DNA of 64,000 bases from Cymbomonas tetramitiformis. Taxonomy: Eukaryota; Chlorophyta; Pyramimonadophyceae; Pyramimonadales; Pyramimonadaceae. Below, in pieces: positions 1 through 64,000 of the stretch (the first letter of the stretch is position 1; every line of letters begins with the position of its first letter). The stretch lies in NCBI GenBank assembly GCA_001247695.2, contig LGRX02034426.1, forward strand, positions 1-64,000. Direction: 5' to 3'. The notes beneath the pieces are model-generated. The model was not told where the DNA came from. It did no database searches and worked only from the letters and a program-made list of their open reading frames with translations. Position numbers and translations under genes: made by a program.

Positions 1-226
1 CTGCGCTGTTCGCTGCGAGTGCAAGTCGCTCGCGCCCAGGCTGCGCTGTTCGCTGCGAGTGCAAGTCGCTCGCGCCCAAGCTGCGCTGTTCGCTGCGAGT
101 GCAAGTCGCTCGCGCCCAAGCTGCGCTGTTCGCTGCGAGTGCAAGTCGCTCGCGCCCAAGCTGCGCTGTTCGCTGCGAGTGCAAGTCGCTTGCGCCCAAG
201 CTGCGCTGTTCGCTGCGAGTGCAAGT
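1..226. repeat. 40-bp satellite array, block 1
   Basis: About 5.6 head-to-tail copies of a 40-bp unit, readable as ctgcgctgttcgctgcgagt followed by gcaagtcgctcgcgcccaag. Copies are nearly identical. Because 40 is not a multiple of 3, the array is open in several frames on both strands; these ORFs are artefacts. The array runs off the left window edge and is interrupted at position 227 by a YR retroelement. Confidence 0.97.
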
Positions 227-387
227 ACCTCCCGGGGAGATAATTTTTGGGACAGAGGTGGTGCTCATCAGCACCTTTTGTTTCACAACAAACTTTGAGT
301 ACTTCTAGGGAGGTGGTATGCAAATGGGGTTGCCGAAGAGCCAGCCCAACTGCAGGGCCTCACGGCTTCTGCAAGTTCCTTCCTCCC
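227..387 (-). repeat. A-I terminal repeat B2
   Basis: 161 bp, near-identical to 861-1021 (B1). Starts acctcccggggagataat directly after the satellite and ends at the ccttcctcc shared with B1. It is the 3' end of the element on the minus strand. Confidence 0.85.
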
Positions 388-402
388 GGGCGGGCGGTTG
401 TG

Positions 403-860
403 GGGAACTTCTTGAATTGGTAGACTCGGAGCCCGAAGTTCTCGCAGAATGAAGTGATGTGAACTGTCGCAGCTTATTTCAAAAGCTCCGAGAGTCTCTT
501 CATCTTCACGGGCTCCGCCCAAGCGACACAAGCCTTGCAACGTGCACATCTGTGTTGCATGCTCCGCATGAACACAGATGTCGCTCAACCAATCAAAAAG
601 CACATCTGTGTTCCGGCTCTGCCCGAACACAGATCTGACCCGACTGTCACGGTTCCCCCGTGACACCGTAGCCAATCAAACAACAGAGAAGTCGACCTCG
701 CGGATTCCTCGCGGCTCTGCCTTGAGAAATCCTCGGGGAAAAATCCGCAAAAAATTCACATGTCCTCGTCGAGCCTCGGGCTCATTTTTTGCAAGCAGAA
801 ATTTCTCCCCCGTACTTCCAAAATAATTTAGAAATAAATTTCTCAATTATTTACACAAGT
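403..860 (-). repeat. A-I internal repeat A2
   Basis: About 458 bp, near-identical to the 5' terminal repeat at 5093-5551. It contains a series of stem-loops: acatctgtgtt/aacacagatgt (546-556 with 571-581, the stem extended by catgc/gcatg), atctgtgttc/gaacacagat (604-613 with 625-634) and gtcacgg/ccgtgac (646-652 with 658-664). The pieces between them are conserved among all family A copies in the window. Confidence 0.85.
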
Positions 861-1021
861 ACTTCCCGGGGAGATAATTTCTGGGACAGAGGTGGTGCTC
901 ATCAGCACCTTTTGTTTCACAACAAACTTTGAGTACTTCTAGGGAGGTGGTATGCAACTGGGGTTGCCGAAGAGTCAGCCCAACTGCAGGGCCTCACGGC
1001 TTCTGCAAGTTCCTTCCTCCC
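861..1021 (-). repeat. A-I repeat B1
   Basis: 161-bp direct copy of 227-387, placed between A2 and the recombinase gene, just after the recombinase stop region on the minus strand. The A2/B1 junction reads acacaagt|acttcccggg. Confidence 0.85.
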
Positions 1022-1035
1022 AACCGGCTGGCGCT

Positions 1036-1830
1036 TCAGCTACCCAAATGCCGAAGTGACTTGCTACCAGACTTGTGCTTCCTCATGCACTTCCACTTGT
1101 TCTCTACTTGTCGCATTCTAGCAGCCAGCCTCTTTGGCAGCTCCAGCCTCCGTGACTCAATCAACTGCTCATACCTCTGGTATGCATTGGAGACCCAGTC
1201 TCCTTGCAACTCAATCAACAGGTGGTCTACCCCGAGGTTGAAGGCCACCGTGGCCCCCCCTGTCCGAAAACTATGTCCCGAGTACTGACTCGGGTCAAGG
1301 CCGATCCTCCGGATCAGCCTCTTCATCTCCCCCACAAACACTCCGTGTGTCATGGGCATTGTCCTGCCCTTTGACTTCCACAAGGAAGCCGGGCTCTCCG
1401 GCTCTGCCGGAGTCAACTCAAAACACTTGGCCAGTGCCCGTCTCGGGCACAACATGCCACCTGTGGCCCTCATGGCCACACTGCCCTTTCTCCGAAGGAC
1501 CCCCACAAACACTCCGTGTATCATGGGTCACCATCTTGCCCTTTGACTTCCACAAGAAAGCTGGGCTCTCCGGCTCTGCCGGAGTCGGCGCAAAACACTT
1601 GGCTAGTGCCCGTCTCGGGCACAACATTCCACCCGTGGCCTTCATGGCCCCCTTGTGTGTCCTTTCCTCAAACTGAGTTACTTTCAAGAACATTAGGGTC
1701 ACCCACACTGTCTCTTTCAGCATTTCAAAATCCTTTCTTTGGAGGACCCTCCTCAAGATGAAGTTCCACCTGGCTCTTAGCCACTCCTTGGGCTTTGCAT
1801 ACTCTGCATTGCCCCTTTACCCACCTCCAT
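1036..1830 (-). pseudogene. tyrosine recombinase of A-I (broken)
   Basis: Tyrosine recombinases integrate the circular DNA form of DIRS/PAT-like elements. The C-terminal part (1036-1524) holds the catalytic H-x-x-R box as GHSFRTGGAT and a downstream nucleophile region QGDWVSNAYQRYEQL. The N-terminal part is damaged: the reading passes from KEWLRARWNF straight to the RKDFEML region, so the core-binding domain seen in A-IV is deleted. A 172-173-bp segment around CPRRALAKCF is tandemly duplicated (about 1351-1522 and 1523-1695) and shifts the frame. The gene lies directly before repeat B1, as expected. Inactive. Confidence 0.8.
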
Positions 1831-1854
1831 GGTTAGTTACAGACCAATTTTCTT

Positions 1855-2750
1855 TCATGCCTTCCCTTTTGGGGCTGCTACTGGGCAGGCAACCAGCACC
1901 ACCGGCCACCTAGTGGGGCCACCGTCCTTCCTCAATCCTCTCACCCCGTTTGGCGAGGTGAACACATCAATGTCCACTGGAAAATACTCCAGCACTACAA
2001 ACAACCCGGCCTCTATAGCCGGCATCACAAGCTCTAGCCAAAATCTCTCAGTTGGCCAGAAAGGCAGCACAAACACTGCAGAGGTTGTACGTGGCGCTGC
2101 CCTCTTCTCTCGGAGAAAGTGAGTCAGAATCTCCCACAGCAAGGAAAAGGGTGGGTTACAACACACATTCAGCCCCCTCCACTATTTCAACAATCAAGAG
2201 TCCTCTTTGGACCACCAACGGAAACACCGGGAGTTTCCCCCCACCTCATCACAGCACGCATCCACAGCGAAGGGCCCGAGCACCCTAATCATGTCCCACA
2301 ACCAGTCTTTCACCATCCAGTCATCTAGGTCCCTCGGGGCCTCCCTCCTTGACCACAATTTTAGCAGGTCATAAAATCTTTCCATCTGACTCCTACTCAG
2401 GGCGTCAGCTAAATCATTTGCTTTTGTGGAAATCCTTTTCATTACCAGCCTCACATCATGTTTTATGGTCAGCAACAAAACTTCCTTCAACAGAGGAATG
2501 AAAGTTGTTTTCCCCCACAGGTTCCTCGTTATAAGTCTGGCTGCTTCCTTGTCACTCCATATGACAACCTTGCACCCCCTCAACAGGTGCCCCCACTTCT
2601 TCAAGCTCAAGCAGAATCTCGAAACCCCGCTGACACTCCTCTTCCGTGTCAGCAACCAAAACAAATTCTCCAGAAATAACACAATCCCCGGAAAACTTCT
2701 CTGCTGCATCATCAGTGCACATTCCGGCACAAATTCTATCACAACAAACA
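1855..2750 (-). pseudogene. RNase H plus Dam-like methyltransferase domain of A-I
   Basis: Minus-strand reading shows RNase H motifs (VIWSDKEAARL, then KANDLADALSR), followed by DWMVKDWLWDMIRVLGPFAVDACCD, of which GPFAVDACCD is the start of the N6-adenine methyltransferase (Dam)-like domain. After a stop near 2194 another frame gives CNPPF (near 2150) and VLPFWPTERFWLEL, the catalytic tetrad and the following strand. Dam-like domains after RNase H are known in DIRS/PAT elements. The tetrad NPPF is of the plausible N-P-P-[FYW] type, but stops and at least one frameshift make this copy non-functional. Confidence 0.75.
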
Positions 2751-3270
2751 GGCCACAGTCAAGAGTTGGCACAACAATTTCCAACCAAAACTTCTCAGTC
2801 GGCCAGAAAGGCAGCATCGACACTTCAGAAGTAGTCCCCGGCGCTACCCGCTTCCCACTCCAAGAGTGCGTCAAAATCTCCACCCACAAGTAGAAAGGGG
2901 GGTTACCGTCCACATTTAGCCCCCTCTACCGCTTACTCAGGCAGGAATCCTCCTTAGACCCCCAAACGGAAGGACCTGGATTTCGCTCCCACCTCGTCAC
3001 AACACCTACTCAGGGCGTCAGCCAAACCATAAGCCCTTTGAAGAAACCCTCTTCGTCACAATCCTCAAGTCGTGCTTTAGTGTCCGAAGCAAACTCTCCT
3101 GTAGCAACGGAACAAGAGTTGCCTTCTTCCACGGGTTCTCACTCATAAGCCTGGCGGCCTCAAAGTCACTCCACATCACAATCTTGCAACTTCCCAGCAA
3201 TCAGCCCACTTCTTCCGGGCTAAGAAGAAAAGCATCGGCTCCAGAAAGTTGAACTGACTGGAGGCTTCCT
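2750..3270 (-). pseudogene. second, diverged RNase H/Dam-like block of A-I
   Basis: A second set of the same domains lies upstream of the main block: GSCKIVMWSDFEAARL (RNase H), a deletion bringing it close to CCDEVG, then NPPFYLWVEILTH and MLPFWPTEKFWLEIVV (Dam-like). It is joined near 2700 to an RT-like piece reading FPGIVLFLEN in one frame. The same join is present in A-III (near 33755), so it predates both insertions. Best explained as recombination between two subfamilies. Not functional. Confidence 0.6.
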
Positions 3271-3417
3271 CCCTCAAAGGGCTGTACCGCAGCACCTTAA
3301 ACATGCTCCCACTTCACAGCGAGCCATCCGCCGCCGAAGAAACCACCATTCCCCTGTCAACAGCCTCTTCCCCTGCAGCATCCTCTGCAAGGAAATCTCT
3401 GACCACAGGCCTCTTGT

Positions 3418-3890
3418 TCAAAACCACTGCCTGATCATTGCTCTTCTCGTGCTCCTGGCTCTCTCGAGGAAGTCATACCAAGTCCTTAGAAACAACTTTG
3501 CCTCAACGCCCAGGCACTCGACAAGCTCAATCAACATCTCGAACCCCTGCCGACACGCCTCTTCAGAGTCCGCCACCAGCAGAATTTCATCAAGGTATAC
3601 AACCACCCCGGGAACCCTCTACTCTGGAGCATCCCGGAATTCAGCACAGTAACATCGGAGACCAACCTCCCCGGGCAGCCTTAGCCCAAAAAGGAAAACC
3701 TCGTGTCCATCCTCACAAAATCTTGAGATTCACTAGTCAGCAGCAAAAGTGACAACCCGGTAAGCACTCTTCCGGTCAATCCTAGCCATAAAACAATATG
3801 ATTGTCCCAGTGCAAACTCCGCTCCCACAAAGGCAACCTTCTTACTTTCAAACTCACAATTGTCATTCACAAAAGAAACTCCACAGGCTT
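3418..3890 (-). pseudogene. reverse transcriptase fragment of A-I (YLDE active site)
   Basis: Contains RT motif A as MARIDRKSAYRVVTF-like sequence (near 3760-3790, partly out of frame) and the motif C region VVYLDEILLVADSEEAC (3540-3606). The usual Y-x-D-D is Y-L-D-E here. The finger region and most of the RT N-terminus are not recognisable. The same YLDE variant occurs in A-II and A-IV. Confidence 0.65.
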
Positions 3891-3899
3891 AGTCAAATC

Positions 3900-5092
3900 G
3901 TGCACCATCCTGTTTTTCACTTTTCACTCGACAACTCTAAAACCAGTCCCAGAGCAGATATGCCGGGCACACTTCCTGAATCTATTTCCTGGCAGTTTCA
4001 ACGTCCAGACTTCTGTGCTTCCCAGGAGTACGTCCTCCCGGAACCTCGCTTCCTGTAGGATCAATTCTCCAGAAACAAACTCCTCTTTCCTTCATCATCA
4101 CAGGCTCCACTGCCCAACCACTCAAACACACTCACAACTCATTGGACCCTGCAATTTGTTCTCACTGCTACCTCAATTTTCTTTCACCACGGCTCCACGC
4201 GCAAGTACCTGACCAAAAATTACAGCACAACACCACGCTGCTGCCGTCGCAACGGCCCCACCATCCAACACGTACCTCCAAGACGTCGCAACCGCCGATA
4301 ACTCGCCTCCGCGTCGCCTCCACACGTACTGCACAAACCTGAATTCGAAAGCAAAGGTGCAGACTTGCGCAAACCAAAGCGCAAAACGCTAATCATAACC
4401 GCCGCGAAACAACGTGTTCGTTTCTTGCCCCATCCCCTCAGCAAGGACTTGCGCGCACTCGCTGCACCGCGGTTCTGACTCCCAGCTCAAATTTCCACAC
4501 GTCCCACGCCGGTTCAACGAACGTGAAACTTACCCCAATGAACGCGCTCTAGCGTTTCGCCTTCTTCCTTGTTTTCCCTACATCATCCTTCCCGAAGAAC
4601 CCCTCTAAGAAATCTGACTTTACCTTTTCCGCATATCTCTGTCGCCAGCGTGCGTGCTTCTCCATTCCCGCGCGAAAGCCTCCGAAGCCTGCGGCACTTT
4701 GCGCAAACTCGAAAAAACAAAAGAAGTTGAACAAGTCATCTAACACCGCTTCGCCGCCTCCATGACAGCCGTACCAATAGAAAAACGGCCCTCAGTGAGC
4801 GACGCACACAGACTGCGCCCGGATCCGGTGCCAGTCAATATATTTCAAGCCATTGCGTACGTTCGCCGCAACGCGTGCGTCCCCGAATCTAACAATAGTC
4901 AACTCAAACACTCGCGCAAACAAAATCGCAAACCAAACGAATAACCCTTCTCAAACCTGCGTGTTCGTAACTCGCGGCACAACGATACGCCTGTCCCCGC
5001 TTCGACTCGCAGCGCATTCCGTTCAGACTCTTACGTCCGACCATCCGTCGACGGATTCTGCGAGAACTTCGAAAAAGTTTGAAATTTCAAAC
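3900..5092 (-). other. leader/gag region of A-I without a recognisable full gene
   Basis: The stretch corresponds to 13366-14528 in A-II and 40140-41307 in A-IV and is well conserved between them, but I find no RNA-binding zinc finger or other Gag signature. The only conserved open frame is the short one at 4549-4746. Confidence 0.5.
4549..4746 (-). CDS. small conserved ORF of family A (unknown function)
   Basis: 65 codons from ATG. The protein begins MLDDLFNFF, has a basic middle (GMEKHARWRQRYAEKVK) and ends KTRKKAKR. The same ORF with few changes is open at 13695-13895 (66 aa) in A-II, and is present but shifted near an A-run at 40841-41000 in A-IV. Position between the 5' repeat and RT is where Gag lies, and the basic tail would suit nucleic-acid binding, but no family match is recognised. 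It could be a remnant of a longer Gag. Confidence 0.35.
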   Translation of the reverse strand: MLDDLFNFFCFFEFAQSAAGFGGFRAGMEKHARWRQRYAEKVKSDFLEGFFGKDDVGKTRKKAKR

Positions 5093-5551
5093 GGAACTTT
5101 TTGAATTGGTAGACTCGGAGCCCGAAGTTCTCGCAGAATGAAGTGAAGTGAACTGTCGCAGCTTATTTCAAAAGCTCCGAGAGTCTCTTCATCTTCACGA
5201 GCTCCGCCCAAGCGACACAAGCCTTGCAACGTGCACATCTGTGTTGCATGCTCCGCATGAACACAGATCTCGAACAACCAATCAGAAAGCACATCTGTGT
5301 TCCGGCTCTGCCCGAACACAGATCTGACCCGACTGTCACGGTTCCCCCGTGACACCGTAGCCAATCAAACAACAAAGAAGTCGACCTCGCGGATTCCTCG
5401 CGGCTCTGCCTTGAGAAATCCTCGGGAAAAACTCCGCAAAATTTTCACATGTCCTCGTCGAGCCTCGGGCTCATTTTTTTTGCAAGCAGAAATTTCTCCC
5501 CCGTACTTCCAAAATATTTTAGAAATAAATTTCTCAATTATTTACACAAGT
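5093..5551 (-). repeat. A-I terminal repeat A1
   Basis: 5' terminal repeat of A-I, matching 403-860 over its length, ending ttatttacacaagt next to the satellite. Carries the same stem-loop series. Confidence 0.85.
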
Positions 5552-5784
5552 CACTCGCGCCTAAGCTGCGCTGTTCGCTGCGAGTGCAAGTCGCTCGCGC
5601 CCAAGCTGCGCTGTTCGCTGCGAGTGCAAGTCGCTCGCGCCCAAGCTGCGCTGTTCGCTGCGAGTGCAAGACGCTCGCGCCCAAGCTGCGCTGTTCGCTG
5701 CGAGTGCAAGACGCTCGCGCCCAAGCTGCGCTGTTCGCTGCGAGTGCAAGACGCTCGCGCCCAAGCTGCGCTGTTCGCTGCGAG
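5552..5784. repeat. 40-bp satellite array, block 2
   Basis: About 5.8 copies of the 40-bp unit between elements A-I and B. Several copies have gcaagacgctc instead of gcaagtcgctc. Confidence 0.97.
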
Positions 5785-5997
5785 ATCTCTGATCGTTAGA
5801 GGACGTAGGATCGTAGGAGGATCCCTGATCGTTAGATCTAGGGACCCTGCTCAGGCTCGATCGGGCTGTTCGGCCCGATCAGCACACAGCCGAGGTATCG
5901 GCTTTGAGAGAGTTGCATAAACTGATTGTAACATCTTTACAGCCAGTTTTCTCACTTCACGCCCTCAGGTGCACAGCACCGTTCAGCTTTTTCTTCC
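5785..5997 (+). repeat. element B repeat A1 (5'-truncated)
   Basis: Matches 12131-12317 closely from the cctgatcgttagatctaggg stretch to the shared ttcagctttttcttcc. The first about 190 bp of the full repeat, present in A2, are absent here. Confidence 0.8.
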
Positions 5998-6044
5998 AGC
6001 TTTAGTTGCTGAAGTGAGAATATTTCCGCGCAATTTAAGAAATT

Positions 6045-7857
6045 ATGGCCGCTCCTATTCCTGATCCTACCGCTGCAGACGTGCGCGCAGCTTATACGGC
6101 GCCTCAGGTACTTCCGGCGATTATGGCGGCAGCAACCTTTTTCGACTCGGTAGTTACTGCCAGGATCGGCCGCGCTAAGTTCCTGGAGTCTTCTGAGCAA
6201 TTAATTTTACGTTTACAGCCAGTTGGCCCGGCTATTTCCATGCGCATTCCGCCGCCGGAGGTTCCTCACCTTGCCAGGCTATAGTTGGCGGGTATTTTGC
6301 TTCCGGACATCACGACACCTTCTGGTTTCAGACTTCCGATCCACTGGGAGACAGGTGCCGGTCACGCGCTTTGGCGCAATGTTCATGAACAATCAATTCA
6401 GCGGTGGAGACATGTTGGTTCTTTGCTGCAGTCGCTACGAGTGTTCGCCGCAGCGCAAGTTCCAGTCGCAGGAGCTCCGGGCGCAATACTGCCGATTCCG
6501 GGGGCCCCCGGTGCGGGGGCAGCTGCGGGTGCGCCGGGCGCTGCGATTCTTGACCTGGTTTTGCAACTCTTGCAGACTCAGTTACAGAAGCAAGCAGAGG
6601 ATCACGCGGCGGCCCTTGCCGCGATGCAAGCTTAAATTACGGCACAAGCTACGGCACATGCGGCTGCGTTAGCAGCCGCTCCAGTCGGGCTAGCAGTGGC
6701 GGCAATAGACCCTGCGATTCGGTTGCTTTTGGAGGAATTGTCACAATCGGCTCATGTGACGGAGAAGTGGTCCCTTCAAACTTTGGACGTGCTCGCGGAG
6801 GTCTTACTAGTGCACGCTCGCAGACTTTCAGCTGTGATTATCGCCACGGGCTCCACTTGAGACTGTTCGCCCGGCTAAGATGCCATTACTCCTTCATTTC
6901 TGCCGGGAGCTTTTGACTGAGGACCCAGACACGTTGGTAGGTCCGCGGGCGACAGTTGAGCTTTTGCAGGCGCGCGTCTTCTTGTTAAAGGAGGTTGGAT
7001 GGCAAGAGTTTGTTTCACTGGTGGATCCTTCTTTCGTCACGACCGACTTTCAGGCACTTGGGGGTACACGGACTGCTACTACGTTGCCCGAGAGAGTGAT
7101 GCCTGCGGTTGGGACACAGATGGTGATTCCGAGAACCCCGGCGAAGGCGGAACTGTATCGCCAGCGGGAGTCGGACATTGAGGCTGCGGTTCGAGGCGAC
7201 CCGGTTTCCGAGGAAGCTGCCCAGTTCTTTGGTGGTTCCCTGTTGACCCGTCTGGCCCCTGTCGTTCCGATTGGGGGGCTTGCACAAGGGAGTGGACTTG
7301 CGAGTTCGTCCGCTCCGTACTTTTGCGGAAGACGAAGAGCCGCGTTGGGAGCTGGGGCTAGACGGCAAGTCGCGGCTGCATCTCAAGACCAAGTGTAAGA
7401 CCATCGAGGAGTGGGAGCAGGCATTTCTGCGCATCGCGGTGGAGTGCCCTTCTAAGGAGCAAGGAAGGGTGCTTCTTTCCTTCCACTCTTGGTTTAAACT
7501 GCGTGTCTCGCAGTTTGGCTTCACTGTGATGTTGGAGTTCTACGACTTCTTGATGAAGCTCGTCATTGACAGCAGAGCGGACATGTCGGAGCACCGGGTG
7601 AACACGTTGTGACAAGAGTTTCAGCTGCTGAAGTCTCGGGAGGGGACAGACATCTACACACCGTCATCACGGGTGTCCCCAAACCCGAAGTCCCCGAAGG
7701 TGCCTCGGGTAGACCCGACTCCAAAACCGGCTGAACTCAAGAAGCCCAAGAAGTTTACGGGCGAGTGCTGCTGGAACTTCAACAAGGTCACTGGGTGTCC
7801 CAACCCGGACTGCACTCGTCCCCATGTTTGCAGGAAGTGTGGGGGCAAGCACGCCTA
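6045..7857 (+). pseudogene. gag remnant of element B with zinc-finger end
   Basis: Begins MAAPIPDPTAADVRAAY at 6045 with an in-frame TAG at 6282-6284 and a TAA at 6633-6635, then changes frame near 6870 and again near 7270. Alanine-rich middle. The end reads GECCWNFNKVTGCPNPDC then TRPHVCRKCGGKH: a CCCH-like finger followed by a C-x2-C-x3-H piece, the same order as in element C gag (near 28800). Nucleocapsid-type fingers bind the element RNA. Several stops and frameshifts make it non-functional. Confidence 0.7.
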
Positions 7858-7897
7858 GCAGGCGTGCACAGTCAGGTGATTTGACAGCCTGCCACCC

Positions 7898-10272
7898 GTG
7901 ATTGTTGTGGCTCGGGTGGCGAAGGCACATGACAGCGAAGGGAGTGCCGCATGGGCGGGAGAGGTAGGCACTGAGGTGCCAGAGGTGGACCGCGGCTGTC
8001 GCGGGGTTGGTACTTTGGCACGAGGGGCACTTGTGCCCGCATGCAGAAGGCTTTCTCCCCGTAGGTGGCCGCAGGTGAGCCCTCCGAGGAGGAGCTCACG
8101 AGACGACATCCAGGCCAAGGTAGCACGGCGAGCTTCTCCGGTGAGAGTTGCTCTACCCGCCGACGTTGCGGGTGTGATGCCGTTGCCGACGGCGCCTCAC
8201 TCCTTTTCAAAGCTGTGGGATGAGACCGGCCAGCCTTGCCATGATTCTTCCTTTGTTGCAGGAGAGGTGGACATTGGGCCGATGCCCGCTCCCGTCACAG
8301 CTTCGAGGCTTTGGCCGCCTCTACTGAGGAAGCTGTGGCAGGACACTACCACTGTGTCGCTCGCAGTTGCAGGTACATCGGTGACCCAGTGGCAGGAGTT
8401 CATCTCGGAGCTACGGGAGGCGGGCGCTTCTGTGCCGAACATGACAGCCAACGCCTGCAGGATGGCGGCTGCATTCAAGACGGACCCCGACAAGGTCTTT
8501 CTCGTGCGGGGTGCAGCTTGCGGGGTTGGATTCCCTTTCAGCTCGGTGCCGGAGGACACCTTCAACACGGTGGAGAACTACGTGCCCGCTGAGCATTGGG
8601 AGGCCATGGACAAGGAGATCCGCAAGGAGAGAGCTGCGGGCAACGTCGTGATGGTCAAGATGGAGTGGAGCATCCAAGGCATCTCCGTTGTGGGCGTTGT
8701 CGCCAAGTAGCGGAAGGGCGTCATCAAGTTCAGACCTGTGTGGGATTACTCCCGGCCCGAAGATGTGGGAGTGAACTCGAGGATTGACTTGGAGAAGGAG
8801 AAGTTCTCTTCCATCAAGGATGCCTACGCCCTGCTGCGCCCGGGCCTGTGGATGGCCAAGCTCGATCTCACCGCGGCCTACCGCTCCGTTCCGGTGGCGG
8901 CCATGTACTGGATTGCCCACGTCTTCGAGTGGGATGAGGAGGTGCTGGCGGACACCAGAGCGCCCTTCGGCAACTCCGCCATGCCAGGCATCTTCATGAG
9001 GTTTACCCGGGGCATTGTTCGATGGATGAAGGCACAGGGTGCCTCGATCTTGGGGTACCTTGATGATTTTCTATTGATTGGTAGCAGAAAGGTGGTTTCT
9101 GAGTTTCTGTTGCTTCTCAGAGAGTTCGTAACCTTCCTGGGCTTCGAGGTCAACGATGACAAGTGTGAGGGGCCATTCCAGGCCATTGAGTTCCTGGGCA
9201 TTCTGCTTTCCACCGAGGGCAACCAGTGCACGGCCAGCATTTCCGAGGACCGCATTTTGGTGGTGCAGCAGAAGATTCCTGACATCCGCAGACTGGGGGC
9301 TCTTGCAGGCTCCCAGGTGCCCCGCACATTGATGGAGGGGTTGCTTGGGCTCTTGGCGTTCTGCGGGCAGGTGGTGTACGGGCTCTCCCTCTACACCCGC
9401 TACGCCCACGCCCTCCTGGCCCAGGTCAAGGGGAGGTACCTTCGCCTGACGGACAAGGTCGTGCAGGACCTGAAGGTGATCGTGACGGTCATCCGCCTGT
9501 ACAACGGGCGCAAGGTCCGATTGGACCGGGTGGAGATCAAGTGGGAGTGGTTCTCCTCCGATGCGTCCACGGGCAAGGGCATGGGCGCGGTGCTGGACCG
9601 CAGGTGGTTTGCGGTGACATGGGCTTGGCTTATCTGCCAGCCCCAAGAACCCTACTTTCCGTTCAGACCTGAGAGCTACGACATCGGCTACCTCGAGCTC
9701 TTCACCGTCTTCTGGGCCATCGTGCTGTGGGGCAAGTACATCACCGGCAAGACCGTTGTTATCCGCATCGACAACAACTGTGTCATCGGCCAGGTGGAGA
9801 AGTGGTGGGGGCCGGTAGCTTACATTCCTTTGCTCCGCCAGCTCTTCTACGTGTGTGTGCAGCATGATGTGCGCCTTCGCCCCGTGTACATCTCTTCCGA
9901 AGACAACATCTACGCGGACCTCCTCTCCCGTGACCGGGTTGAGGACTTTCGGGCGAGGTTCGAGGCGGACAAGCAGCGGCTGGTGTGGATTGAGGACCTG
10001 GTTGCAAACGGAGGGCACAGCGTGGCACTTCCGCCACTTTCCTGGTGCCGTGGTGGCCCGGGAACCCGGGCTTCGAGCTGGTGGTGTCCCTGCCAGGCGT
10101 GTTCAAGATTGTGCGCAGATGGGAGCGCAACAGTGCCCTGTTCACTGCCCCCTCACCTGAGGGTGGAGGGCGCACCTTCTGGGGCACCACTGACTGGCCT
10201 GTCATTGTGGTGCATTGCCCCATCTGTGAGGTGAGCTGGACTGACACCGAGCTCACGGGGGTCACGGGGTGA
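7898..10272 (+). pseudogene. RT-RNase H with deleted Dam-like domain, element B
   Basis: The N-terminal part (7898-8710) ends at an in-frame TAG; the same frame continues to 10234. RT motif A is KLDLTAAYRS, motif C YLDDFLLIG (near 9055-9080), so the RT core looks intact downstream of the stop. RNase H shows WFSSDAS, YLELFTVFWAIV, IRIDNN and ADLLSRD. After IEDLV (near 10010) about 100 residues are missing relative to element C, and the reading then moves to another frame giving GFELVVSLPGVFKIV, which ends at 10272. The deletion removes the catalytic tetrad of the Dam-like domain. The recombinase frame follows directly after the stop. Confidence 0.8.
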
Positions 10273-11307
10273 GCAGAGGTCTTCCTCGACACTCTGCGGG
10301 CTCGGACTGTCATCCTGCAGTCGGAGTGCTTCGCCCTCAACACCCAGACGGCCTACTCCACCGGTGTGAGGAGCTGGGTGTCCTTCTGCATCTTAGGCAG
10401 GGCCAGAGGCTTCCTGGACAAGATGCTGCCAGCGGAGGATGCGGTGCTGGCAGATTGGGTGGTGTACATGGTCACCGAGCGGGCGGTGAAGCCCGACACG
10501 GCCAAGAAGTACACTTCAGGAGTGCGAGCACTCCACGTGCAGCTCGGCTTCGAGTGGATCCCGGTGCAGCAGAGGTGGGCAGTGCATGCCGTGCTACGGG
10601 GTTGTGGGCGACGGTGGGACACTCCGTCCAAGCAGGTGATGCCGATGGGGTTCGAGGAGCTTCTCCTCATTGTGGGGGTGCTCAACCCCCACAACTTCAA
10701 CGAGAACGTGGTCTTTGTTGCCATGGACACTCGCTTCTTCTGCTTCTTCAGGAAGGACAACGTGTCCGTCAAGAAAGCAGAAGCATGGAACCCGCGGGGG
10801 CACTTGGTGCGGTCGGATGTGACCTTCCCCGACTCCACCTCAGCGGACATCAGAGTGAGACACTCGAAGACCATTCAGGCGGGCGAGCGCTACCACCACG
10901 TGCAGATGCGCCACGTGCCGGGCTCTCCTATCTGCCCGGTGACCTCGCTTCGGCGGGTCAGGGAGGGCCCAGGGCTCGGGGAGGACGGCCTCCTCTTCTG
11001 CATCGAGGACGCAATGGGCCGCATCAAGCCCCTCACCCACTCCTTCTTTGTGAGCACCTTCCGCAAGCTGGCGGAGCGGGCGGGCCTGGACCCGAAGGCC
11101 TACTCAGGGCACTCCTTCAGGCGGGGCGGGGCGACAGCAGCCTCCGGGCTGGCGGTGGCGGACCACCTTATCCAGGCCCACGGTGACTGGGCCTCGGACT
11201 GCTACAAGCTGTACATTGACCTCGGCCGGGAGCAGCAGCTGCTCCTCCCCTCGGCGATGGCCGAAGGTGCCGCTGCGGCCACCGCAGCACACCGAGCTGG
11301 CCGCTAG
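10273..11307 (+). CDS. tyrosine recombinase of element B
   Basis: About 344 codons open from the codon after the stop at 10270-10272; no clear ATG near the start, so expression may need readthrough, reinitiation or an upstream start lost to mutation. Integrates element circles. The core-binding region has NTQTAYSTGVRSWVSFC; the first catalytic arginine lies in FFRKDNVSV, the H-x-x-R box is GHSFRRGGAT, and the nucleophile tyrosine is in SDCYKLYIDL. Length and motif order agree with the intact copy in element C (359 aa). GC-rich like the rest of B. Likely still a complete enzyme. Confidence 0.85.
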   Translation, partial: AEVFLDTLRARTVILQSECFALNTQTAYSTGVRSWVSFCILGRARGFLDKMLPAEDAVLADWVVYMVTERAVKPDTAKKYTSGVRALHVQLGFEWIPVQQRWAVHAVLRGCGRRWDTPSKQVMPMGFEELLLIVGVLNPHNFNENVVFVAMDTRFFCFFRKDNVSVKKAEAWNPRGHLVRSDVTFPDSTSADIRVRHSKTIQAGERYHHVQMRHVPGSPICPVTSLRRVREGPGLGEDGLLFCIEDAMGRIKPLTHSFFVSTFRKLAERAGLDPKAYSGHSFRRGGATAASGLAVADHLIQAHGDWASDCYKLYIDLGREQQLLLPSAMAEGAAAATAAHRAGR

Positions 11308-11537
11308 GCTTCCACGTGCGTGCTCCACCCGTGGCCCTCTCTTGCTCTAGTGTGCTTGCCGAGGGGTTGGGTGTGTTGTCTCAGTGCTGCAGTGTTTCCC
11401 TAGGGCAGGGCCTAGCCGTTAGGCTAGACAGGCGACGGCGCGTTAGTGCTAGTCTGTGTTGCCCCCCTTGATTGACCCGGTCCGTAGGTGTTCATCAAGG
11501 CCTGTGTGGCCACCGTTAGGGGCCAGCCCGAGGTGGG
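11308..11537 (+). other. 3' untranslated spacer of element B
   Basis: No coding signal. Holds the first of two 33-bp repeats (11467-11499). Confidence 0.6.
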
Positions 11538-11600
11538 TGTGTGGAAGCTTCGGGCTCAGCTGGACCACTTGATTGACCCGGTCCGTAGGTGCTCATCAAG
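11467..11600 (+). repeat. pair of 33-bp direct repeats
   Basis: cttgattgacccggtccg...catcaag occurs at 11467-11499 and 11568-11600, differing at one base. Its ends are nearly self-complementary (cttgat/atcaag). The second copy lies inside repeat B1 but is absent at the matching place in B2 (near 12400), so it looks like an insertion into B1. Confidence 0.75.
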
Positions 11601-11938
11601 ACCAGCTGAAGCAGCGGAGAACCTTCGGAGATCCTTCAGAGAACCTGCGTGCAGCCTGCTAGCTAGCAGCTCCGTGGAAGCTTCCATTGTCACCACTGCA
11701 GAGAGAGAGCCACAGTTTCACCAAATGGCAATCTAGAGTGAGAAGAGACTTGTTGTGAACGGACTCGGACAGATGTGGACCAGCCTCGCTTGCCAGTAGA
11801 CAGCATGTAGCACAGAGCACCTGACAGACTCTGAAGGGGGGTACCCCAGCTAGCTGACGGTAACAATTTAATTCTAATGAAATTGTTATCCACATCTTGC
11901 AGTCGTGGTCACTTGTGATGATTGCAGGAGACGAATAA
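11538..11938 (+). repeat. element B repeat B1
   Basis: About 400 bp from gtgtggaagcttcgggctca to gcaggagacgaataa; matches 12372-12746 closely, apart from the 33-bp insert. Confidence 0.85.
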
Positions 11939-12317
11939 TCCAAAATTATTGGCACTATAATTTCGGTTATCCGCCTGCAATCGGATCACAGCCCCCCAGC
12001 CGGCCTGCCCACTGGGGGGAGAGATGGCCTCGCCATCTGGCAGCGCTAGCTGCCGGGGGGGGGGTGCGAACTCGGCTCCCGATTCGCGCCCCCTGCAGAT
12101 CGTTAGATCTGCAGGGCCTGATCGCCAGGAGGCTCCCTGATCGTTAGATCTAGGGACCCAGGGACCCTGCTCAGGCCCGATCGGGCCGCTAGGCCCGATC
12201 AGCACACAGCCGAGGCATCGGCTGTGAGGGAGTTGCATAAACTGACTGTAACATCGTTACAGCCAGTTTTCTCACTTCACGCCCTCAGGTGCATAGCACC
12301 GTTCAGCTTTTTCTTCC
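11939..12317 (+). repeat. element B repeat A2
   Basis: Full-length version of the 5' repeat. Contains a perfect 11-bp hairpin ccctgcagatc/gatctgcaggg (12091-12101 with 12106-12116, loop gtta) and further short palindromes around cccgatcggg. The last about 187 bp match A1 at 5811-5997. Confidence 0.8.
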
Positions 12318-12371
12318 CCTCCCTCCCTACCCTTGACAAGTGGCTCTGGGGTTGCTAGTGGGAGGTGCCAG

Positions 12372-12746
12372 GTGTGTGGAAGCTTCGGGCTCAGCTGGAC
12401 GTGAGACCAGCTGGAGCCACCTCGGAGAACCTTCGGAGATCCTTCAAAGAACCTGCTTGCAGCCTGCTAGCTAGCAGCTTCGTGGAAGCTTCCATTGTCA
12501 CCACTGCAAAGAGAGAGCCACAGTTTCACCAAACGGCAATCTAGAGTGAGAGAGACTTGTTGTGAACATCACTCGGACAGACGTGGACCAGCCTTGCTTG
12601 CCAGTAGTCAGCATGTAGCACAGAGCACCGTTCAGACTCTGAAGGGGGGTACCCCAGCTAGCTGATGGTAACAATTTAATTCTAATGAAATTGTTATCCA
12701 CATCTTGCAGTCGTGTTCACTTGTGATGATTGCAGGAGACGAATAA
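12372..12746 (+). repeat. element B repeat B2
   Basis: 3' terminal repeat, ends gacgaataa directly before the satellite at 12747. A 54-bp spacer (12318-12371) separates it from A2. Confidence 0.85.
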
Positions 12747-12916
12747 AAGTCGCTCGCGCCCAAGCTGCGCTGTTCGTTGCGAGTGCAAGTCGCTCGCGCC
12801 CAAGCTGCGCTGTTCGCTGCGAGTGCAAGTCGCTCGCGCCCAAGCTGCGCTGTTCGCTGCGAGTGCAAGTCGCTCGCGCCCAAGCTGCGCTGTTCGCTGC
12901 GAGTGCAAGGTCGCTC
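12747..12916. repeat. 40-bp satellite array, block 3
   Basis: About 4.2 copies between elements B and A-II. Confidence 0.97.
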
Positions 12917-13365
12917 ATGTAAATAATTGAGAAATTTATTTCTAAATTATTTTGGAAGTACGGGGGAGAAATTTCTGCTTGCAAAAAATGAGCCCGAGGC
13001 TCGACGAGGACATGTGAATTTTTTGCGGATTTTCCCCCGAGGATTTCTCAAGGCAGAGCCGCGAGGAATCCGCGAGGTCGACTTCTCTGTTGTTTGATTG
13101 GCTACGGTGTCACGGGGGAACCGTGACAGTCGGGTCAGATCTGTGTTCGGGCAGAGCCGGAACACATATGTGCTTTCTGATTGGTTGTTCGAGATCTGGG
13201 TTCATGCGGAGCATGCAACACAGATGTGCACGTTGCAAGGTCGCCTGGGCGGAGCCCGTGAAGATGAAGAGACTCTCGGAGCTTTTGAAATAAGGTGCGA
13301 CAGTTCACTTCACTTCATTCTGCGAGAACTTTGGGCTCCGAGTCTACCAATTCAAAAAGTTTTTG
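12917..13365 (+). repeat. A-II terminal repeat A1
   Basis: Reverse-oriented counterpart of 5093-5551, beginning gtaaataattgagaaattta just after the satellite, with the same stem-loop cluster. Confidence 0.85.
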
Positions 13366-13694
13366 TTTCGAAGTTCTCGCAGAATCCGTCGACGGATGGT
13401 CGGACGTAAGAGTCTGAAAGGAATGCGCTGCGAGTCGAAGCGGGGACGGGCGTACCGCCGTGCCGCGAGTTACGAACACGCAGGTTTGAGAAGGGTTATT
13501 CGTTTGGTTTGCGATTTTGTTTGCGCGAGTGTTTGAGTTGACTATCGTTAGATTCGGGGACGCACGCGTTGCGGCGAACGTACGCAATGGCTTGAAATAA
13601 ATAGACTGGCACCGGATCCGGGCGCAGTCTGTGTGCGTCGCTCACTGAGGGCCGTTTTTTCTATTGGTGCGGTTGTCATGGAGGCGGCGCAACG

Positions 13695-13895
13695 GTGTTA
13701 GATGACTTGTTCAATTTCTTTTGTTTTTTTTTCGAGTTTGCGCAAAGTGCCGCAGGCTTTGGAGGCTTTCGCGCGGGAATGGAGAAGCACGCACGCTGGC
13801 GACAGAGATATGCGGAAAAGGTAAAGACAGATTTCTTAGAGGGGTCCTTCGGGAAGGATGATGTAGGGAAAACAAGGAAGAAGGCGAAACGCTAG
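13695..13895 (+). CDS. small conserved ORF of family A, copy in A-II
   Basis: 66 codons from ATG; differs from the copy at 4549-4746 by a few residues (an extra F in the Phe run, KTDFLEGSF for KSDFLEGFF). Basic tail GKTRKKAKR. Function unknown. Conservation between two separately inserted copies argues against chance, but an older shared origin alone could explain it. Confidence 0.35.
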   Translation: MLDDLFNFFCFFFEFAQSAAGFGGFRAGMEKHARWRQRYAEKVKTDFLEGSFGKDDVGKTRKKAKR

Positions 13896-14528
13896 AGCGC
13901 GTTCATTGGGGTAAGTTTCACGTTCGTTGAACCGACGTGGGACGTGTGGAAATTTGAGCTAGGAGTCAGAACCGCGGTGCAGCGAGTGCACGCGAGTCCT
14001 TGCTGAGGGGATGGGGCAAGAAACGAACACGTTGTTTCGCGGCGGTTATGATTAGCGTTTTGCGCTTTTGTTTGCGCAAGTCTGCACCTTTGCTTTCGAA
14101 TTAAGGTTTGTGCAGTACGTGTGGAGGCGACGCGGAGGCGAGTTATCGGCGGTCGCGACGTCTTGGAGGTACGTGTTGGATGGTTGGGCCGTTGCGACGG
14201 CAGCAGCGTGGTGTTGTGCTGTAATTTTTGGTCAGGTACTTGCGCGTGGAGCCGTGGTGAAAGAAAATTGAGGTAGCAGTGAGAACAAATTGCAGGGTCC
14301 AATGAGTTGTGAGTGCGTTTGAGTGGTTGGGCAGTGGAGCCTGTGATGATGAAGGAAAGAAGAGTTTGTTTCTGGAGAATTGATCCTACAGGAAGCGAGG
14401 TTCCAGGAGGACGTACTCCTGGGAAGCACAGAAGTCTGGACGTTGAAACTGCCAGGAAATAGATTCAGGAAGTGTGCCCGGCATATCTGCTTTGGGACTG
14501 GTTTTAGAGTTGTCGAGTGAAAAGTGAA

Positions 14529-14558
14529 TTTCTCTTTTGCTCGAATCCTCATTTGCCA
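14529..14558 (-). repeat. element E repeat B2 (30 bp)
   Basis: Copy of 14885-14914, at the 3' end of the element. Positions 14559-14721 between B2 and A2 hold unique AT-rich sequence without coding signal. Confidence 0.75.
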
Positions 14559-14721
14559 AAGGCAGGCACTGCAATACATTTCATTAAAATGATTTTGTAA
14601 AGTGTTTAAAATGCATTTTGTGCTTTTTACATGCTTTCTAAATTCATGTTTTTGATGATATGTCCAGACTGTCTGTGCACGTCACCAAAAGGAAAGAGTC
14701 CTCTGGGTCGGGAGCGGTGGG

Positions 14722-14883
14722 AAGAGCAAAAGGAACAGAGCTGAACAGGCGTGTCGCTTCGTGGCTACTTGTACATCCTGTTTGTGTCACGGAGCTACAT
14801 GTGTCATTCGGCTCTACTGCAGCAGGAGTCACGGATTCTGAAAGTCTGAAACCACAAAAATTCTGTTGCACTCCAATTTGAAC
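14722..14883 (-). repeat. element E repeat A2
   Basis: 162 bp matching the 5' repeat 19652-19813, from aagagcaaaaggaacagagc to ctccaatttgaac. Confidence 0.85.
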
Positions 14884-14884
14884 A

Positions 14885-14914
14885 TTTCTCTTTTGCTCGA
14901 ATCCTCATTTGCCA
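14885..14914 (-). repeat. element E repeat B1 (30 bp)
   Basis: Copy of 14529-14558, following A2 directly. Confidence 0.75.
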
Positions 14915-14963
14915 TGAAACCAAAGATGAAACTGTGAGGCACACACAAGAAATCTGATCTCTG

Positions 14964-16349
14964 TCACTGTGACCATGTTAACCAAGCAAAGTAGTAGTCC
15001 ATGTCTGTGTCCCTCAGCGCTGTCGGGTCGATGTAGTGTTGCACTGCCGAAGAGAACTGTGACCAGCCTCCCAGGAAGCACACTTTCTCCATTGTAACAC
15101 CAACAGCTCGAGCACACGTCGTGGCACCCTTCCGGGTGCTGTGTGCAGAAAAGTGACCTCCTTCAGGAGGTCTGCAGTCCAACTCGCTGAGAGCTAGACC
15201 AATCCAGTCATTAGCCACGGAAGCCTTGAAGTTCTTCGGGTCCTCGGGTAGCAGCCAGTAGCTGTCAGGTTGAGTCTTCGCAGAAATGCTCCAAGCTGTG
15301 TCACGGTAGAACTCCCAGTGCTCGATCAGCTCCTTCAACAGAGCCACCCCCTTCCAGGGGATCGTAAGGCGTCGCTTCACTCGATGGTGTCGCCGACCCT
15401 TCTCCTTCAGCAGCACCACTGAGAACTCCTCGTCGCCACAATGAACGTGCTGCCGTGACAACGAGGTCCCCGTGTCCGGTCTGCCGAAGGTCACGAAGGC
15501 CACCACCACGTAGGTCAAGGCTCGCAGTAGCTTCAGCTCCTCAGGCGATCTCGGATTGAACTTCAGCGCTGCTTCGTGCACCCTTCGTACGTGTGCTGCT
15601 GGGTCTCGATGTTCTCCTCCTGCTCGGCCAGCTCCGCCTGGATGGTAGCCATCCCCTTCCCAGCTCGGGTCACAGAGCGCCCCTTCGCCGGTCCAGGGTG
15701 ACCAAGGTCCTCGTGGTAGTTGTTGATGGCGGACAGGTACGGCTGTAATGATGCCGACCGGATGTTCCCGTCCTCCAACAGAGAGGCGATGTACAGCAAC
15801 ACAGTCGCCTCCGACGTTGGCAGCCACGGCCGTTGGTCACGCTCACAAAATAAAATGAATCGCCGTGCCTTCGGTCCGTAGTTGTCCTTCGTCGTGTCCA
15901 GCAGTGCCTTTCTCTGCATCGACACCGCCAGTTCGGTGAGCCGGGAAGGTCCCAACTCACTCCTCCACCGCTCACAAAGTGAGCGCGTGAGGAAATTTTG
16001 TACAGCACCACCGCGCTTGTACTCTTCGTAGTTGCCTCCGCTGCTCCGCTCGGTGTTCTCGCCGTCCGCGTCTGCAGTCTCGTCCGTGCTGTGGATGATC
16101 TTGAAGTTCTCCTTGGACAAGTCTAGCGTCTCCTCGTCGCCGTCGTCGTACAGCACGTGCGCCTTTCCGTCCTCGTTGAACTCCTTCACCACACCCGGGT
16201 AGAAGCAGTCATCGTCCTCCCAGAACACCTCGATTCTTGTACCCACGGTCACCTTGCTTGCTGTCGTACTCGTAGCAGAGCTTCTTCGTACTTCAGCAGC
16301 GTAGTAACTCACGGGCGCGCCTCGATGAAGAACATCACAGCGTCCCATT
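14964..16349 (-). pseudogene. Tudor-like domain plus tyrosine recombinase, element E
   Basis: The ORF opens at ATG 16349 (MGRCDVLHRGAPVSYY) and overlaps the end of the Dam-like frame. Residues about 32-80 read VGTRIEVFWEDDDCFYPGVV, then a YDDGDEETLDLSKENFKI end: the pattern of a Tudor/PWWP-like chromatin-binding fold with aromatic positions W, F, Y. A core-binding region (TTKDNYGPKARRFILFC, LQPYLSAINNYH) follows. The frame shifts near 15590, after which come FGRPDTGTSL, the H-x-x-R box AHSTRKGATT and the nucleophile region SAVQHYIDP. One frameshift separates two otherwise open halves, so the gene is freshly broken, mis-sequenced or frameshifted in expression. Confidence 0.75.
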
Positions 16350-18374
16350 TTGAGGGCCCGAGCAACTCGGACCCTCCCAGCCTGCTCGGAGTGAACAGGT
16401 CCCTGCGCCGTGGCATGATCACCACCTCGGTGGCCAGGGCCTCCAGCTCTCTGAACCAGGACTGTCCCGGCCAGTACGGAGCCACCACCGTAGCAGCGGC
16501 CCCCTCCTCCCGCAGCTTGTGCGCCACCTCGTCCAGCAGCGCCCACGGGGGGTTCACCCAATTGTTCTCCCCCGCCAGTCGTACGTCAGAGAGTCCACAC
16601 CTTCGCACTTCGGGTCCTTCCACGCAGCGTAGTACCGAGGAAGCTGCGCGGAGATCTCGGAAGCGAACCGGTCGACTGTGTAGGGCCCCCACTGCTTGTT
16701 GGCCCACACGAACCAGTCTCGATTCAGCCTCCAGTCGTCCAAGTCCTCGCAACGCGAAAGGTTGTCGGCCCACACGTTGGCCTCGCTGCGGATGTACCGA
16801 GCCTGCAACTCGATGTCGTGCAGATCCAGTAGCAGCCAGAGTCTCCTCATTCTCCTCATCAGGTCCGGGTTTCTGGAGGTGAAGTGTGACAGCATCGCCA
16901 CCACCGCCTGGTTGTCGCAGTAGAGTCGTACGACCTTGCCCTCCAGCTCCTGCAAGAACGCCTGTACGGTCTTGTACACGGCCTCCAGTTCTAGGTGCGT
17001 AATGTGCCAGCAGCGCATCTCGTCTGGCCAGAAACCTCGCGCGGGGAACTTCAGGTTCAGCACTCCTCCCCACGCCGTCATCGAAGAGTCCGTGTGCACC
17101 TTCGCTCTCGTCGGGGATCTCCAGATTTTGCGTCCGTTCCACCTGCTCATCACAGGCAGCCTGGACCACCATTCTAAGTCCCCCCGAGCTGAACGTGAGA
17201 TTTTTACCTTCGCTCCCCAGCTGCGTTTCTCCGCCAGCACGAAGTAGAGCTCCCGTAGGTAGAGCCGCGCCGCTGGTACTGCCAAGTACACGGATTGGCA
17301 GAGTCCCGTGAAGGACGCCAGTCTCCTGGCAGGAATCCACCTCCGATTTCTCGCTGCATCGCACAGGATCTCCTTCGCCTTCGCGTGGATTTTGTGCACC
17401 CGTCGTTCTGTCACACGGAATTGTCCCAGCTTCAGGTCCACCTCCAGCCCGAGGTGCTCCACCACCTGCGTAGGCTCCCAGTGGCCCTTCTTCTCGTTCC
17501 GCCGTAGGCCAAGTCGATGAAGCACCAGTTGAACTTTTTCTCGACGCAGAAAGCCTTCTCGCTGAGAGTCGACCAGCACCAGAAAATCGTCCATGTACGG
17601 TAGCACTCGCATTCCGCTGTGACGGTTCGCGTCCCCGCCAGCACCACCGGTCCTGCGACGGACTGACCATCGCTGTCGTACTGCGGAACCGTCCCGCAGT
17701 CTTTTGATTTCTCTGCGATCCTCCGCCGCCTGTGGCGAACGCAAAGCCTCCACCATCACGCGTACGAACTTGCAGAAAACTCTCGGAGAGTCGCTCCATC
17801 CGAACGGCATCGCTGAACATTGAAGCAGGTCCCCTTGCAGGTCGAACTGCATGAACTTCTGGAAGTCCGGGTGGATTCCCAGCGCGTGAAAACCGTCCTG
17901 GAGGTCGAAGCTGAAGCACCAGTCGCCCGGTTTCGCCAGTCTCCTTAGTTTCTTCAGCGTCTCCATCTTCACACGATTTTTCACACACCACTGGTTCAGC
18001 CATCGGAAGTCCACCACCAGTCTCCACTTGTTCGTACCCGGTTTCGGCACCAAAAAGGCGCGCGAAACGTGAGATCTTCTCGTCGCTCTCGTCCAGGCCC
18101 CGTTCTCTAGCAGCCTCTCCTTCTCCGCGTCCAGCCACACCTGCTGCTGCCGCGTAGCATCCCTCAGTGACACCCCGTGGTCGAACGGAGGCGGAGGCCC
18201 GCGCTTCCACCTCAACTTCACCCCGTGAGTAATCCATTGCATCACCTCGGAACTGGCGCCCGCCGCGCGCCATGCTCCCCTCCGCTGTCTCACCTGCTGC
18301 TGCAAGGTGAGTTTCCCCCGTCCAGCGCCCGGAGAGGGCTGTTGCGCTGGAGGGGGTGGCGGCACGCACATCAC
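16309..18374 (-). CDS. RT-RNase H and Dam-like domain, element E (one frame change)
   Basis: Starts with an ATGA overlap with the gag stop (18371-18374), suggesting coupled translation. RT: VSRAFLVPKPGTNKWRLVVD, motif A FSFDLQDGF, motif C LPYMDDFLVLV. RNase H: VHTDSSMTAWGG, THLELEAV, YCDNQAV, WADNLSR. The Dam-like domain begins QWGPYTVDRFAS (near 16690). The frame stops at 16554 in a G-run, and the domain continues one frame over with WVNPPWALLDEV (tetrad NPPW) to 16309. Either a one-base loss or a -1 shift joins them. DNA methyltransferase activity is inferred, not shown. Confidence 0.8.
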
Positions 18375-19390
18375 GCATCGGCCGCGGGCTTTCCGCCCCG
18401 GCCTTTTCCGCCGCCTTTGTCGGTAGGCTGCTTAGTACCGTCCTTCTCCTTGTTCTTACGCTCCTTCCAGCGCTCACGGTCCCGTGGATCTTTTACAACC
18501 CGCGTTTCCGCGTTGGCCGCGTTCTTGGACGCAATGTTCAGCACTGCTCTGCCGCGGTTCTTGTCGAAGTCGTTCAGCCATTGCTGCAACACCTCGTCCG
18601 CCACCACGCCGTCCGCTGCCTGGTAGACCCTGTCCTCCACGAACTGCAGCTTCGCGCGTAGAGCCTCTTGTCCTCCCCGCTGTGAAGAGCCCGGCTCCTG
18701 CTCCAGCTGCCCGCGCAGTTCCAGCATCGTCCACCGGTTACACAGTAAAGCGTACACGCCGTGGACAGAGTTGGTAACCTCGTGGCAGTGTTTCAGTAAG
18801 TCTCTCAGTGACAATCCTGAGTCCTCATGTTCGTCCAACGTCTGGTTGCACGCGGTCACCACGTCGTGCAAGTAGGACAGCGCTGGAGCCAGCACCATGC
18901 ACTCGTACTTCATGGAAGAGTTGGACTTCTTGGAGAGCGAGTCGTACGTCTTGTTGCCGTGTAGGTCGTACAACTGCGGCATCCTTGTTGCCAGTGTCGC
19001 CGGACGCGTTGGGAACGGGTTGATGGAGGCTGCTGGCACGTAGTCCAGCTTCTTCCTTCTCTCCAGAAGTTGCTCGGCGGTCTTGGCTGCGGATTCCGGG
19101 TCAGAAGTCCCAGGCTTCGCTGCCACCTTCGCCTCCAGCTCAACGTTGATTTGTGCTAGACGTTGATGATCGGCACGCAGCAGTCGATGATCTTCTGCCT
19201 GCTGCCTCTGCATCTCAAGCAGCTCACTCTGCTGCTTTTGCATCGTCAAAATTTGTTGTAACAGCACGTCCTGAGTTGACGGTGCTGCCGGGGAAGGGGA
19301 AGTCTGCCCGATGTCAGGCTTCGCCGGGAGGGGAGGGAAATCCTCGTCCTGAGTGGACGTTGCTGCCTTGCTCTTCGAAGATCCAGCCAT
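18371..19390 (-). CDS. Gag-like protein of element E
   Basis: 339 codons from ATG (MAGSSKSKAATSTQDEDFPP). Glutamine-rich coiled-coil segment near residues 40-90 (LLQQILTMQKQQSELLEMQR), helical middle and a Lys/Gly-rich basic C-terminus (KERKNKEKDGTKQ, GGKGRGGKPA). No zinc knuckle. Its place directly after the 5' repeat, followed by RT with a 4-nt overlap, supports a structural RNA-binding role. No family name recognised. Intact. Confidence 0.65.
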   Translation of the reverse strand: MAGSSKSKAATSTQDEDFPPLPAKPDIGQTSPSPAAPSTQDVLLQQILTMQKQQSELLEMQRQQAEDHRLLRADHQRLAQINVELEAKVAAKPGTSDPESAAKTAEQLLERRKKLDYVPAASINPFPTRPATLATRMPQLYDLHGNKTYDSLSKKSNSSMKYECMVLAPALSYLHDVVTACNQTLDEHEDSGLSLRDLLKHCHEVTNSVHGVYALLCNRWTMLELRGQLEQEPGSSQRGGQEALRAKLQFVEDRVYQAADGVVADEVLQQWLNDFDKNRGRAVLNIASKNAANAETRVVKDPRDRERWKERKNKEKDGTKQPTDKGGGKGRGGKPAADA

Positions 19391-19651
19391 TCTCTCTCCC
19401 TCAGAGGAGTAACAGTGAAGTCAATCGTACTGTCGTAGTCGCTGTGAAGCCGTCGTTTGAAGTCGTAACGCCGTCCCCGCGACTTCACTGTCAGATCTCC
19501 TGTCGTCGTTCGATCGCCGTCGTACAACCAAGTGGTCTAGTCACTACCTACTCTACTGTTTTACCGGTGAAACAGGTGAAGAAAATTTACAAAATCGGAT
19601 TTGCAGTGTGCCTCACAGAGTACCGTAGGTACCCGTGAAGTTCCTGTTTGC

Positions 19652-19813
19652 AAGAGCAAAAGGAACAGAGCTGAACAGGCGTGTCGCTTCGTGGCTACTT
19701 GTACATCCTGTTTGTGTCACGGAGCTACATGTGTCATTCGGCTCTACTGCAGCAGGAGTCACGGATTCTGAAAGTCTGAAACCACAAAAATTCTGTTGCA
19801 CTCCAATTTGAAC
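19652..19813 (-). repeat. element E terminal repeat A1
   Basis: 5' terminal repeat, matching 14722-14883. The 19391-19651 interval before it is a leader without coding signal. Confidence 0.85.
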
Positions 19814-19829
19814 AAAACAGGATGGTGCA

Positions 19830-20311
19830 CGATTTGACTAAGCCTGTGGAGTTTCTTTTGTGAATGACAATTGTGAGTTTGAAAGTAAGAAGGTTGCCTT
19901 TGTGGGAGCGGAGTTTGCATTGGGACAGTCATATTGTTTTATGGCTAGGATTGACCGGAAGAGTGCTTACCGGGTTGTCACTTTTGCTGCTGACTAGTGA
20001 ATTTCAAGATTTTGTGAGGATGGACACGAGGTTTTCCTTTTTGGGCCAAGGCTGCTCGGGGGGTTGGTCTCCGATGTTACTGTGCTGAATTCCGGGATGC
20101 TCTAGAGTAGAGGGTTCCCGGGGTGGTTGTATACCTTGATGAAATTCTGCTGGTGGCGGACTCTGAAGAGGCGTGTCAGCAGGGGTTCGAGATGTTGATT
20201 GAGCTTGTCGAGTGCCTGGGCGTTGAGGCAAAGTTGTGTCTAAGGACTTGGTATGACTTCCTCGGGAGAGCCAGGAGCACGAGAAGAGCAATGATCAGGC
20301 AGTGGTTTTGA
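19830..20311 (+). pseudogene. RT fragment of A-II (YLDE)
   Basis: Continues A-II after the E insertion. Motif A region (RIDRKSAYRVVTF across frames) and VVYLDEILLVADSEEACQQG (20123-20185). Homologous to 3418-3890 and 39638-40110. Frameshifted. Confidence 0.65.
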
Positions 20312-20499
20312 ACAAGAGGCCTGTGGTCAGAGATTTCCTTGCAGAGGATGCTGCAGGGGAAGAGGCTGTTCATAGGGGAATGGTGGTTTCTTCGGCGGAG
20401 GATGGCTCGTTGTGAAGTGGGAGCATGTTTAAGGTGCTGCGGTACAGCCCTTTGAGGGAGGAAGCCTCCAGTCAGTTCAACTTTCTGGAGCCGATGGTT

Positions 20500-20810
20500 T
20501 TCTTCCTGGCCCGGAAGAAGTGGGCTGACTGCTGGGAGGTTGCAAGATTGTGATGTGGAGTGACTTGGAGGCCGCCAGGCTTATGACTGGGAACCCGCGG
20601 GGGAAGGTAACTTTTGTTCCGTTGCTACAGGAGATTTTGCTTCTGACACTAAAGCACGACTCGAGGATTGTGACGAAGCGGGTTTTCTTCAAAGGCTTAT
20701 GGTTTGACTAACGCCCTGAGTAGGGGTTGTGACGAGGTGGGTGCAACATCCAGGTCCTTCTGTTGGTGGTCTAAGGAGGATTCCTGCCTGAGTAAGCGGT
20801 AGGGGGGGTT
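20500..20810 (+). pseudogene. RNase H fragment of A-II
   Basis: GCKIVMWSD-type motif with LTLKHDSRIVTK-like sequence across frames, then a short CDEVG-like remnant of the Dam-like start. Corresponds to the diverged block at 2750-3270 in A-I. Confidence 0.5.
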
Positions 20811-20859
20811 GAATGTGGACGGTATAACCCCCCTTTCTTCTTGTGGGTGGAGATTTTGA

Positions 20860-22764
20860 CTCACTTCTTGAGTGGGAAGTAACCTTTGGAGAATGGCCGG
20901 TGGTTCCGGTGCCACATGATGTTGCAGCTATGTTTTATGTTTCCAGTCCAAGACATGTGAAGTATCGACTTCGAAGGCTTATACAGCCGGAGTTCGAAGG
21001 TTCCATCTTGAATGCTCAAGGATTTGGGTGCCATTTAGCCACCGCTGCTGAGTAGCTCGGACTCAAAGGGGTCGGAGGAGATTGCTGGGTAGCAGCTTGA
21101 AGAAAAGAAAAGTTGGCTATTGTAGTGTTTATGCTAGATAAAAAAAAAAAATTGTTAGACCAGATTCCAGTGACTGTAAAGTGGTGACTTTGTGGGCAGT
21201 TGTGTTGACTGCTTTATGGTGCTTGCTTTGGAAAGACAATGTTCGTGTGGGCAAGGTTGATTCCTTCAATGTAAGCAGGGTGGTAAGTAGGAAAGATTTG
21301 GTTGTAAGAAAGGAGAAAGTCTAGGTGAGACTGGTGTTCTCCAAGGTTAGGCAGTTCCATGAGAGGACTCATGTGGTAGCCATGAAGGCAACTGGTGGCT
21401 TGTTGTGCCCCAAGAAATTAGTGCGGAACTGGTTTTGGAAAGTACTGGCGGAGCCGGAGAGTACCGGCGGAGCCGGAGAGCCCGGCTTTTCTATGGAAGT
21501 TGAGAGGCAAGGTTGTGCCCATGACGCATGGTGTGTTGTGGCTGAAGGGCCGGAGAGCCTTTGTCAATTTTATGCTAACCTTCGGAGAAGGACCGGTAGT
21601 TCCGGTGTCAGATGATGACCTAGCAAGGTTTTATGTCTTCCAGTCGAAGACTTGCAAGGTTGCAACAATGTAAGCCTACACGGCTATTATGAGAAGGCTA
21701 CACCTAGAATGCTCGGAGAGCTGAGTGCCGGTTAGCCACCGCTACAAATTAGCACAGACTCTGAGAGGTCTGAAGAGACTGCTGGGTAATGATGTGGTGC
21801 GGAAGCCATTACACTGTCTATGCTAGCTAAAATGTATGTTGCGGTGGATGTCAGTGATTGTAACATGGTCACCTTGTGGGCGGCCACGCTGACTGCCTTG
21901 TTGTGCTCGCTTAGAAAGACAAAGCGTGTGTGGGCAAAATGAATGCCTTTAATGTTAGGAGGGTCCTCCGGAGGAGAGACTTTGAGATGAATGGAGACAC
22001 AATGTGGGTGGCATTGGGTGAGACTGGTGTTCTTCAGGGTGATCCAGTTCCATGAGAGGTCTCATGTGGTAGCCATGAAGGCAACTGGTGGCTCGTTGTG
22101 CCCTAGAAAGGCAGCAATGAACTGCTTTGAGAGAGTGCCGGCTGAGCCGGGGAGCCCGGCTTTTCAGTGGAAGTCGAGAGGCAGGATTGCAGTTACACCG
22201 TACATGATTGCAAGAATGTATAGTGTAATGAATTTTAATGATGACAATATGTGCACATTGTGGGCTGCAATGTTGACTGCTCTATTGTGCCGGCTGAGGA
22301 AGGACAATGTGTGTGTGGGCAAAGTGAATGCCTTTAATGTTAGGAGGGTCCTCCGGAGGAGAGACTTTGAAATGAATGGGGACACAGTGTGGGTGCCACT
22401 GGTGTTCTCTAAAGTGATCCAGTTTGAGGAAAGGTCACACGTGGTGGCAATGAAGGCCACGGATGGAATGTTGTGCCCGAGACGGGCACTGGCCAGATGT
22501 TTTGGGAGGACACCGGCGGAGCCGGAGAGTCCGGCATTCCTGTGGATGTCCAAGGGAAAGATGGTGCCCATGACACACCTGTTGATTAAGCTGCAAGGAG
22601 ACTGGGTCTCTAATGCATACCAGCGGTATGAGCAGTTGACTGAGACACGGAGGTTGGAGCTGCCAAAGAGGCTGGCTGCCAGAATGAGACAAGTGGAGGG
22701 TAAGTGGAAGTGCATCAGTAAGCACAAGTCTGGCAGTAAGTCACTTCGGCATTTGGGTAGCTGA
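20860..22764 (+). pseudogene. tandem broken recombinase copies of A-II
   Basis: At least two partial N-terminal segments (20860-21060 and 21545-21800) are followed by repeated RKDN-to-CPRRALA segments. The best frame is 21991-22764. Its C-terminus reads PMTHLLIKLQGDWVSNAYQR: the stretch with the H-x-x-R box has been deleted between MTH and LLIKLQGDW, so no active recombinase is possible. The end KSGSKSLRHLGS matches A-I and A-IV. Confidence 0.7.
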
Positions 22765-22779
22765 AGCGCCAGCCGGTTG

Positions 22780-22930
22780 GGAGGAAGGAACTTGCAGAAG
22801 CCGTGAGGCCCTGCAGTTGGGCTGACTCTTCGGCAACCCCGGTACTCCCTAGAAGTACTCAAAGTTTGTTGTGAAACAAAGGTGCTTGTGAGCACCACCC
22901 CTGTCTCAGAAATTATCTCCCCGGGAAGTA
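22780..22930 (+). repeat. A-II repeat B1
   Basis: About 150 bp, counterpart of 861-1021, slightly shortened inside. Confidence 0.8.
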
Positions 22931-23383
22931 CTTGTGTAAATAATTGAGAAATTTATTTCTAAATTATTTTGGAAGTACGGGGGAGAAATTTCTTGCTTGC
23001 AAAAAATGAGCCCGAGGCTCGACGAGGACATGTGAAATTTTTGCGGATTTTTTCCCGAGGATTTCTCAAGGCAGAGCCGCGAGGAATCCGCGAGGTCGAC
23101 TTCTCTGTTGTTTGATTGGCTACGGTGTCACGGGGGAACCGTGACAGTCGGGTCAGATCTGTGTTCGGGCAGAGCCGGAACACAGATGTGCTTTCTGATC
23201 GGTTGAGCGAGATCTGTGTTCATGCGGAGCATGCAACACAGATGTGCACTATGCAAGGTCGCCTGGGCGGAGCCCGTGAAGATGAAGAGACTCTCGGAGC
23301 TTTTGAAATAAGGTGCGACAGTTCACTTCACTTCATTCTGCGAGAACTTTGGGCTCCGAGTCTACCAATTCAAAAAGTTTCAC
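22931..23383 (+). repeat. A-II repeat A2
   Basis: Copy of the 5' repeat 12917-13365 with the same hairpins, placed between B1 and B2. Confidence 0.85.
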
Positions 23384-23399
23384 ACACCCGCCCGCTCGG

Positions 23400-23558
23400 G
23401 AGGAAGGAACTTGCAGAAGCCGTGAGGCCCTGCAGTTGGGCTGACTCTTCGGCAACCCCGGTTGCAGACCACCTCCCTAGAAGTACTCAAAGTTTGTTGT
23501 GAAACAAAGGTGCTTGTGAGCACCACCTCTGTCTCAGAAATTATCTCCCCGGAAAGTA
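23400..23558 (+). repeat. A-II terminal repeat B2
   Basis: Copy of B1, ending ccccggaaagt next to the satellite. Confidence 0.85.
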
Positions 23559-23842
23559 CTTGCGCCCAAGCTGCGCTGTTCGCTGCGAGTGCAAGTCGCT
23601 CGCGCCCAAGCTGCGCTGTTCGCTGCGAGTGCAAGTCGCTCGCGCCCAAGCTGCGCTGTTCGCTGCGAGTGCAAGTCGCTCGCGCCCAAGTTGCGCTGTT
23701 CGCTCCGAGTGCAAGTCGCTCGCGCCCAAGCTGCGCTGTTCGCTGCGAGTGCAAGTCGCTCGCGCCCAAGCTGCGCTTTTCGCTCCGAGTGCTAGTCGCT
23801 CGCGCCCAAGCTGCGTTGTTCGTTGCGAGTGCAAGTCGCTCG
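23559..23842. repeat. 40-bp satellite array, block 4
   Basis: About 7 copies, a few with point changes (gctccgagt, gctagtcgc), between A-II and C. Confidence 0.97.
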
Positions 23843-24280
23843 TTATTCATGAACCGAAATGCAAGCAGGGTGCACACAAGCAACACAATGCAAGCACGAG
23901 CGGGAATGGATGCTTGCTAGTTTTCATTATAGATTACATTTAGTGTGGCAAGTCGTATTCCTCTCTTCTCTTCTCAAGCTACGGCCTCTCTGGCAAGCTT
24001 TCTCTTCTCGGTGCTCTAGCCTCTCGGGCTTGTTTTCTCTTAGCCTCTTTGGCTTCTCTTGCTTAGCCTCTCTTGCGAGCTCTTCTCCATCTGTCTCCAT
24101 TACTCCCGAGTCTTTGGCTGGATGAGTGTCTCACAATCTGTCAGGGAGCAGGCTGCTGCTTCGAAGCTGCGCGGCTAGTTCCGTGCCTAAGCCTCTCTGG
24201 CTGTGCCTCTCTGGCTTACGGCAATGGATAGTAGCTTCCTCTCAGTAGCGCAGAAGCTTCCTCAGCAGCAGCCTCCACCC
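23843..24280 (-). repeat. element C terminal repeat B2
   Basis: 438 bp, matching 24578-25014 with few changes; starts ttattcatgaaccgaaatgc. Confidence 0.9.
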
Positions 24281-24333
24281 TGACCCTTCCCCCAAACCAC
24301 AACCAACAGAGTCAGCAGGGATGGGAGGGAGGG

Positions 24334-24577
24334 TTTTACAAACTTCAGAGCAGAAAGCAGGGGCTTTCGGGATTCGGAAGTGTGGAAACTGACTCCCCGT
24401 TGTGGCGTCCGCAATTGATACTCCCTTGCGGACGGTGTCACCCCCGTGACACCCCGATCGGGACGCCACTCAGGGTGTGTCGTATTCCCGATCGGGCCTC
24501 TCCCGGGCGACAAAAGTCGCGCCTGCTCGATTTCTCAGTTCTGAATAACCGAAATTATCGCGAGCGATAATTGTGAA
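24334..24577 (-). repeat. element C repeat A2
   Basis: 244 bp matching 31500-31744. Hairpins: ggtgtcac/gtgacacc near 24437-24457 and the perfect aattatcgc-ga-gcgataatt at 24553-24572, right at the repeat end. Confidence 0.9.
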
Positions 24578-25014
24578 TTATTCATGAACCGAAATGCAAG
24601 CAGGGTGCACACAAGCAACACAATGCAAGCACGAGCAGGAATGGATGCTTGCTAGTTTTCATTATAGATTACATTTAGTGTAGCAAGTCTTATTCCTCTC
24701 TTCTCTTCTCAAGCTACGGCCTCTCTGGCAAGCTTTCTCTTCTCGGTGCTCTGCCTCTCTGGCGAGTCTTCTCTTAGCCTCTCTGGCTTCTCTTGCTCTG
24801 CCTCTCTGGCGAGCTCTTCTCCATCTGTCTCCATTACTCCCGAGTCTTTGGCTGGATGAGTGTCTCACAGTCTGTCAGGGAGCAGGCTGCTGCTTCGAAG
24901 CTGCGCGGCTAGTTCCGTGCCTAAGCCTCTCTGGCTGTGCCTCTCTGGCTAACGGCAACGGATAGTAGCTTCCTCTCAGTAGCGCAGAAGCTTCCTCAGC
25001 AGCAGCCTCCACCC
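24578..25014 (-). repeat. element C repeat B1
   Basis: 437 bp copy of B2, following the recombinase gene after a spacer (25015-25129) without coding signal. Confidence 0.9.
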
Positions 25015-25129
25015 AATCCTGCACCTAGCAGGGGCTCTCCTGACAGAGCCTGGGGTTCTCTCAAGGGCCCTAGGCACACTCACCCAATCGGAGGCATGGG
25101 AGGGCCGAGTGCACGAGTGAATCACCTGT

Positions 25130-26209
25130 CTAGAGCAGCGCTGCCGCGGCCTCTGCCATGGCTCCGGGAAGGATGAGCTTCTGCTCGGTGTCCAGCTCGC
25201 AGTAGCGCTCGAAGCAGTCGCTCTTCCAATCTCCCTGCATCTTGATGTACAGGCTGTTCACGTCCAAGCGCATGGCCGCCGTGGCCCCGCCCCTCCGCAA
25301 GGAATGCCCGGCATAGCTGGCCGGGTCCAGCCCCACACGCTCCGCCAAGGCCTTGATGCCCGCCACCAGGGCATCGTGGGTCATGGGCACCACCAAGGCC
25401 TGTCTGCCCGCCATCTTCTCCACCACGAAGAGGGCCGAGTCCCCTGGCCGCCCCGCCGTGCGCGCCATGAGGCGCGTGAGCGCCCGCACCGGGCACAGGA
25501 GCGATCCCGGCACCGCCCGGAGCGGCACCCAGTGCTGCCGCTCTCCGCACTGGATGGTCTTGCTGTGGCGCACCCTGACCCACACCACTGGCATGTCGTC
25601 CTGGAACAGCATGTCGTCTCTCACCAACGCCCCCCGCGTGCTCCACGCACCCGTCTTACCCGTGGTGAGGTTGTCCTTCCGGAACAACCCGAAGAAGCCC
25701 ACGAGGATGGCCGCCCACAGGGACCCCTGCCCGAGGTCGTGTGTGGAAATGAGTAGCGCCATCTTAGCCAGGTCCGCCAATGTGAGTGGCATGACCGGCT
25801 TGGGAGGCCTCCCCCAGCACCGCTTCACCCCCTGGAGGGTGGCCGCCACCGCGTGCCTGGCTGCCACCGGCACCCACTCGTGCCCCCGCTGTAGGTGTAG
25901 CTGCCGAACCCCTGCCAGGTAGTTCTTGATGGTGTCGGGCTGCACGAACCAGCTGGAGAAGGTGATGAACATGCAGAGAGTGGCGTTCGTGGCCGGCAGG
26001 AGGGGGTCCAGGCACCCCATGCAGGCGAAGGCAATGCAGAAGGTGACGAAGGCTCTCACCTCTGTGCCGTAGCACCTCCTCGTCTCTGGTGCCAGGGCCT
26101 CCGCCCTGCAGCGCTCCGTCTCGCGTTGCAGCTCCTGCACCAGCTCCTCTGCCCAACCCTCACGCCCAGTCAGGAAGGGCCACCGGCTCCGGCCCCACCC
26201 GCACAACAA
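25130..26209 (-). CDS. tyrosine recombinase of element C
   Basis: 359 codons, uninterrupted, and the best recombinase in the window. The N-terminal core-binding region contains APETRRCYGTEVRAFVTFC and PDTIKNYLAGVRQLHLQRG. Catalytic residues: R in LFRKDNLTTG, H-x-x-R box GHSLRRGGAT, nucleophile Y in SDCFERYCEL. It should recombine the circular cDNA of C into the genome. The 5' end overlaps the RT/Dam-like frame by 50 nt in another frame; an internal start is possible. It integrated, or was related to the enzyme that integrated, C into the satellite. Confidence 0.88.
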   Translation of the reverse strand: MLCGWGRSRWPFLTGREGWAEELVQELQRETERCRAEALAPETRRCYGTEVRAFVTFCIAFACMGCLDPLLPATNATLCMFITFSSWFVQPDTIKNYLAGVRQLHLQRGHEWVPVAARHAVAATLQGVKRCWGRPPKPVMPLTLADLAKMALLISTHDLGQGSLWAAILVGFFGLFRKDNLTTGKTGAWSTRGALVRDDMLFQDDMPVVWVRVRHSKTIQCGERQHWVPLRAVPGSLLCPVRALTRLMARTAGRPGDSALFVVEKMAGRQALVVPMTHDALVAGIKALAERVGLDPASYAGHSLRRGGATAAMRLDVNSLYIKMQGDWKSDCFERYCELDTEQKLILPGAMAEAAAALL

Positions 26210-28727
26210 CCACAGGCCACCGGGTGGGCCCCCAGGCGGTCCTGCCGTGCCCTCGCAAATCGGGGGCAGTGAACAGGTGTGTGCCCTGCGCCCACTCGCG
26301 CACCACCTTGAACACTCCGGGCAGGCTCCTCACGAGCTCCCAGCCCTCGTTCCTTGGCCACACCGGCACGAGGAAACACGCCGCTGTGCCCCACTGCTGC
26401 CGCCTCTTGCACTTCAGAAAGTTCCTGATGATGGCCACGATGATGCTGAAGGGGAGGTTGCCCCAAGCGTTGTGACCGTCGAACTTCTGGACCCGCGCAT
26501 CCTCCACCCTGCTCCAGCTCAGGTAACAGTAGGCGTTCGCCCGGGACTCCGCCACGCAGGCGTCCACCGTGAACGGGCCGAACTCCTGGTCCAGCTCCTC
26601 CCACCGCACCGGGCAGACCATCCAGTCGTCCCGGTCCTGCCGCCAAACCGTGGCCCGCAGGAAGGCCCGGTGATCCACCAGGAAGCGTGGCATGTCCAAC
26701 CTGGAGAGGAGGTCCGCCAGCAGGTTGTCCTTGGTGGAGATGTACTTGGGCTGCAGGCGAATGTCGTGCTTGGCACACGTGTAGAAGATCTGCCGCAGTA
26801 ACGGCAGGTACTCCACCGGCCCCCACCAACTGCCCACTTGGAACATCGCGGACTTGTGGTCGATGTTCACCACAATCGTACACCCGCCCATCCGGTGCCC
26901 CCAAAGCACCACCGCCCACCAGACAGCGAAGAGCTCCATGTAGTTGATGCTCCAACTGGCCGGGCACCCCGGTCGCCTCGGGAACCAAGGTCACTGGGGC
27001 AGCCTCGCCAGGTCCGCCCAGCTCCGGAGGAAGAACAGCTTCTCCCAGACTCCGCCGAATCCCAGTGTGCCCGAAGCGTCCGTAGCGAAATGCCGCTCGT
27101 CCACAAGCCTCCTCTCCAGGACCACGCTCTTGCCGTTGTACTGGCGCACCACCTGCTCCAGCACGGCCAGGTCCTCGAGCACCTGGTGTGGCAGCCTCAC
27201 CATCCTCCTGCCCGTGGTGGCCGCGAGAAAATTAAAGCCTCTCCTCGTGTAGAGAGAGAGGCCCCACACCACATGGTTGCAAAAGGCCAGCAGCCCCAGC
27301 AATGACTCCAGCGCCCTGCGGGACACCATGCTTTGCGCCGCCCGCGCTCGCAAGTCCCCCGCCAGCTTCACCACCATGGCGATGCGCTCCTCGTCAATGG
27401 ACGCCGTGCAGACGTCGCCCTCCGTGCTTAACAGGACCCCGAGGAACTCCAGGAGCTGCGTTGGACCCTCACACTTCGCACCGTTGACCTTGAAGCCCAG
27501 GAAGGCCAGGAACTCCACCAGCAGGAGCATAGCCTCCTCCGCCTGCTCCTTGGTCTCGAGAATGCAGAAGAAGTCATCTAGGTAACCCACGGTGGGGATC
27601 CTTCGCGCGCGCATCCACGCCACGATGGCCCTCGTCCACCTCATGAAGATGCCTGATAGGGCCCGGTTGCCAAACGGAGCCCGTGCATCCATCCACCGCA
27701 CATCGTCGAACTCAAAGCACTGGTGGGGCCAGTACATGGACGCGATCCCCTTGCTCCGGTAGGCGGTCTCCATGTCCACCTTGAACATCCAGTACTTCGG
27801 CCGTAACATGCCGTAGGCCTTCTTCACGGTGGTGAACTCGTCCTTGTCCAGCTCGATGCGGGCGTTCACCCCAACGTCCTCCGGCCGAGAGTAGTCACTG
27901 ACCGGCCTGTACTTGATCCTCCCCTTCCGCACCTTCTCCACCATGCCGAGGGCAATGATGCCTAGAGGTAGGCGCCACCTTGCCAGGAAGATGTGGCCCG
28001 CCTCGCTCTCACGCCGAATCTCGTCTCTCATGACCTCCATGTGCTCCGGGCCCACGTAGTTGGGGACCCGGAACGGCTCGTCCACGTCAATCTCCTCCGA
28101 CGGCCACCCCGCACCGCACGCCGCGCACCTCACAAGGAAGTCTACATCGTGCCAATCCTGCAACGCGGCCGCCACGAGATGCGCCCGACTGGTGATCGTC
28201 GGGATGGCGCAACCCACACGCTCGCACTCCTCGTAACACCTCCGCTCGTTCTCGCCCGTGCCACATCTCTCCATGTTCTCAATGGTGGCCCGCTGCAAGA
28301 TCTCCGCGCGGATCGCTAGCCATCTCGTCGACATGCGCACCCGCCCCGGCTCCTAAGGCGAGCGCCAAGCATCAGGGTTCGTCTGCGCGACGGGGAGTGG
28401 GGCGATGCGCTCCACCTCCCACCGTAGAGGAACTCGATCGTGCCTGCGAGGTCCCCCGAGCACGTCCCACACCGGGATGAACTCATCAAAGCGCAATCCA
28501 TCTCACCATCTCACGGGCGCCGGCACCTCCACCTCGCGCTCTCCGTGTGCGCGCCCATCAGCAAGGGTGGCCTCACCCTCGCCCAACTCCTCCACCACCG
28601 GCGCCATGTCCACCTCCACCGCCGGGCCCGGCACCGTTGCCGGGACTTCGCCCGTCCCCGCCGGGGCCTCCTGGCTGCTTTCCGGCTTCCCCGGCGGCAC
28701 AGCTACCGCCGGGATCAACCCCTCGCA
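26160..28727 (-). pseudogene. RT-RNase H-Dam-like polyprotein of C (nonsense codons)
   Basis: The frame continues that of gag. In-frame stops lie at 28505-28503 (TGA), 28355-28353 (TAG) and 26993-26991 (TGA). RT: KYRPVSDYSRPEDVGVN, motif A FKVDMETAYRS, motif C GYLDDFFCIL. RNase H: HFATDASGTLGF before the last stop, then SINYMELFAVWWAVVL, VNIDHKS and ADLLSRL after it. Dam-like domain: EFGPFTVDACVAE, then GNLPFSIIVAII in place of N-P-P-[FYW], then CFLVPVWPRNEGWELV and TRWPVVVV to the end at 26160. The Leu in the tetrad suggests altered or lost catalysis. No frameshift between the stops. Confidence 0.85.
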
Positions 28728-30876
28728 TCACGCCTGAGGACCTGGACACGCCGGGTCAGTCCGGACGTGCCCCTCATCCCCGCAGACACTACACACATGT
28801 CTGAAATGGCAGCTAGGCTGATGTCGGCAGTGGCCACCGTTGTGGCCGTAGCACGCATCTGGAATGCCACGGCCACGGCCACCGGCTCCACCACCGCGCC
28901 CGCCTCGGCCTCCACGGCTCCCTCTGCCTCTGCCTCCCTTACCGTTGCCTGTCTGATCCTGTAGCTGTTGCTGCTGTTGCGGCTGCTGAGCACCTTCGCG
29001 TTGCCATTTGTAATCACTCCTCTTCTTCTTCACGCCCGGCTGCAGCCGATGATGCTGCTGGTAGATCCTCCACACGCGGTCGTACCCCTCCAGCGAGATG
29101 CCCACCGTCGATCTCTGCACCTGCCGAATCAGGTGCTCGTAGAACTCGCTGAAATGGTAGAACGTGAAGTCAGCCGCGATGGTCTTCGCCCAAGCAAGGA
29201 AATCCACCAAGTCCTCCCGCGCCTCCAACGGCGCCTCGCACATGATCCTGAATAATCCTCTTTCCCACTCGTCCATGTCCTTGCACTTCTTCGTCTTGGG
29301 CACCACCGTGAGCTCGCCATCCTTCATCTTAAGGCGACCCTCGTCTTCCTGCAGCAGCCTCTGAGGTGGTTGTACCAGCAAGTTGACCCCCGCGAGGGGC
29401 CCCCGGACCGGGGTCGCAGAGGGGAGAGTCCTCGCACCTAGGGGACGAGCGATGTCCTCGGGGGCCAACTCTCCACGAAGGGCACGCGCCAGTTGATCCT
29501 CGTTGACGGTCCTGAAGGAACTTCCCAGCGCTGCCAACTGTTCCCGACGAGCCGCGTCCATGGGCGGCAGTCGTGCACTCCCTCCCCCCACGGCCCGAGC
29601 CTCCTCCTCGTCTGAATCCCCGTGTCCTCGTTTACTCTTCTTGAAGAAAGAAGGCACCGTCACGTCGGACAACTGGAACGACGGGACCTTGGACTTGACG
29701 AACATCTGAAACTCGCTCACCCGTGCCTGCAACATGTGCACAAATGCCCTCCAATGCTCTTGCGTGGCCTCCTTGCCCGCGGGGAGCTCGTCAAGCTCGC
29801 ACTCCTCAGCAGCCAGCTCCGGCAGCGCGTACACCATCGCCGGGAAAGCGTTCGCTTCCAACGCCTTCATTGGCAACTTACCAAAAGGATGAATCCCTTT
29901 CAGTAGCGTGAGCTGAGATCGAAGCTTGGCCGCCTCGTGCACCAAATCAGCACATGCCTGCAAACACTTGGCCACGTCCCAACCCTCAGCCGTGGCTACT
30001 GAATCCCTCAGCGCTCTCGCCAGCAGCTCCGCCTCAGGTGGTGGCACTCCACCGCCCAGCAAAGGAGCACCTGCCGGCGCCCCTCCCCGGGCCTCCAAAC
30101 TCGCGATGCGGGTTCCCAAAGCGTCGAGGCGAGTTCCCAAGGCGGTGGCGATTGCCGCCGCGATTGCGTCCGGGTCCACCGCTGCCGCTTTAGGGGACAC
30201 CGTCGCGGCAGTCCCGATGCCCAAACCCGTTGTGGCCCCGGCCGTCCCTGAAAGGACGCCGGCACCGAGGCCACCAGCTCCTGCGAATGCCCCGGTCACC
30301 GTTGTCACGGGAGCGGAGCCCGCCGCCGCCCGCCGCCGCGACAGTCCCGATGCCCGAAGCTCCCGGGGCTCCAGCTGTCCCTGCAAGGACGCCGCCACCG
30401 GAGCCCGCTGTCCCTGCCGGGCCCGAAGGTGCAGCTCCCCTCGCAACAGCCCCAGCAACGCCCGCTGAAATGCCACTAGCAGAAATCACAGTGCCTGCCC
30501 CAATCACCGGTGACGTTAAATTCAGAAGCGCACTCACCCACGCCTCCACCTGCGCAAATTTGTCGAATTCTCCCGCCTTGCGCTCCGCCCAAGGGCCTGG
30601 CAGAGCCGGCCACAACCCGACTGAAAGCGCCCCCGCCGAATCAACAGCAAGCAAATCAGCCCCCAACAACACTTCAGTCTGCGGTCGCACATCCTCTGGC
30701 AGTAACTGCAAGTCCGGTAGAGAGGAATTCGCCCAATCAAGAACTTGCTGCCGCTGCTTGTCCCATGAAACCACTCGCATGCGCGCCGAGACCTTCAGAT
30801 GTTGCTGTAACTTCCTTAATTTCGCTTTTGCTAACGACGAAGTCCAAACAATTAAATGGTCGTTCCGCGAAGTCAT
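28728..30876 (-). pseudogene. Gag of element C (one frameshift)
   Basis: Opens at ATG 30876 (MTSRNDHLIVWTSSLAKAK). Near 30300-30340, in a G/C run, the frame changes to the one ending at 28728. The middle is Ala/Gly-rich (AAVDPDAIAAAIATALGTRL). The C-terminus is RGRGSRGGRGGRGGG, then CYGHNGGHCRHQPSCHFRH (CCCH-type spacing C-x7-C-x5-C-x3-H) and CSVCGDEGHVRTDPAC (CCHC-like). These fingers would package the element RNA. The stop TGA at 28730-28728 is in the same frame as RT. Confidence 0.75.
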
Positions 30877-31499
30877 GATTAACGTTTCTCAAACTCTGAA
30901 CAACAAAATCTGACGTCGACCAATTGGCCACCACACTGCGGTAACGAAATTCATCCGATGTGTCACACCGCAACGACCGCAGAGATCAATGGTACCCCTC
31001 CCGTGTAAAGAACGGCTGCACTCAGGAATTAAGATTCTCCACTTCGCCGAAACTCTACGGCCGTAGACGTCACACTCCGTACACCTGACACGAAGCGTGG
31101 CAACCGGGAATGTCGGAAAAGCTGTGCGAGTACCGTGTCGCCGAATGGGCATTAATAAAATCTCCTCGCGCTGTCCGGCAGTCTCAAACAAGAACACCCG
31201 AGGTAGTGCCCAGGGAAAATACGCGGAGGAATGAAGTCCGCTGGCGGTTCTCTAGGCAGCCAAAGTTGGCAAGTATTACAGCACGAACACGGAACAAAGG
31301 CCGGATGAGTCCAACAACGACGATCAAGTAAAGCTGCGTTCAAGAAAAATTCCGCCCGCACTGCCGAAACGTCCGTTTGAGTCGCCGCGTCCACCGAAGT
31401 CGGTTCAGAAATCCCACTGCCTCACTGAATACCTTTAGCAGGCATAAGATGTAAAATTTTTAAATGTAAACTACTTCCACACTAATTCTCAACCAGAAT
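30877..31499 (-). other. 5' leader of element C
   Basis: About 620 bp between gag and repeat A1. I see no coding, tRNA-like or repeat feature in it. Confidence 0.5.
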
Positions 31500-31744
31500 T
31501 TTTACAAACTTCAGAGCAGAAAGCAGGGGCTTTCGGGATTCGGAAGTGTGGAAACTGACTCTCCGTTTTGGCGTCCGCAACTGATACTCCCTTGCGGACT
31601 GTGTCACCCCCGTGACACCCCGATCGGGACGCCACCCAGGGTATGCCGTATTCCCGATCGGGCCATCTCCCGGGCGACAAAAGTCGCGCCTGCTCGATTT
31701 CTCAGTTCTGAATAACCGAAATTATCGCGAGCGATAATTGTGAA
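31500..31744 (-). repeat. element C terminal repeat A1
   Basis: 245 bp matching A2 at 24334-24577; ends gcgagcgataattgtgaa directly against satellite cgcccaag. Confidence 0.9.
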
Positions 31745-32304
31745 CGCCCAAGCTGCGCTGTTCGCTGCGAGTGCAAGTCGCTCGCGCCCAAGCTGCGCTG
31801 TTCGCTGCGAGTGCAATTCGCTCGCGCCCAAGCTGCGCTGTTCGCTGCGAGTGCAAGTCGCCCGTGCCCAAGCTGCGCTGTTCGCTGCAAGTGCAAGTCG
31901 CTCGCGCCCAAGCTGCGCTGTTCGCTGCGAGTGCAAGTCGCTCGCGCCCAAGCTGCGCTGTTCGCTGCGAGTGCAAGTCGCTCGCGCCCAAGCTGCGCTG
32001 TTCGCTGCGAGTGCAAGTCGCTCGCGCCCAAGCTGCGCTGTTCGCTGCGAGTGCAAGTCGCTCGCGCCCAAGCTGCGCTGTTCGCTGCGAGTGCAAGTCG
32101 CTCGCGCCCAAGCTGCGCTGTTCGCTGCGAGTGCAAGTCGCCCGCGCCCAAGCTGCGCTGTTCGCTGCGAGTGCAAGTCGCTCGCGCCCAAGCTGCGCTG
32201 TTCGCTGCGAGTGCAAGTCGCTCGCGCCCAAGCTGCGCTGTTCGCGGCGAGTGCAAGTCGCTCGCGCCCAAGCTGCGCTGTTCGCTGCGAGTGCAAGTCA
32301 GTCG
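31745..32304. repeat. 40-bp satellite array, block 5 (longest)
   Basis: About 14 copies, very homogeneous. The end has a small duplication, gtcagtcgctcg, before element A-III. Confidence 0.97.
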
Positions 32305-32762
32305 CTCGTGTGTGTAAATAATTGAGAAATTTATTTCTAAATTATTTTGGAAGTACGGGGGAGAAATTTCTGCTTGCAAAAAATGAGCCCGAGGCTCGAC
32401 GAGGACATGTGAATTTTTTGCAGTTTTTTCCCGAGGATTTTCTCAAGGCAGAGCCGCGAGGAATCCGCGAGGTCGACTTCTCTGTTGTTTGATTGGCGAC
32501 GGTGTCACGGGGGAACCGTGACAGTCGGGTCAGATCTGTGTTCGGGCAGAGCCGGAACACAGATGTGCTTTCTGATTGGTTGTACGAGATCTGTGATCAT
32601 GTGGAGCATGCAACACAGATGTTCGGCTATGCAAGCCTCACTGTCGCTTGGCGGAGCCCGTGAAGATGAAGAAACTCTCGGAGCTTTTGAAATAAGCTGC
32701 GACAGTTCACTTCACTTCATTCTGCGAGAACTTCGGGCTGCGAGTCTACCAATTCAAAAAGT
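32305..32762 (+). repeat. A-III terminal repeat A1
   Basis: Counterpart of 12917-13365, starting gtgtgtaaataattgagaaa after the satellite. Confidence 0.85.
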
Positions 32763-32889
32763 TCACAATTTTAAAACAAGTTTCTCGTAGAATTTTAAAC
32801 TCTAAACAACAATGGCGGCAGTAAACGAACAAAGGAGCAATGTAGCTCGACGGATGGTCAGACGTAGGAGTCTGAAAGGAATGCGCTGC

Positions 32890-34290
32890 GAGTCTGAAGA
32901 GGCGTGTCAGCAGGGGTTCGAGATGTTGATTGAGCTTGTCGAGTACCTGGGCAAAGTTGTTTCTAGGGACTTGGTATGACTTCCTCGGGGGAGCCAGGAG
33001 CACGAGAAGAACAACGATCAGGCAGTGGTTTTGAACAAGAGGCCTGTGGTCAGAGATTTCTTTGCAGTGGATGCTGCAGGGGAAGAGGTTGTTAACGGGG
33101 GAATGGTGGTTTCTTCGGCGGAAGATGGCTCGCTATGAAGTGGGAGCATGTTTAAGGTGCTGCGGTACAGCCCTTTGAGGGATGAAGCCTCCAGTCATTT
33201 CAACTTTCTGGAGCGAATGGTTTTCTTCTGAGCCCTGAAGAAGTGGGTTGAATGCTGGGAGGTTGCAAGATTGTGATGTGGAGTGACTTTGAGGCCGCCA
33301 GGCTTATGAGTGAGAACCCGTGGGGGCAGGCAATTTTTGTTCCGCTGCTACAGGAGGTTTTGCTTCTGACACTAAAGCACGACTTGAGGATTGTGACGAA
33401 GAGGGTTTCTTCAAAGGCTTTGGTTTGGCTAACGCCCTTAGTAGGTGTTGTGACGAGGTGGAAGCGAAATCCAGGTCCTTCCGTTGGTGGTCTAAGGAGG
33501 ATTCCTGCCTGATTAAGCGGTAGAGGGGGTTGAATGTGGACGGTAACCCCCCTTTCTATTTGTGGGTGGAGATTTTGACTCACTCTTGGAGTGGGAAGCG
33601 GGTAGCGCCGGGGACAACTTCTGCAGTGTCCATGCTGCCTTTCTGGCCGACTGAGAAATATTGGTTGGAAATTGTTGTGCCAACTCTTGACTGTGGCCTA
33701 TTTGTTGTGATAGAATTTGTGCCTGAACGTGCATTGACGATGCAGCAGAGAAGTTTTCCGGGGATTTTGGTTTTTTTGGAGAATTTATTTTGGTTGCTGA
33801 CACGGAAGAGGAGTGTCAGCGGGGTTTCGAGATTTTGCTTGAGCTTGTAGAGTCTCTAGGATTTGAGGTGGCCCCGGAGAAGGTGGGGTCGCCTAGACAA
33901 GATTTGGTCTTATTTGTAGGCAGCAGTCCAACCAGTTAGGACTGGGATTTGTAGTAACGAGTATTGAGGAGAGCCGGGTCCGGAGAGTAGCCTCGGCTTG
34001 TACGGAGATGGTTGTACTGCCAACAGTAGGAGTGAAAGAAGTGGAGAGATTGGTGGGACAGCTATGTGTTGCCAGTGTTCTTTCTGCCTTTCTGGCCAAG
34101 TGGGAGGTTCTGGCTAGAGCTGGTTGTGCCGGCTTGAGGCCGGGCTGTTCGTAGTGCTTGAGTGCTTCCCGGAGGACTCACTGTGTTCACCTCGCCAAAT
34201 GGGGTGAGGGGGTTGAGGTTGGATTGTGGCTCCACTAGGTGGCCGGTTGTGCTTGTGGCCTGTCCCGTAGCAGCCCGAAAGGGAAAGCAT
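32890..34290 (+). pseudogene. RT/RNase H/Dam-like remnants of A-III
   Basis: In order: a RT piece (GVRDVD-type region shortened; EEACQQGFEMLIEL in frame), RNase H GGCKIVMWSDFEAARLMSEN (33252-33310), a CCDEV remnant, NPPFYLWVEILTH (33540-33580), MLPFWPTEKYWLEIVV, then the chimeric join to FPGILVFLEN and, one frame over, LVADTEEECQRGFEILLELV (33760-33860). A second Dam-like tail (FLAKWEVLARAG) lies near 34080. The order repeats that in A-I, so the duplication was already present in the parent. Confidence 0.6.
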
Positions 34291-34329
34291 GGAAGAGAAT
34301 TGGTCTGTGACTAACAAAGGACGAAGGTT

Positions 34330-35597
34330 AGGGGCAATGCAGAGTATGCAAAACCCAAGGAATGGCGAGAGCCAAGTGGCTCTTCGTGCTGAGTGTGGTT
34401 GATGCGGTCAACACAAGGAAGAATCACACGACCGGCCAGAGAGCCTTTGTCAAATTTATGCTAGCCTTCGGAGAAGGACCGATTGTGCCGGTTTCAGATG
34501 AGGACCTAGCAATGTTCTATGTATTCCAGTCACAGACTTGTAAGGTCTCCACCCTGAAGAGCTATACAGCCGGAGTGAGGAGACTGCACCTAGAGGCTAA
34601 ATTTGAGTGGGTGCCTGTTAGCCACCGATATCTGTAGCTCGAACTATGAGAGGTCTGAAGAGGCTGCTAGGAGACGAGGGGAAACAGAAGCTAGCTATTA
34701 CACTATTTTTTGCTTGTAAGGATGTATCAAGTAATGGGTTTTAGTGACTGCAATATGGGGACTTTGTGGGCAGCCAGGTTGACTGCTTGGTTGTCCCTGC
34801 TTAGGAAGGACAATGTCTGGGTAGGGAAAGTGAATGCCTTCAATGCTAGGAGGGTCCTTCGGAGAAAGGATTTTTTGAAATGCTGAAAGAGACAGTGTGG
34901 GTAACCCTAGTGTTCTTGAAAGTAACTCGGTTAGAGGAAAGGACACACAAGGTGGCCATGAGGGCCACGGGTGGAATTTTGTGCCCGAGACGGGCACTGG
35001 CCAAGTGTTTTGAGCCGACTCCGGTAGAGCCGGAGAGCCCGGCTTTCTTGTGGAAGTCGAAGGGCAAGATGTTGCCCATGGCACACGGAGTGTTTGTGGG
35101 GGAAGTGAAGAAGCTGATCCGGAGGATCGGCCTTGACCCGAGGCAGTACTTGGGGCTGGTTTTCGGAGAGGGGGGGCCACGGTGGCCTTCAACCTCGGGG
35201 TAGACCACCTGTTGAGCTGACTTCAGCAGAGCCGCAGAGCCCGGCTTTCTTGTGGAAGTCAAGGGGCAAGACAGTGCCCATGACACACGGAGTGTTTGTG
35301 GGGGAAGTGAAGAAGCTGATCCGGAGGATCGGTCTTGACCCGAGTCAGTACTCGGGACATAGCTTTCGGAGAGGGGGGGGCACAGTGGCCTTCAACCTCG
35401 GGGTAGACCACCTGTTGATTAAGCTGCAAGGGGACTGGGTCTCCAATGCATACCACAAGTATGAGCAGTTGACTGAGACACGGAGGTTGGAGCTGCCAAA
35501 GAGGCTGACTGCCAGAATGAGACAAGTGGAGGGTAAGTGGAAGTGCATCAGGAAGCACAAGTCTGGCAGTAAGTCACTTCGGCATTTGAGTAGCTGA
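34330..35597 (+). pseudogene. tyrosine recombinase of A-III (broken)
   Basis: The N-terminal core-binding part (34362-34637) reads VNTRKNHTTGQRAFVKFMLAF and SYTAGVRRLHLEAKFEWVPV and stops at 34637. The middle contains LLRKDNVWVGKVNAFN. The C-terminal part (35133-35597) has GHSFRRGGGTVAFNLGVD and QGDWVSNAYHKYEQL. A segment around GVFVGEVKKLIRRIGLDP is duplicated (near 35080 and 35290) and shifts the frame. Inactive. Confidence 0.75.
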
Positions 35598-35611
35598 AGC
35601 GCCAGCCAGTT

Positions 35612-35766
35612 GGGAGGAAGGAACTTGCAAAAGCCGTGAGGCCCTGCAGTTGGGCTGACTCTTCGGCAACCCCGGTTGCAGACCACCTCCCTAGAAGTAC
35701 TCAAAGTTTGTTGTGAAACAAAGGTGCTTGTGAGCACCACCTCTGTCTCAGAAATTATCTCCCCGG
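35612..35766 (+). repeat. A-III repeat B1
   Basis: Counterpart of 22780-22930, ending ccccgggaagt. Confidence 0.8.
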
Positions 35767-36729
35767 GAAGTACTTGTGTAAATAATTGAGAAATTCATTT
35801 CTAAATTATTTTGGAAGTACGGGGGAGAAATTTCTGCTTGCAAAAAATGAGCCCGAGGCTCGACGAGGACATGTGAATTTTTTGCAGTTTTTTCCCGAGG
35901 ATTTTCACAAGGCAGAGCCACGAGGAATCCGCGAGATCGACTTCTCTGTTGTTTGATTGGCTACGGTGTCACGGGGGAACCGTGACAGTCGGGTCAGATC
36001 TGTGTTCGGGCATAGCCGGAACACAGATGTGCTTTCTGATTGGTTGTACGAGATCTGTGATCATGCGGAGCATGCAACACAGATGTTCGGCTATGCAAGC
36101 CTCACTAGCAAACAAACTCGCAAACCAAACGAAAAACCCTTCTCAAACCTGCGTGTTCGTAACTCGCGGCACGGCGATACGCCCGTCCCCGCTTCGACTC
36201 GCAGCGCATTCCTTTCAGACTCTTACGTCCGACCATCCGTCGACGGATTCCGCGAGAACTTCGAAAAAGTTTGGAACTTTTTGAATTGGTAGACTCGGAG
36301 CCCGAAGTTCTCGCAGAATGAAGTGAAGTGAACTGTCGCAGCTTATTTCAAAAGCTCCGAGAGACTCTTCATCTTCACGGGCTCCGCCCTAGCGACACAA
36401 GCCTTGCAAAGTGCACATCTGTGTTCCATGCTCCGCATGAACACAGATCTCGCTCAACCAATCAGAAAGCACCTCTGTGTTCCGGCTCTGCCTGAACACA
36501 GATCTGACTCGACTGTCACGGCTCCCCCGTGACACCGTAGCCAATCAGAACACAGAGAAGTCGACCCCGCGGATTCCTCGTCTCTGCCTTGAGAAATCCT
36601 CGGGAAAAATTCCGCAAAAAATTCACATGTCCTCGTCGAGCCTCGGGCTCATTTTTTTGCAAGCAGAAATTTTCTCCCCCGTACTTCCAAAATAATTGAG
36701 AAATAAATTTCTCAATTATTTACACAAGT
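35767..36729. repeat. inverted repeat formed by two family A terminal repeats
   Basis: 35767-36108 is a truncated A repeat in plus orientation. 36281-36729 is an A repeat in minus orientation. The two arms share about 330 bp as an inverted repeat around a spacer of about 280 bp, which itself belongs to the minus-strand 5' leader (it matches 41141-41307). This is a head-to-head junction of two family A copies. Confidence 0.8.
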
Positions 36730-36903
36730 ACTTCCCAGGGAGATAATTTCTGGGACAGAGGTGGTGCTCATGAGCACCTTTGTTTCACAACAAACTTTGA
36801 GTACTTCTAGGGAGGTGGTCTGCAACCGGGGTTGCCGAAGAGTCAGCCCAACTGCAGGGCCTCACGGCTTCTGCAAGTTCCTTCCTCCCAACCGGCTGGC
36901 GCT

Positions 36904-38480
36904 TCAGCTACCCAAATGCCGAAGTGACTTGCTGCCAGACTTGTGCTTCCTCATGCACTTCCACTTGTTCTCTACTTGTCGCATTCTGGCAGCCAGCCTC
37001 TTTGGCAGCTCCAGCCTCCGTGACTCAATCAACTGCTCATACCTCTGGTATGCATTGGAGACCCAGTCTCCTTGCAACTCAATCAACAGGTGGTCTACCC
37101 CGAGGTTGAAGGCCACCGTGCCCCCCCCTCTCGGAAAACTTTGTCCCGAGTACTGACTCGGGTCAAGGCCGATCCTCCGGATCAGCTTCTTCATCTCCCC
37201 CACAAACACTCAGTGTGTCATGGGCATTGTCCTGCCCTTTGACTTCCACAAGGAAGCCGGGCTCTCCGGCTCTGCCGGAGTCAACTCAAAACACTTGGCT
37301 GGTGCCCGTCTCGGGCACAACATGCCACCTGTGGCCCTCCTGGCCACTCTGTGTGTTCTTTCTTCAACCTGAATGACTTTCGAGAACCCCAGTGTTACCC
37401 ACACTGTCTCTTTAAGCATAACAAAGTCCTTTCTCCGAAGGACCCCCACAAACACTCCGTGTGCCATGGGTCACCATCTTGCCCTTTGACTTCCACAAGA
37501 AAGCCGGGCTCTCCGGCTCTGCCGGAGTCGGCGCAAAACACTTGGCCAGTGCCCGTCTCGGGCACAACATTCCACCCGTGGCCCTCAGGGCCACACTGCC
37601 CTTTCTCCGAAGGACCCCCACAAACACTCCGTGTGCCATGGGTCACCATCTTGCCCTTTGACTTCCACAAGAAAGCTGGGCTCTCCGGCTCTGCCGGAGT
37701 CAACTCAAAACACTTGTCCAGCGCCCGTCTCGGGCACAACATTCCACCTGTGGCCCTCATGGCCACTCTATGTGTTCTTTCCTCAAACTGGATTACCTTA
37801 GAGAACACCAGTGTTACCCACACTGTATCTTTCAACATAACAAAGTCCTTTCTCCGAAGGCCCCGCCTAACATTAAAGGCATCCACTTTGCCTACACAGA
37901 CATTGTCTTTTCGCAGTAGGCACAACAAAGCAGTCAACATAGCTGCCCACAAAGTCACCATGTTACAATCTTTAAAATCCATTACTTGATACATTCTGGC
38001 CAGCATAAACAGTGTAATTGGGAGTTTCTGCATTACTTCAACTCCCAGCAACCTCTTCAGGCCTCTCATAGTCTGAGCTACAGAAAATCGGTGACTAGCA
38101 GGCACCCACTCAAACTTAGCTTCCAGATGCAGTCTCCTCACACCGGCTGTATAGCTCTTCAGGGTGGAGACTTTACAAGTCGGTGACTGAAATACATAAA
38201 ACATTGCTAGGTCCTCAACTGACACCGGTACCACCGGTCCTTCTCCGAAGGCTAGCATAAATCTGACAAAGGCTCTCTGGCCGGTCGTGTGATTCTTCTT
38301 CGTGTTGTCCGCATCAGCAACACTCAGGATGAAGTTCCATCTGGCTTTCAGCCACTCCTTGGGCATTGCATACTCTGCATTGCCCCTTAATCCACCTCCA
38401 TGGTTAGTTACAGACCAATTTTCTTCCATGCTTTCCCTTTTGGGGCTGTCACTGGGCAGGCAACTAGCACCACCGGCCAC
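36904..38480 (-). pseudogene. tyrosine recombinase of A-IV (tandem duplication)
   Basis: The N-terminal 361-aa frame (37395-38480) contains DNTKKNHTTGQRAFVRFMLA, SYTAGVRRLHLEAKFEWVPA and the first catalytic arginine in LLRKDNVCVGKVDAFN. A segment starting ccatgggtcaccatcttg is tandemly repeated at 37464 and 37637 (173 bp apart), with a third diverged copy near 37218, throwing the reading out of frame. The C-terminal frame 36904-37209 has SGQSFPRGGGTVAFNLGV, where the H of the H-x-x-R box is Q and the Arg neighbourhood differs, then QGDWVSNAYQRYEQL. Inactive. Confidence 0.78.
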
Positions 38481-39647
38481 CGGGTGGGGCCACAGTCCTT
38501 CCTCAATCCTCTCACCCCGTTTGGGGAGGTGAACACTTCACTGTCCACTGGAATATATTCCAGTACTACAAACAACCCGGCCTTTATAGCCGGCACCACA
38601 ATCTCTAGCCAAAATCTCTCTGTCGGCCAAAAAGGCAGCACAAACCCTGCAGAGGTTGTACCAGGCGCTGCCCTCTTCTCTCTGAGAAAGTGAGTCAGAA
38701 TCTCCCACAGCGACGAAAAAGGTGGGTTACAGTATACTTTCAACCCCCTCCACTGATTCAACAAACAAGAGTCCTCCTTGGACCACCACCGAAAACATCG
38801 GGAGTTCAACCCCCCCCACTTCGTCACAGCACGCATCCACTGCGAAGGGCCCGAGCACCCTAATCTTGTCCCACAACCAGTCTTCCACCATCCAATCATC
38901 CAGGTCCCTCGGGGACTCCCTTCTTGACCACAATTTCAACAGGTCATAGAATCTTTTCATCTGACTCCTACTAAGGGCGTCAACTAAATCATTTTCCTTT
39001 GTGGAAATCCTCTTCATTACCAATCTCACATCATGTCTTATGGTCAGCAACAAAATCTCCTTCAACAGAGGAATGAAAGTTGTTTTCCCCCACAGGTTCC
39101 TCGTCATAAGTCTGGCTGCTTCATTGTCACTCCATATGACAATCTTGCGCCCTCTCAACAGGTGCCCCCACTTCTTCAGGGCCCAGAAAATCACAAACAA
39201 CTCCAAATAGTTGATGTGGCTCGATGCCACATCTCTGAACGGGCTGAATGGTTGTACTCTCCATTGCCTCACTTCTTCCCACTTCACTGCAAACCATCTT
39301 CCCCCGAAGAAACCACCCATTCCTCCGTCTACTGCCTCTTCCCCGGCAGCATCCACTGCAAAGAAATCTCTCCCCACCGGTCTCCGGTTCAGTACTACAG
39401 CCTGACCGTTATACTCTTCCAAAATCTTAGCCAGCCACATCAAGTCCCGACTGAGGACTTTTGGCACAGTGTCATAGAACCTTCTCATTCTACCGGCTCT
39501 GCCGATAAAATCATACCCGGACCTCAGGAACATCTTGGCCCCGTACAACACCGCCGAAGAAACCACCATTCCCCTGTCAACAGCCTCTTCCCCTGCAACA
39601 TCCTCTGCAAGGAAATCTCTGACCACAGGCCTCTTGTTCAAAACCAC
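38408..39647 (-). pseudogene. RNase H and Dam-like domain of A-IV
   Basis: Frame 38727-39647: RT C-terminal/connection (RFYDTVPKVLSRDLMWLAK), RNase H FFAVDAAGEEAVDGGMGGFF, INYLELFVIFWAL, IWSDNEAARL, LVDALSR, then DKIRVLGPFAVDACCDEVGG. The frame breaks in a C-run near 38810 and frame 38408-38899 carries on: YCNPPFSSLWEILTH, GFVLPFWPTERFWLEIVV, GPTRWPVVLVACPV. The Dam-like domain is complete in sequence but split. The first about 30 residues (NKRPVVRDFLAEDVAGEE) duplicate the RNase H start, part of the chimeric block shared by family A. Confidence 0.75.
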
Positions 39648-40110
39648 TGCTTGATCATTGCTCTTCTCGTGCTCCTGGCTCTCTCGAGGAAGTCATACCA
39701 AGTCCTTAGAAACAACTTTGCCTCAACGCTCAAGCACTCGACAAGCTCAATCAACATCTCGAACCCCTGCTGACACGCCTCTTCAGAGTCCGCCACCAGC
39801 AGAATTTCATCAAGGTATACAACCAACCCGGGAACCCTCTACTCTGGAGCATCCCGGAATTCAGCACAGTAACAACGGAGACCAACCCCCCCGGGCAGCC
39901 TTAGCCCAAAAAGGAAAACCTCGTGTCCATCCTCACAAAATCTTGAGATTCACTAGTCTGCAGCAAAGGTGACAACCCGGTAAGCACTCTTCCGGTCAAT
40001 CCTAGCCATAAAACAATATGATTGTCCCAGTGCAAACTCCGCTCCCACAAAGGCAACCTTCTTACTTTCAAAACTCACAATTGTCATTCACAAAAGAAAC
40101 TCCACAGGCT
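39638..40110 (-). pseudogene. RT fragment of A-IV (YLDE)
   Basis: LVYLDEILLVADSEEACQQG (39760-39826) preceded across a frameshift by the RIDRKSAYRVVTF region. Same second-aspartate change as in A-I and A-II. Confidence 0.65.
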
Positions 40111-40139
40111 TAGTCAAATCGTGCACCATCCCGTTTTTC

Positions 40140-41307
40140 ACTTTTCACTCGACAACTCTAAAACCAGTCCCAGAGCAGATATGCCGGGCACACTTCCTGC
40201 ATCTATTTCCTGGCAGTTTCAACGTCCGGACTTCTGTGTTTCCCAGGAGTACGTCCTCCCGGAACCTCGCTTCCTGCAGGATCAATTCTCCAGAAACAAA
40301 CTCTTCTTTCCTTCATCATCACAGGCTCCACTGCCCAACCACTCAAACGCACTCACAACTCATTGGACCCTGCAATTCGTTCTCACTGCTACCTCAATTT
40401 TCTTTCACCACGGCTCCACGCGCAAGTACCTGACCAAAATTTACAGCACAACACCACGCTGCTGCCGTCGCAACGGCCCCACCATCCAACACGTACCTCC
40501 AAGACGTCGCAACCGCCGATAACTCGCCTCCGCGTCGCCTCCACACGTACTGCACAGACCTGAATTCGAAAGCAAAGGTGCAGACTTGCGCAAACAAAAG
40601 CGCAAAACGCTAATCATAACCGCCGCGAAACAACGTGTTCGTTTCTTGCCCCATCCCCTCAGCAAGGACTCGCGCGCACTCGCTGCACCGCGGTTCTGAC
40701 TCCCAGCTCAAATTTCCACACGTCCCACGCCGGTGCAACGAACGTGAAATTTACCCCAATAAACGCGCTCTAGCGTTTCGCCTTCTTCCTTGTTTTCCCT
40801 ACATCATCCTTCCCGAAGAACCCCTCTAAGAAATCTGACTTTACCTTTTCCGCACATCTCCGTCGCCAGCGTGCGTGCTTCTCCATTCCCGCGCGAAAGC
40901 CTCCGAAACCTGCGGCACTTTGCGCAAACTCCAAAAAAAACAAAAGAAGTTGAACAAGTCATCTAACACCGCTTCGCCGCCTCCATGACAGCCGTACCAA
41001 TAGGAAAAACGGCCCTCAGTGAGCGACGCACCCAGACTGCGCCCGGATCCGATGCCAGTCAATATATTCCAAGCCATTGCGTACGTTCACCGCAACGCGT
41101 GCGTCCCCGAATCTAACAAATAGTCAACTCAAACACTCGCGCAAACAAACTCGCAAACCAAACGAAAAACCCTTCTCAAACCTGCGTGTTCGTAACTCGC
41201 GGCACGGCGATACGCCCGTCCCCGCTTCGACTCGCAGCGCATTCCTTTCAGACTCTTACGTCCGACCATCCGTCGACGGATTCTGCGAGAACTTCGAAAA
41301 AGTTTGG
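40140..41307 (-). other. leader/gag region of A-IV
   Basis: Counterpart of 3900-5092. The small ORF of family A is present near 40841-41000 but an A-run (ccaaaaaaaacaaaag) shifts its frame. Nothing else recognised. Confidence 0.5.
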
Positions 41308-41757
41308 AACTTTTTGAATTGGTAGACTCGGAGCCCGAAGTTCTCGCAGAATGAAGTGAAGTGAACTGTCGCAGCTTATTTCAAAAGCTCCGAGAGACTC
41401 TTCATCTTCACGGGCTCCGCCCTTGCGACACAAGCCTTGCAAAGTGCACATCTTTGTTCCATGCTCCGCATGAACACAGATCTCGCTCAACCAATCAGAA
41501 AGCACCTCTGTGTTCCGGCTCTGCCTGAACACAGATCTGACTCGACTGTCACGGCTCCCCCGTGACACCGTAGCCAATCAGAACACAGAGAAGTCGACAC
41601 CGCGGATTCCTCGTCTCTGCCTTGAGAAATCCTCGGGAAAAATTCCGCAAAAAATTCACATGTCCTCGTCGAGCCTCGGGCTCATTTTTTTGCAAGCAGA
41701 AATTTTCTCCCCCGTACTTCCAAAATAATTGAGAAATAAATTTCTCAATTATTGACA
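41308..41757 (-). repeat. A-IV terminal repeat A1
   Basis: Counterpart of 5093-5551 with small deletions (cctcgtctctgcc in place of cctcgcggctctgcc). It ends ctcaattattgacaca and is followed by non-satellite sequence. Confidence 0.8.
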
Positions 41758-42128
41758 CACATCTCGCGAAGCTCACTCGCGGGCAGCTTTAAGACTTTGG
41801 TCTCGAAATGCCCACTGGGTACGGCGGGTGCATTGAAACTTGCGCAGCCGCCACGTCATGCTCCAGCTCAGGGCCCTGCAGGAATCTAGTCTAGGACGCC
41901 ACTCCTTTGTCTGCGCAACGAGACTTCATGGAGGATTCATCGACAGATCCAAGAGATCATTCGCTTTGATGTCGTCAACACTTTGATTTTCCGAGTTCAA
42001 GACGGTGGGCCGTACCCTCTCCCTGCCGCCGTGTGGACGCTCCGAGGAGCGCTGTGGTTGCGGCTGCCCTCCGCCGCGGCACCGCTTGAACAGCCCGTCC
42101 CCCCTTGAACTGTGGGCTATGAAGCGCC
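41758..42128. other. unassigned sequence left of the copia element
   Basis: About 370 bp with no recognisable gene or repeat, ending in the copia target duplication. Possibly host DNA. Confidence 0.4.
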
Positions 42129-42133
42129 CCGCC

Positions 42134-42496
42134 TAGGCTATAGGCTAATCTAATATAGGATACACTTATCTTATACACACAGATGCACTGCTGATAATAT
42201 ATCACACTGATATCATTCAATAAAAGGAAGTAAGAATAATAACAGCTTTCGTAACAGCTGCCTTTATTGTTCTTAGTTCGCGCCAGTTCTCTGTTGGTTA
42301 CTCCGAGTATATCACTAGTCCCTACAGTTCACAGTGACAGTCACACAATCCATGACCACGGCAGTCAGACTCTGCTCTGCCGTGGAATACGTTTGTACTG
42401 TATCGGTGTAATGTACTGTATCAGTGTTATAAGTCAAAGTGATAGATGATAATGCAGAATGTAGAATGACAGATGACTACAGATCAGGTTTTCCTA
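42134..42496 (-). repeat. copia 3' LTR
   Basis: 363 bp, one visible mismatch to 48032-48394. The stop codon of pol (TAG) is formed by its first three bases on the minus strand. A purine-rich stretch, cacggaggag, directly upstream is the likely plus-strand primer. Confidence 0.93.
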
Positions 42497-45400
42497 CTCC
42501 TCCGTGCTTCGGAAAAAGCGAAGTACAATCTGACGAAGCACCAGAAACCTGTCAGTCGGCATGAACTTGATGAAGAAGCCAGCCAGATTCTCTACTGATG
42601 GCACTTTCACTATCCGGATACGGCCAAGCTCAGCCAGCTTCGCTACATATCGGTCCCGTACTGCAATGTGCCGAGAGGCAGTGTTGTTGAGAGCGCTCTC
42701 CGCCTGGATGATAGAGGCATGATTATCCCCGTGCAGCACCACTGGGAGCTTCACTGGAGCAAATTCTGAAAGCAGATTGACCACGTGCTCGATGTCCCGA
42801 GCCGTCTCCGAGAGCGCCACCAGCTCGGCGTCCGCGGTGCTCACAGCAACGGTCTTCTGCAGCTTAGATGAGCACATAACGGTGCTACCGTTGAGCCTCA
42901 CCAGCGAGCCTGTCACGGACCGGCGCGTAACCTTGTCCGCTGCATGATCAGCGTCCGAATAGGCCGCGACAACGAGCTCAGCATTGTGAGAAGCTGGTGA
43001 GCTGCACTGCAAAGTCAGACAAACGTCAATAGTGCCCTTTAAATACCGGAGCACACGCAGAAGATGTTGCCAGTGCGTCGCACTGTGACAATGCATGAAC
43101 CGCGCCAGATAGCACACTGCCGGCAGGATGTCCGGCCGCGTGCAACGGCCCAGCCACATAAGTTCCATAGCCAAATTGGCGTAAGGAAAGGCAGTTGCAA
43201 CGTCCTGCGGGTCTGCCGGTGTCAGCGCAAGCTTCGGTTCCATAGGCGAAAGGGCAGGATTGCAGTCCGTCATGCCATACTTCTCGAGCATACGGTGAAT
43301 GAGACCGTGCTGACTCATACGGCACTCCCTCACCAGGCCTGCGTCACGAAAGGTCATGCGCATACCAAGAATATCAGTCAGCGCACCCTCGTCCACGCTG
43401 GGATAGGCGCTGTTGAAGGACGCGAAGAAAGTGTTCTTCCACGCCTCACTGCTCGTCAACACAAGGAAGTTATCAACATGAATATAGATGAAAACAATCA
43501 GCTCGTTCGGTCAGAAAATGTAGAAAAGACACGGATCGACGTTCGAGACGGCGAGCAGAGCATCATACTGCAGCAGCCACCGTTTCAACGTGAAATACCA
43601 CACTCTCGGAGCTTGCTTGAGCCCATACACACTCTTCGCCAGCCTGCCAAAGTGTGTCCCGCGCACCATACGTCCGTCTGGCCACCTGACATACAGAGGA
43701 TTCGCAACATCCAGCTCGCCGTTCAGGAAGCACGTCACAACGTCCATAGTGAACGCTAACAGACCCAGGATAAGACTCAGCTGAAGCAGGATACGCAATG
43801 TGTTCAGCTGCGTACACGGGGAGTACACTTCCTCATAGTTCACACCATGCGACTGCTTGTTGCCAAAGACAACCCAGCGCGATTTCCGCTCAGTCAGCAC
43901 ATTCGCAGCGTCCACCTTCGGCTTGTAGATAGCTTTCATGCCCAGTGCTTTCACGCCTGCCGGAAGATTCGGCACCGGCACGATCGCCCCCTTCACGTCG
44001 ATGAGCGCGCACTCCTCCTTCTTATCCGACGCCTGCCATTCCTCCGCGTCCGGCGCATTCACGAGCTGCGTCCAATTCTTCGGACTCGTCACACCGTTAG
44101 GCAAACACTGCTGCTGAACCGCCGCCAAGGCTACGTGCTGCACCTGGAACCGAATAGAAGTCCCGGCGATGTCCACCGATTTTCCCGTACGACCACAGTG
44201 TCGCAGCAGAAGCACCTGATAGGGCAGCCTGTGCTCCTCCCGAGCATTAGCACAAACGATTGCGTCCTCCCATTCTGCGCCTGACGTCAGCTGCACCTCC
44301 GCAAAAGCGAAAACAGGATAGAAACGGTTAACAGGCTGCTCGCTGAGACACGCCCTGAGTAACTCAAGGTTAGTAGCACTCTGCTCAAGGAAGTAACTCA
44401 CCGGTGCCCAGAACGTGGTACACTTGTTTGCCGAGCGAGATTGAAGCTTCACCACACCAGTGAACTCGTCAGAGTCCGAGGGCGCATAGGCAGCGATATC
44501 GAGGATCGGAGTCGGTGAACCCGTGAACCTCTCGAAGTACGGTGCATCCAACTGAACACAGTCGAACAACGACCGCAACGGCACGATCACCGAGGGATCC
44601 CAGCTCAGTACCAGTTTTCCGCGATCGTTGACACGCTCGTCGAATCGCACCATTCCAGACCGTACAACCTTCTGCCTGTCTGGACAGTACAACAGATACG
44701 AGGGCGATCGATCGTCGTGACCCACGTAGAGAAGAGGTGTTGCCCGATCAGCCAGCTTAGCGCGCAGACTTGCATCGATAAACGCGTAAGCACGACAATC
44801 AAAGATACGAAGAGTGCTCAAGTCCACTTTCTGATTCAGCACGTCCAGAGAGGACTTCATACCGAGCTCAGCCTTCACCACACAGTTCAGGAGGTACACA
44901 GCGTGGCGAAAAGCCAGCGGCCACATACTGGCAGGAAGACCCGCAGTCATCAGCATAGCTCTGGCCTTGGCCTGAAGTAGTCGATTGTACGACTCCACTC
45001 GCGCGTTGTTCTCGTGTAAGTACGGCGCTGTCGTACGCTGAATGATGTTGTGTTGCTTGCAATACTCGGCAGTCTGACCCGAGATAATCATCGAGTCGTT
45101 GTCAGACTGCAAGACAAGCAAGTCCAGATCGTACACGATCTCCTCCACGTCCAAGTCCTCCCCCAGAATTGCTCTGCCAGTAGTCCGCACGATGTCCCGA
45201 TACTCCTCCAGTGCCTGAAGGTACTCGAGCTTGCGTTTCCAGAAATAGATGTGACCGCGTCCAGAAAAATCGTCCACAAACACCGTGTACCCGCGGAGAC
45301 CACCCTGCGATGTTGTGAAAGGGCCACCGTGGTCCGTGAACGTGAGCTTGCCGAGTCGTGTAGACGGTCGCCTCTTTTCCACCGTCTTCCTCACGGACTT

Positions 45401-46657
45401 GGGTACACGCCCCTTGTCCATTGTCTGCGAAGGTCTCGTCACCTTAGACGCCTGGCAAGACAAACACTGCTCAGAACACTGCGTCAGTTCACTTGCACGC
45501 AGTTCCTCAGAGTCCACACCAAGGTCCACACCCTGCATATCCATGACAAGAAGGTACCTGTCACAGAGGTGCCCCAGTCGAAGGTGGGCAAGCAGCTTCG
45601 CATCAATGCGTCCCACAGTGAACTGATCAAGGTAGAACAGTGTAACTGGCCACGGTGTACCCTGTATCCAGACTCGGCCCGGCTCGGACTCTGTCAGCTC
45701 CTCCACGCGATAGCACTGGTCCTTCGATGCCGAAAAAATGACGCTGCCCTTCGAGTTCGTCTGAAGCTCCTCCAGCTTCTTGGTCAGTCCCCACCAGACA
45801 GCGCTAGGTTTGTGCGGGAGCACCAGCAGGAACTTAGTGTGCTCAGGGTCCTTCGGAAAGTCCATGAAGATTTTCACCAGAAGTCTGCCAATAAAAGTAT
45901 CCACGTAGGGCATGTTTGCATAGAAAGCTCGACCCGCCAGCGTGTGATCGAAGACCGAATTCTCCACTGAATAGAACTCCGGCAGCTGCGCATTGTGCTT
46001 ATCAGCACACATATCCACAGCGAAAGGACCCTTCTCCACGTTCCAGCGCTGGAAGTCGGTGAACTTCCAGTTGACAACGTCACGGAACACCTTCTTCTGC
46101 ACTGCAGGACACGCCGCCTCAACAGCAAAAGATTCCGGTAAGATAAAAAATTTCCCGTCCCGCACCAACTTGTAGCGAGATTCACCAGTCGTACTCACCA
46201 ATTCACGATTGAGCAGCTGTCCATACAGGTCGTACTTGTCCTCGAGACATACCGCCGACAGAAGGTTAAAAGGTGAGTCCGGTACGTACTGCACCTCCAC
46301 GCTGAGCGCGTCAACCTTTTCGGTAGCGTGATTCCATAAATGCACAAGCACTACACCAGCACCCTTCGACGCCGTCACTTCCCCAGCCATGACCTTGAAA
46401 TTCACAGCCTCCTCTGCACGAACCGTTCCCCCTTCGAAGAAACGTAGGTCGTTGATTACGTGCCGCGTGGCCATAGAGTCGTAGTGAAGTACGCGTCGTA
46501 CAACTTCCACAGTGCTGGCGGCCACAGACGGCTGCTGTGCAAGTTCTCGCTGTAGATCAACAAGATCGCCCTCCGACTGAGTGACTCCGTACACCCACGA
46601 GTCCTGCAGCACGTCCCCCGTATACACACAAAGTTGATCACTGCAGTGCTGCACCAC
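42494..46657 (-). pseudogene. copia Pol polyprotein with internal Dam-like domain
   Basis: Counting from 46657: protease near D60 as YDSMATRHVIND (canonical D-[ST]-G-[AC] is D-S-M-A); Dam-like domain about 200-345 with GPFAVDMCAD (210-219), tetrad NMPY (248-251), FLLVLPH and TPWPVTLF; integrase zinc finger H358-x4-H363...C398-x2-C401; integrase D442, D519, E555 (D-35-E spacing); RT with GLLAFTMDVVTCFLNGELD. An in-frame TGA at 43513-43511 follows CLFYIF. The same frame resumes with the RT motif C region as IHVDNFLVL (normally YVDD), and RNase H with AYSDADHA. Gag and pol overlap in different frames (-1). Confidence 0.85.
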
Positions 46658-47985
46658 CGGAAACGCACACGGTACCTCAGCGTGCTCCTCGCCTCCCAGA
46701 TTTCGTCGTCCGTCATTTTCTCGGCCGTCGACACCGCTGCTGCAACTCTATCCTCCGTCTTCTGAGCCAGGTGACGCTTCTTTCGTTTCTCATACCGCTC
46801 TCTGCACATAGCCTCCTTCGCAGGATTCTTCTTGATGAACTCCTCCATTTTCTGAGGATGCACAAGCCAGCACGACTCCGACGAATGACCACCGGAGCAT
46901 ACAGCACACACCAGGTGTTTGCTGTCATTCACCTTCTTCTCCTCTGCTTGCCGTCGCCGATCACCAAGCAAACTCTTAGCCACTGCCGCAGTGTCTTCAG
47001 CGTCTGCAGCCGCCACAAAGTCTCGGGACGGATTGCGTTCCTGTATCACGTTGATATAGAAAAATTCACAACGTTGCTGTAGTAAGTCAAACGTCGGTTT
47101 CACCTCCCGACCTAGATCAGCAACCACCGTTGCATACTCAGTAGGCAGAGCCGAAACGGCAAACGCCAACGTCATTACCTCGATTGTTCTCCTATCCAAC
47201 TGTTCTCCACCATACTGACAAATAGACGATTGCAGGTCTGCAAAAGCACCAAGCTGCTTGACTGGGTCAGCCGTTGAGTTCACAGTGAGCCTCGTCAGCC
47301 GATTCACTGACGCCGCCAGCTGACCAAATAGCTGAGGTTCCACACGAGCACGCAATTTACGATACGCCTTCAAACCGTCATTATCACAACGACGTACCAG
47401 GTCAAAAGCATCGCCTACAGTGACCTGTATCAGCACAGCTGATAATACAGCACTTGCCGTCGTCGATGAACCCTGCACAGTAATTACACTTTCCGGTGGC
47501 TGGAAGTCGTCAGCAAAAGGATTGGTCCCTGGTGTCATACCGACCAGATCCTTCATGTTTGCAACGTCAGAAAGCGATTCCTCACACACAAGCTCCTTCA
47601 GGTCGGGATAGAACACCACTGCCGATTGTAGCTGTGTACTAAACTTCGTCCAGGCTTCATACCGATTCCGTTCACTGCCTGAATACTTGGCAATAGTTCC
47701 CAAGGATTTCAAAACATTGTGTACAACCTTCGAGGCGTTGTCAGACGTGATTCGTGTGTTTGACTTCTCCTCCTGCTTTTCTTCTGAGACTGCTAGTCGA
47801 CGGGATATCACTTCCATCATTTCCATTTGCTTAGCTAACAGCTCTGACAACTGATCCTCTTTACTCCGATTTGAACTCAGCTCTGGCTTCTTCTCCTGCT
47901 CATTTGTTTCCTCCATATCTGAAAACTGGAAACGTCGAGACCGAGTGTGTCTATATATACCGGTATCCGGGTTCTGATTGCTCAT
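46456..47985 (-). CDS. copia Gag
   Basis: 509 codons from ATG (MSNQNPDTGIYRHTRS). An acidic/polar N-terminus with coiled-coil tendency (LSELLAKQMEMMEVISRRL) is followed by a UBN2/retrotran-gag-like helical core (AYRKLRARVEPQLFGQLA, LPTEYATVVADLG). The knuckle is CAVCSGGHSSESC, with one residue fewer than the usual C-x2-C-x4-H-x4-C. The overlap with pol (46456-46657) in the -1 frame suggests frameshift expression; no canonical slippery heptamer was found. Gag forms the particle and binds RNA. Confidence 0.85.
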   Translation of the reverse strand: MSNQNPDTGIYRHTRSRRFQFSDMEETNEQEKKPELSSNRSKEDQLSELLAKQMEMMEVISRRLAVSEEKQEEKSNTRITSDNASKVVHNVLKSLGTIAKYSGSERNRYEAWTKFSTQLQSAVVFYPDLKELVCEESLSDVANMKDLVGMTPGTNPFADDFQPPESVITVQGSSTTASAVLSAVLIQVTVGDAFDLVRRCDNDGLKAYRKLRARVEPQLFGQLAASVNRLTRLTVNSTADPVKQLGAFADLQSSICQYGGEQLDRRTIEVMTLAFAVSALPTEYATVVADLGREVKPTFDLLQQRCEFFYINVIQERNPSRDFVAAADAEDTAAVAKSLLGDRRRQAEEKKVNDSKHLVCAVCSGGHSSESCWLVHPQKMEEFIKKNPAKEAMCRERYEKRKKRHLAQKTEDRVAAAVSTAEKMTDDEIWEARSTLRYRVRFRWCSTAVINFVCIRGTCCRTRGCTESLSRRAILLIYSENLHSSRLWPPALWKLYDAYFTTTLWPRGT

Positions 47986-48018
47986 ATACTAAGTCACCAC
48001 GCAGATTCAACACCGTCG

Positions 48019-48031
48019 TGGGCCCATAACC
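48019..48031 (-). other. primer binding site, half-tRNA-iMet type
   Basis: On the minus strand, directly after the 5' LTR, ttatgggcccac is read. This matches the anticodon-loop type site used by Drosophila copia (initiator Met tRNA half molecule, ugggcccauaa). Confidence 0.8.
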
Positions 48032-48394
48032 TAGGCTATAGGCTAATCTAATATAGGATACACTTATCTTATACACACAGATGCACTGCTGATAATATAT
48101 CACACTGATATCATTCAATAAAAGGAAGTAAGAATAATAACAGCTTTCGTAACAGCTGCCTTTATTGTTCTTAGTTCGCGCCAGTTCTCTGTTGGTTACT
48201 CCGAGTATATCACTAGTCCCTACAGTTCACAGTGACAGTCACACAATCCATGACCACGGCAGTCAGACTCTGCTCTGCCGTGGAATACGTTTGTACTGTA
48301 TCGGTGTAATGTACTGTATCAGTGTTATAAGTCAAAGTGACAGATGATAATGCAGAATGTAGAATGACAGATGACTACAGATCAGGTTTTCCTA
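48032..48394 (-). repeat. copia 5' LTR
   Basis: 363 bp; promoter-bearing LTR for the minus-strand element. Confidence 0.93.
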
Positions 48395-48399
48395 CCGCC

Positions 48400-49650
48400 T
48401 GTGTGGAAGAAAGCGGGCGTGGGTGTAGCGCGAGCCTCACCCATCGTCCTCCTTGCTCGTATATGTGGCCCATGACCACCGTCTCAGCAGCTTCCTGATG
48501 CTACTGGCGTCCATTATCCTTCCAGGGGTTACCTCGCCAGCTCATGCACCGCTGCAGTGCTTGCGCTGCATCGGCAACCACGTATCCCGCTGAGTTACCT
48601 TCACTTTTTTGCCTCCACAATGGTTTGTTGCCGAGGGCGAAGTTCATTTGTGCCGGAAGCCTCTCAGTCAAGCAGCTCACACAGTTTGCTGGATGGTGCC
48701 AGCTTCCACTTAGGGTGAGCATCACCGGTCTCAGCCAGTGCTGCAGATCAACTCTTTCGCCTTCGTGCGAATTTTCCGCCAATCTTCTCCAGCCACGCAG
48801 ATCTATACCAGATCCCACCGGCCCAAACGTCCCCGATGCGATGAAGATATCAGCGCAACTGATATTCAAGCTGGGTCCCACGCCGATTGTTCGATGTCGC
48901 CATACCCTCTGAAGCCAGCGCTCGGCAGAATGCAAAAAGTACTCCAAAATAGAGGACTTATCAGTGAGGGGCATTTTTGGATATGGATCACGTTAAAGAT
49001 AATGATTATCCTTCAACGCGATGGTATTTACACGAGCTATCCGTGTTAATTTGTTTTGCTGAGAGAATCCTTGCCCGTGCAGAAACTCCTGGGTCCGCCG
49101 CAGAGTGTCTACGATGTACTTGGTAGCTCAGCATTGTTGCGAACCATGTCCTCAGTGGAGCTCCCAAGACCTATTCTCCAGCTTGAACTATTCTCATTAC
49201 ACTTGGAAAACTCCCTTCACTCGATCCGTAAGCTGGGCGGCATGCTTAGCTCAGCGTCCAGCTTACGGATCCTCTCTAACACAGAAAGGCACGAATGTGA
49301 GATGCGAATCTTCGAAGCATGTGCGAGAGACTCTCCAACTCGTACCGAACGCTGAAGAATGCGTTGAATCTGAATTCAAAAAATGGAATCGTCTCGAACA
49401 CGCGCTTCCCGCTGATGTTTCGACGTCAATGGCATTGTGGATTTCAAAACAACTGGACGGAACGCTACCTTCCTAGGTGGGCCGGGACGCCAGATGGTAT
49501 AGTTTACCATGCCAGTCCACATGTCCACCACTTCTTGCAGGATGCCGCGACGCGCTGTCGTCAAACTAAGCGGCGCTGTCTTCCTTCAGCGTGGATCGCA
49601 GCTCCAGGACTGTGCGGAGGGGGATGATTTGCGATGGTGGTGGGGTTGGT
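48400..49650. other. unassigned, possibly host sequence
   Basis: Several medium ORFs (157 aa minus at 48501-48974, 123 aa plus at 49105-49476), none of which I recognise; splice sites and coding bias are unclear. A perfect 14-bp inverted repeat, gatccgtaagctgg/ccagcttacggatc (49223-49236 with 49258-49271), lies here. Confidence 0.4.
49223..49271. repeat. 14-bp hairpin
   Basis: Perfect inverted repeat with a 21-nt loop. No T-run follows, so a Pol III or bacterial-type terminator is not suggested. Could be the core of a small non-autonomous element. Confidence 0.6.
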
Positions 49651-49659
49651 GCTCACAGT

Positions 49660-49811
49660 TTGGCTCTTCGACAGCTCGGACACGGAGCTGCCGGGAGGCT
49701 TCGAACCCGACGAGCTCTCGGAGAACTCCCCGGCCAAGATGGTGCAGGCGTTCCCACAGGATTTGGTGTTGGTTGGCCGCGCATGCGTCCTCATCCGCGG
49801 CATCTCTTCCA
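49660..49811 (+). CDS. possible exon of an ABC1/ADCK-family atypical kinase
   Basis: Bounded by acceptor-like ggtgctcacag and donor-like cttccag|gtgagcc. The encoded peptide has ENSPAKMVQAFPQDLVLVGR followed by ACVLIRGISSR, which resembles the C-terminal helices of ABC1 kinases (typically kdlvlv.R....lRGl). ABC1 kinases act in mitochondria or plastids in quinone metabolism. No neighbouring exon with kinase motifs could be identified, so the gene may be truncated or have long introns. Tentative. Confidence 0.3.
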
Positions 49812-50570
49812 GGTGAGCCGCCTTACGCCTGCGCACGCATTATCGCGTCTCATGCTCGCTAGAGCGGTGCGCAGCCATTGTGGCTCTCTTTGACAATGGT
49901 CAATCACTGGTCGCTTTCGCGCGTGGCACCTTGTTCGCTCTCTTGTAACGAGCTCCGCCGGTGCCGGCGCAAGAAAGGAGCCAGCATCGAGACACCTCTG
50001 ACGAAGAACGCTGCAAAGGGATGTCTAGTGTTGAACCTATACCCTGCTACACGGTTCCAAATAACCATGTTTAACCCTGACACTTTGTGAAGCACCAGGT
50101 CAATGATCCGACGCGGCACAGCCCTAGGTCAATGATCCGACGCGGCACAGCCCCCGCGGAACTTGCACTCATGAGTACTCCTGGAAATCCCATTTCCGGC
50201 TTTCAAGGTGGAGGGCGGTGCTGGAGGTGGTGCGCGGCCGCGACTGCAAATATAGGCTCTGTTGATGTGAGCCGCATATCGGCTTTGCTTGAAAGAGTTG
50301 TACAAGGAATTGGGGATGGTGGGGGCTCAGGCTGGAGGCGCCTTGGTCCCTGTCTCGCCAATGGGCCGCGTACGCGCAAGCAGCCATTGATCGGTGAGTA
50401 CCTCCCGCTAGACTGCAGGACTTGCGCGTTGCAGCCAAGAGTTCGGGATTGGCTCTGCCCTGCTCAGGACCTCGAGATCGATCTTGAGATCTTGAGATAG
50501 ATGAGGAATTAGGATATTTCTTGACAGCACCCGCCTTTTGTTGGGAGGGCTGTTGCTGCTGTGATCTCTG
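49812..50570. other. unassigned sequence
   Basis: A short direct repeat, ggtcaatgatccgacgcgg, occurs twice (about 50098 and 50126). An open frame of 137 codons (50087-50500) has no recognised domain. Confidence 0.35.
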
Positions 50571-50607
50571 CTGAAGAGCAGATGATATTTATAGACGTGT
50601 CTATTTT

Positions 50608-50672
50608 TCTATTGATATATATATATATATATACAACGTATATATGTTATATATATATATAACATATATATT
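50608..50672. repeat. palindromic AT microsatellite
   Basis: (AT)n runs around acaacgtatatatgtt and gttatatatatatataac; self-complementary and likely unstable. Confidence 0.85.
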
Positions 50673-52440
50673 CCCATCTATCTATAGGCACACGTGTTTC
50701 ACAAGGCTACAGTCGCATTTGTCCACTACTCCCCTATCCACCGCGCCGTAAAAGGCACAATACCACCCACTAAGAAGTATGCAAGGCCCCAAAAATGGCT
50801 TTAGGTGTGTTAGGCTAAAATGAGCACAATTCATATAAAAATAGGTAACGTTGTCCTGAAGGCGATAGAGCACCCCTCTGGAAGATTGTGAGTGTCAGCC
50901 ACAATTTACCTACACATTTTACGCATGCATGTTATACATTGATACTTAGGGGATGGGGATGTGCAGGAGGGAGAAAGCGGGAACGGTGGTGGTAGAGACG
51001 GAGGGAGCCAGGCCGACTCTCGCAGAAGTGGGGAAGCGATTCGGCTTTGCACTAGCGACACTTCGAGATTGGGTTCTAGGCATAGTAGTGCAGTGCGCGC
51101 CCCCCCGCCCCCGCCGCCGCCATGCCCCTTCCGGCGCCTCTCTCACTTCGGCACAGTCAGAGGCGTGGGAAATTGAACATGATGAGGCGCTCCGCTTCCC
51201 TTCTGACTGCTTTGAATGGATACCTCGCAGATTAGAGGTAGTTCGTCACGTTAGCACCCATCACACAAGACAAGCTAATCAACGCTTTGACATCCCTTTT
51301 ATTATAAACCCAATAATATTTCATTTGTGAATTTTGGCGCTCGGGTGTTGAGAAAATCTGGAAGTGCAGAAAACTGGTGCTAGATTCCACCAAATCTACT
51401 CTGGAAAGTGAGTTGTCATTTGTGAAGTATCATTCTATGTATCTTTGTTTGTGGAGCAATCGAATCTGAGTGTGCTTTTATGATCTCGGCAGGACCGTGT
51501 TTGCCATACTACCTACCAGATTAAAGGAGCACATCATGAAGGTATGTACTTGCGTACACCCTTAGCAGTGGTATAAAGCGTGGGCATTGACATAACCACT
51601 GGCGAGTCTAGCATGCAGTAGTCAACCTTACTACTCGCATGGCCAAGCATAGACTTAAGGCAATCCAATTTGTGGTTGGGCAGGTAGCAATTGGGATCAC
51701 GGCAAAAATTGTGCTCTGGCGTGAAAAACGGGCAAGTAAAACTCCAGCCTTTTCTTCAGCAACAGTATGAGGAGCCAAAATTAGAAAAGTGCGTACATTG
51801 GCCGTTGTGGAAGCTGATTAGTAGGCAAATGAACAGAATGCCCAGTTAAATGATCTGGCAACTCGGCTGCCAACAATAAAGAAAATATGCAACATACATC
51901 CAGTTGATGAAGGCCCGTGAAAATGTGTATACCGATTGTGCATGATATGTGTAGGCATCACTAAATAAGTGTTTGGAAACCAACTCCTGATGGTTCGGAT
52001 TACATCAGTGGTATTAAAATAAATAAGCTTTTGAAATAAAATGAAAAACGTTTGAAAATTAAAAAATTAAAAATCTAAAAAATAAATAATAAAATAATAA
52101 TAAAAAATAAAATAATTATAATAATTATTATATATATATATATATATATATATAAAAAGTACCTAGCACGGAGTTAAACAAAAAGTAAAATAATGAGAGA
52201 GAGAGAGAGAGAGATTATTATTAGAAATTATAATTTGAAAAAATAAAATAGTTTTTTATATAAAATACATTCAAAAAATATTTAAAACGGAGGAATAAAT
52301 TTTGAAAATTAAGTAGGTTGTTCGTTTCCAAAACTTTTTATATTAAGTTTAGTGAATATTTTGACAATTGTGTTATAAATTATGATATTGTGTTCTAATT
52401 TTGATGAATATTAGTTTTTAGGGATAAGTCTACATCGGGG
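50673..52440. other. AT-rich intergenic region
   Basis: No supported gene. The open frame 50953-51330 has a weak helix-turn-helix-like stretch (TLAEVGKRFGFALATLRDW) but no other support. Simple repeats: A/T-rich 52030-52130, (TA)n 52131-52154, (GA)n 52196-52214. Composition drops sharply to AT compared with the GC-rich elements. Confidence 0.5.
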
Positions 52441-52479
52441 GCCGACATTTCATTTAAATCCACATCGGGGGCCGTAGCT

Positions 52480-53529
52480 TATCTCTTCTTTCTCTCAGAG
52501 GTTGATGGTGAAGTGGTCATGACAGCAACTGATTCAGACACTGCTATGGAAGATCCATAGGTCACAGTAGAGCGTGATCAGACACTGAAGGACTTTTCAG
52601 ATATATTCCAGGAGGAACTTTCAGCTGGTCATAGACCAGAGCGGTTTGACGGTGGATACCATCGCATCAACATTGAACCTGGGCATACGCCACCATCACA
52701 GACAGTTCGTACTATCCCAGTGCCTATGATGGAGGAGCTCAAACGACAGATCATCAAATATGTCGAATTGGGTATCCTTCGTCTGTCATCATCACCATAT
52801 GGATGCCCAGTGATTTTCGCTCCTAAGCCAGGGGGTAAGTGGAGGATGTGTTGTGATCATCATGCCCTGAACAACATCACTGTTAAGGACACATACCCAT
52901 TGCCACCCCATGACACCCTTCTGGAACAGCTTAAGGGAGCACGCTGGTTCAGCAGATTCGACTTCAATCAGTTTTTTCACCAAATTCCTATTCATCCTGA
53001 CGACATATACAAGACAGCCATCCGAACTAGACATGGTTCATATGAGTGGACAGTTATGCCCTTTGGGTTGATTAACGCTCTAGCAACCGCTCTACGTGTT
53101 GGAAACCGAGCACTCTTTGACTTCATTGATCAGTTCCTAGTCATCTTCATGGATGATACCATTGTGTACAGTCCAGACTTTGCAACACACGCATGTTCAG
53201 CAAGTTCGCCAGTTCTTACAGCGTTGCCGAGAGCATCAGTTTTTCATCAGACCTTCTAAGGTTGAGTTGTTCGTCAGATGCATTGATTTTATCGGACACC
53301 ACATCTCAAAGGCAGGTCTATCCATCATCGAAGACAGGATCCGTGCAGTCATGGCTATTCAGCCTCCAGTATCCTATGGCCCAACTGTTGGCAAGCAGCC
53401 TCTACGCCGCATGGCTAAAGATGGCAAGTCTAGCCTTCGGTTATTCTTGGGCATGGTCGGTCAGTTTAGGAGATTTATCCCGAAATTCTCCAAGATTGCC
53501 GAGCCACTCAATCGCCTTCTGAAAGACAC
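52480..53529 (+). pseudogene. Ty3/gypsy element F, RT part (5' half)
   Basis: RT reads PGHTPPSQTVRTIPVP, GILRLSSSPYGCPVIFAPKP, motif A SRFDFNQFFHQI, MPFGLINA and motif C VIFMDDTIVYS. One frameshift near 53190 precedes the QFLQRCREHQFFIRPSKVEL thumb/connection region and FLGMVGQFRRFIPKFSKIAE. RT then breaks off at AEPLNRLLKDT where element G is inserted. Upstream Gag, protease and LTR are not recognised; 52441-52480 may still belong to it. Copies the genomic RNA of the element; inactive. Confidence 0.8.
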
Positions 53530-53666
53530 TGTGCCCGGAGGCACAGCGTGAGCCGATATGCCTATGCGTCCGTATGTGTGTCATCGGGGGTAATCTGGGA
53601 TTGGCACGATGACAGTGAAATTGGGCTTGAAATCACGATGAGAATGAATACCAGATGTCCGGGGTA
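53530..53666 (+). repeat. truncated 5' LTR of G
   Basis: Identical, as far as I can see, to the first 137 bp of the 3' LTR (61140-61276), then departs exactly where the TATGACAGTA microsatellite starts in the 3' LTR. Promoter, R and U5 parts and the primer binding site are missing; 53667-53709 leads straight to the gag ATG. Confidence 0.9.
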
Positions 53667-53709
53667 GGGTCGGAGGGGACGGCGAGTTCCCCGGCACAGA
53701 CCCCCCATT

Positions 53710-56700
53710 ATGGGCAACAACCGCGGAGAGCCCCGCGACCTTCGCCCCCGACCGCGTGTTGTCCTGCCGCTGCCCATCTATCAGTCCAACCTCGCAGACC
53801 CACGGAAAAGGCTAACTGCGTGGCACTGGAAGAGAGATCTGTACTCCCTCCCCCTCGAAGTCGCCATGCAGAAGGTCCGCAGAGCTCTGCGCAAGTCCCC
53901 AGAGGCTGCCAAGGACCTGGTGGATAAAATGTCGGAGCGCGTCCGCAGCCGCGTACACTCTGGGAGTCGATCGCCAAAGGAGCGCGTGAACCGCGCCAAC
54001 CAGCTGGCAGAGAGGATACGCATTGCCCGCGAACCTCAAGATCGCAAGGAGGGCCATCAGCGCATAGCATTGTGGCACCTCCTTTCACACGACGGTCGCC
54101 AGCAAGTCCCCGAATCCTCTAACACCAGCTCCCACGACCTCTACGCGGCTTGGAGAGAGCTGTCGCCTGCCGAGCAGCAAAAGGCAATCGCCACTTCGAG
54201 TCCAGACTCTTCCCCAGGTAGCAGGCTGTGGGAAAAGGAGGGCGCACGAAGAGCAGCAGCGAGGTCTTCGACATCCCTCTGCACCCTGGACACTGAAGTG
54301 GGCACGATACCTGGGACAGCGGGAGATGTGGGTTTACCTGGCGCCTGGTGCAGTCTGCACGCGGTACACCAGTACAAGATGAGGAAGCTGGGTCCCAGCC
54401 CCTTGGGAGCATCCCCTCCATCATCCTCGCTGGCCGAGCCCACAACAGAGACTACATCTTCGCACCATGATAACGCGCCGGCCACTCCGGGAGGAAACCC
54501 CGAAGGTTCATCCTACTGCTCAGAGGCGGAGGAGACCTCCGCACCCAGTTCGCTTTGCTTCACCCAGCGGATGACCACCGTCAAAACGCATGAAGCGGAT
54601 GAAGCGCCACCCTGTCTCGACAGCCACCCCATCGCTGAAGACCCTGAGGTGATGGAAGAGGAGTCCTCGGTCAACTCGCTCTGCTTCACCCAGCAGATGG
54701 CAGCAGCTGGGACCCCTCAGACGAGAACTGACCCCCAGAGCTCCCACCAGCTCGCCCACAACTCCCCTGCTGGCAGCCCTCAGCATGACGAGGACCCTCT
54801 CACCCATGGCAGTCTCACCAATAGTGTCGCTACCCATGTGAGCCCCACAACAAGCGGCACTACCCACGTGAGCCCCACAGTAAGCGGCACTACCCATGTT
54901 AGCCCTACCACCAGTGGCACTACACATGTGAGCCCTACTACCAGTGACACCACCCATGTGAGCCCTACCACCAGCGACACCACTCATGTCAGCCCCACCT
55001 CGAGCGAATGCACCTCAGCGGGCACCCTGCTGACGGCGAGTGCAGACAACCTCGTCAGTCATCCGCCTGAAGATGTTGATTTGCTGGATGAGGAGTTCTA
55101 CGCCGCGTGTAGGCAAACGTTGGAAGAATGCCGCGAGGCCTCGGACAACCTCCTCCCCAACCTCAAGTGCAAAAGCATACGCACAGATGGGGGAGTTCAG
55201 TGGAAGACCGACATCGAGGGTACCCTTGCAGCGGCACATGACGAAGAAGGACCGCTACTGCTGGTATTCTACGCAACCCTCAGAGGGCACACGGTCAAGG
55301 TGCTGATTGACTCGGGGGCCTCTGACAACTTCATCTCGGAGCAGAGCGCTAAGCGATGTGGCCTCACAACACGAGCCGGCTCCGAGATGCGAGTCACCCT
55401 GGCGGATGGATCTGTGAAGATCACTGGCGCCACCGCGTACGCCAAGTTTAACACGCACACCACCACGGGCACCTATACGGAGAACGCCCTTGCCCTCCGG
55501 ATCCTACCACTGGGCATACAGGTGGATGTTATCCTCGGCGGAAGGTGGCTGCGCAGTCACTCTCCTGTCACTCTGGGCTATGAAGGGAATGGCTCCGTCT
55601 CCTTCCTCAGGAAGTCCCGCAGTGGCAAGATTGGGGATCGCGTCACCATCACAGGCTGTTCTCCTGGGAAAGCATCTGGGGACAGGTCTCCGAAGGGCAC
55701 GGCCTGCGCGGGATTGGTGGATGAGGTGTTCCTAACCCCTGCCCAGCTGAAGAAGTACCTGGTGTACGCGGAGACGCAGAAGCTACGCGGCAATGACGAC
55801 CCGGAGATACAGCCCGCCTGGCTCATGGTGGCCGAGAAGTCCCCCGACGATACTGCTTCTGCCTTTGCAGCCACGGCTATCGACTCTGAGAACGCCGAAC
55901 CCGCTGCGGATACTGAAGATGCAGAAGTGAGCCCTGAGTGGACCCTCAAGTTTCAGGACTTCTGGGGTGAGGAGTACAAGAAGGAGATGACGACTGCTCT
56001 ACCGAACATCGATGGACTCAGACATGACCCCCAAGATGAAGCCAACATTAACCTGGACCCTGAGCTGAGCAAGAAGGGACCTCCCTGCCAGCGCATCTAC
56101 AAGAAGTCCGCAGAGGAACTCCGCCAACTTCGAGAACGCGTGGAGACTCTGATGTCCAAGGGCTACATCCGACCCTCTTCCAGCCCTTATGCAGCTCCCT
56201 GTTTGATGGTCCCTAAACCCGGGAACCCCAAGGAGCTGCGACTGGTGATCGATTACCGGCTCCTCAACCGCCAGACAGTTAAGGACAAGTATCCTCTCCC
56301 AGACATCCAGATGATGTTCGACGAGATGCAGGGTGCGAAGTTCTTCTCTTCGTTCGACGCGGTGGATGGCTTCTGGCAAGTACCGATGGCACCAGGAGAT
56401 GTCGAGAAGACCGCCTTCACCACCCAGATGGGGTCATATGAGTGGTTGGTCATGCCGCAGGGGCTGCAGAATTCACCATCTCAGTACCAGCGACGGATGC
56501 AGCGGGCCTTGGGCCATCTCCCATTTGTCCGGATCTTCATCGATGATGTGGTCGTCTTCAGCAACACCGCTGCAGAGCACTACGAGCACGTCAAGCAACT
56601 GCTCCTGACATGCAGGGAGAAGGGCGTCTTCCTCAAGAGGTCCAAGTGCCAACTGTTGAAGAAATCCCTGCGGTTCCTTGGCCACTGTATCTCCGCAGAT

Positions 56701-57366
56701 GGCTGCAGACCCCAACACGACAAGGTGGCTGCAGTGAGGGACTGGCCCGAGCTGGAAACGGTTACCCACGTCAGGCAGTTCTTGGGCCTGGCGGGGTATT
56801 ACCGCAGGTTCATCCACTGCTTCTCCGAGATCGCTCAGCCCCTCACCCGGTTGACCAAGTCGGACGTACCCTGGGAGTGGGGTCCCATGCAGCAGTGGGC
56901 CTTCGAGGAGCTGAAGAAGGCCCTCACCTCAGCGCCAGTGCTCGCCTTGCCCAACATTAAGGGTGCCGCAGACGGCACAGCACCTTTCGTGGTGCAGACG
57001 GATGCTAGCGGCATCGCTCTTGGGGGAGTACTGATGCAAGACAATGGAGATGGTCTTGGGCTGCGCGTGATAGCATACGAGAGCCGCCAGTTCTCAGCCG
57101 CCGAGCAGAATTACCACACCGGCGAGCGTGAGCTAGGTGCTCTACACCACTGTACCACCGTTACCTGGCGGCATTACCTCATCTTCACCAACTTCCGCAT
57201 CCAGGGTGATCACCGCCCCCTTGAATGGCTGATGGAACCTGGCAGAGAGCTTAGCCGCAGACAGGCACGCTGGTACATGGATCTGGTGGAGGTGGGAGTC
57301 CCGAGAATGGAGTACATCAAAGGAGCGCTGCTGCTGGTACCGGACGCCCTGTCCAGAAGACCCTGA
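53710..57366 (+). CDS. Gag-protease-RT-RNase H polyprotein of G
   Basis: 1218 codons from ATG. Residues 1-330: Gag-like, basic N-terminus (PRKRLTAWHWKRDLY, SERVRSRVHSGSRSPKERV), no zinc knuckle seen. Residues about 375-435: seven copies of a 10-residue Thr/Ser repeat (TTHVSPTTSG). Protease: VLIDSGASDNFIS with D534. RT: LVIDYRLLNRQTVKDKYPLP, motif A D883, motif C F-I-D-D 943-946. RNase H: QTDASGIALGG with D1098. The end VPDALSRRP matches the RNase H/linker border of Ty3/gypsy. Stops at TGA 57364-57366 preceded by CCC, where a +1 shift would continue with DFKDKDV. Confidence 0.92.
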   Translation: MGNNRGEPRDLRPRPRVVLPLPIYQSNLADPRKRLTAWHWKRDLYSLPLEVAMQKVRRALRKSPEAAKDLVDKMSERVRSRVHSGSRSPKERVNRANQLAERIRIAREPQDRKEGHQRIALWHLLSHDGRQQVPESSNTSSHDLYAAWRELSPAEQQKAIATSSPDSSPGSRLWEKEGARRAAARSSTSLCTLDTEVGTIPGTAGDVGLPGAWCSLHAVHQYKMRKLGPSPLGASPPSSSLAEPTTETTSSHHDNAPATPGGNPEGSSYCSEAEETSAPSSLCFTQRMTTVKTHEADEAPPCLDSHPIAEDPEVMEEESSVNSLCFTQQMAAAGTPQTRTDPQSSHQLAHNSPAGSPQHDEDPLTHGSLTNSVATHVSPTTSGTTHVSPTVSGTTHVSPTTSGTTHVSPTTSDTTHVSPTTSDTTHVSPTSSECTSAGTLLTASADNLVSHPPEDVDLLDEEFYAACRQTLEECREASDNLLPNLKCKSIRTDGGVQWKTDIEGTLAAAHDEEGPLLLVFYATLRGHTVKVLIDSGASDNFISEQSAKRCGLTTRAGSEMRVTLADGSVKITGATAYAKFNTHTTTGTYTENALALRILPLGIQVDVILGGRWLRSHSPVTLGYEGNGSVSFLRKSRSGKIGDRVTITGCSPGKASGDRSPKGTACAGLVDEVFLTPAQLKKYLVYAETQKLRGNDDPEIQPAWLMVAEKSPDDTASAFAATAIDSENAEPAADTEDAEVSPEWTLKFQDFWGEEYKKEMTTALPNIDGLRHDPQDEANINLDPELSKKGPPCQRIYKKSAEELRQLRERVETLMSKGYIRPSSSPYAAPCLMVPKPGNPKELRLVIDYRLLNRQTVKDKYPLPDIQMMFDEMQGAKFFSSFDAVDGFWQVPMAPGDVEKTAFTTQMGSYEWLVMPQGLQNSPSQYQRRMQRALGHLPFVRIFIDDVVVFSNTAAEHYEHVKQLLLTCREKGVFLKRSKCQLLKKSLRFLGHCISADGCRPQHDKVAAVRDWPELETVTHVRQFLGLAGYYRRFIHCFSEIAQPLTRLTKSDVPWEWGPMQQWAFEELKKALTSAPVLALPNIKGAADGTAPFVVQTDASGIALGGVLMQDNGDGLGLRVIAYESRQFSAAEQNYHTGERELGALHHCTTVTWRHYLIFTNFRIQGDHRPLEWLMEPGRELSRRQARWYMDLVEVGVPRMEYIKGALLLVPDALSRRP

Positions 57367-58519
57367 CTTCAAAGACAAGGACGTGCGAGAGGGGTTGAAG
57401 GAGGCAGGAGTGATCGACCCCACCTCAGATCTGCCGAAAGACCCCCTGGCAACGCTGGAGTCTGAATGCTTCTCCAGCTCACCACCCGCAGCTCATCCCC
57501 ACTGGGCCCAGACTGTTGACTGTTGGCTCTCAGCAGTGGAGACCCTCTCCGTGGCGGAACAGGCCATGGACGTGGGGGAAACCATCGCTCTCGTTAACCC
57601 GAAGCTCTACAAGGGAATGAAGGAGGATCATCTCGACTTCGACATGCCTGACTGGCCTGCAGCTGATAGCGCGAAGCCGGTAGAAGCTCCACACGAACCC
57701 CCTGACAGAGCTCCACCCCAGATAAGGATAACGAGGAGTATGTCACGCGCTGGGAAGGCCTCTGCAACCCCAGCACCTCCGCAGTTGGCGTCACCGAAGA
57801 CGCGAACGCCTACGTCACGAGCTGACGCATCGGAGGCGCCCACTGAGAAGGTGCCAGCGAACTCACCAACCCCGCAGCAGGCGCCCCAACAGTCAACTCC
57901 ATCCCCGGTCCTTCACCCACAAAAACGGCAGGCTCCCCCAGAGGACTCACAGAATTGGCGTGTCCGAGCAGAGTACTCCTCGAAGTACGCCGAGAAATTT
58001 GGACCCTTCGATGTGGACGCCTGTTGTGACTTTGGCGGCCGCAACAGACAGGCGGATAGATTCTGGACAGACTGCCTTTCAGAGAAATGGAGGGGCCTTC
58101 GGGTTTGGTGTAACCCTCCATACAACTCCAAGCACATCACTGTGGAGGCGATCTTGAACAAGTATATCGCGGAATGGAAGGCAGACCCAGAGAACACCTC
58201 AGCAGTCTTCGTCCTACCAGATCACCAGTCCAAGCTCCCCGCGTGGCGCAAACTTTTCAGAAAGGCCAATATGCAGATTGTGGAGGTCATCCCTACTCAC
58301 GATGACAAGGGCGAGCCCAATCAGTTCTTCGAGAACCCAGATGGGAAGGCCTTCGACCTTCGCTGGCCTGTCCTGATAGTACACGCCCCTCCCGCCAAAC
58401 CACAACCAGCACGCGTGAGGCATCCGCGAACAGCCCCCGCTGTGATAAGGACAGGTGAAGCGGCAACTTCAGAGACGCGGCCTCCCAGCAGTCGGACTCG
58501 AAGTTCCTGCGTGCGTTGA
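57362..58519 (+). CDS. Dam-like methyltransferase linker ORF of G
   Basis: Open in the +1 frame relative to ORF1; the first ATG-independent reading begins at the CCC-TGA site. Numbered from the GTG at 57383: a low-complexity Pro/Thr-rich region to about residue 190, then the Dam-like domain KFGPFDVDACCDFGG (205-219), WCNPPYNSK with tetrad N244-P-P-Y247, AVFVLPDHQSK and FDLRWPVLIV. The tetrad is canonical for N6-adenine methyltransferases. It lies between RNase H and integrase, not a standard place in Ty3/gypsy. Ends at TGA 58517-58519, overlapping the next ORF. Confidence 0.88.
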   Translation, partial: PDFKDKDVREGLKEAGVIDPTSDLPKDPLATLESECFSSSPPAAHPHWAQTVDCWLSAVETLSVAEQAMDVGETIALVNPKLYKGMKEDHLDFDMPDWPAADSAKPVEAPHEPPDRAPPQIRITRSMSRAGKASATPAPPQLASPKTRTPTSRADASEAPTEKVPANSPTPQQAPQQSTPSPVLHPQKRQAPPEDSQNWRVRAEYSSKYAEKFGPFDVDACCDFGGRNRQADRFWTDCLSEKWRGLRVWCNPPYNSKHITVEAILNKYIAEWKADPENTSAVFVLPDHQSKLPAWRKLFRKANMQIVEVIPTHDDKGEPNQFFENPDGKAFDLRWPVLIVHAPPAKPQPARVRHPRTAPAVIRTGEAATSETRPPSSRTRSSCVR

Positions 58520-60951
58520 AAGCGGAGTACACCCGAGAGGGGACACTCCGTTCACTAAGAGAGAAAGTGAAGGCGGCACCGCACCAATGCCTACAGGACT
58601 TCAGGCTAGTGGGTGAAGTGGTTTGGAGGACTGCAGCAGGGAGATATCAGTTGGTGCTGGGGGAGGACTCTCCACTTCGAGAAGTGGTGATTCGCCATGC
58701 CCATGAGTCATTGTCCTCGGGTCACACTGGGCGAGACAAGACTCTAGAGAGGGTGCTGCGACGCTTCTATTGGCGTGGGGCCGCGGAAGATGTGGGCACC
58801 TGGGTTGCATCCTGCGCGGTGTGCCAATCAGTGAGGCCGCGGGGGACTTACCCGGATGGGTTGCTAAACCCTCACAGCATCCCGAACAGGCCATGGCAGG
58901 ATGTCGCGGTGGACTTCGTCACCGGCCTGCCGGTATCAGAGAGAGGCAATGACGCTTTCGTGGCCTTCACTTGCAAGCTGACGAAGATGGTCCACGTTGT
59001 GCCGATGAACTTCGGCGACAGCTCCGCAGCTGTGGTGGCCAGAATCTACTTTGACTCGGTGTGGCGCTTACATGGCGCGCCTATGAAGATTGTCTCTGAT
59101 CGTGACCCGCGGTTTCAAGATGCTTTCTGGCAGGAACTCATGAGACTGATGGGTGTGAAAGTGGCTCGTACCACGCCGTACAACCCTCGGTCTGACGGCC
59201 AGGCGGAACACAGCAACAGGGTTATTGAGGACATGCTCAGGTCCTTTGTAGACGCCAATGTGGAGGACTGGGATCTGTTCACCACTAACGTGGAGTTCGC
59301 GATCAATGACTCCAGGAGTGAATCTACTGGCTTCACGCCGTTTGAACTGGTGTTCGGGTTCTCGCCGCTGTCGCAGTTGGACCTTTTCCTGGAGGCCGCA
59401 CAGTCCACCGCTGGACGACGAACTGGGGGAGTAGGCACCGCACACGAAGTGGCTGTGAAATTTTCGTCGCAGCTGCGGGACGCCAGACAGCGGTTAGAGC
59501 TGGCTCAACAGCGACAGCGCGAACAGTTTGATCGCAGACACGGGCAGCGGGAGTATGCTGTTGGAGATCTGGTCTGGATAGAGGCGAAACACCTTACGGA
59601 GAAGGTGATGGATCGCTCCATCTGTAGGAAACTGACCAAGCGCTGGCATGGACCAGTTCCTGTGACCGAACGCTTCTTCAGCGATGTACAGATGACCATG
59701 CCAGAGGCCGACAGAGGAGCCCCAGTAGCCTACCGCCTACGCCTCCCTCCTCACTGGCGGATTCACGACGTCTTCGCTCAACACCGCCTCAAACCGTACA
59801 CCAGCGGCCAAGATGCTTTTGCCGCACGCGATCACCTAGCAGTACCTGAAGAAGTGGTAGTGGACGGTCAGAAGGAAGCACACGTTGAGCGCATCCTTGC
59901 ACGTCGAGTGCGGTCTGTTCGAGGAAAGGAGGTGGAAGAGTGGAAGGTTCGCTGGACTGGCTACTCCAAAGCTCACGACCAATGGAGGACGCGTGACAAA
60001 CTTGAACGCGGAAGTCCACTTCAACAACTTCGTGAATTCGAGCAAGCGAGACTGCACATGGAAGCGCAAGTCCGCGACGAAGCCACTCGGCGACGCGAGC
60101 AGCGTGGCCGCCACTCCGCTCAAGCCGGAATGACACTGGCCCACCTCATCACTAATCCCTGCGATGAACTGGACCAGCTCGAACAGATGGAAGATGATAT
60201 CCCCCTGCCGTGGGAACGCCAAGAGCGCGTGGAAGATGGGTCGTTGGCACTGGTGACAGAGCTGCTGGCAATACAGACAAAAACAACCCGCACGCCCAGG
60301 ATTCTCGTACTTTTCAGCGGTACTGGCTCAGTAGAGAGGGAATTCCTGAATTGCTTCCCCTCCGCCTCAGTAGTGACCCTCGACTCCGGGCATATCTGGC
60401 AACCCACTCATGTGTGTGACATCCTACAATGGGACTACAGACAATACCCGCCTGGATTCTTCGATGTTGTTTGGGCAAGTCCCCCCTGCAGGCAGTACAG
60501 TCAAGCGCGCACCACTGGTGGACCCCCTGACCTTCCCCAGGCTGACAAAATCGTACGACGAGCATTGCAGATCATTGACTACCTGGAGCCAAAACATTGG
60601 TTCATGGAAAACCCCAGAGGTCGCTTCCCTAACGCGCTACGGCTTCGCCCTATGATGCGCCAGCTTCCCCCACCGCTGGTGTGTACCTACTGCATGTACG
60701 GTACGCAGTACATGAAACCCACCTGCATATGGACGAACTCAGCACCACCCTCGCCCCTGCTACGCTGTACTACTTCAACACCGTGTGCGTGCAGATGGGC
60801 AACCGGTGCTCATCCAGAGACTGCTCAGCTTGGACCTCACCCGCAGCAGACTGGAGCAGGTCGATCCGCGAGTGTATATCCCGTGCCAGCACTCCTGCTA
60901 CGACAACTTTTCCGACATTTACGCCTCCGCGACACTGAAGACCCGCTTTAG
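58459..60951 (+). CDS. integrase-chromodomain-C5 methyltransferase ORF of G
   Basis: Open from 58459; no ATG near the start, so a -1 shift from the previous frame is likely (no slippery site recognised). Numbered from 58516: H2C2 finger with CAVCQ; integrase D132, D195, E231 (D-35-E exact); chromodomain about 456-510 (VERILARRVRSVRGKEVEEW, KVRWTGYSKAHDQW); C5 methyltransferase 596-800: ILVLFSGTGSVEREF (SAM motif I), SPPCRQYSQAR with C658 (motif IV), FMENPRGRF with E698 (motif VI), KPTCIWTN, and YPVPALLLRQLF (motif X). Motifs I, IV, VI and X are in order, so it could be an active cytosine methyltransferase. Confidence 0.9.
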   Translation, partial: SGNFRDAASQQSDSKFLRALKAEYTREGTLRSLREKVKAAPHQCLQDFRLVGEVVWRTAAGRYQLVLGEDSPLREVVIRHAHESLSSGHTGRDKTLERVLRRFYWRGAAEDVGTWVASCAVCQSVRPRGTYPDGLLNPHSIPNRPWQDVAVDFVTGLPVSERGNDAFVAFTCKLTKMVHVVPMNFGDSSAAVVARIYFDSVWRLHGAPMKIVSDRDPRFQDAFWQELMRLMGVKVARTTPYNPRSDGQAEHSNRVIEDMLRSFVDANVEDWDLFTTNVEFAINDSRSESTGFTPFELVFGFSPLSQLDLFLEAAQSTAGRRTGGVGTAHEVAVKFSSQLRDARQRLELAQQRQREQFDRRHGQREYAVGDLVWIEAKHLTEKVMDRSICRKLTKRWHGPVPVTERFFSDVQMTMPEADRGAPVAYRLRLPPHWRIHDVFAQHRLKPYTSGQDAFAARDHLAVPEEVVVDGQKEAHVERILARRVRSVRGKEVEEWKVRWTGYSKAHDQWRTRDKLERGSPLQQLREFEQARLHMEAQVRDEATRRREQRGRHSAQAGMTLAHLITNPCDELDQLEQMEDDIPLPWERQERVEDGSLALVTELLAIQTKTTRTPRILVLFSGTGSVEREFLNCFPSASVVTLDSGHIWQPTHVCDILQWDYRQYPPGFFDVVWASPPCRQYSQARTTGGPPDLPQADKIVRRALQIIDYLEPKHWFMENPRGRFPNALRLRPMMRQLPPPLVCTYCMYGTQYMKPTCIWTNSAPPSPLLRCTTSTPCACRWATGAHPETAQLGPHPQQTGAGRSASVYPVPALLLRQLFRHLRLRDTEDPL

Positions 60952-61123
60952 ATTCCAAGTGGCACCCTTCTTCTTGAAAGTGGTGCCCTGGTAGCGGCAG
61001 GCAAACTATGCTCGAAGAGGAACCAGAGAACCTAAGAACTGGAAACAGCAAGGAACCAGAAAACCTAAGAACTGGAACTTAGATGGGTACCTTAGCGGAG
61101 TGATCCCAGGAGGTAGACCACTC

Positions 61124-61139
61124 CTAAGGGGGGGAGAGT
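61124..61139 (+). other. polypurine tract of G
   Basis: aagggggggagagt directly before the 3' LTR; the expected plus-strand primer. Confidence 0.8.
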
Positions 61140-61832
61140 TGTGCCCGGAGGCACAGCGTGAGCCGATATGCCTATGCGTCCGTATGTGTGTCATCGGGGG
61201 TAATCTGGGATTGGCACGATGACAGTGAAATTGGGCTTGAAATCACGATGAGAATGAATACCAGATGTCCGGGGTATGACAGTATGACACTATGACACTA
61301 TGACAGTATGACAGTATGACACTATAGTAGTATGACAGTACTGTGGGGGGTGTCATCGTGGAACTCAGTCAGACCCTCGAAGAATGGTCAGATTCGCATC
61401 GGGGTTGAAAAGACAATGAAATCGAATATCAGATATTAAGGTTATGACAGTATGACAGTATGACGCTATGACAGTATGACAGTATGACAGTACAGTAGTA
61501 TGACAGTACTGTGGGGCAGTCATCGTGTCAGCCTGTCGGCATAACATCTGAATCGAGAATGACGAATCGGAATTAGAAATGAGATCGGATCGGGAACTGA
61601 ACGTTGAGCCGAAGTGTGACATCGGCTCTCGAGTGGTTGACCCTGCAACCTGAGTGACGAGTGAATAAGTAGAGCACTTGAGAAGTGTTTAGCCTTCAGA
61701 ACTCGGAACCGAATTATCGTTTGTACCTCAATCTGGCCCTGATCCAGTATATTATAAAAATCCGAATTGTGTACCTTTGCACGTTCAATCAAAAACATAT
61801 CTCCGAGCCTCTGTCGTCGTGCCCCTGGCACA
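61140..61832 (+). repeat. 3' LTR of G
   Basis: 693 bp, TGTGCC...GGCACA. Contains two TATGACAGTA microsatellite blocks (about 61275-61340 and 61444-61510), each followed by a ctgtgggg motif. A TATA-like tattataaaa lies near 61750. Confidence 0.9.
61749..61762 (+). promoter_or_regulatory. TATA-like box in the 3' LTR of G
   Basis: tattataaaa about 70-80 bp before the LTR end, so U3 would be about 640 bp and R/U5 short. The equivalent part of the 5' LTR is deleted. Confidence 0.5.
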
Positions 61833-63700
61833 GACACTGCAGAATTTGTCCGGGAAACTGAGCAGCAGCAGGCATTCGACAATCTCAAAAGTGCCATCTG
61901 CAATGCTCCAGTGCTTCAGCTTCCAGATCAGAAACTGGCGTCCATTATGGAGGTCGATGGATCAGGCACTCGTGTTGGCCAAGTCATTCTTCAGGATCAA
62001 AGCAAAGGTATGAGACCATGTGGCTACTACAGCGTAACTCTTTCTGACACACAACGACGCTGGCCTATTCCTGAAATTGTATTATACGCCATTGTGGAGG
62101 GCTTCCGGTTCTTCCGCCACATCTTGCTGGGCGCTCCAGAGACTATCGTCCGCTCGGCTCATCAGCCACTGGTTTATGTCCGGTCTAAATCCACACTAAG
62201 TCCGAAACAGGCGAGGTGGTTGGATGAGCTCTCTGAGTACAACTTTCGGATTGAGCACATTTATCGCGTCACAGTATGATCGTGATCCTTTTGCACAATC
62301 GATACTTTCCAAACTGGCATCAGCATCATCATCACCACAGACCGTCAGCAGTTTTGAGCTCATACAGGGATGATTATATCGTAAGACCATATATGGCAGG
62401 CAGCTTTACATACCACCGACTGCCAAAGTCCATACAGATGACGGTGAGATCACACAACGTCGCCACATTCTTCTTCATGAGTGTCACTCAGCAACAGTTT
62501 CTGGTCATGTAGGCAAGAATCACATGCTTCATCTATTGCGTAGCCGATATTACAGGCCAGGAATGACAAAGGCAGCAATTCAGTACATTCCGGAGTGCCC
62601 CGTATGCCAACGCCAGAAAACGAGGAGACACAAACCTTATGGACAGGCGCACATTCGCTATTGTGTACCTAAGACAAAATGGCTTGATGTTTCTCTTGAC
62701 TGGATCACCGATTTGCCTTTGACCACCAATGGGCACGACAGTATATTTGTGGTAATGTGCCAATTCACTCATCGCTGCCATCTCATCCCATTTCACATGA
62801 CCTGGACTGCTCAGCACACCGCTGCTATATATATACAGCACACCTTCAAGCTCCATGGTCTTCCGAGGAATATCATCTCAGATCGAGATCCCAGATTCAC
62901 TTCTTCATTCTGGCAAACGCTGTGGAAATCTACTGGTACGAGATTGTCTATGACATCTTCACACCATCCACAGTCGAATGCGAGCAATGAACGAAGCCAT
63001 GCCTTCATTGAGGACATCCTCAGGTATTTTTTCATTTTTGTTTTATGCAGGATACACCAGCCTCCGGTTTATGATTACTGATTAGAAAGTATTTATCCTC
63101 AGGTGTTGTTGCAATGATACTTCTGCCAATTCGTGGGAAGACAAGTTGCCTCTGGTGGAGTTTGCAATCAACAATACGGTCTCTGCTACTACTGGATACT
63201 CACCTTTCTATCTCGATTCCCTGGCGCAGCCATTATCGCCACACGATTTGGCAATCACCATTCCGCCAGAAGCTCTTGTTCCAATTCAGAATGCTATCCG
63301 AGATTACGTTGACCAGTATTCGGCTGTTCATGCCAATGCGGTAGACAATATTAGCCGAGCAGCAGAAATCAATCGAGCCAGGTTCAACAAGACTCACATG
63401 CCCCGACAGTATGCACTAGGGCAGAAAGTTCTTTTACGGACTGAGTATATCCAATGGACTGGTTTGACAGAGGCAGGCGGACACTTTAAGCAGCCCTACA
63501 TCGGACCGTTTACAATTTCCAAAGTTGTCAGCCATGGACGTGCATATGAGCTGGATTTTGCATGACGCAGGCACTCAGGTATTTGGCGGGCTGCGCAATT
63601 TAATGTGGACCTTTTACTTATTTCAATTCCAAAATGAGGTTTATAAAACAATTAACAGACTAAAAGTTTTGTGTAGTTCACGTTGCGGCACGTCATCTCC
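61833..63700 (+). pseudogene. Ty3/gypsy element F, RNase H-integrase part (3' half)
   Basis: Resumes exactly after the G target duplication: EFVRETEQQQAFDNLKSAIC, RNase H SIMEVDGSGTRVGQVIL (an altered active-site region) and YCV-type end, stop at 62279. The H2C2 finger follows with LRSRYYRPGMTKAAIQYIPE and CPVCQRQK. Integrase: SLDWITDLP, IISDRDPRF, HPQSNASNERSHAF with D, D and E present. The frame is interrupted at 63024-63102 by an intron-like insert, then continues LPLVEFAINNTVSATTGYSP and an integrase C-terminal GPFTISKVVSHGRAYELDFA to 63565. Degenerate, with frameshifts. Confidence 0.82.
63016..63104 (+). other. 79-bp GT-AG intron-like insert in the F integrase
   Basis: gtattttttcatttttg ... 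atttatcctcag at 63024-63102. Removal joins EDILR to CCCNDTSANSWEDKLPLVEF in one frame, as expected for a Ty3/gypsy integrase. A 10-bp direct repeat, atcctcaggt, lies at 63016-63025 and 63095-63104. It contains a branch-point-like ctgat near 63079. Confidence 0.7.
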
Positions 63701-64000
63701 ATGTCGGACCACGTAAGCGCCACGTAGGTGCGACGTCAACATATCAAGCAATTAATTGATTATTTGTTAAATGAATAAAAGGTTCACAGTATTTCGACTT
63801 TCGGTGGAGCGTATTCCAGCGTGGTAGCGGTGGAGCGTCGTAGTAGCGGTAGTCCGACGTGGACCCTGATCTGGCCATCGACGACTTTGCTGATATTACT
63901 CACTCTGGGTTACCATTATCAACGACTTTAGTAATTACAACCTTCGTTATCGTCTCACGTCGCACTCGCACCATGCCGGACGAAGAGGCAAATGCACTTT
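63701..64000 (+). other. possible LTR or leader at the window end
   Basis: AT-rich with aataaa at 63772, then gtcgtagtagcggtagtccg-type sequence; an ATG in good context (caccatgcc) at 63973 starts a frame running off the window (MPDEEANAL). This may be the 3' LTR of F followed by another element or gene; not decidable here. Confidence 0.35.

What the first reader, a model, noticed from the sequence alone, without database searches (positions are those of the whole stretch)
57362..60951. A Ty3/gypsy element with both an adenine- and a cytosine-methyltransferase domain plus a chromodomain
ORF2 of G has a Dam-like domain with an intact NPPY; ORF3 has integrase, chromodomain, then a C5-methyltransferase domain with motifs I, IV (PPC), VI (ENP) and X. 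Cytosine methyltransferases in retrotransposons have been described in some algae and dinoflagellates, and Dam-like domains in DIRS elements. I do not know of both in one gypsy element. An element that can mark its own copies or its target chromatin is a plausible reading.
Basis: partly seen in the sequence, partly recalled or inferred. Interest (0 to 1): 0.88.

Follow-up and report, generated by a model that had tools for sequence, protein, structure and literature searches.

The report
Jumping gene carrying two DNA methyltransferases
A multi-copy jumping gene (a Ty3/gypsy retrotransposon) in a large eukaryotic genome carries, in one protein, domains that look able to methylate both adenine and cytosine in DNA next to its integrase and chromatin-reading domain, and a distant relative from another source has the same arrangement, so it may chemically mark its own copies.

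Summary
The element is an LTR retrotransposon at 53530-61832 (5-bp target duplication GACAC; 693-bp 3' LTR; 5' LTR truncated). Its Pol holds protease, RT, RNase H, a Dam-like domain (NPPY), integrase, SH3/chromodomain and a C5-methyltransferase domain (PPC, ENP). The 'three ORFs' are an accident of this copy: other copies read them in one frame of up to about 2536 aa, behind a gag ORF, with an in-frame UGA between (4 of 4 looked at). Contig NHEN01000032.1, filed under a bacterial bin, encodes RNase H-Dam-integrase-chromodomain-C5 in the same order at 37-51% identity, with both motifs. The C5 domain is of a small type common in phages (28-39% identity), unlike published Dnmt3-type captures; the Dam domain groups with those of DIRS and copia elements in this window. 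Likeliest function, inferred: marking its own cDNA or integration site. Signs of 5mC decay are faint; activity is untested. New variant of a known kind.

The parts
53525..53529 (.). target-site duplication GACAC, left
   Evidence: equals 61833-61837
53530..53666 (+). 5' LTR, truncated to its first 137 bp; identical to 61140-61276
   Evidence: in 20 of 24 loci similarity to the window starts exactly at 53666, so 53666/53667 is a deletion junction of this copy
53710..57366 (+). first piece of Pol: N-terminal part, protease about 55273-55542, reverse transcriptase about 56209-56685, RNase H about 56878-57288
   Evidence: Pfam
57362..58519 (+). second piece of Pol: linker and Dam-like N6-adenine methyltransferase domain (about 57926-58444; NPPY at 58112-58123)
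   Evidence: Pfam, PHROG, alignment, model
58516..59640 (+). third piece of Pol, integrase: H2C2 zinc domain about 58669-58842, rve core about 58888-59187
   Evidence: Pfam (rve under its cut-off); 39% identity to the integrase part of L301
59716..60060 (+). SH3_Tf2-1 and chromodomain (chromo about 59881-60042)
   Evidence: Pfam
60268..60948 (+). C5-cytosine methyltransferase domain, small phage-like type (FSGTGS, SPPC with C658, MENP with E698, KPTCIWTN, YPVPALL)
61140..61832 (+). 3' LTR, 693 bp, TGTGCC...GGCACA, with TATAAAA
   Evidence: L018 holds one whole and one partial LTR of this kind
61833..61837 (.). target-site duplication GACAC, right; beyond it the interrupted older gypsy-like element appears to go on
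   Evidence: the older element judged by reading its translations, no family search

Best explanation
It is a Ty3/gypsy LTR retrotransposon of a lineage whose single Pol polyprotein reads protease-RT-RNase H-Dam-integrase-chromodomain-C5 methyltransferase (shown by sequence). The window holds a probably recent but damaged copy. The two methyltransferases are most likely working enzymes (inferred from kept catalytic motifs, fold and selection). Because both are made as part of Pol they should travel with the cDNA in the virus-like particle; the C5 enzyme, fused behind integrase and chromodomain, would methylate the new copy and its site at or soon after integration, and the Dam-like enzyme the cDNA (inferred). 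The benefit would be to fix the copy's chromatin state or let it pass as 'self' at its chosen target (inferred).
For: Domains and order. Dam query: 107 scored copies, 100 of 107 without a stop inside the match; C5 query: 150 of 150 scored copies full length, 99-100% identical, no stops; open frames of 2500 aa or more in 10 of 107 and 25 of 150 (the lists include the window's own copy and hold only the best scorers of 15810 and 8350 candidates). Motifs: NPPY in 20 of 20 copies chosen by the Dam query and in 17 of 19 found among 20 chosen by the C5 query, not covered in the other 2; PPC and ENP in all 18 copies that hold the domain among 20 chosen by the Dam query. Selection, counted against the window copy: Dam 15 N/30 S, pN/pS 0.136, p 8.5e-11 (16 C5-chosen copies without gaps); C5 16 N/31 S, 0.17, p 2.6e-9 (18 Dam-chosen copies); RT 0.09, integrase 0.075, chromodomain region 0.16, N-terminal Pol 0.25. 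Same order in a second source: RNase H (51%), Dam (37%, NPPY kept), integrase (39%), chromodomain, C5 (44%, PPC and ENP kept), in one 1325-aa open frame; the two C5 domains pair at 100/100. C5 model (pLDDT 77.5): all 50 listed PDB matches (58 at E<=0.001 in all) come from entries of C5 methyltransferases or their complexes, TM-score 0.43-0.55 on the model.
Against: No activity, expression or methylation data. CG transitions exceed CHH only 2.5-fold among shared variants and hardly at all among singletons, A/T sites change at rates between or above these, and LTR CpG observed/expected is 0.96: heavy lasting CpG methylation of these copies is not seen, unless they are too young or the target is not CG. 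Dam model matches are weak and mixed (one at E<=0.001, BsTrmB; then human and zebrafish cap-specific adenosine methyltransferase among others). Two retroelement Dam domains of this window lack the motif (copia NMPY, DIRS NLPF), so the domain can persist without it. In the Dam tree the two gypsy domains do not pair to the exclusion of copia and DIRS if the root lies towards the viral rows (99/70, long branches), so unbroken descent of the Dam part in this lineage is not shown.
Confidence: 0.55

Rival explanations
1. The domains are kept as binding or structural modules (nucleic-acid or SAM sensing in the particle or pre-integration complex), not as methyltransferases.
For: Dam domains of the copia and one DIRS element in the same window lack NPPY, so such a domain can persist without it; among five phage C5 relatives the residue before the catalytic Cys varies (SPDC in three, SPLC in one, SPPC in one).
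Against: In this gypsy family NPPY, PPC and ENP were kept in every copy where they could be read and in the distant relative. Another DIRS-like stretch of the window reads NPPW (16309-18477).
Confidence: 0.2
2. Restriction-type protection: methylation shields the cDNA from nucleases of the host or of co-infecting viruses rather than setting chromatin.
For: The C5 domain is of a kind carried by phages and archaeal viruses; a defence role of retrotransposon methylases has been proposed (PMC6338049, passages).
Against: Fusion behind a chromodomain points to chromatin; no matching nuclease was looked for.
Confidence: 0.15
3. The Dam-like domain methylates RNA (the element's own transcript), the C5 domain DNA.
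For: Fold matches 2, 3 and 5 are cap-specific adenosine methyltransferase (PCIF1/CAPAM by recall); weak Pfam hit to PCIF1_WW (0.26).
Against: The best sequence families are phage DNA methyltransferases.
Confidence: 0.08
4. Chance capture or assembly artefact in this one copy.
For: This copy is broken and nested.
Against: At least 150 scored C5 copies and 107 scored Dam copies and a second source.
Confidence: 0.01

Closest known systems
KnitGypsy-Dnmt3 of Klebsormidium nitens (de Mendoza et al. 2018, PMC5890265; part 1 of 7 and passages seen)
   Same: C5 methyltransferase inside the Pol of a gypsy element, purifying selection on it, several copies
   Different: that domain is Dnmt3-type and its repeats are described as DIRS-like; the word chromodomain does not occur in the main text and the passages name adenine methyltransferases only for DIRS elements of other lineages. 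Here the domain is the small phage-like type, with Dam and chromodomain and ordinary LTRs
SymbioDIRS-Dnmt3 and SymbioLINE-Dnmt (same paper)
   Same: retrotransposon-borne C5 methyltransferases; the abstract says retrotransposon DNMTs can methylate CGs de novo and could self-methylate
   Different: other retroelement classes and other DNMT types
DIRS1-like elements with a methyltransferase domain after RNase H (PMC3266345, passages)
   Same: methyltransferase domain after RT-RNase H, function unknown
   Different: tyrosine recombinase; three ORFs gag, YR, pol as described there, no integrase-chromodomain-C5 part
Chromodomain, Tudor and NADAR gypsy elements and Sola1 with a ParB-methyltransferase protein of Ectocarpus (PMC12477816, passages)
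   Same: gypsy with chromatin readers; prokaryote-like accessory domains in algal transposons, self-modification proposed
   Different: no methyltransferase in the gypsy elements described in those passages; Sola1 is a DNA transposon
Free-standing phage and archaeal-virus C5 methyltransferases (Bacillus phage BM15 gp128, Haloferax tailed virus 1 gp60)
   Same: catalytic Cys, ENP, KPT..W and C-terminal positions invariant in the alignment
   Different: free-standing; 28-39% identity over the viral relatives seen

Membership tests
Ty3/gypsy LTR retrotransposon | Pol order protease-RT-RNase H-integrase | tested here: met
   (rve core under its own cut-off, H2C2 well over)
Ty3/gypsy LTR retrotransposon | LTRs with TG..CA ends and 5-bp target duplication | tested here: met
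   (5' LTR truncated in this copy)
Ty3/gypsy LTR retrotransposon | gag with zinc knuckle | tested here: inconclusive
   deleted in this copy; in L037, a piece of another copy, zf-CCHC E 0.0026, 18.2 bits against a 20.8 cut-off
Chromovirus | chromodomain at the C-terminal side of integrase | tested here: met
Chromovirus | RT falls in the chromovirus clade | not tested
   no reference RT set fetched
Dam (PF05869) N6-adenine methyltransferase | score over the family cut-off; NPPY motif | tested here: met
   NPPY shared with three phage proteins found without it as a pattern
Dam (PF05869) N6-adenine methyltransferase | adenine methylation of DNA | not testable with these tools
   needs an assay
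C5 DNA methyltransferase (PF00145) | family score | tested here: inconclusive
   20.7 bits against 22; phrog_757 7.3e-18
C5 DNA methyltransferase (PF00145) | motifs I, IV (PPC), VI (ENP), C-terminal motif; fold | tested here: met
Retrotransposon-borne Dnmt3 (KnitGypsy/SymbioDIRS kind) | C5 domain belongs to Dnmt3 | tested here: inconclusive
   sequence relatives found are phage, archaeal and bacterial small methyltransferases; the only PDB sequence hits are DNMT1 at E 0.7; no tree with Dnmt3 rows was built; by fold DNMT3 and DNMT1 are among the top matches

The most novel reading that the evidence does not exclude
An old, widely spread gypsy lineage carries a complete portable epigenetic kit in one protein, a reader (chromodomain), an inserter (integrase) and two writers (6mA and 5mC), and uses it to write a two-base methylation state on its own copies or target chromatin.
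Probability: 0.4. Interest if true: 0.88.

Novelty: new variant of a known kind. Interest (0 to 1): 0.78.

Why it matters
Why transposons would carry the enzymes of the very mark that silences them is an open question. A lineage that keeps both an adenine and a cytosine writer beside a chromatin reader, in two distant sources and under selection, makes the question testable: separate domains can be assayed, and young copies can be read for 6mA and 5mC by native sequencing. It also points to a phage-type C5 enzyme taken up by a retrotransposon, and to a Dam-like domain apparently shared between gypsy, copia and DIRS elements.

Tried and rejected
Rejected: 'three ORFs' as the element's design (many other copies have one long frame); 137-bp LTR (real length 693 bp, from L018); chance or single-copy artefact. 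Not done: tree of the C5 domain with Dnmt3 rows; RT tree; context of the second C5 family.

Limits: copies were among the best scorers of each query, so counts lean to intact copies. The IMG/VR rows of A6 and A7 were found with search patterns that contain ENP and VWCNPPY, so invariance of those motifs there is built in; A6 uses 33 of 80 kept loci, A7 32 of 80, picked by me after dropping near-copies, over-long or broken rows and some others. The Dam trees have long branches. One search's first Dam interval touched this copy's frameshift (29 N/46 S, pN/pS 0.185) and was redone as 57926-58399 (three gapped copies left out). Pfam did not report PF00145 or rve in L243 at E 0.1; there C5 rests on 44% identity to the window and integrase.
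Full report
Anatomy. The element runs from 53530 to 61832. A direct repeat of 137 bp, 100% identical, marks its two ends (53530-53666 and 61140-61276). Another copy, L018, shows that the true LTR is 61140-61832, 693 bp, TGTGCC...GGCACA with TATAAAA (one whole and one partial LTR there), and GACAC stands on both sides in the window. The insertion is probably recent (137 identical bases, inference) and nested in what reads like an older gypsy element (no family search). In 20 of 24 loci similarity to the window begins exactly at 53666: this copy lost the rest of its 5' LTR, leader, gag and the first part of Pol.

Domains. Pfam finds protease, RT and RNase H in the first frame, Dam in the second, and H2C2, SH3_Tf2-1 and Chromo over their cut-offs with rve and DNA_methylase below theirs in the third. 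PHROG gives phrog_757 DNA methyltransferase for the C5 part (7.3e-18 over 24-225 of 251) and phrog_111 for the Dam part (5.4e-12). Alignment with five phage proteins keeps the catalytic Cys, ENP, KPT..W and C-terminal positions; the residue before the Cys varies there. With 33 IMG/VR proteins SPPC is invariant (ENP too, but it was in the search pattern). The Dam part shares D31 and VWCNPPY with three phage proteins found by tblastn (in A7, VWCNPPY was the search pattern). AlphaFold models: C5 pLDDT 77.5, the 50 listed PDB matches (58 at E<=0.001) all from entries of C5 methyltransferases or their complexes; Dam pLDDT 82.6, weak matches to methyltransferases of several kinds, among them cap-specific adenosine methyltransferase.

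One polyprotein. The Dam query finds 107 scored copies (15810 first-look candidates); 100 of 107 have no stop in the match and 10 of 107 lie in open frames of 2500 aa or more. The C5 query finds 150 scored copies (8350 candidates), all full length and without stops, 25 of 150 in frames of 2500 aa or more. In 104 of 107 rows the match to this copy's second frame ends at residue 369 or 370, where this copy changes frame. Upstream pieces of four other copies show a gag-side ORF (at least 555 aa in the three where the frame runs to the piece's start, 426 aa in the fourth; a zinc knuckle in L037 at 18.2 bits, under its cut-off) that ends in UGA-CUG with Pol following in the same frame (4 of 4): read-through is likely, not shown.

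Selection. Compared one by one with the window copy: Dam core 15 N/30 S, pN/pS 0.136 (20 copies picked by the C5 query, 19 found, 16 without gaps counted), and 5 N/25 S, 0.054 (20 picked by Dam, biased); C5 16 N/31 S, 0.17 (18 of 20 picked by Dam; 14 of the 18 full length, 2 with indels, one internal stop); RT 7/23, 0.09; RNase H 8/28, 0.087; integrase 16/68, 0.075; chromodomain region 10/19, 0.16; N-terminal Pol 53/68, 0.25. An earlier count gave a similar picture. NPPY was kept wherever readable; the D..C stretch in 16 of 17 readable C5-chosen copies (one FDGD); SPPC 16 and RPPC 2 of 18; ENP 18 of 18. Both enzymes are held by selection about as well as the chromodomain region, less tightly than RT and integrase.

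A second source. A scan of genome contigs with the C5 alignment gave 58 loci, 57 at 28-38% and one, L243, at 44%. L243 lies on NHEN01000032.1, titled Verrucomicrobiaceae bacterium TMED86 (a metagenome bin, marine by recall), but codes the end of an integrase, SH3_Tf2-1 and Chromo fused to the C5 domain; 39% identity along 59167-60948. Pfam does not report PF00145 there at E 0.1. The Dam query hits the same contig upstream in the same 1325-aa open frame (4.4e-26, 38%), and the frame reads RNase H (51%), Dam with VWCNPPY (37%), integrase (39%). I take it for a misbinned eukaryotic contig (inference). The two C5 domains pair at 100/100 among 43 viral and prokaryotic rows: one capture, kept since, is the simplest reading.

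Where the domains came from. C5: a small free-standing type seen in phages, archaeal viruses and bacteria. Dam: pairwise E-values with the DIRS and copia domains in this window are 1e-8 and 1e-7 for the window copy, 3e-13 and 9e-7 for the second source; gypsy, copia and DIRS rows form one side of a 100/99 branch against 35 viral rows (94/87 without the second source), with long-branch warnings. Within that side the two gypsy rows do not pair alone if the root is towards the viruses (99/70). A retroelement Dam family passed between element classes is the simplest reading, not proven. Both gypsy rows keep NPPY; copia has NMPY and DIRS NLPF, another DIRS-like stretch NPPW. The copia and DIRS Dam hits, 27.8 and 26.4 bits, are just under the 28.1 cut-off.

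Does it methylate? Shared variants show transitions at 0.040 per CG site against 0.016 (CHH), 0.021 (CHG) and 0.024 (A/T sites); singletons show no CG excess (CG 0.033, CHH 0.031, CHG 0.040, A/T 0.038); CpG observed/expected is 0.96 in the LTR, 0.76 in Pol, 0.83 in the window. That is at most a faint 5mC signal, and coding constraint was not removed from it. GATC is not depleted in Pol (26 found, 26.4 expected).

Literature. Seven paper searches were run. No title, abstract start or passage that I saw describes one retrotransposon with both kinds of methyltransferase, or a phage-type C5 enzyme in one. Seen: PMC5890265 (part 1 of 7 and passages), PMC6338049 (part 1 of 4 and passages), PMC12477816, PMC3266345, PMC9998398 and PMC12344493 (passages only). 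PMC6338049 says that Dam- and Dcm-coding retrotransposons of gypsy and DIRS clades occur in many eukaryotes, green algae among them; the passages do not say that one element holds both. Most subscription papers and Repbase could not be searched, so priority cannot be claimed.

Noticed in passing
L242 (C1905:54100-54880 of the same genome): A second long-ORF family with a different C5 domain (PF00145 45 bits; looks Dnmt3-like to me, from recall), 150 scored copies at 99-100% identity, many in open frames of 2398 aa. Its other domains could not be read, so that it is a retroelement is a guess.
   Followed up: partly
42132-48329: Ty1/copia element (300-nt stretches at both ends 100% identical) with a Dam domain (2.4e-6, 27.8 bits, just under cut-off; motif NMPY) upstream of its integrase.
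   Followed up: partly
25130-28340: DIRS-like element with a weak tyrosine-recombinase hit and a Dam domain (6.5e-6, 26.4 bits, just under cut-off) whose motif is NLPF; further DIRS-like stretches by reading at 15563-18477 (NPPW), 37395-39647 and 2194-2913.
   Followed up: partly
L236-L241 and C16883: Seven nearly full-length PF00145 matches (about 103-111 bits) in frames of 383-401 aa on separate contigs; repeated, origin unknown.
   Followed up: no
L009 (C8633): Another copy, 97.9% identical, seems to share this copy's frame change at residue 370 and its three-frame layout: broken copies may have moved or been duplicated.
   Followed up: no
NHEN01000032.1 (L243, L301): Retrotransposon contig filed under a Verrucomicrobiaceae metagenome bin: a likely misbinned eukaryotic contig in a public genome.
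   Followed up: partly
L037-L040: gag-side and pol frames parted by UGA-CUG in 4 of 4 copies: candidate stop read-through.
   Followed up: no
5434-5917, 23439-23962, 31621-32304 and others: Arrays of a 40-bp tandem repeat at several places of the window.
   Followed up: no
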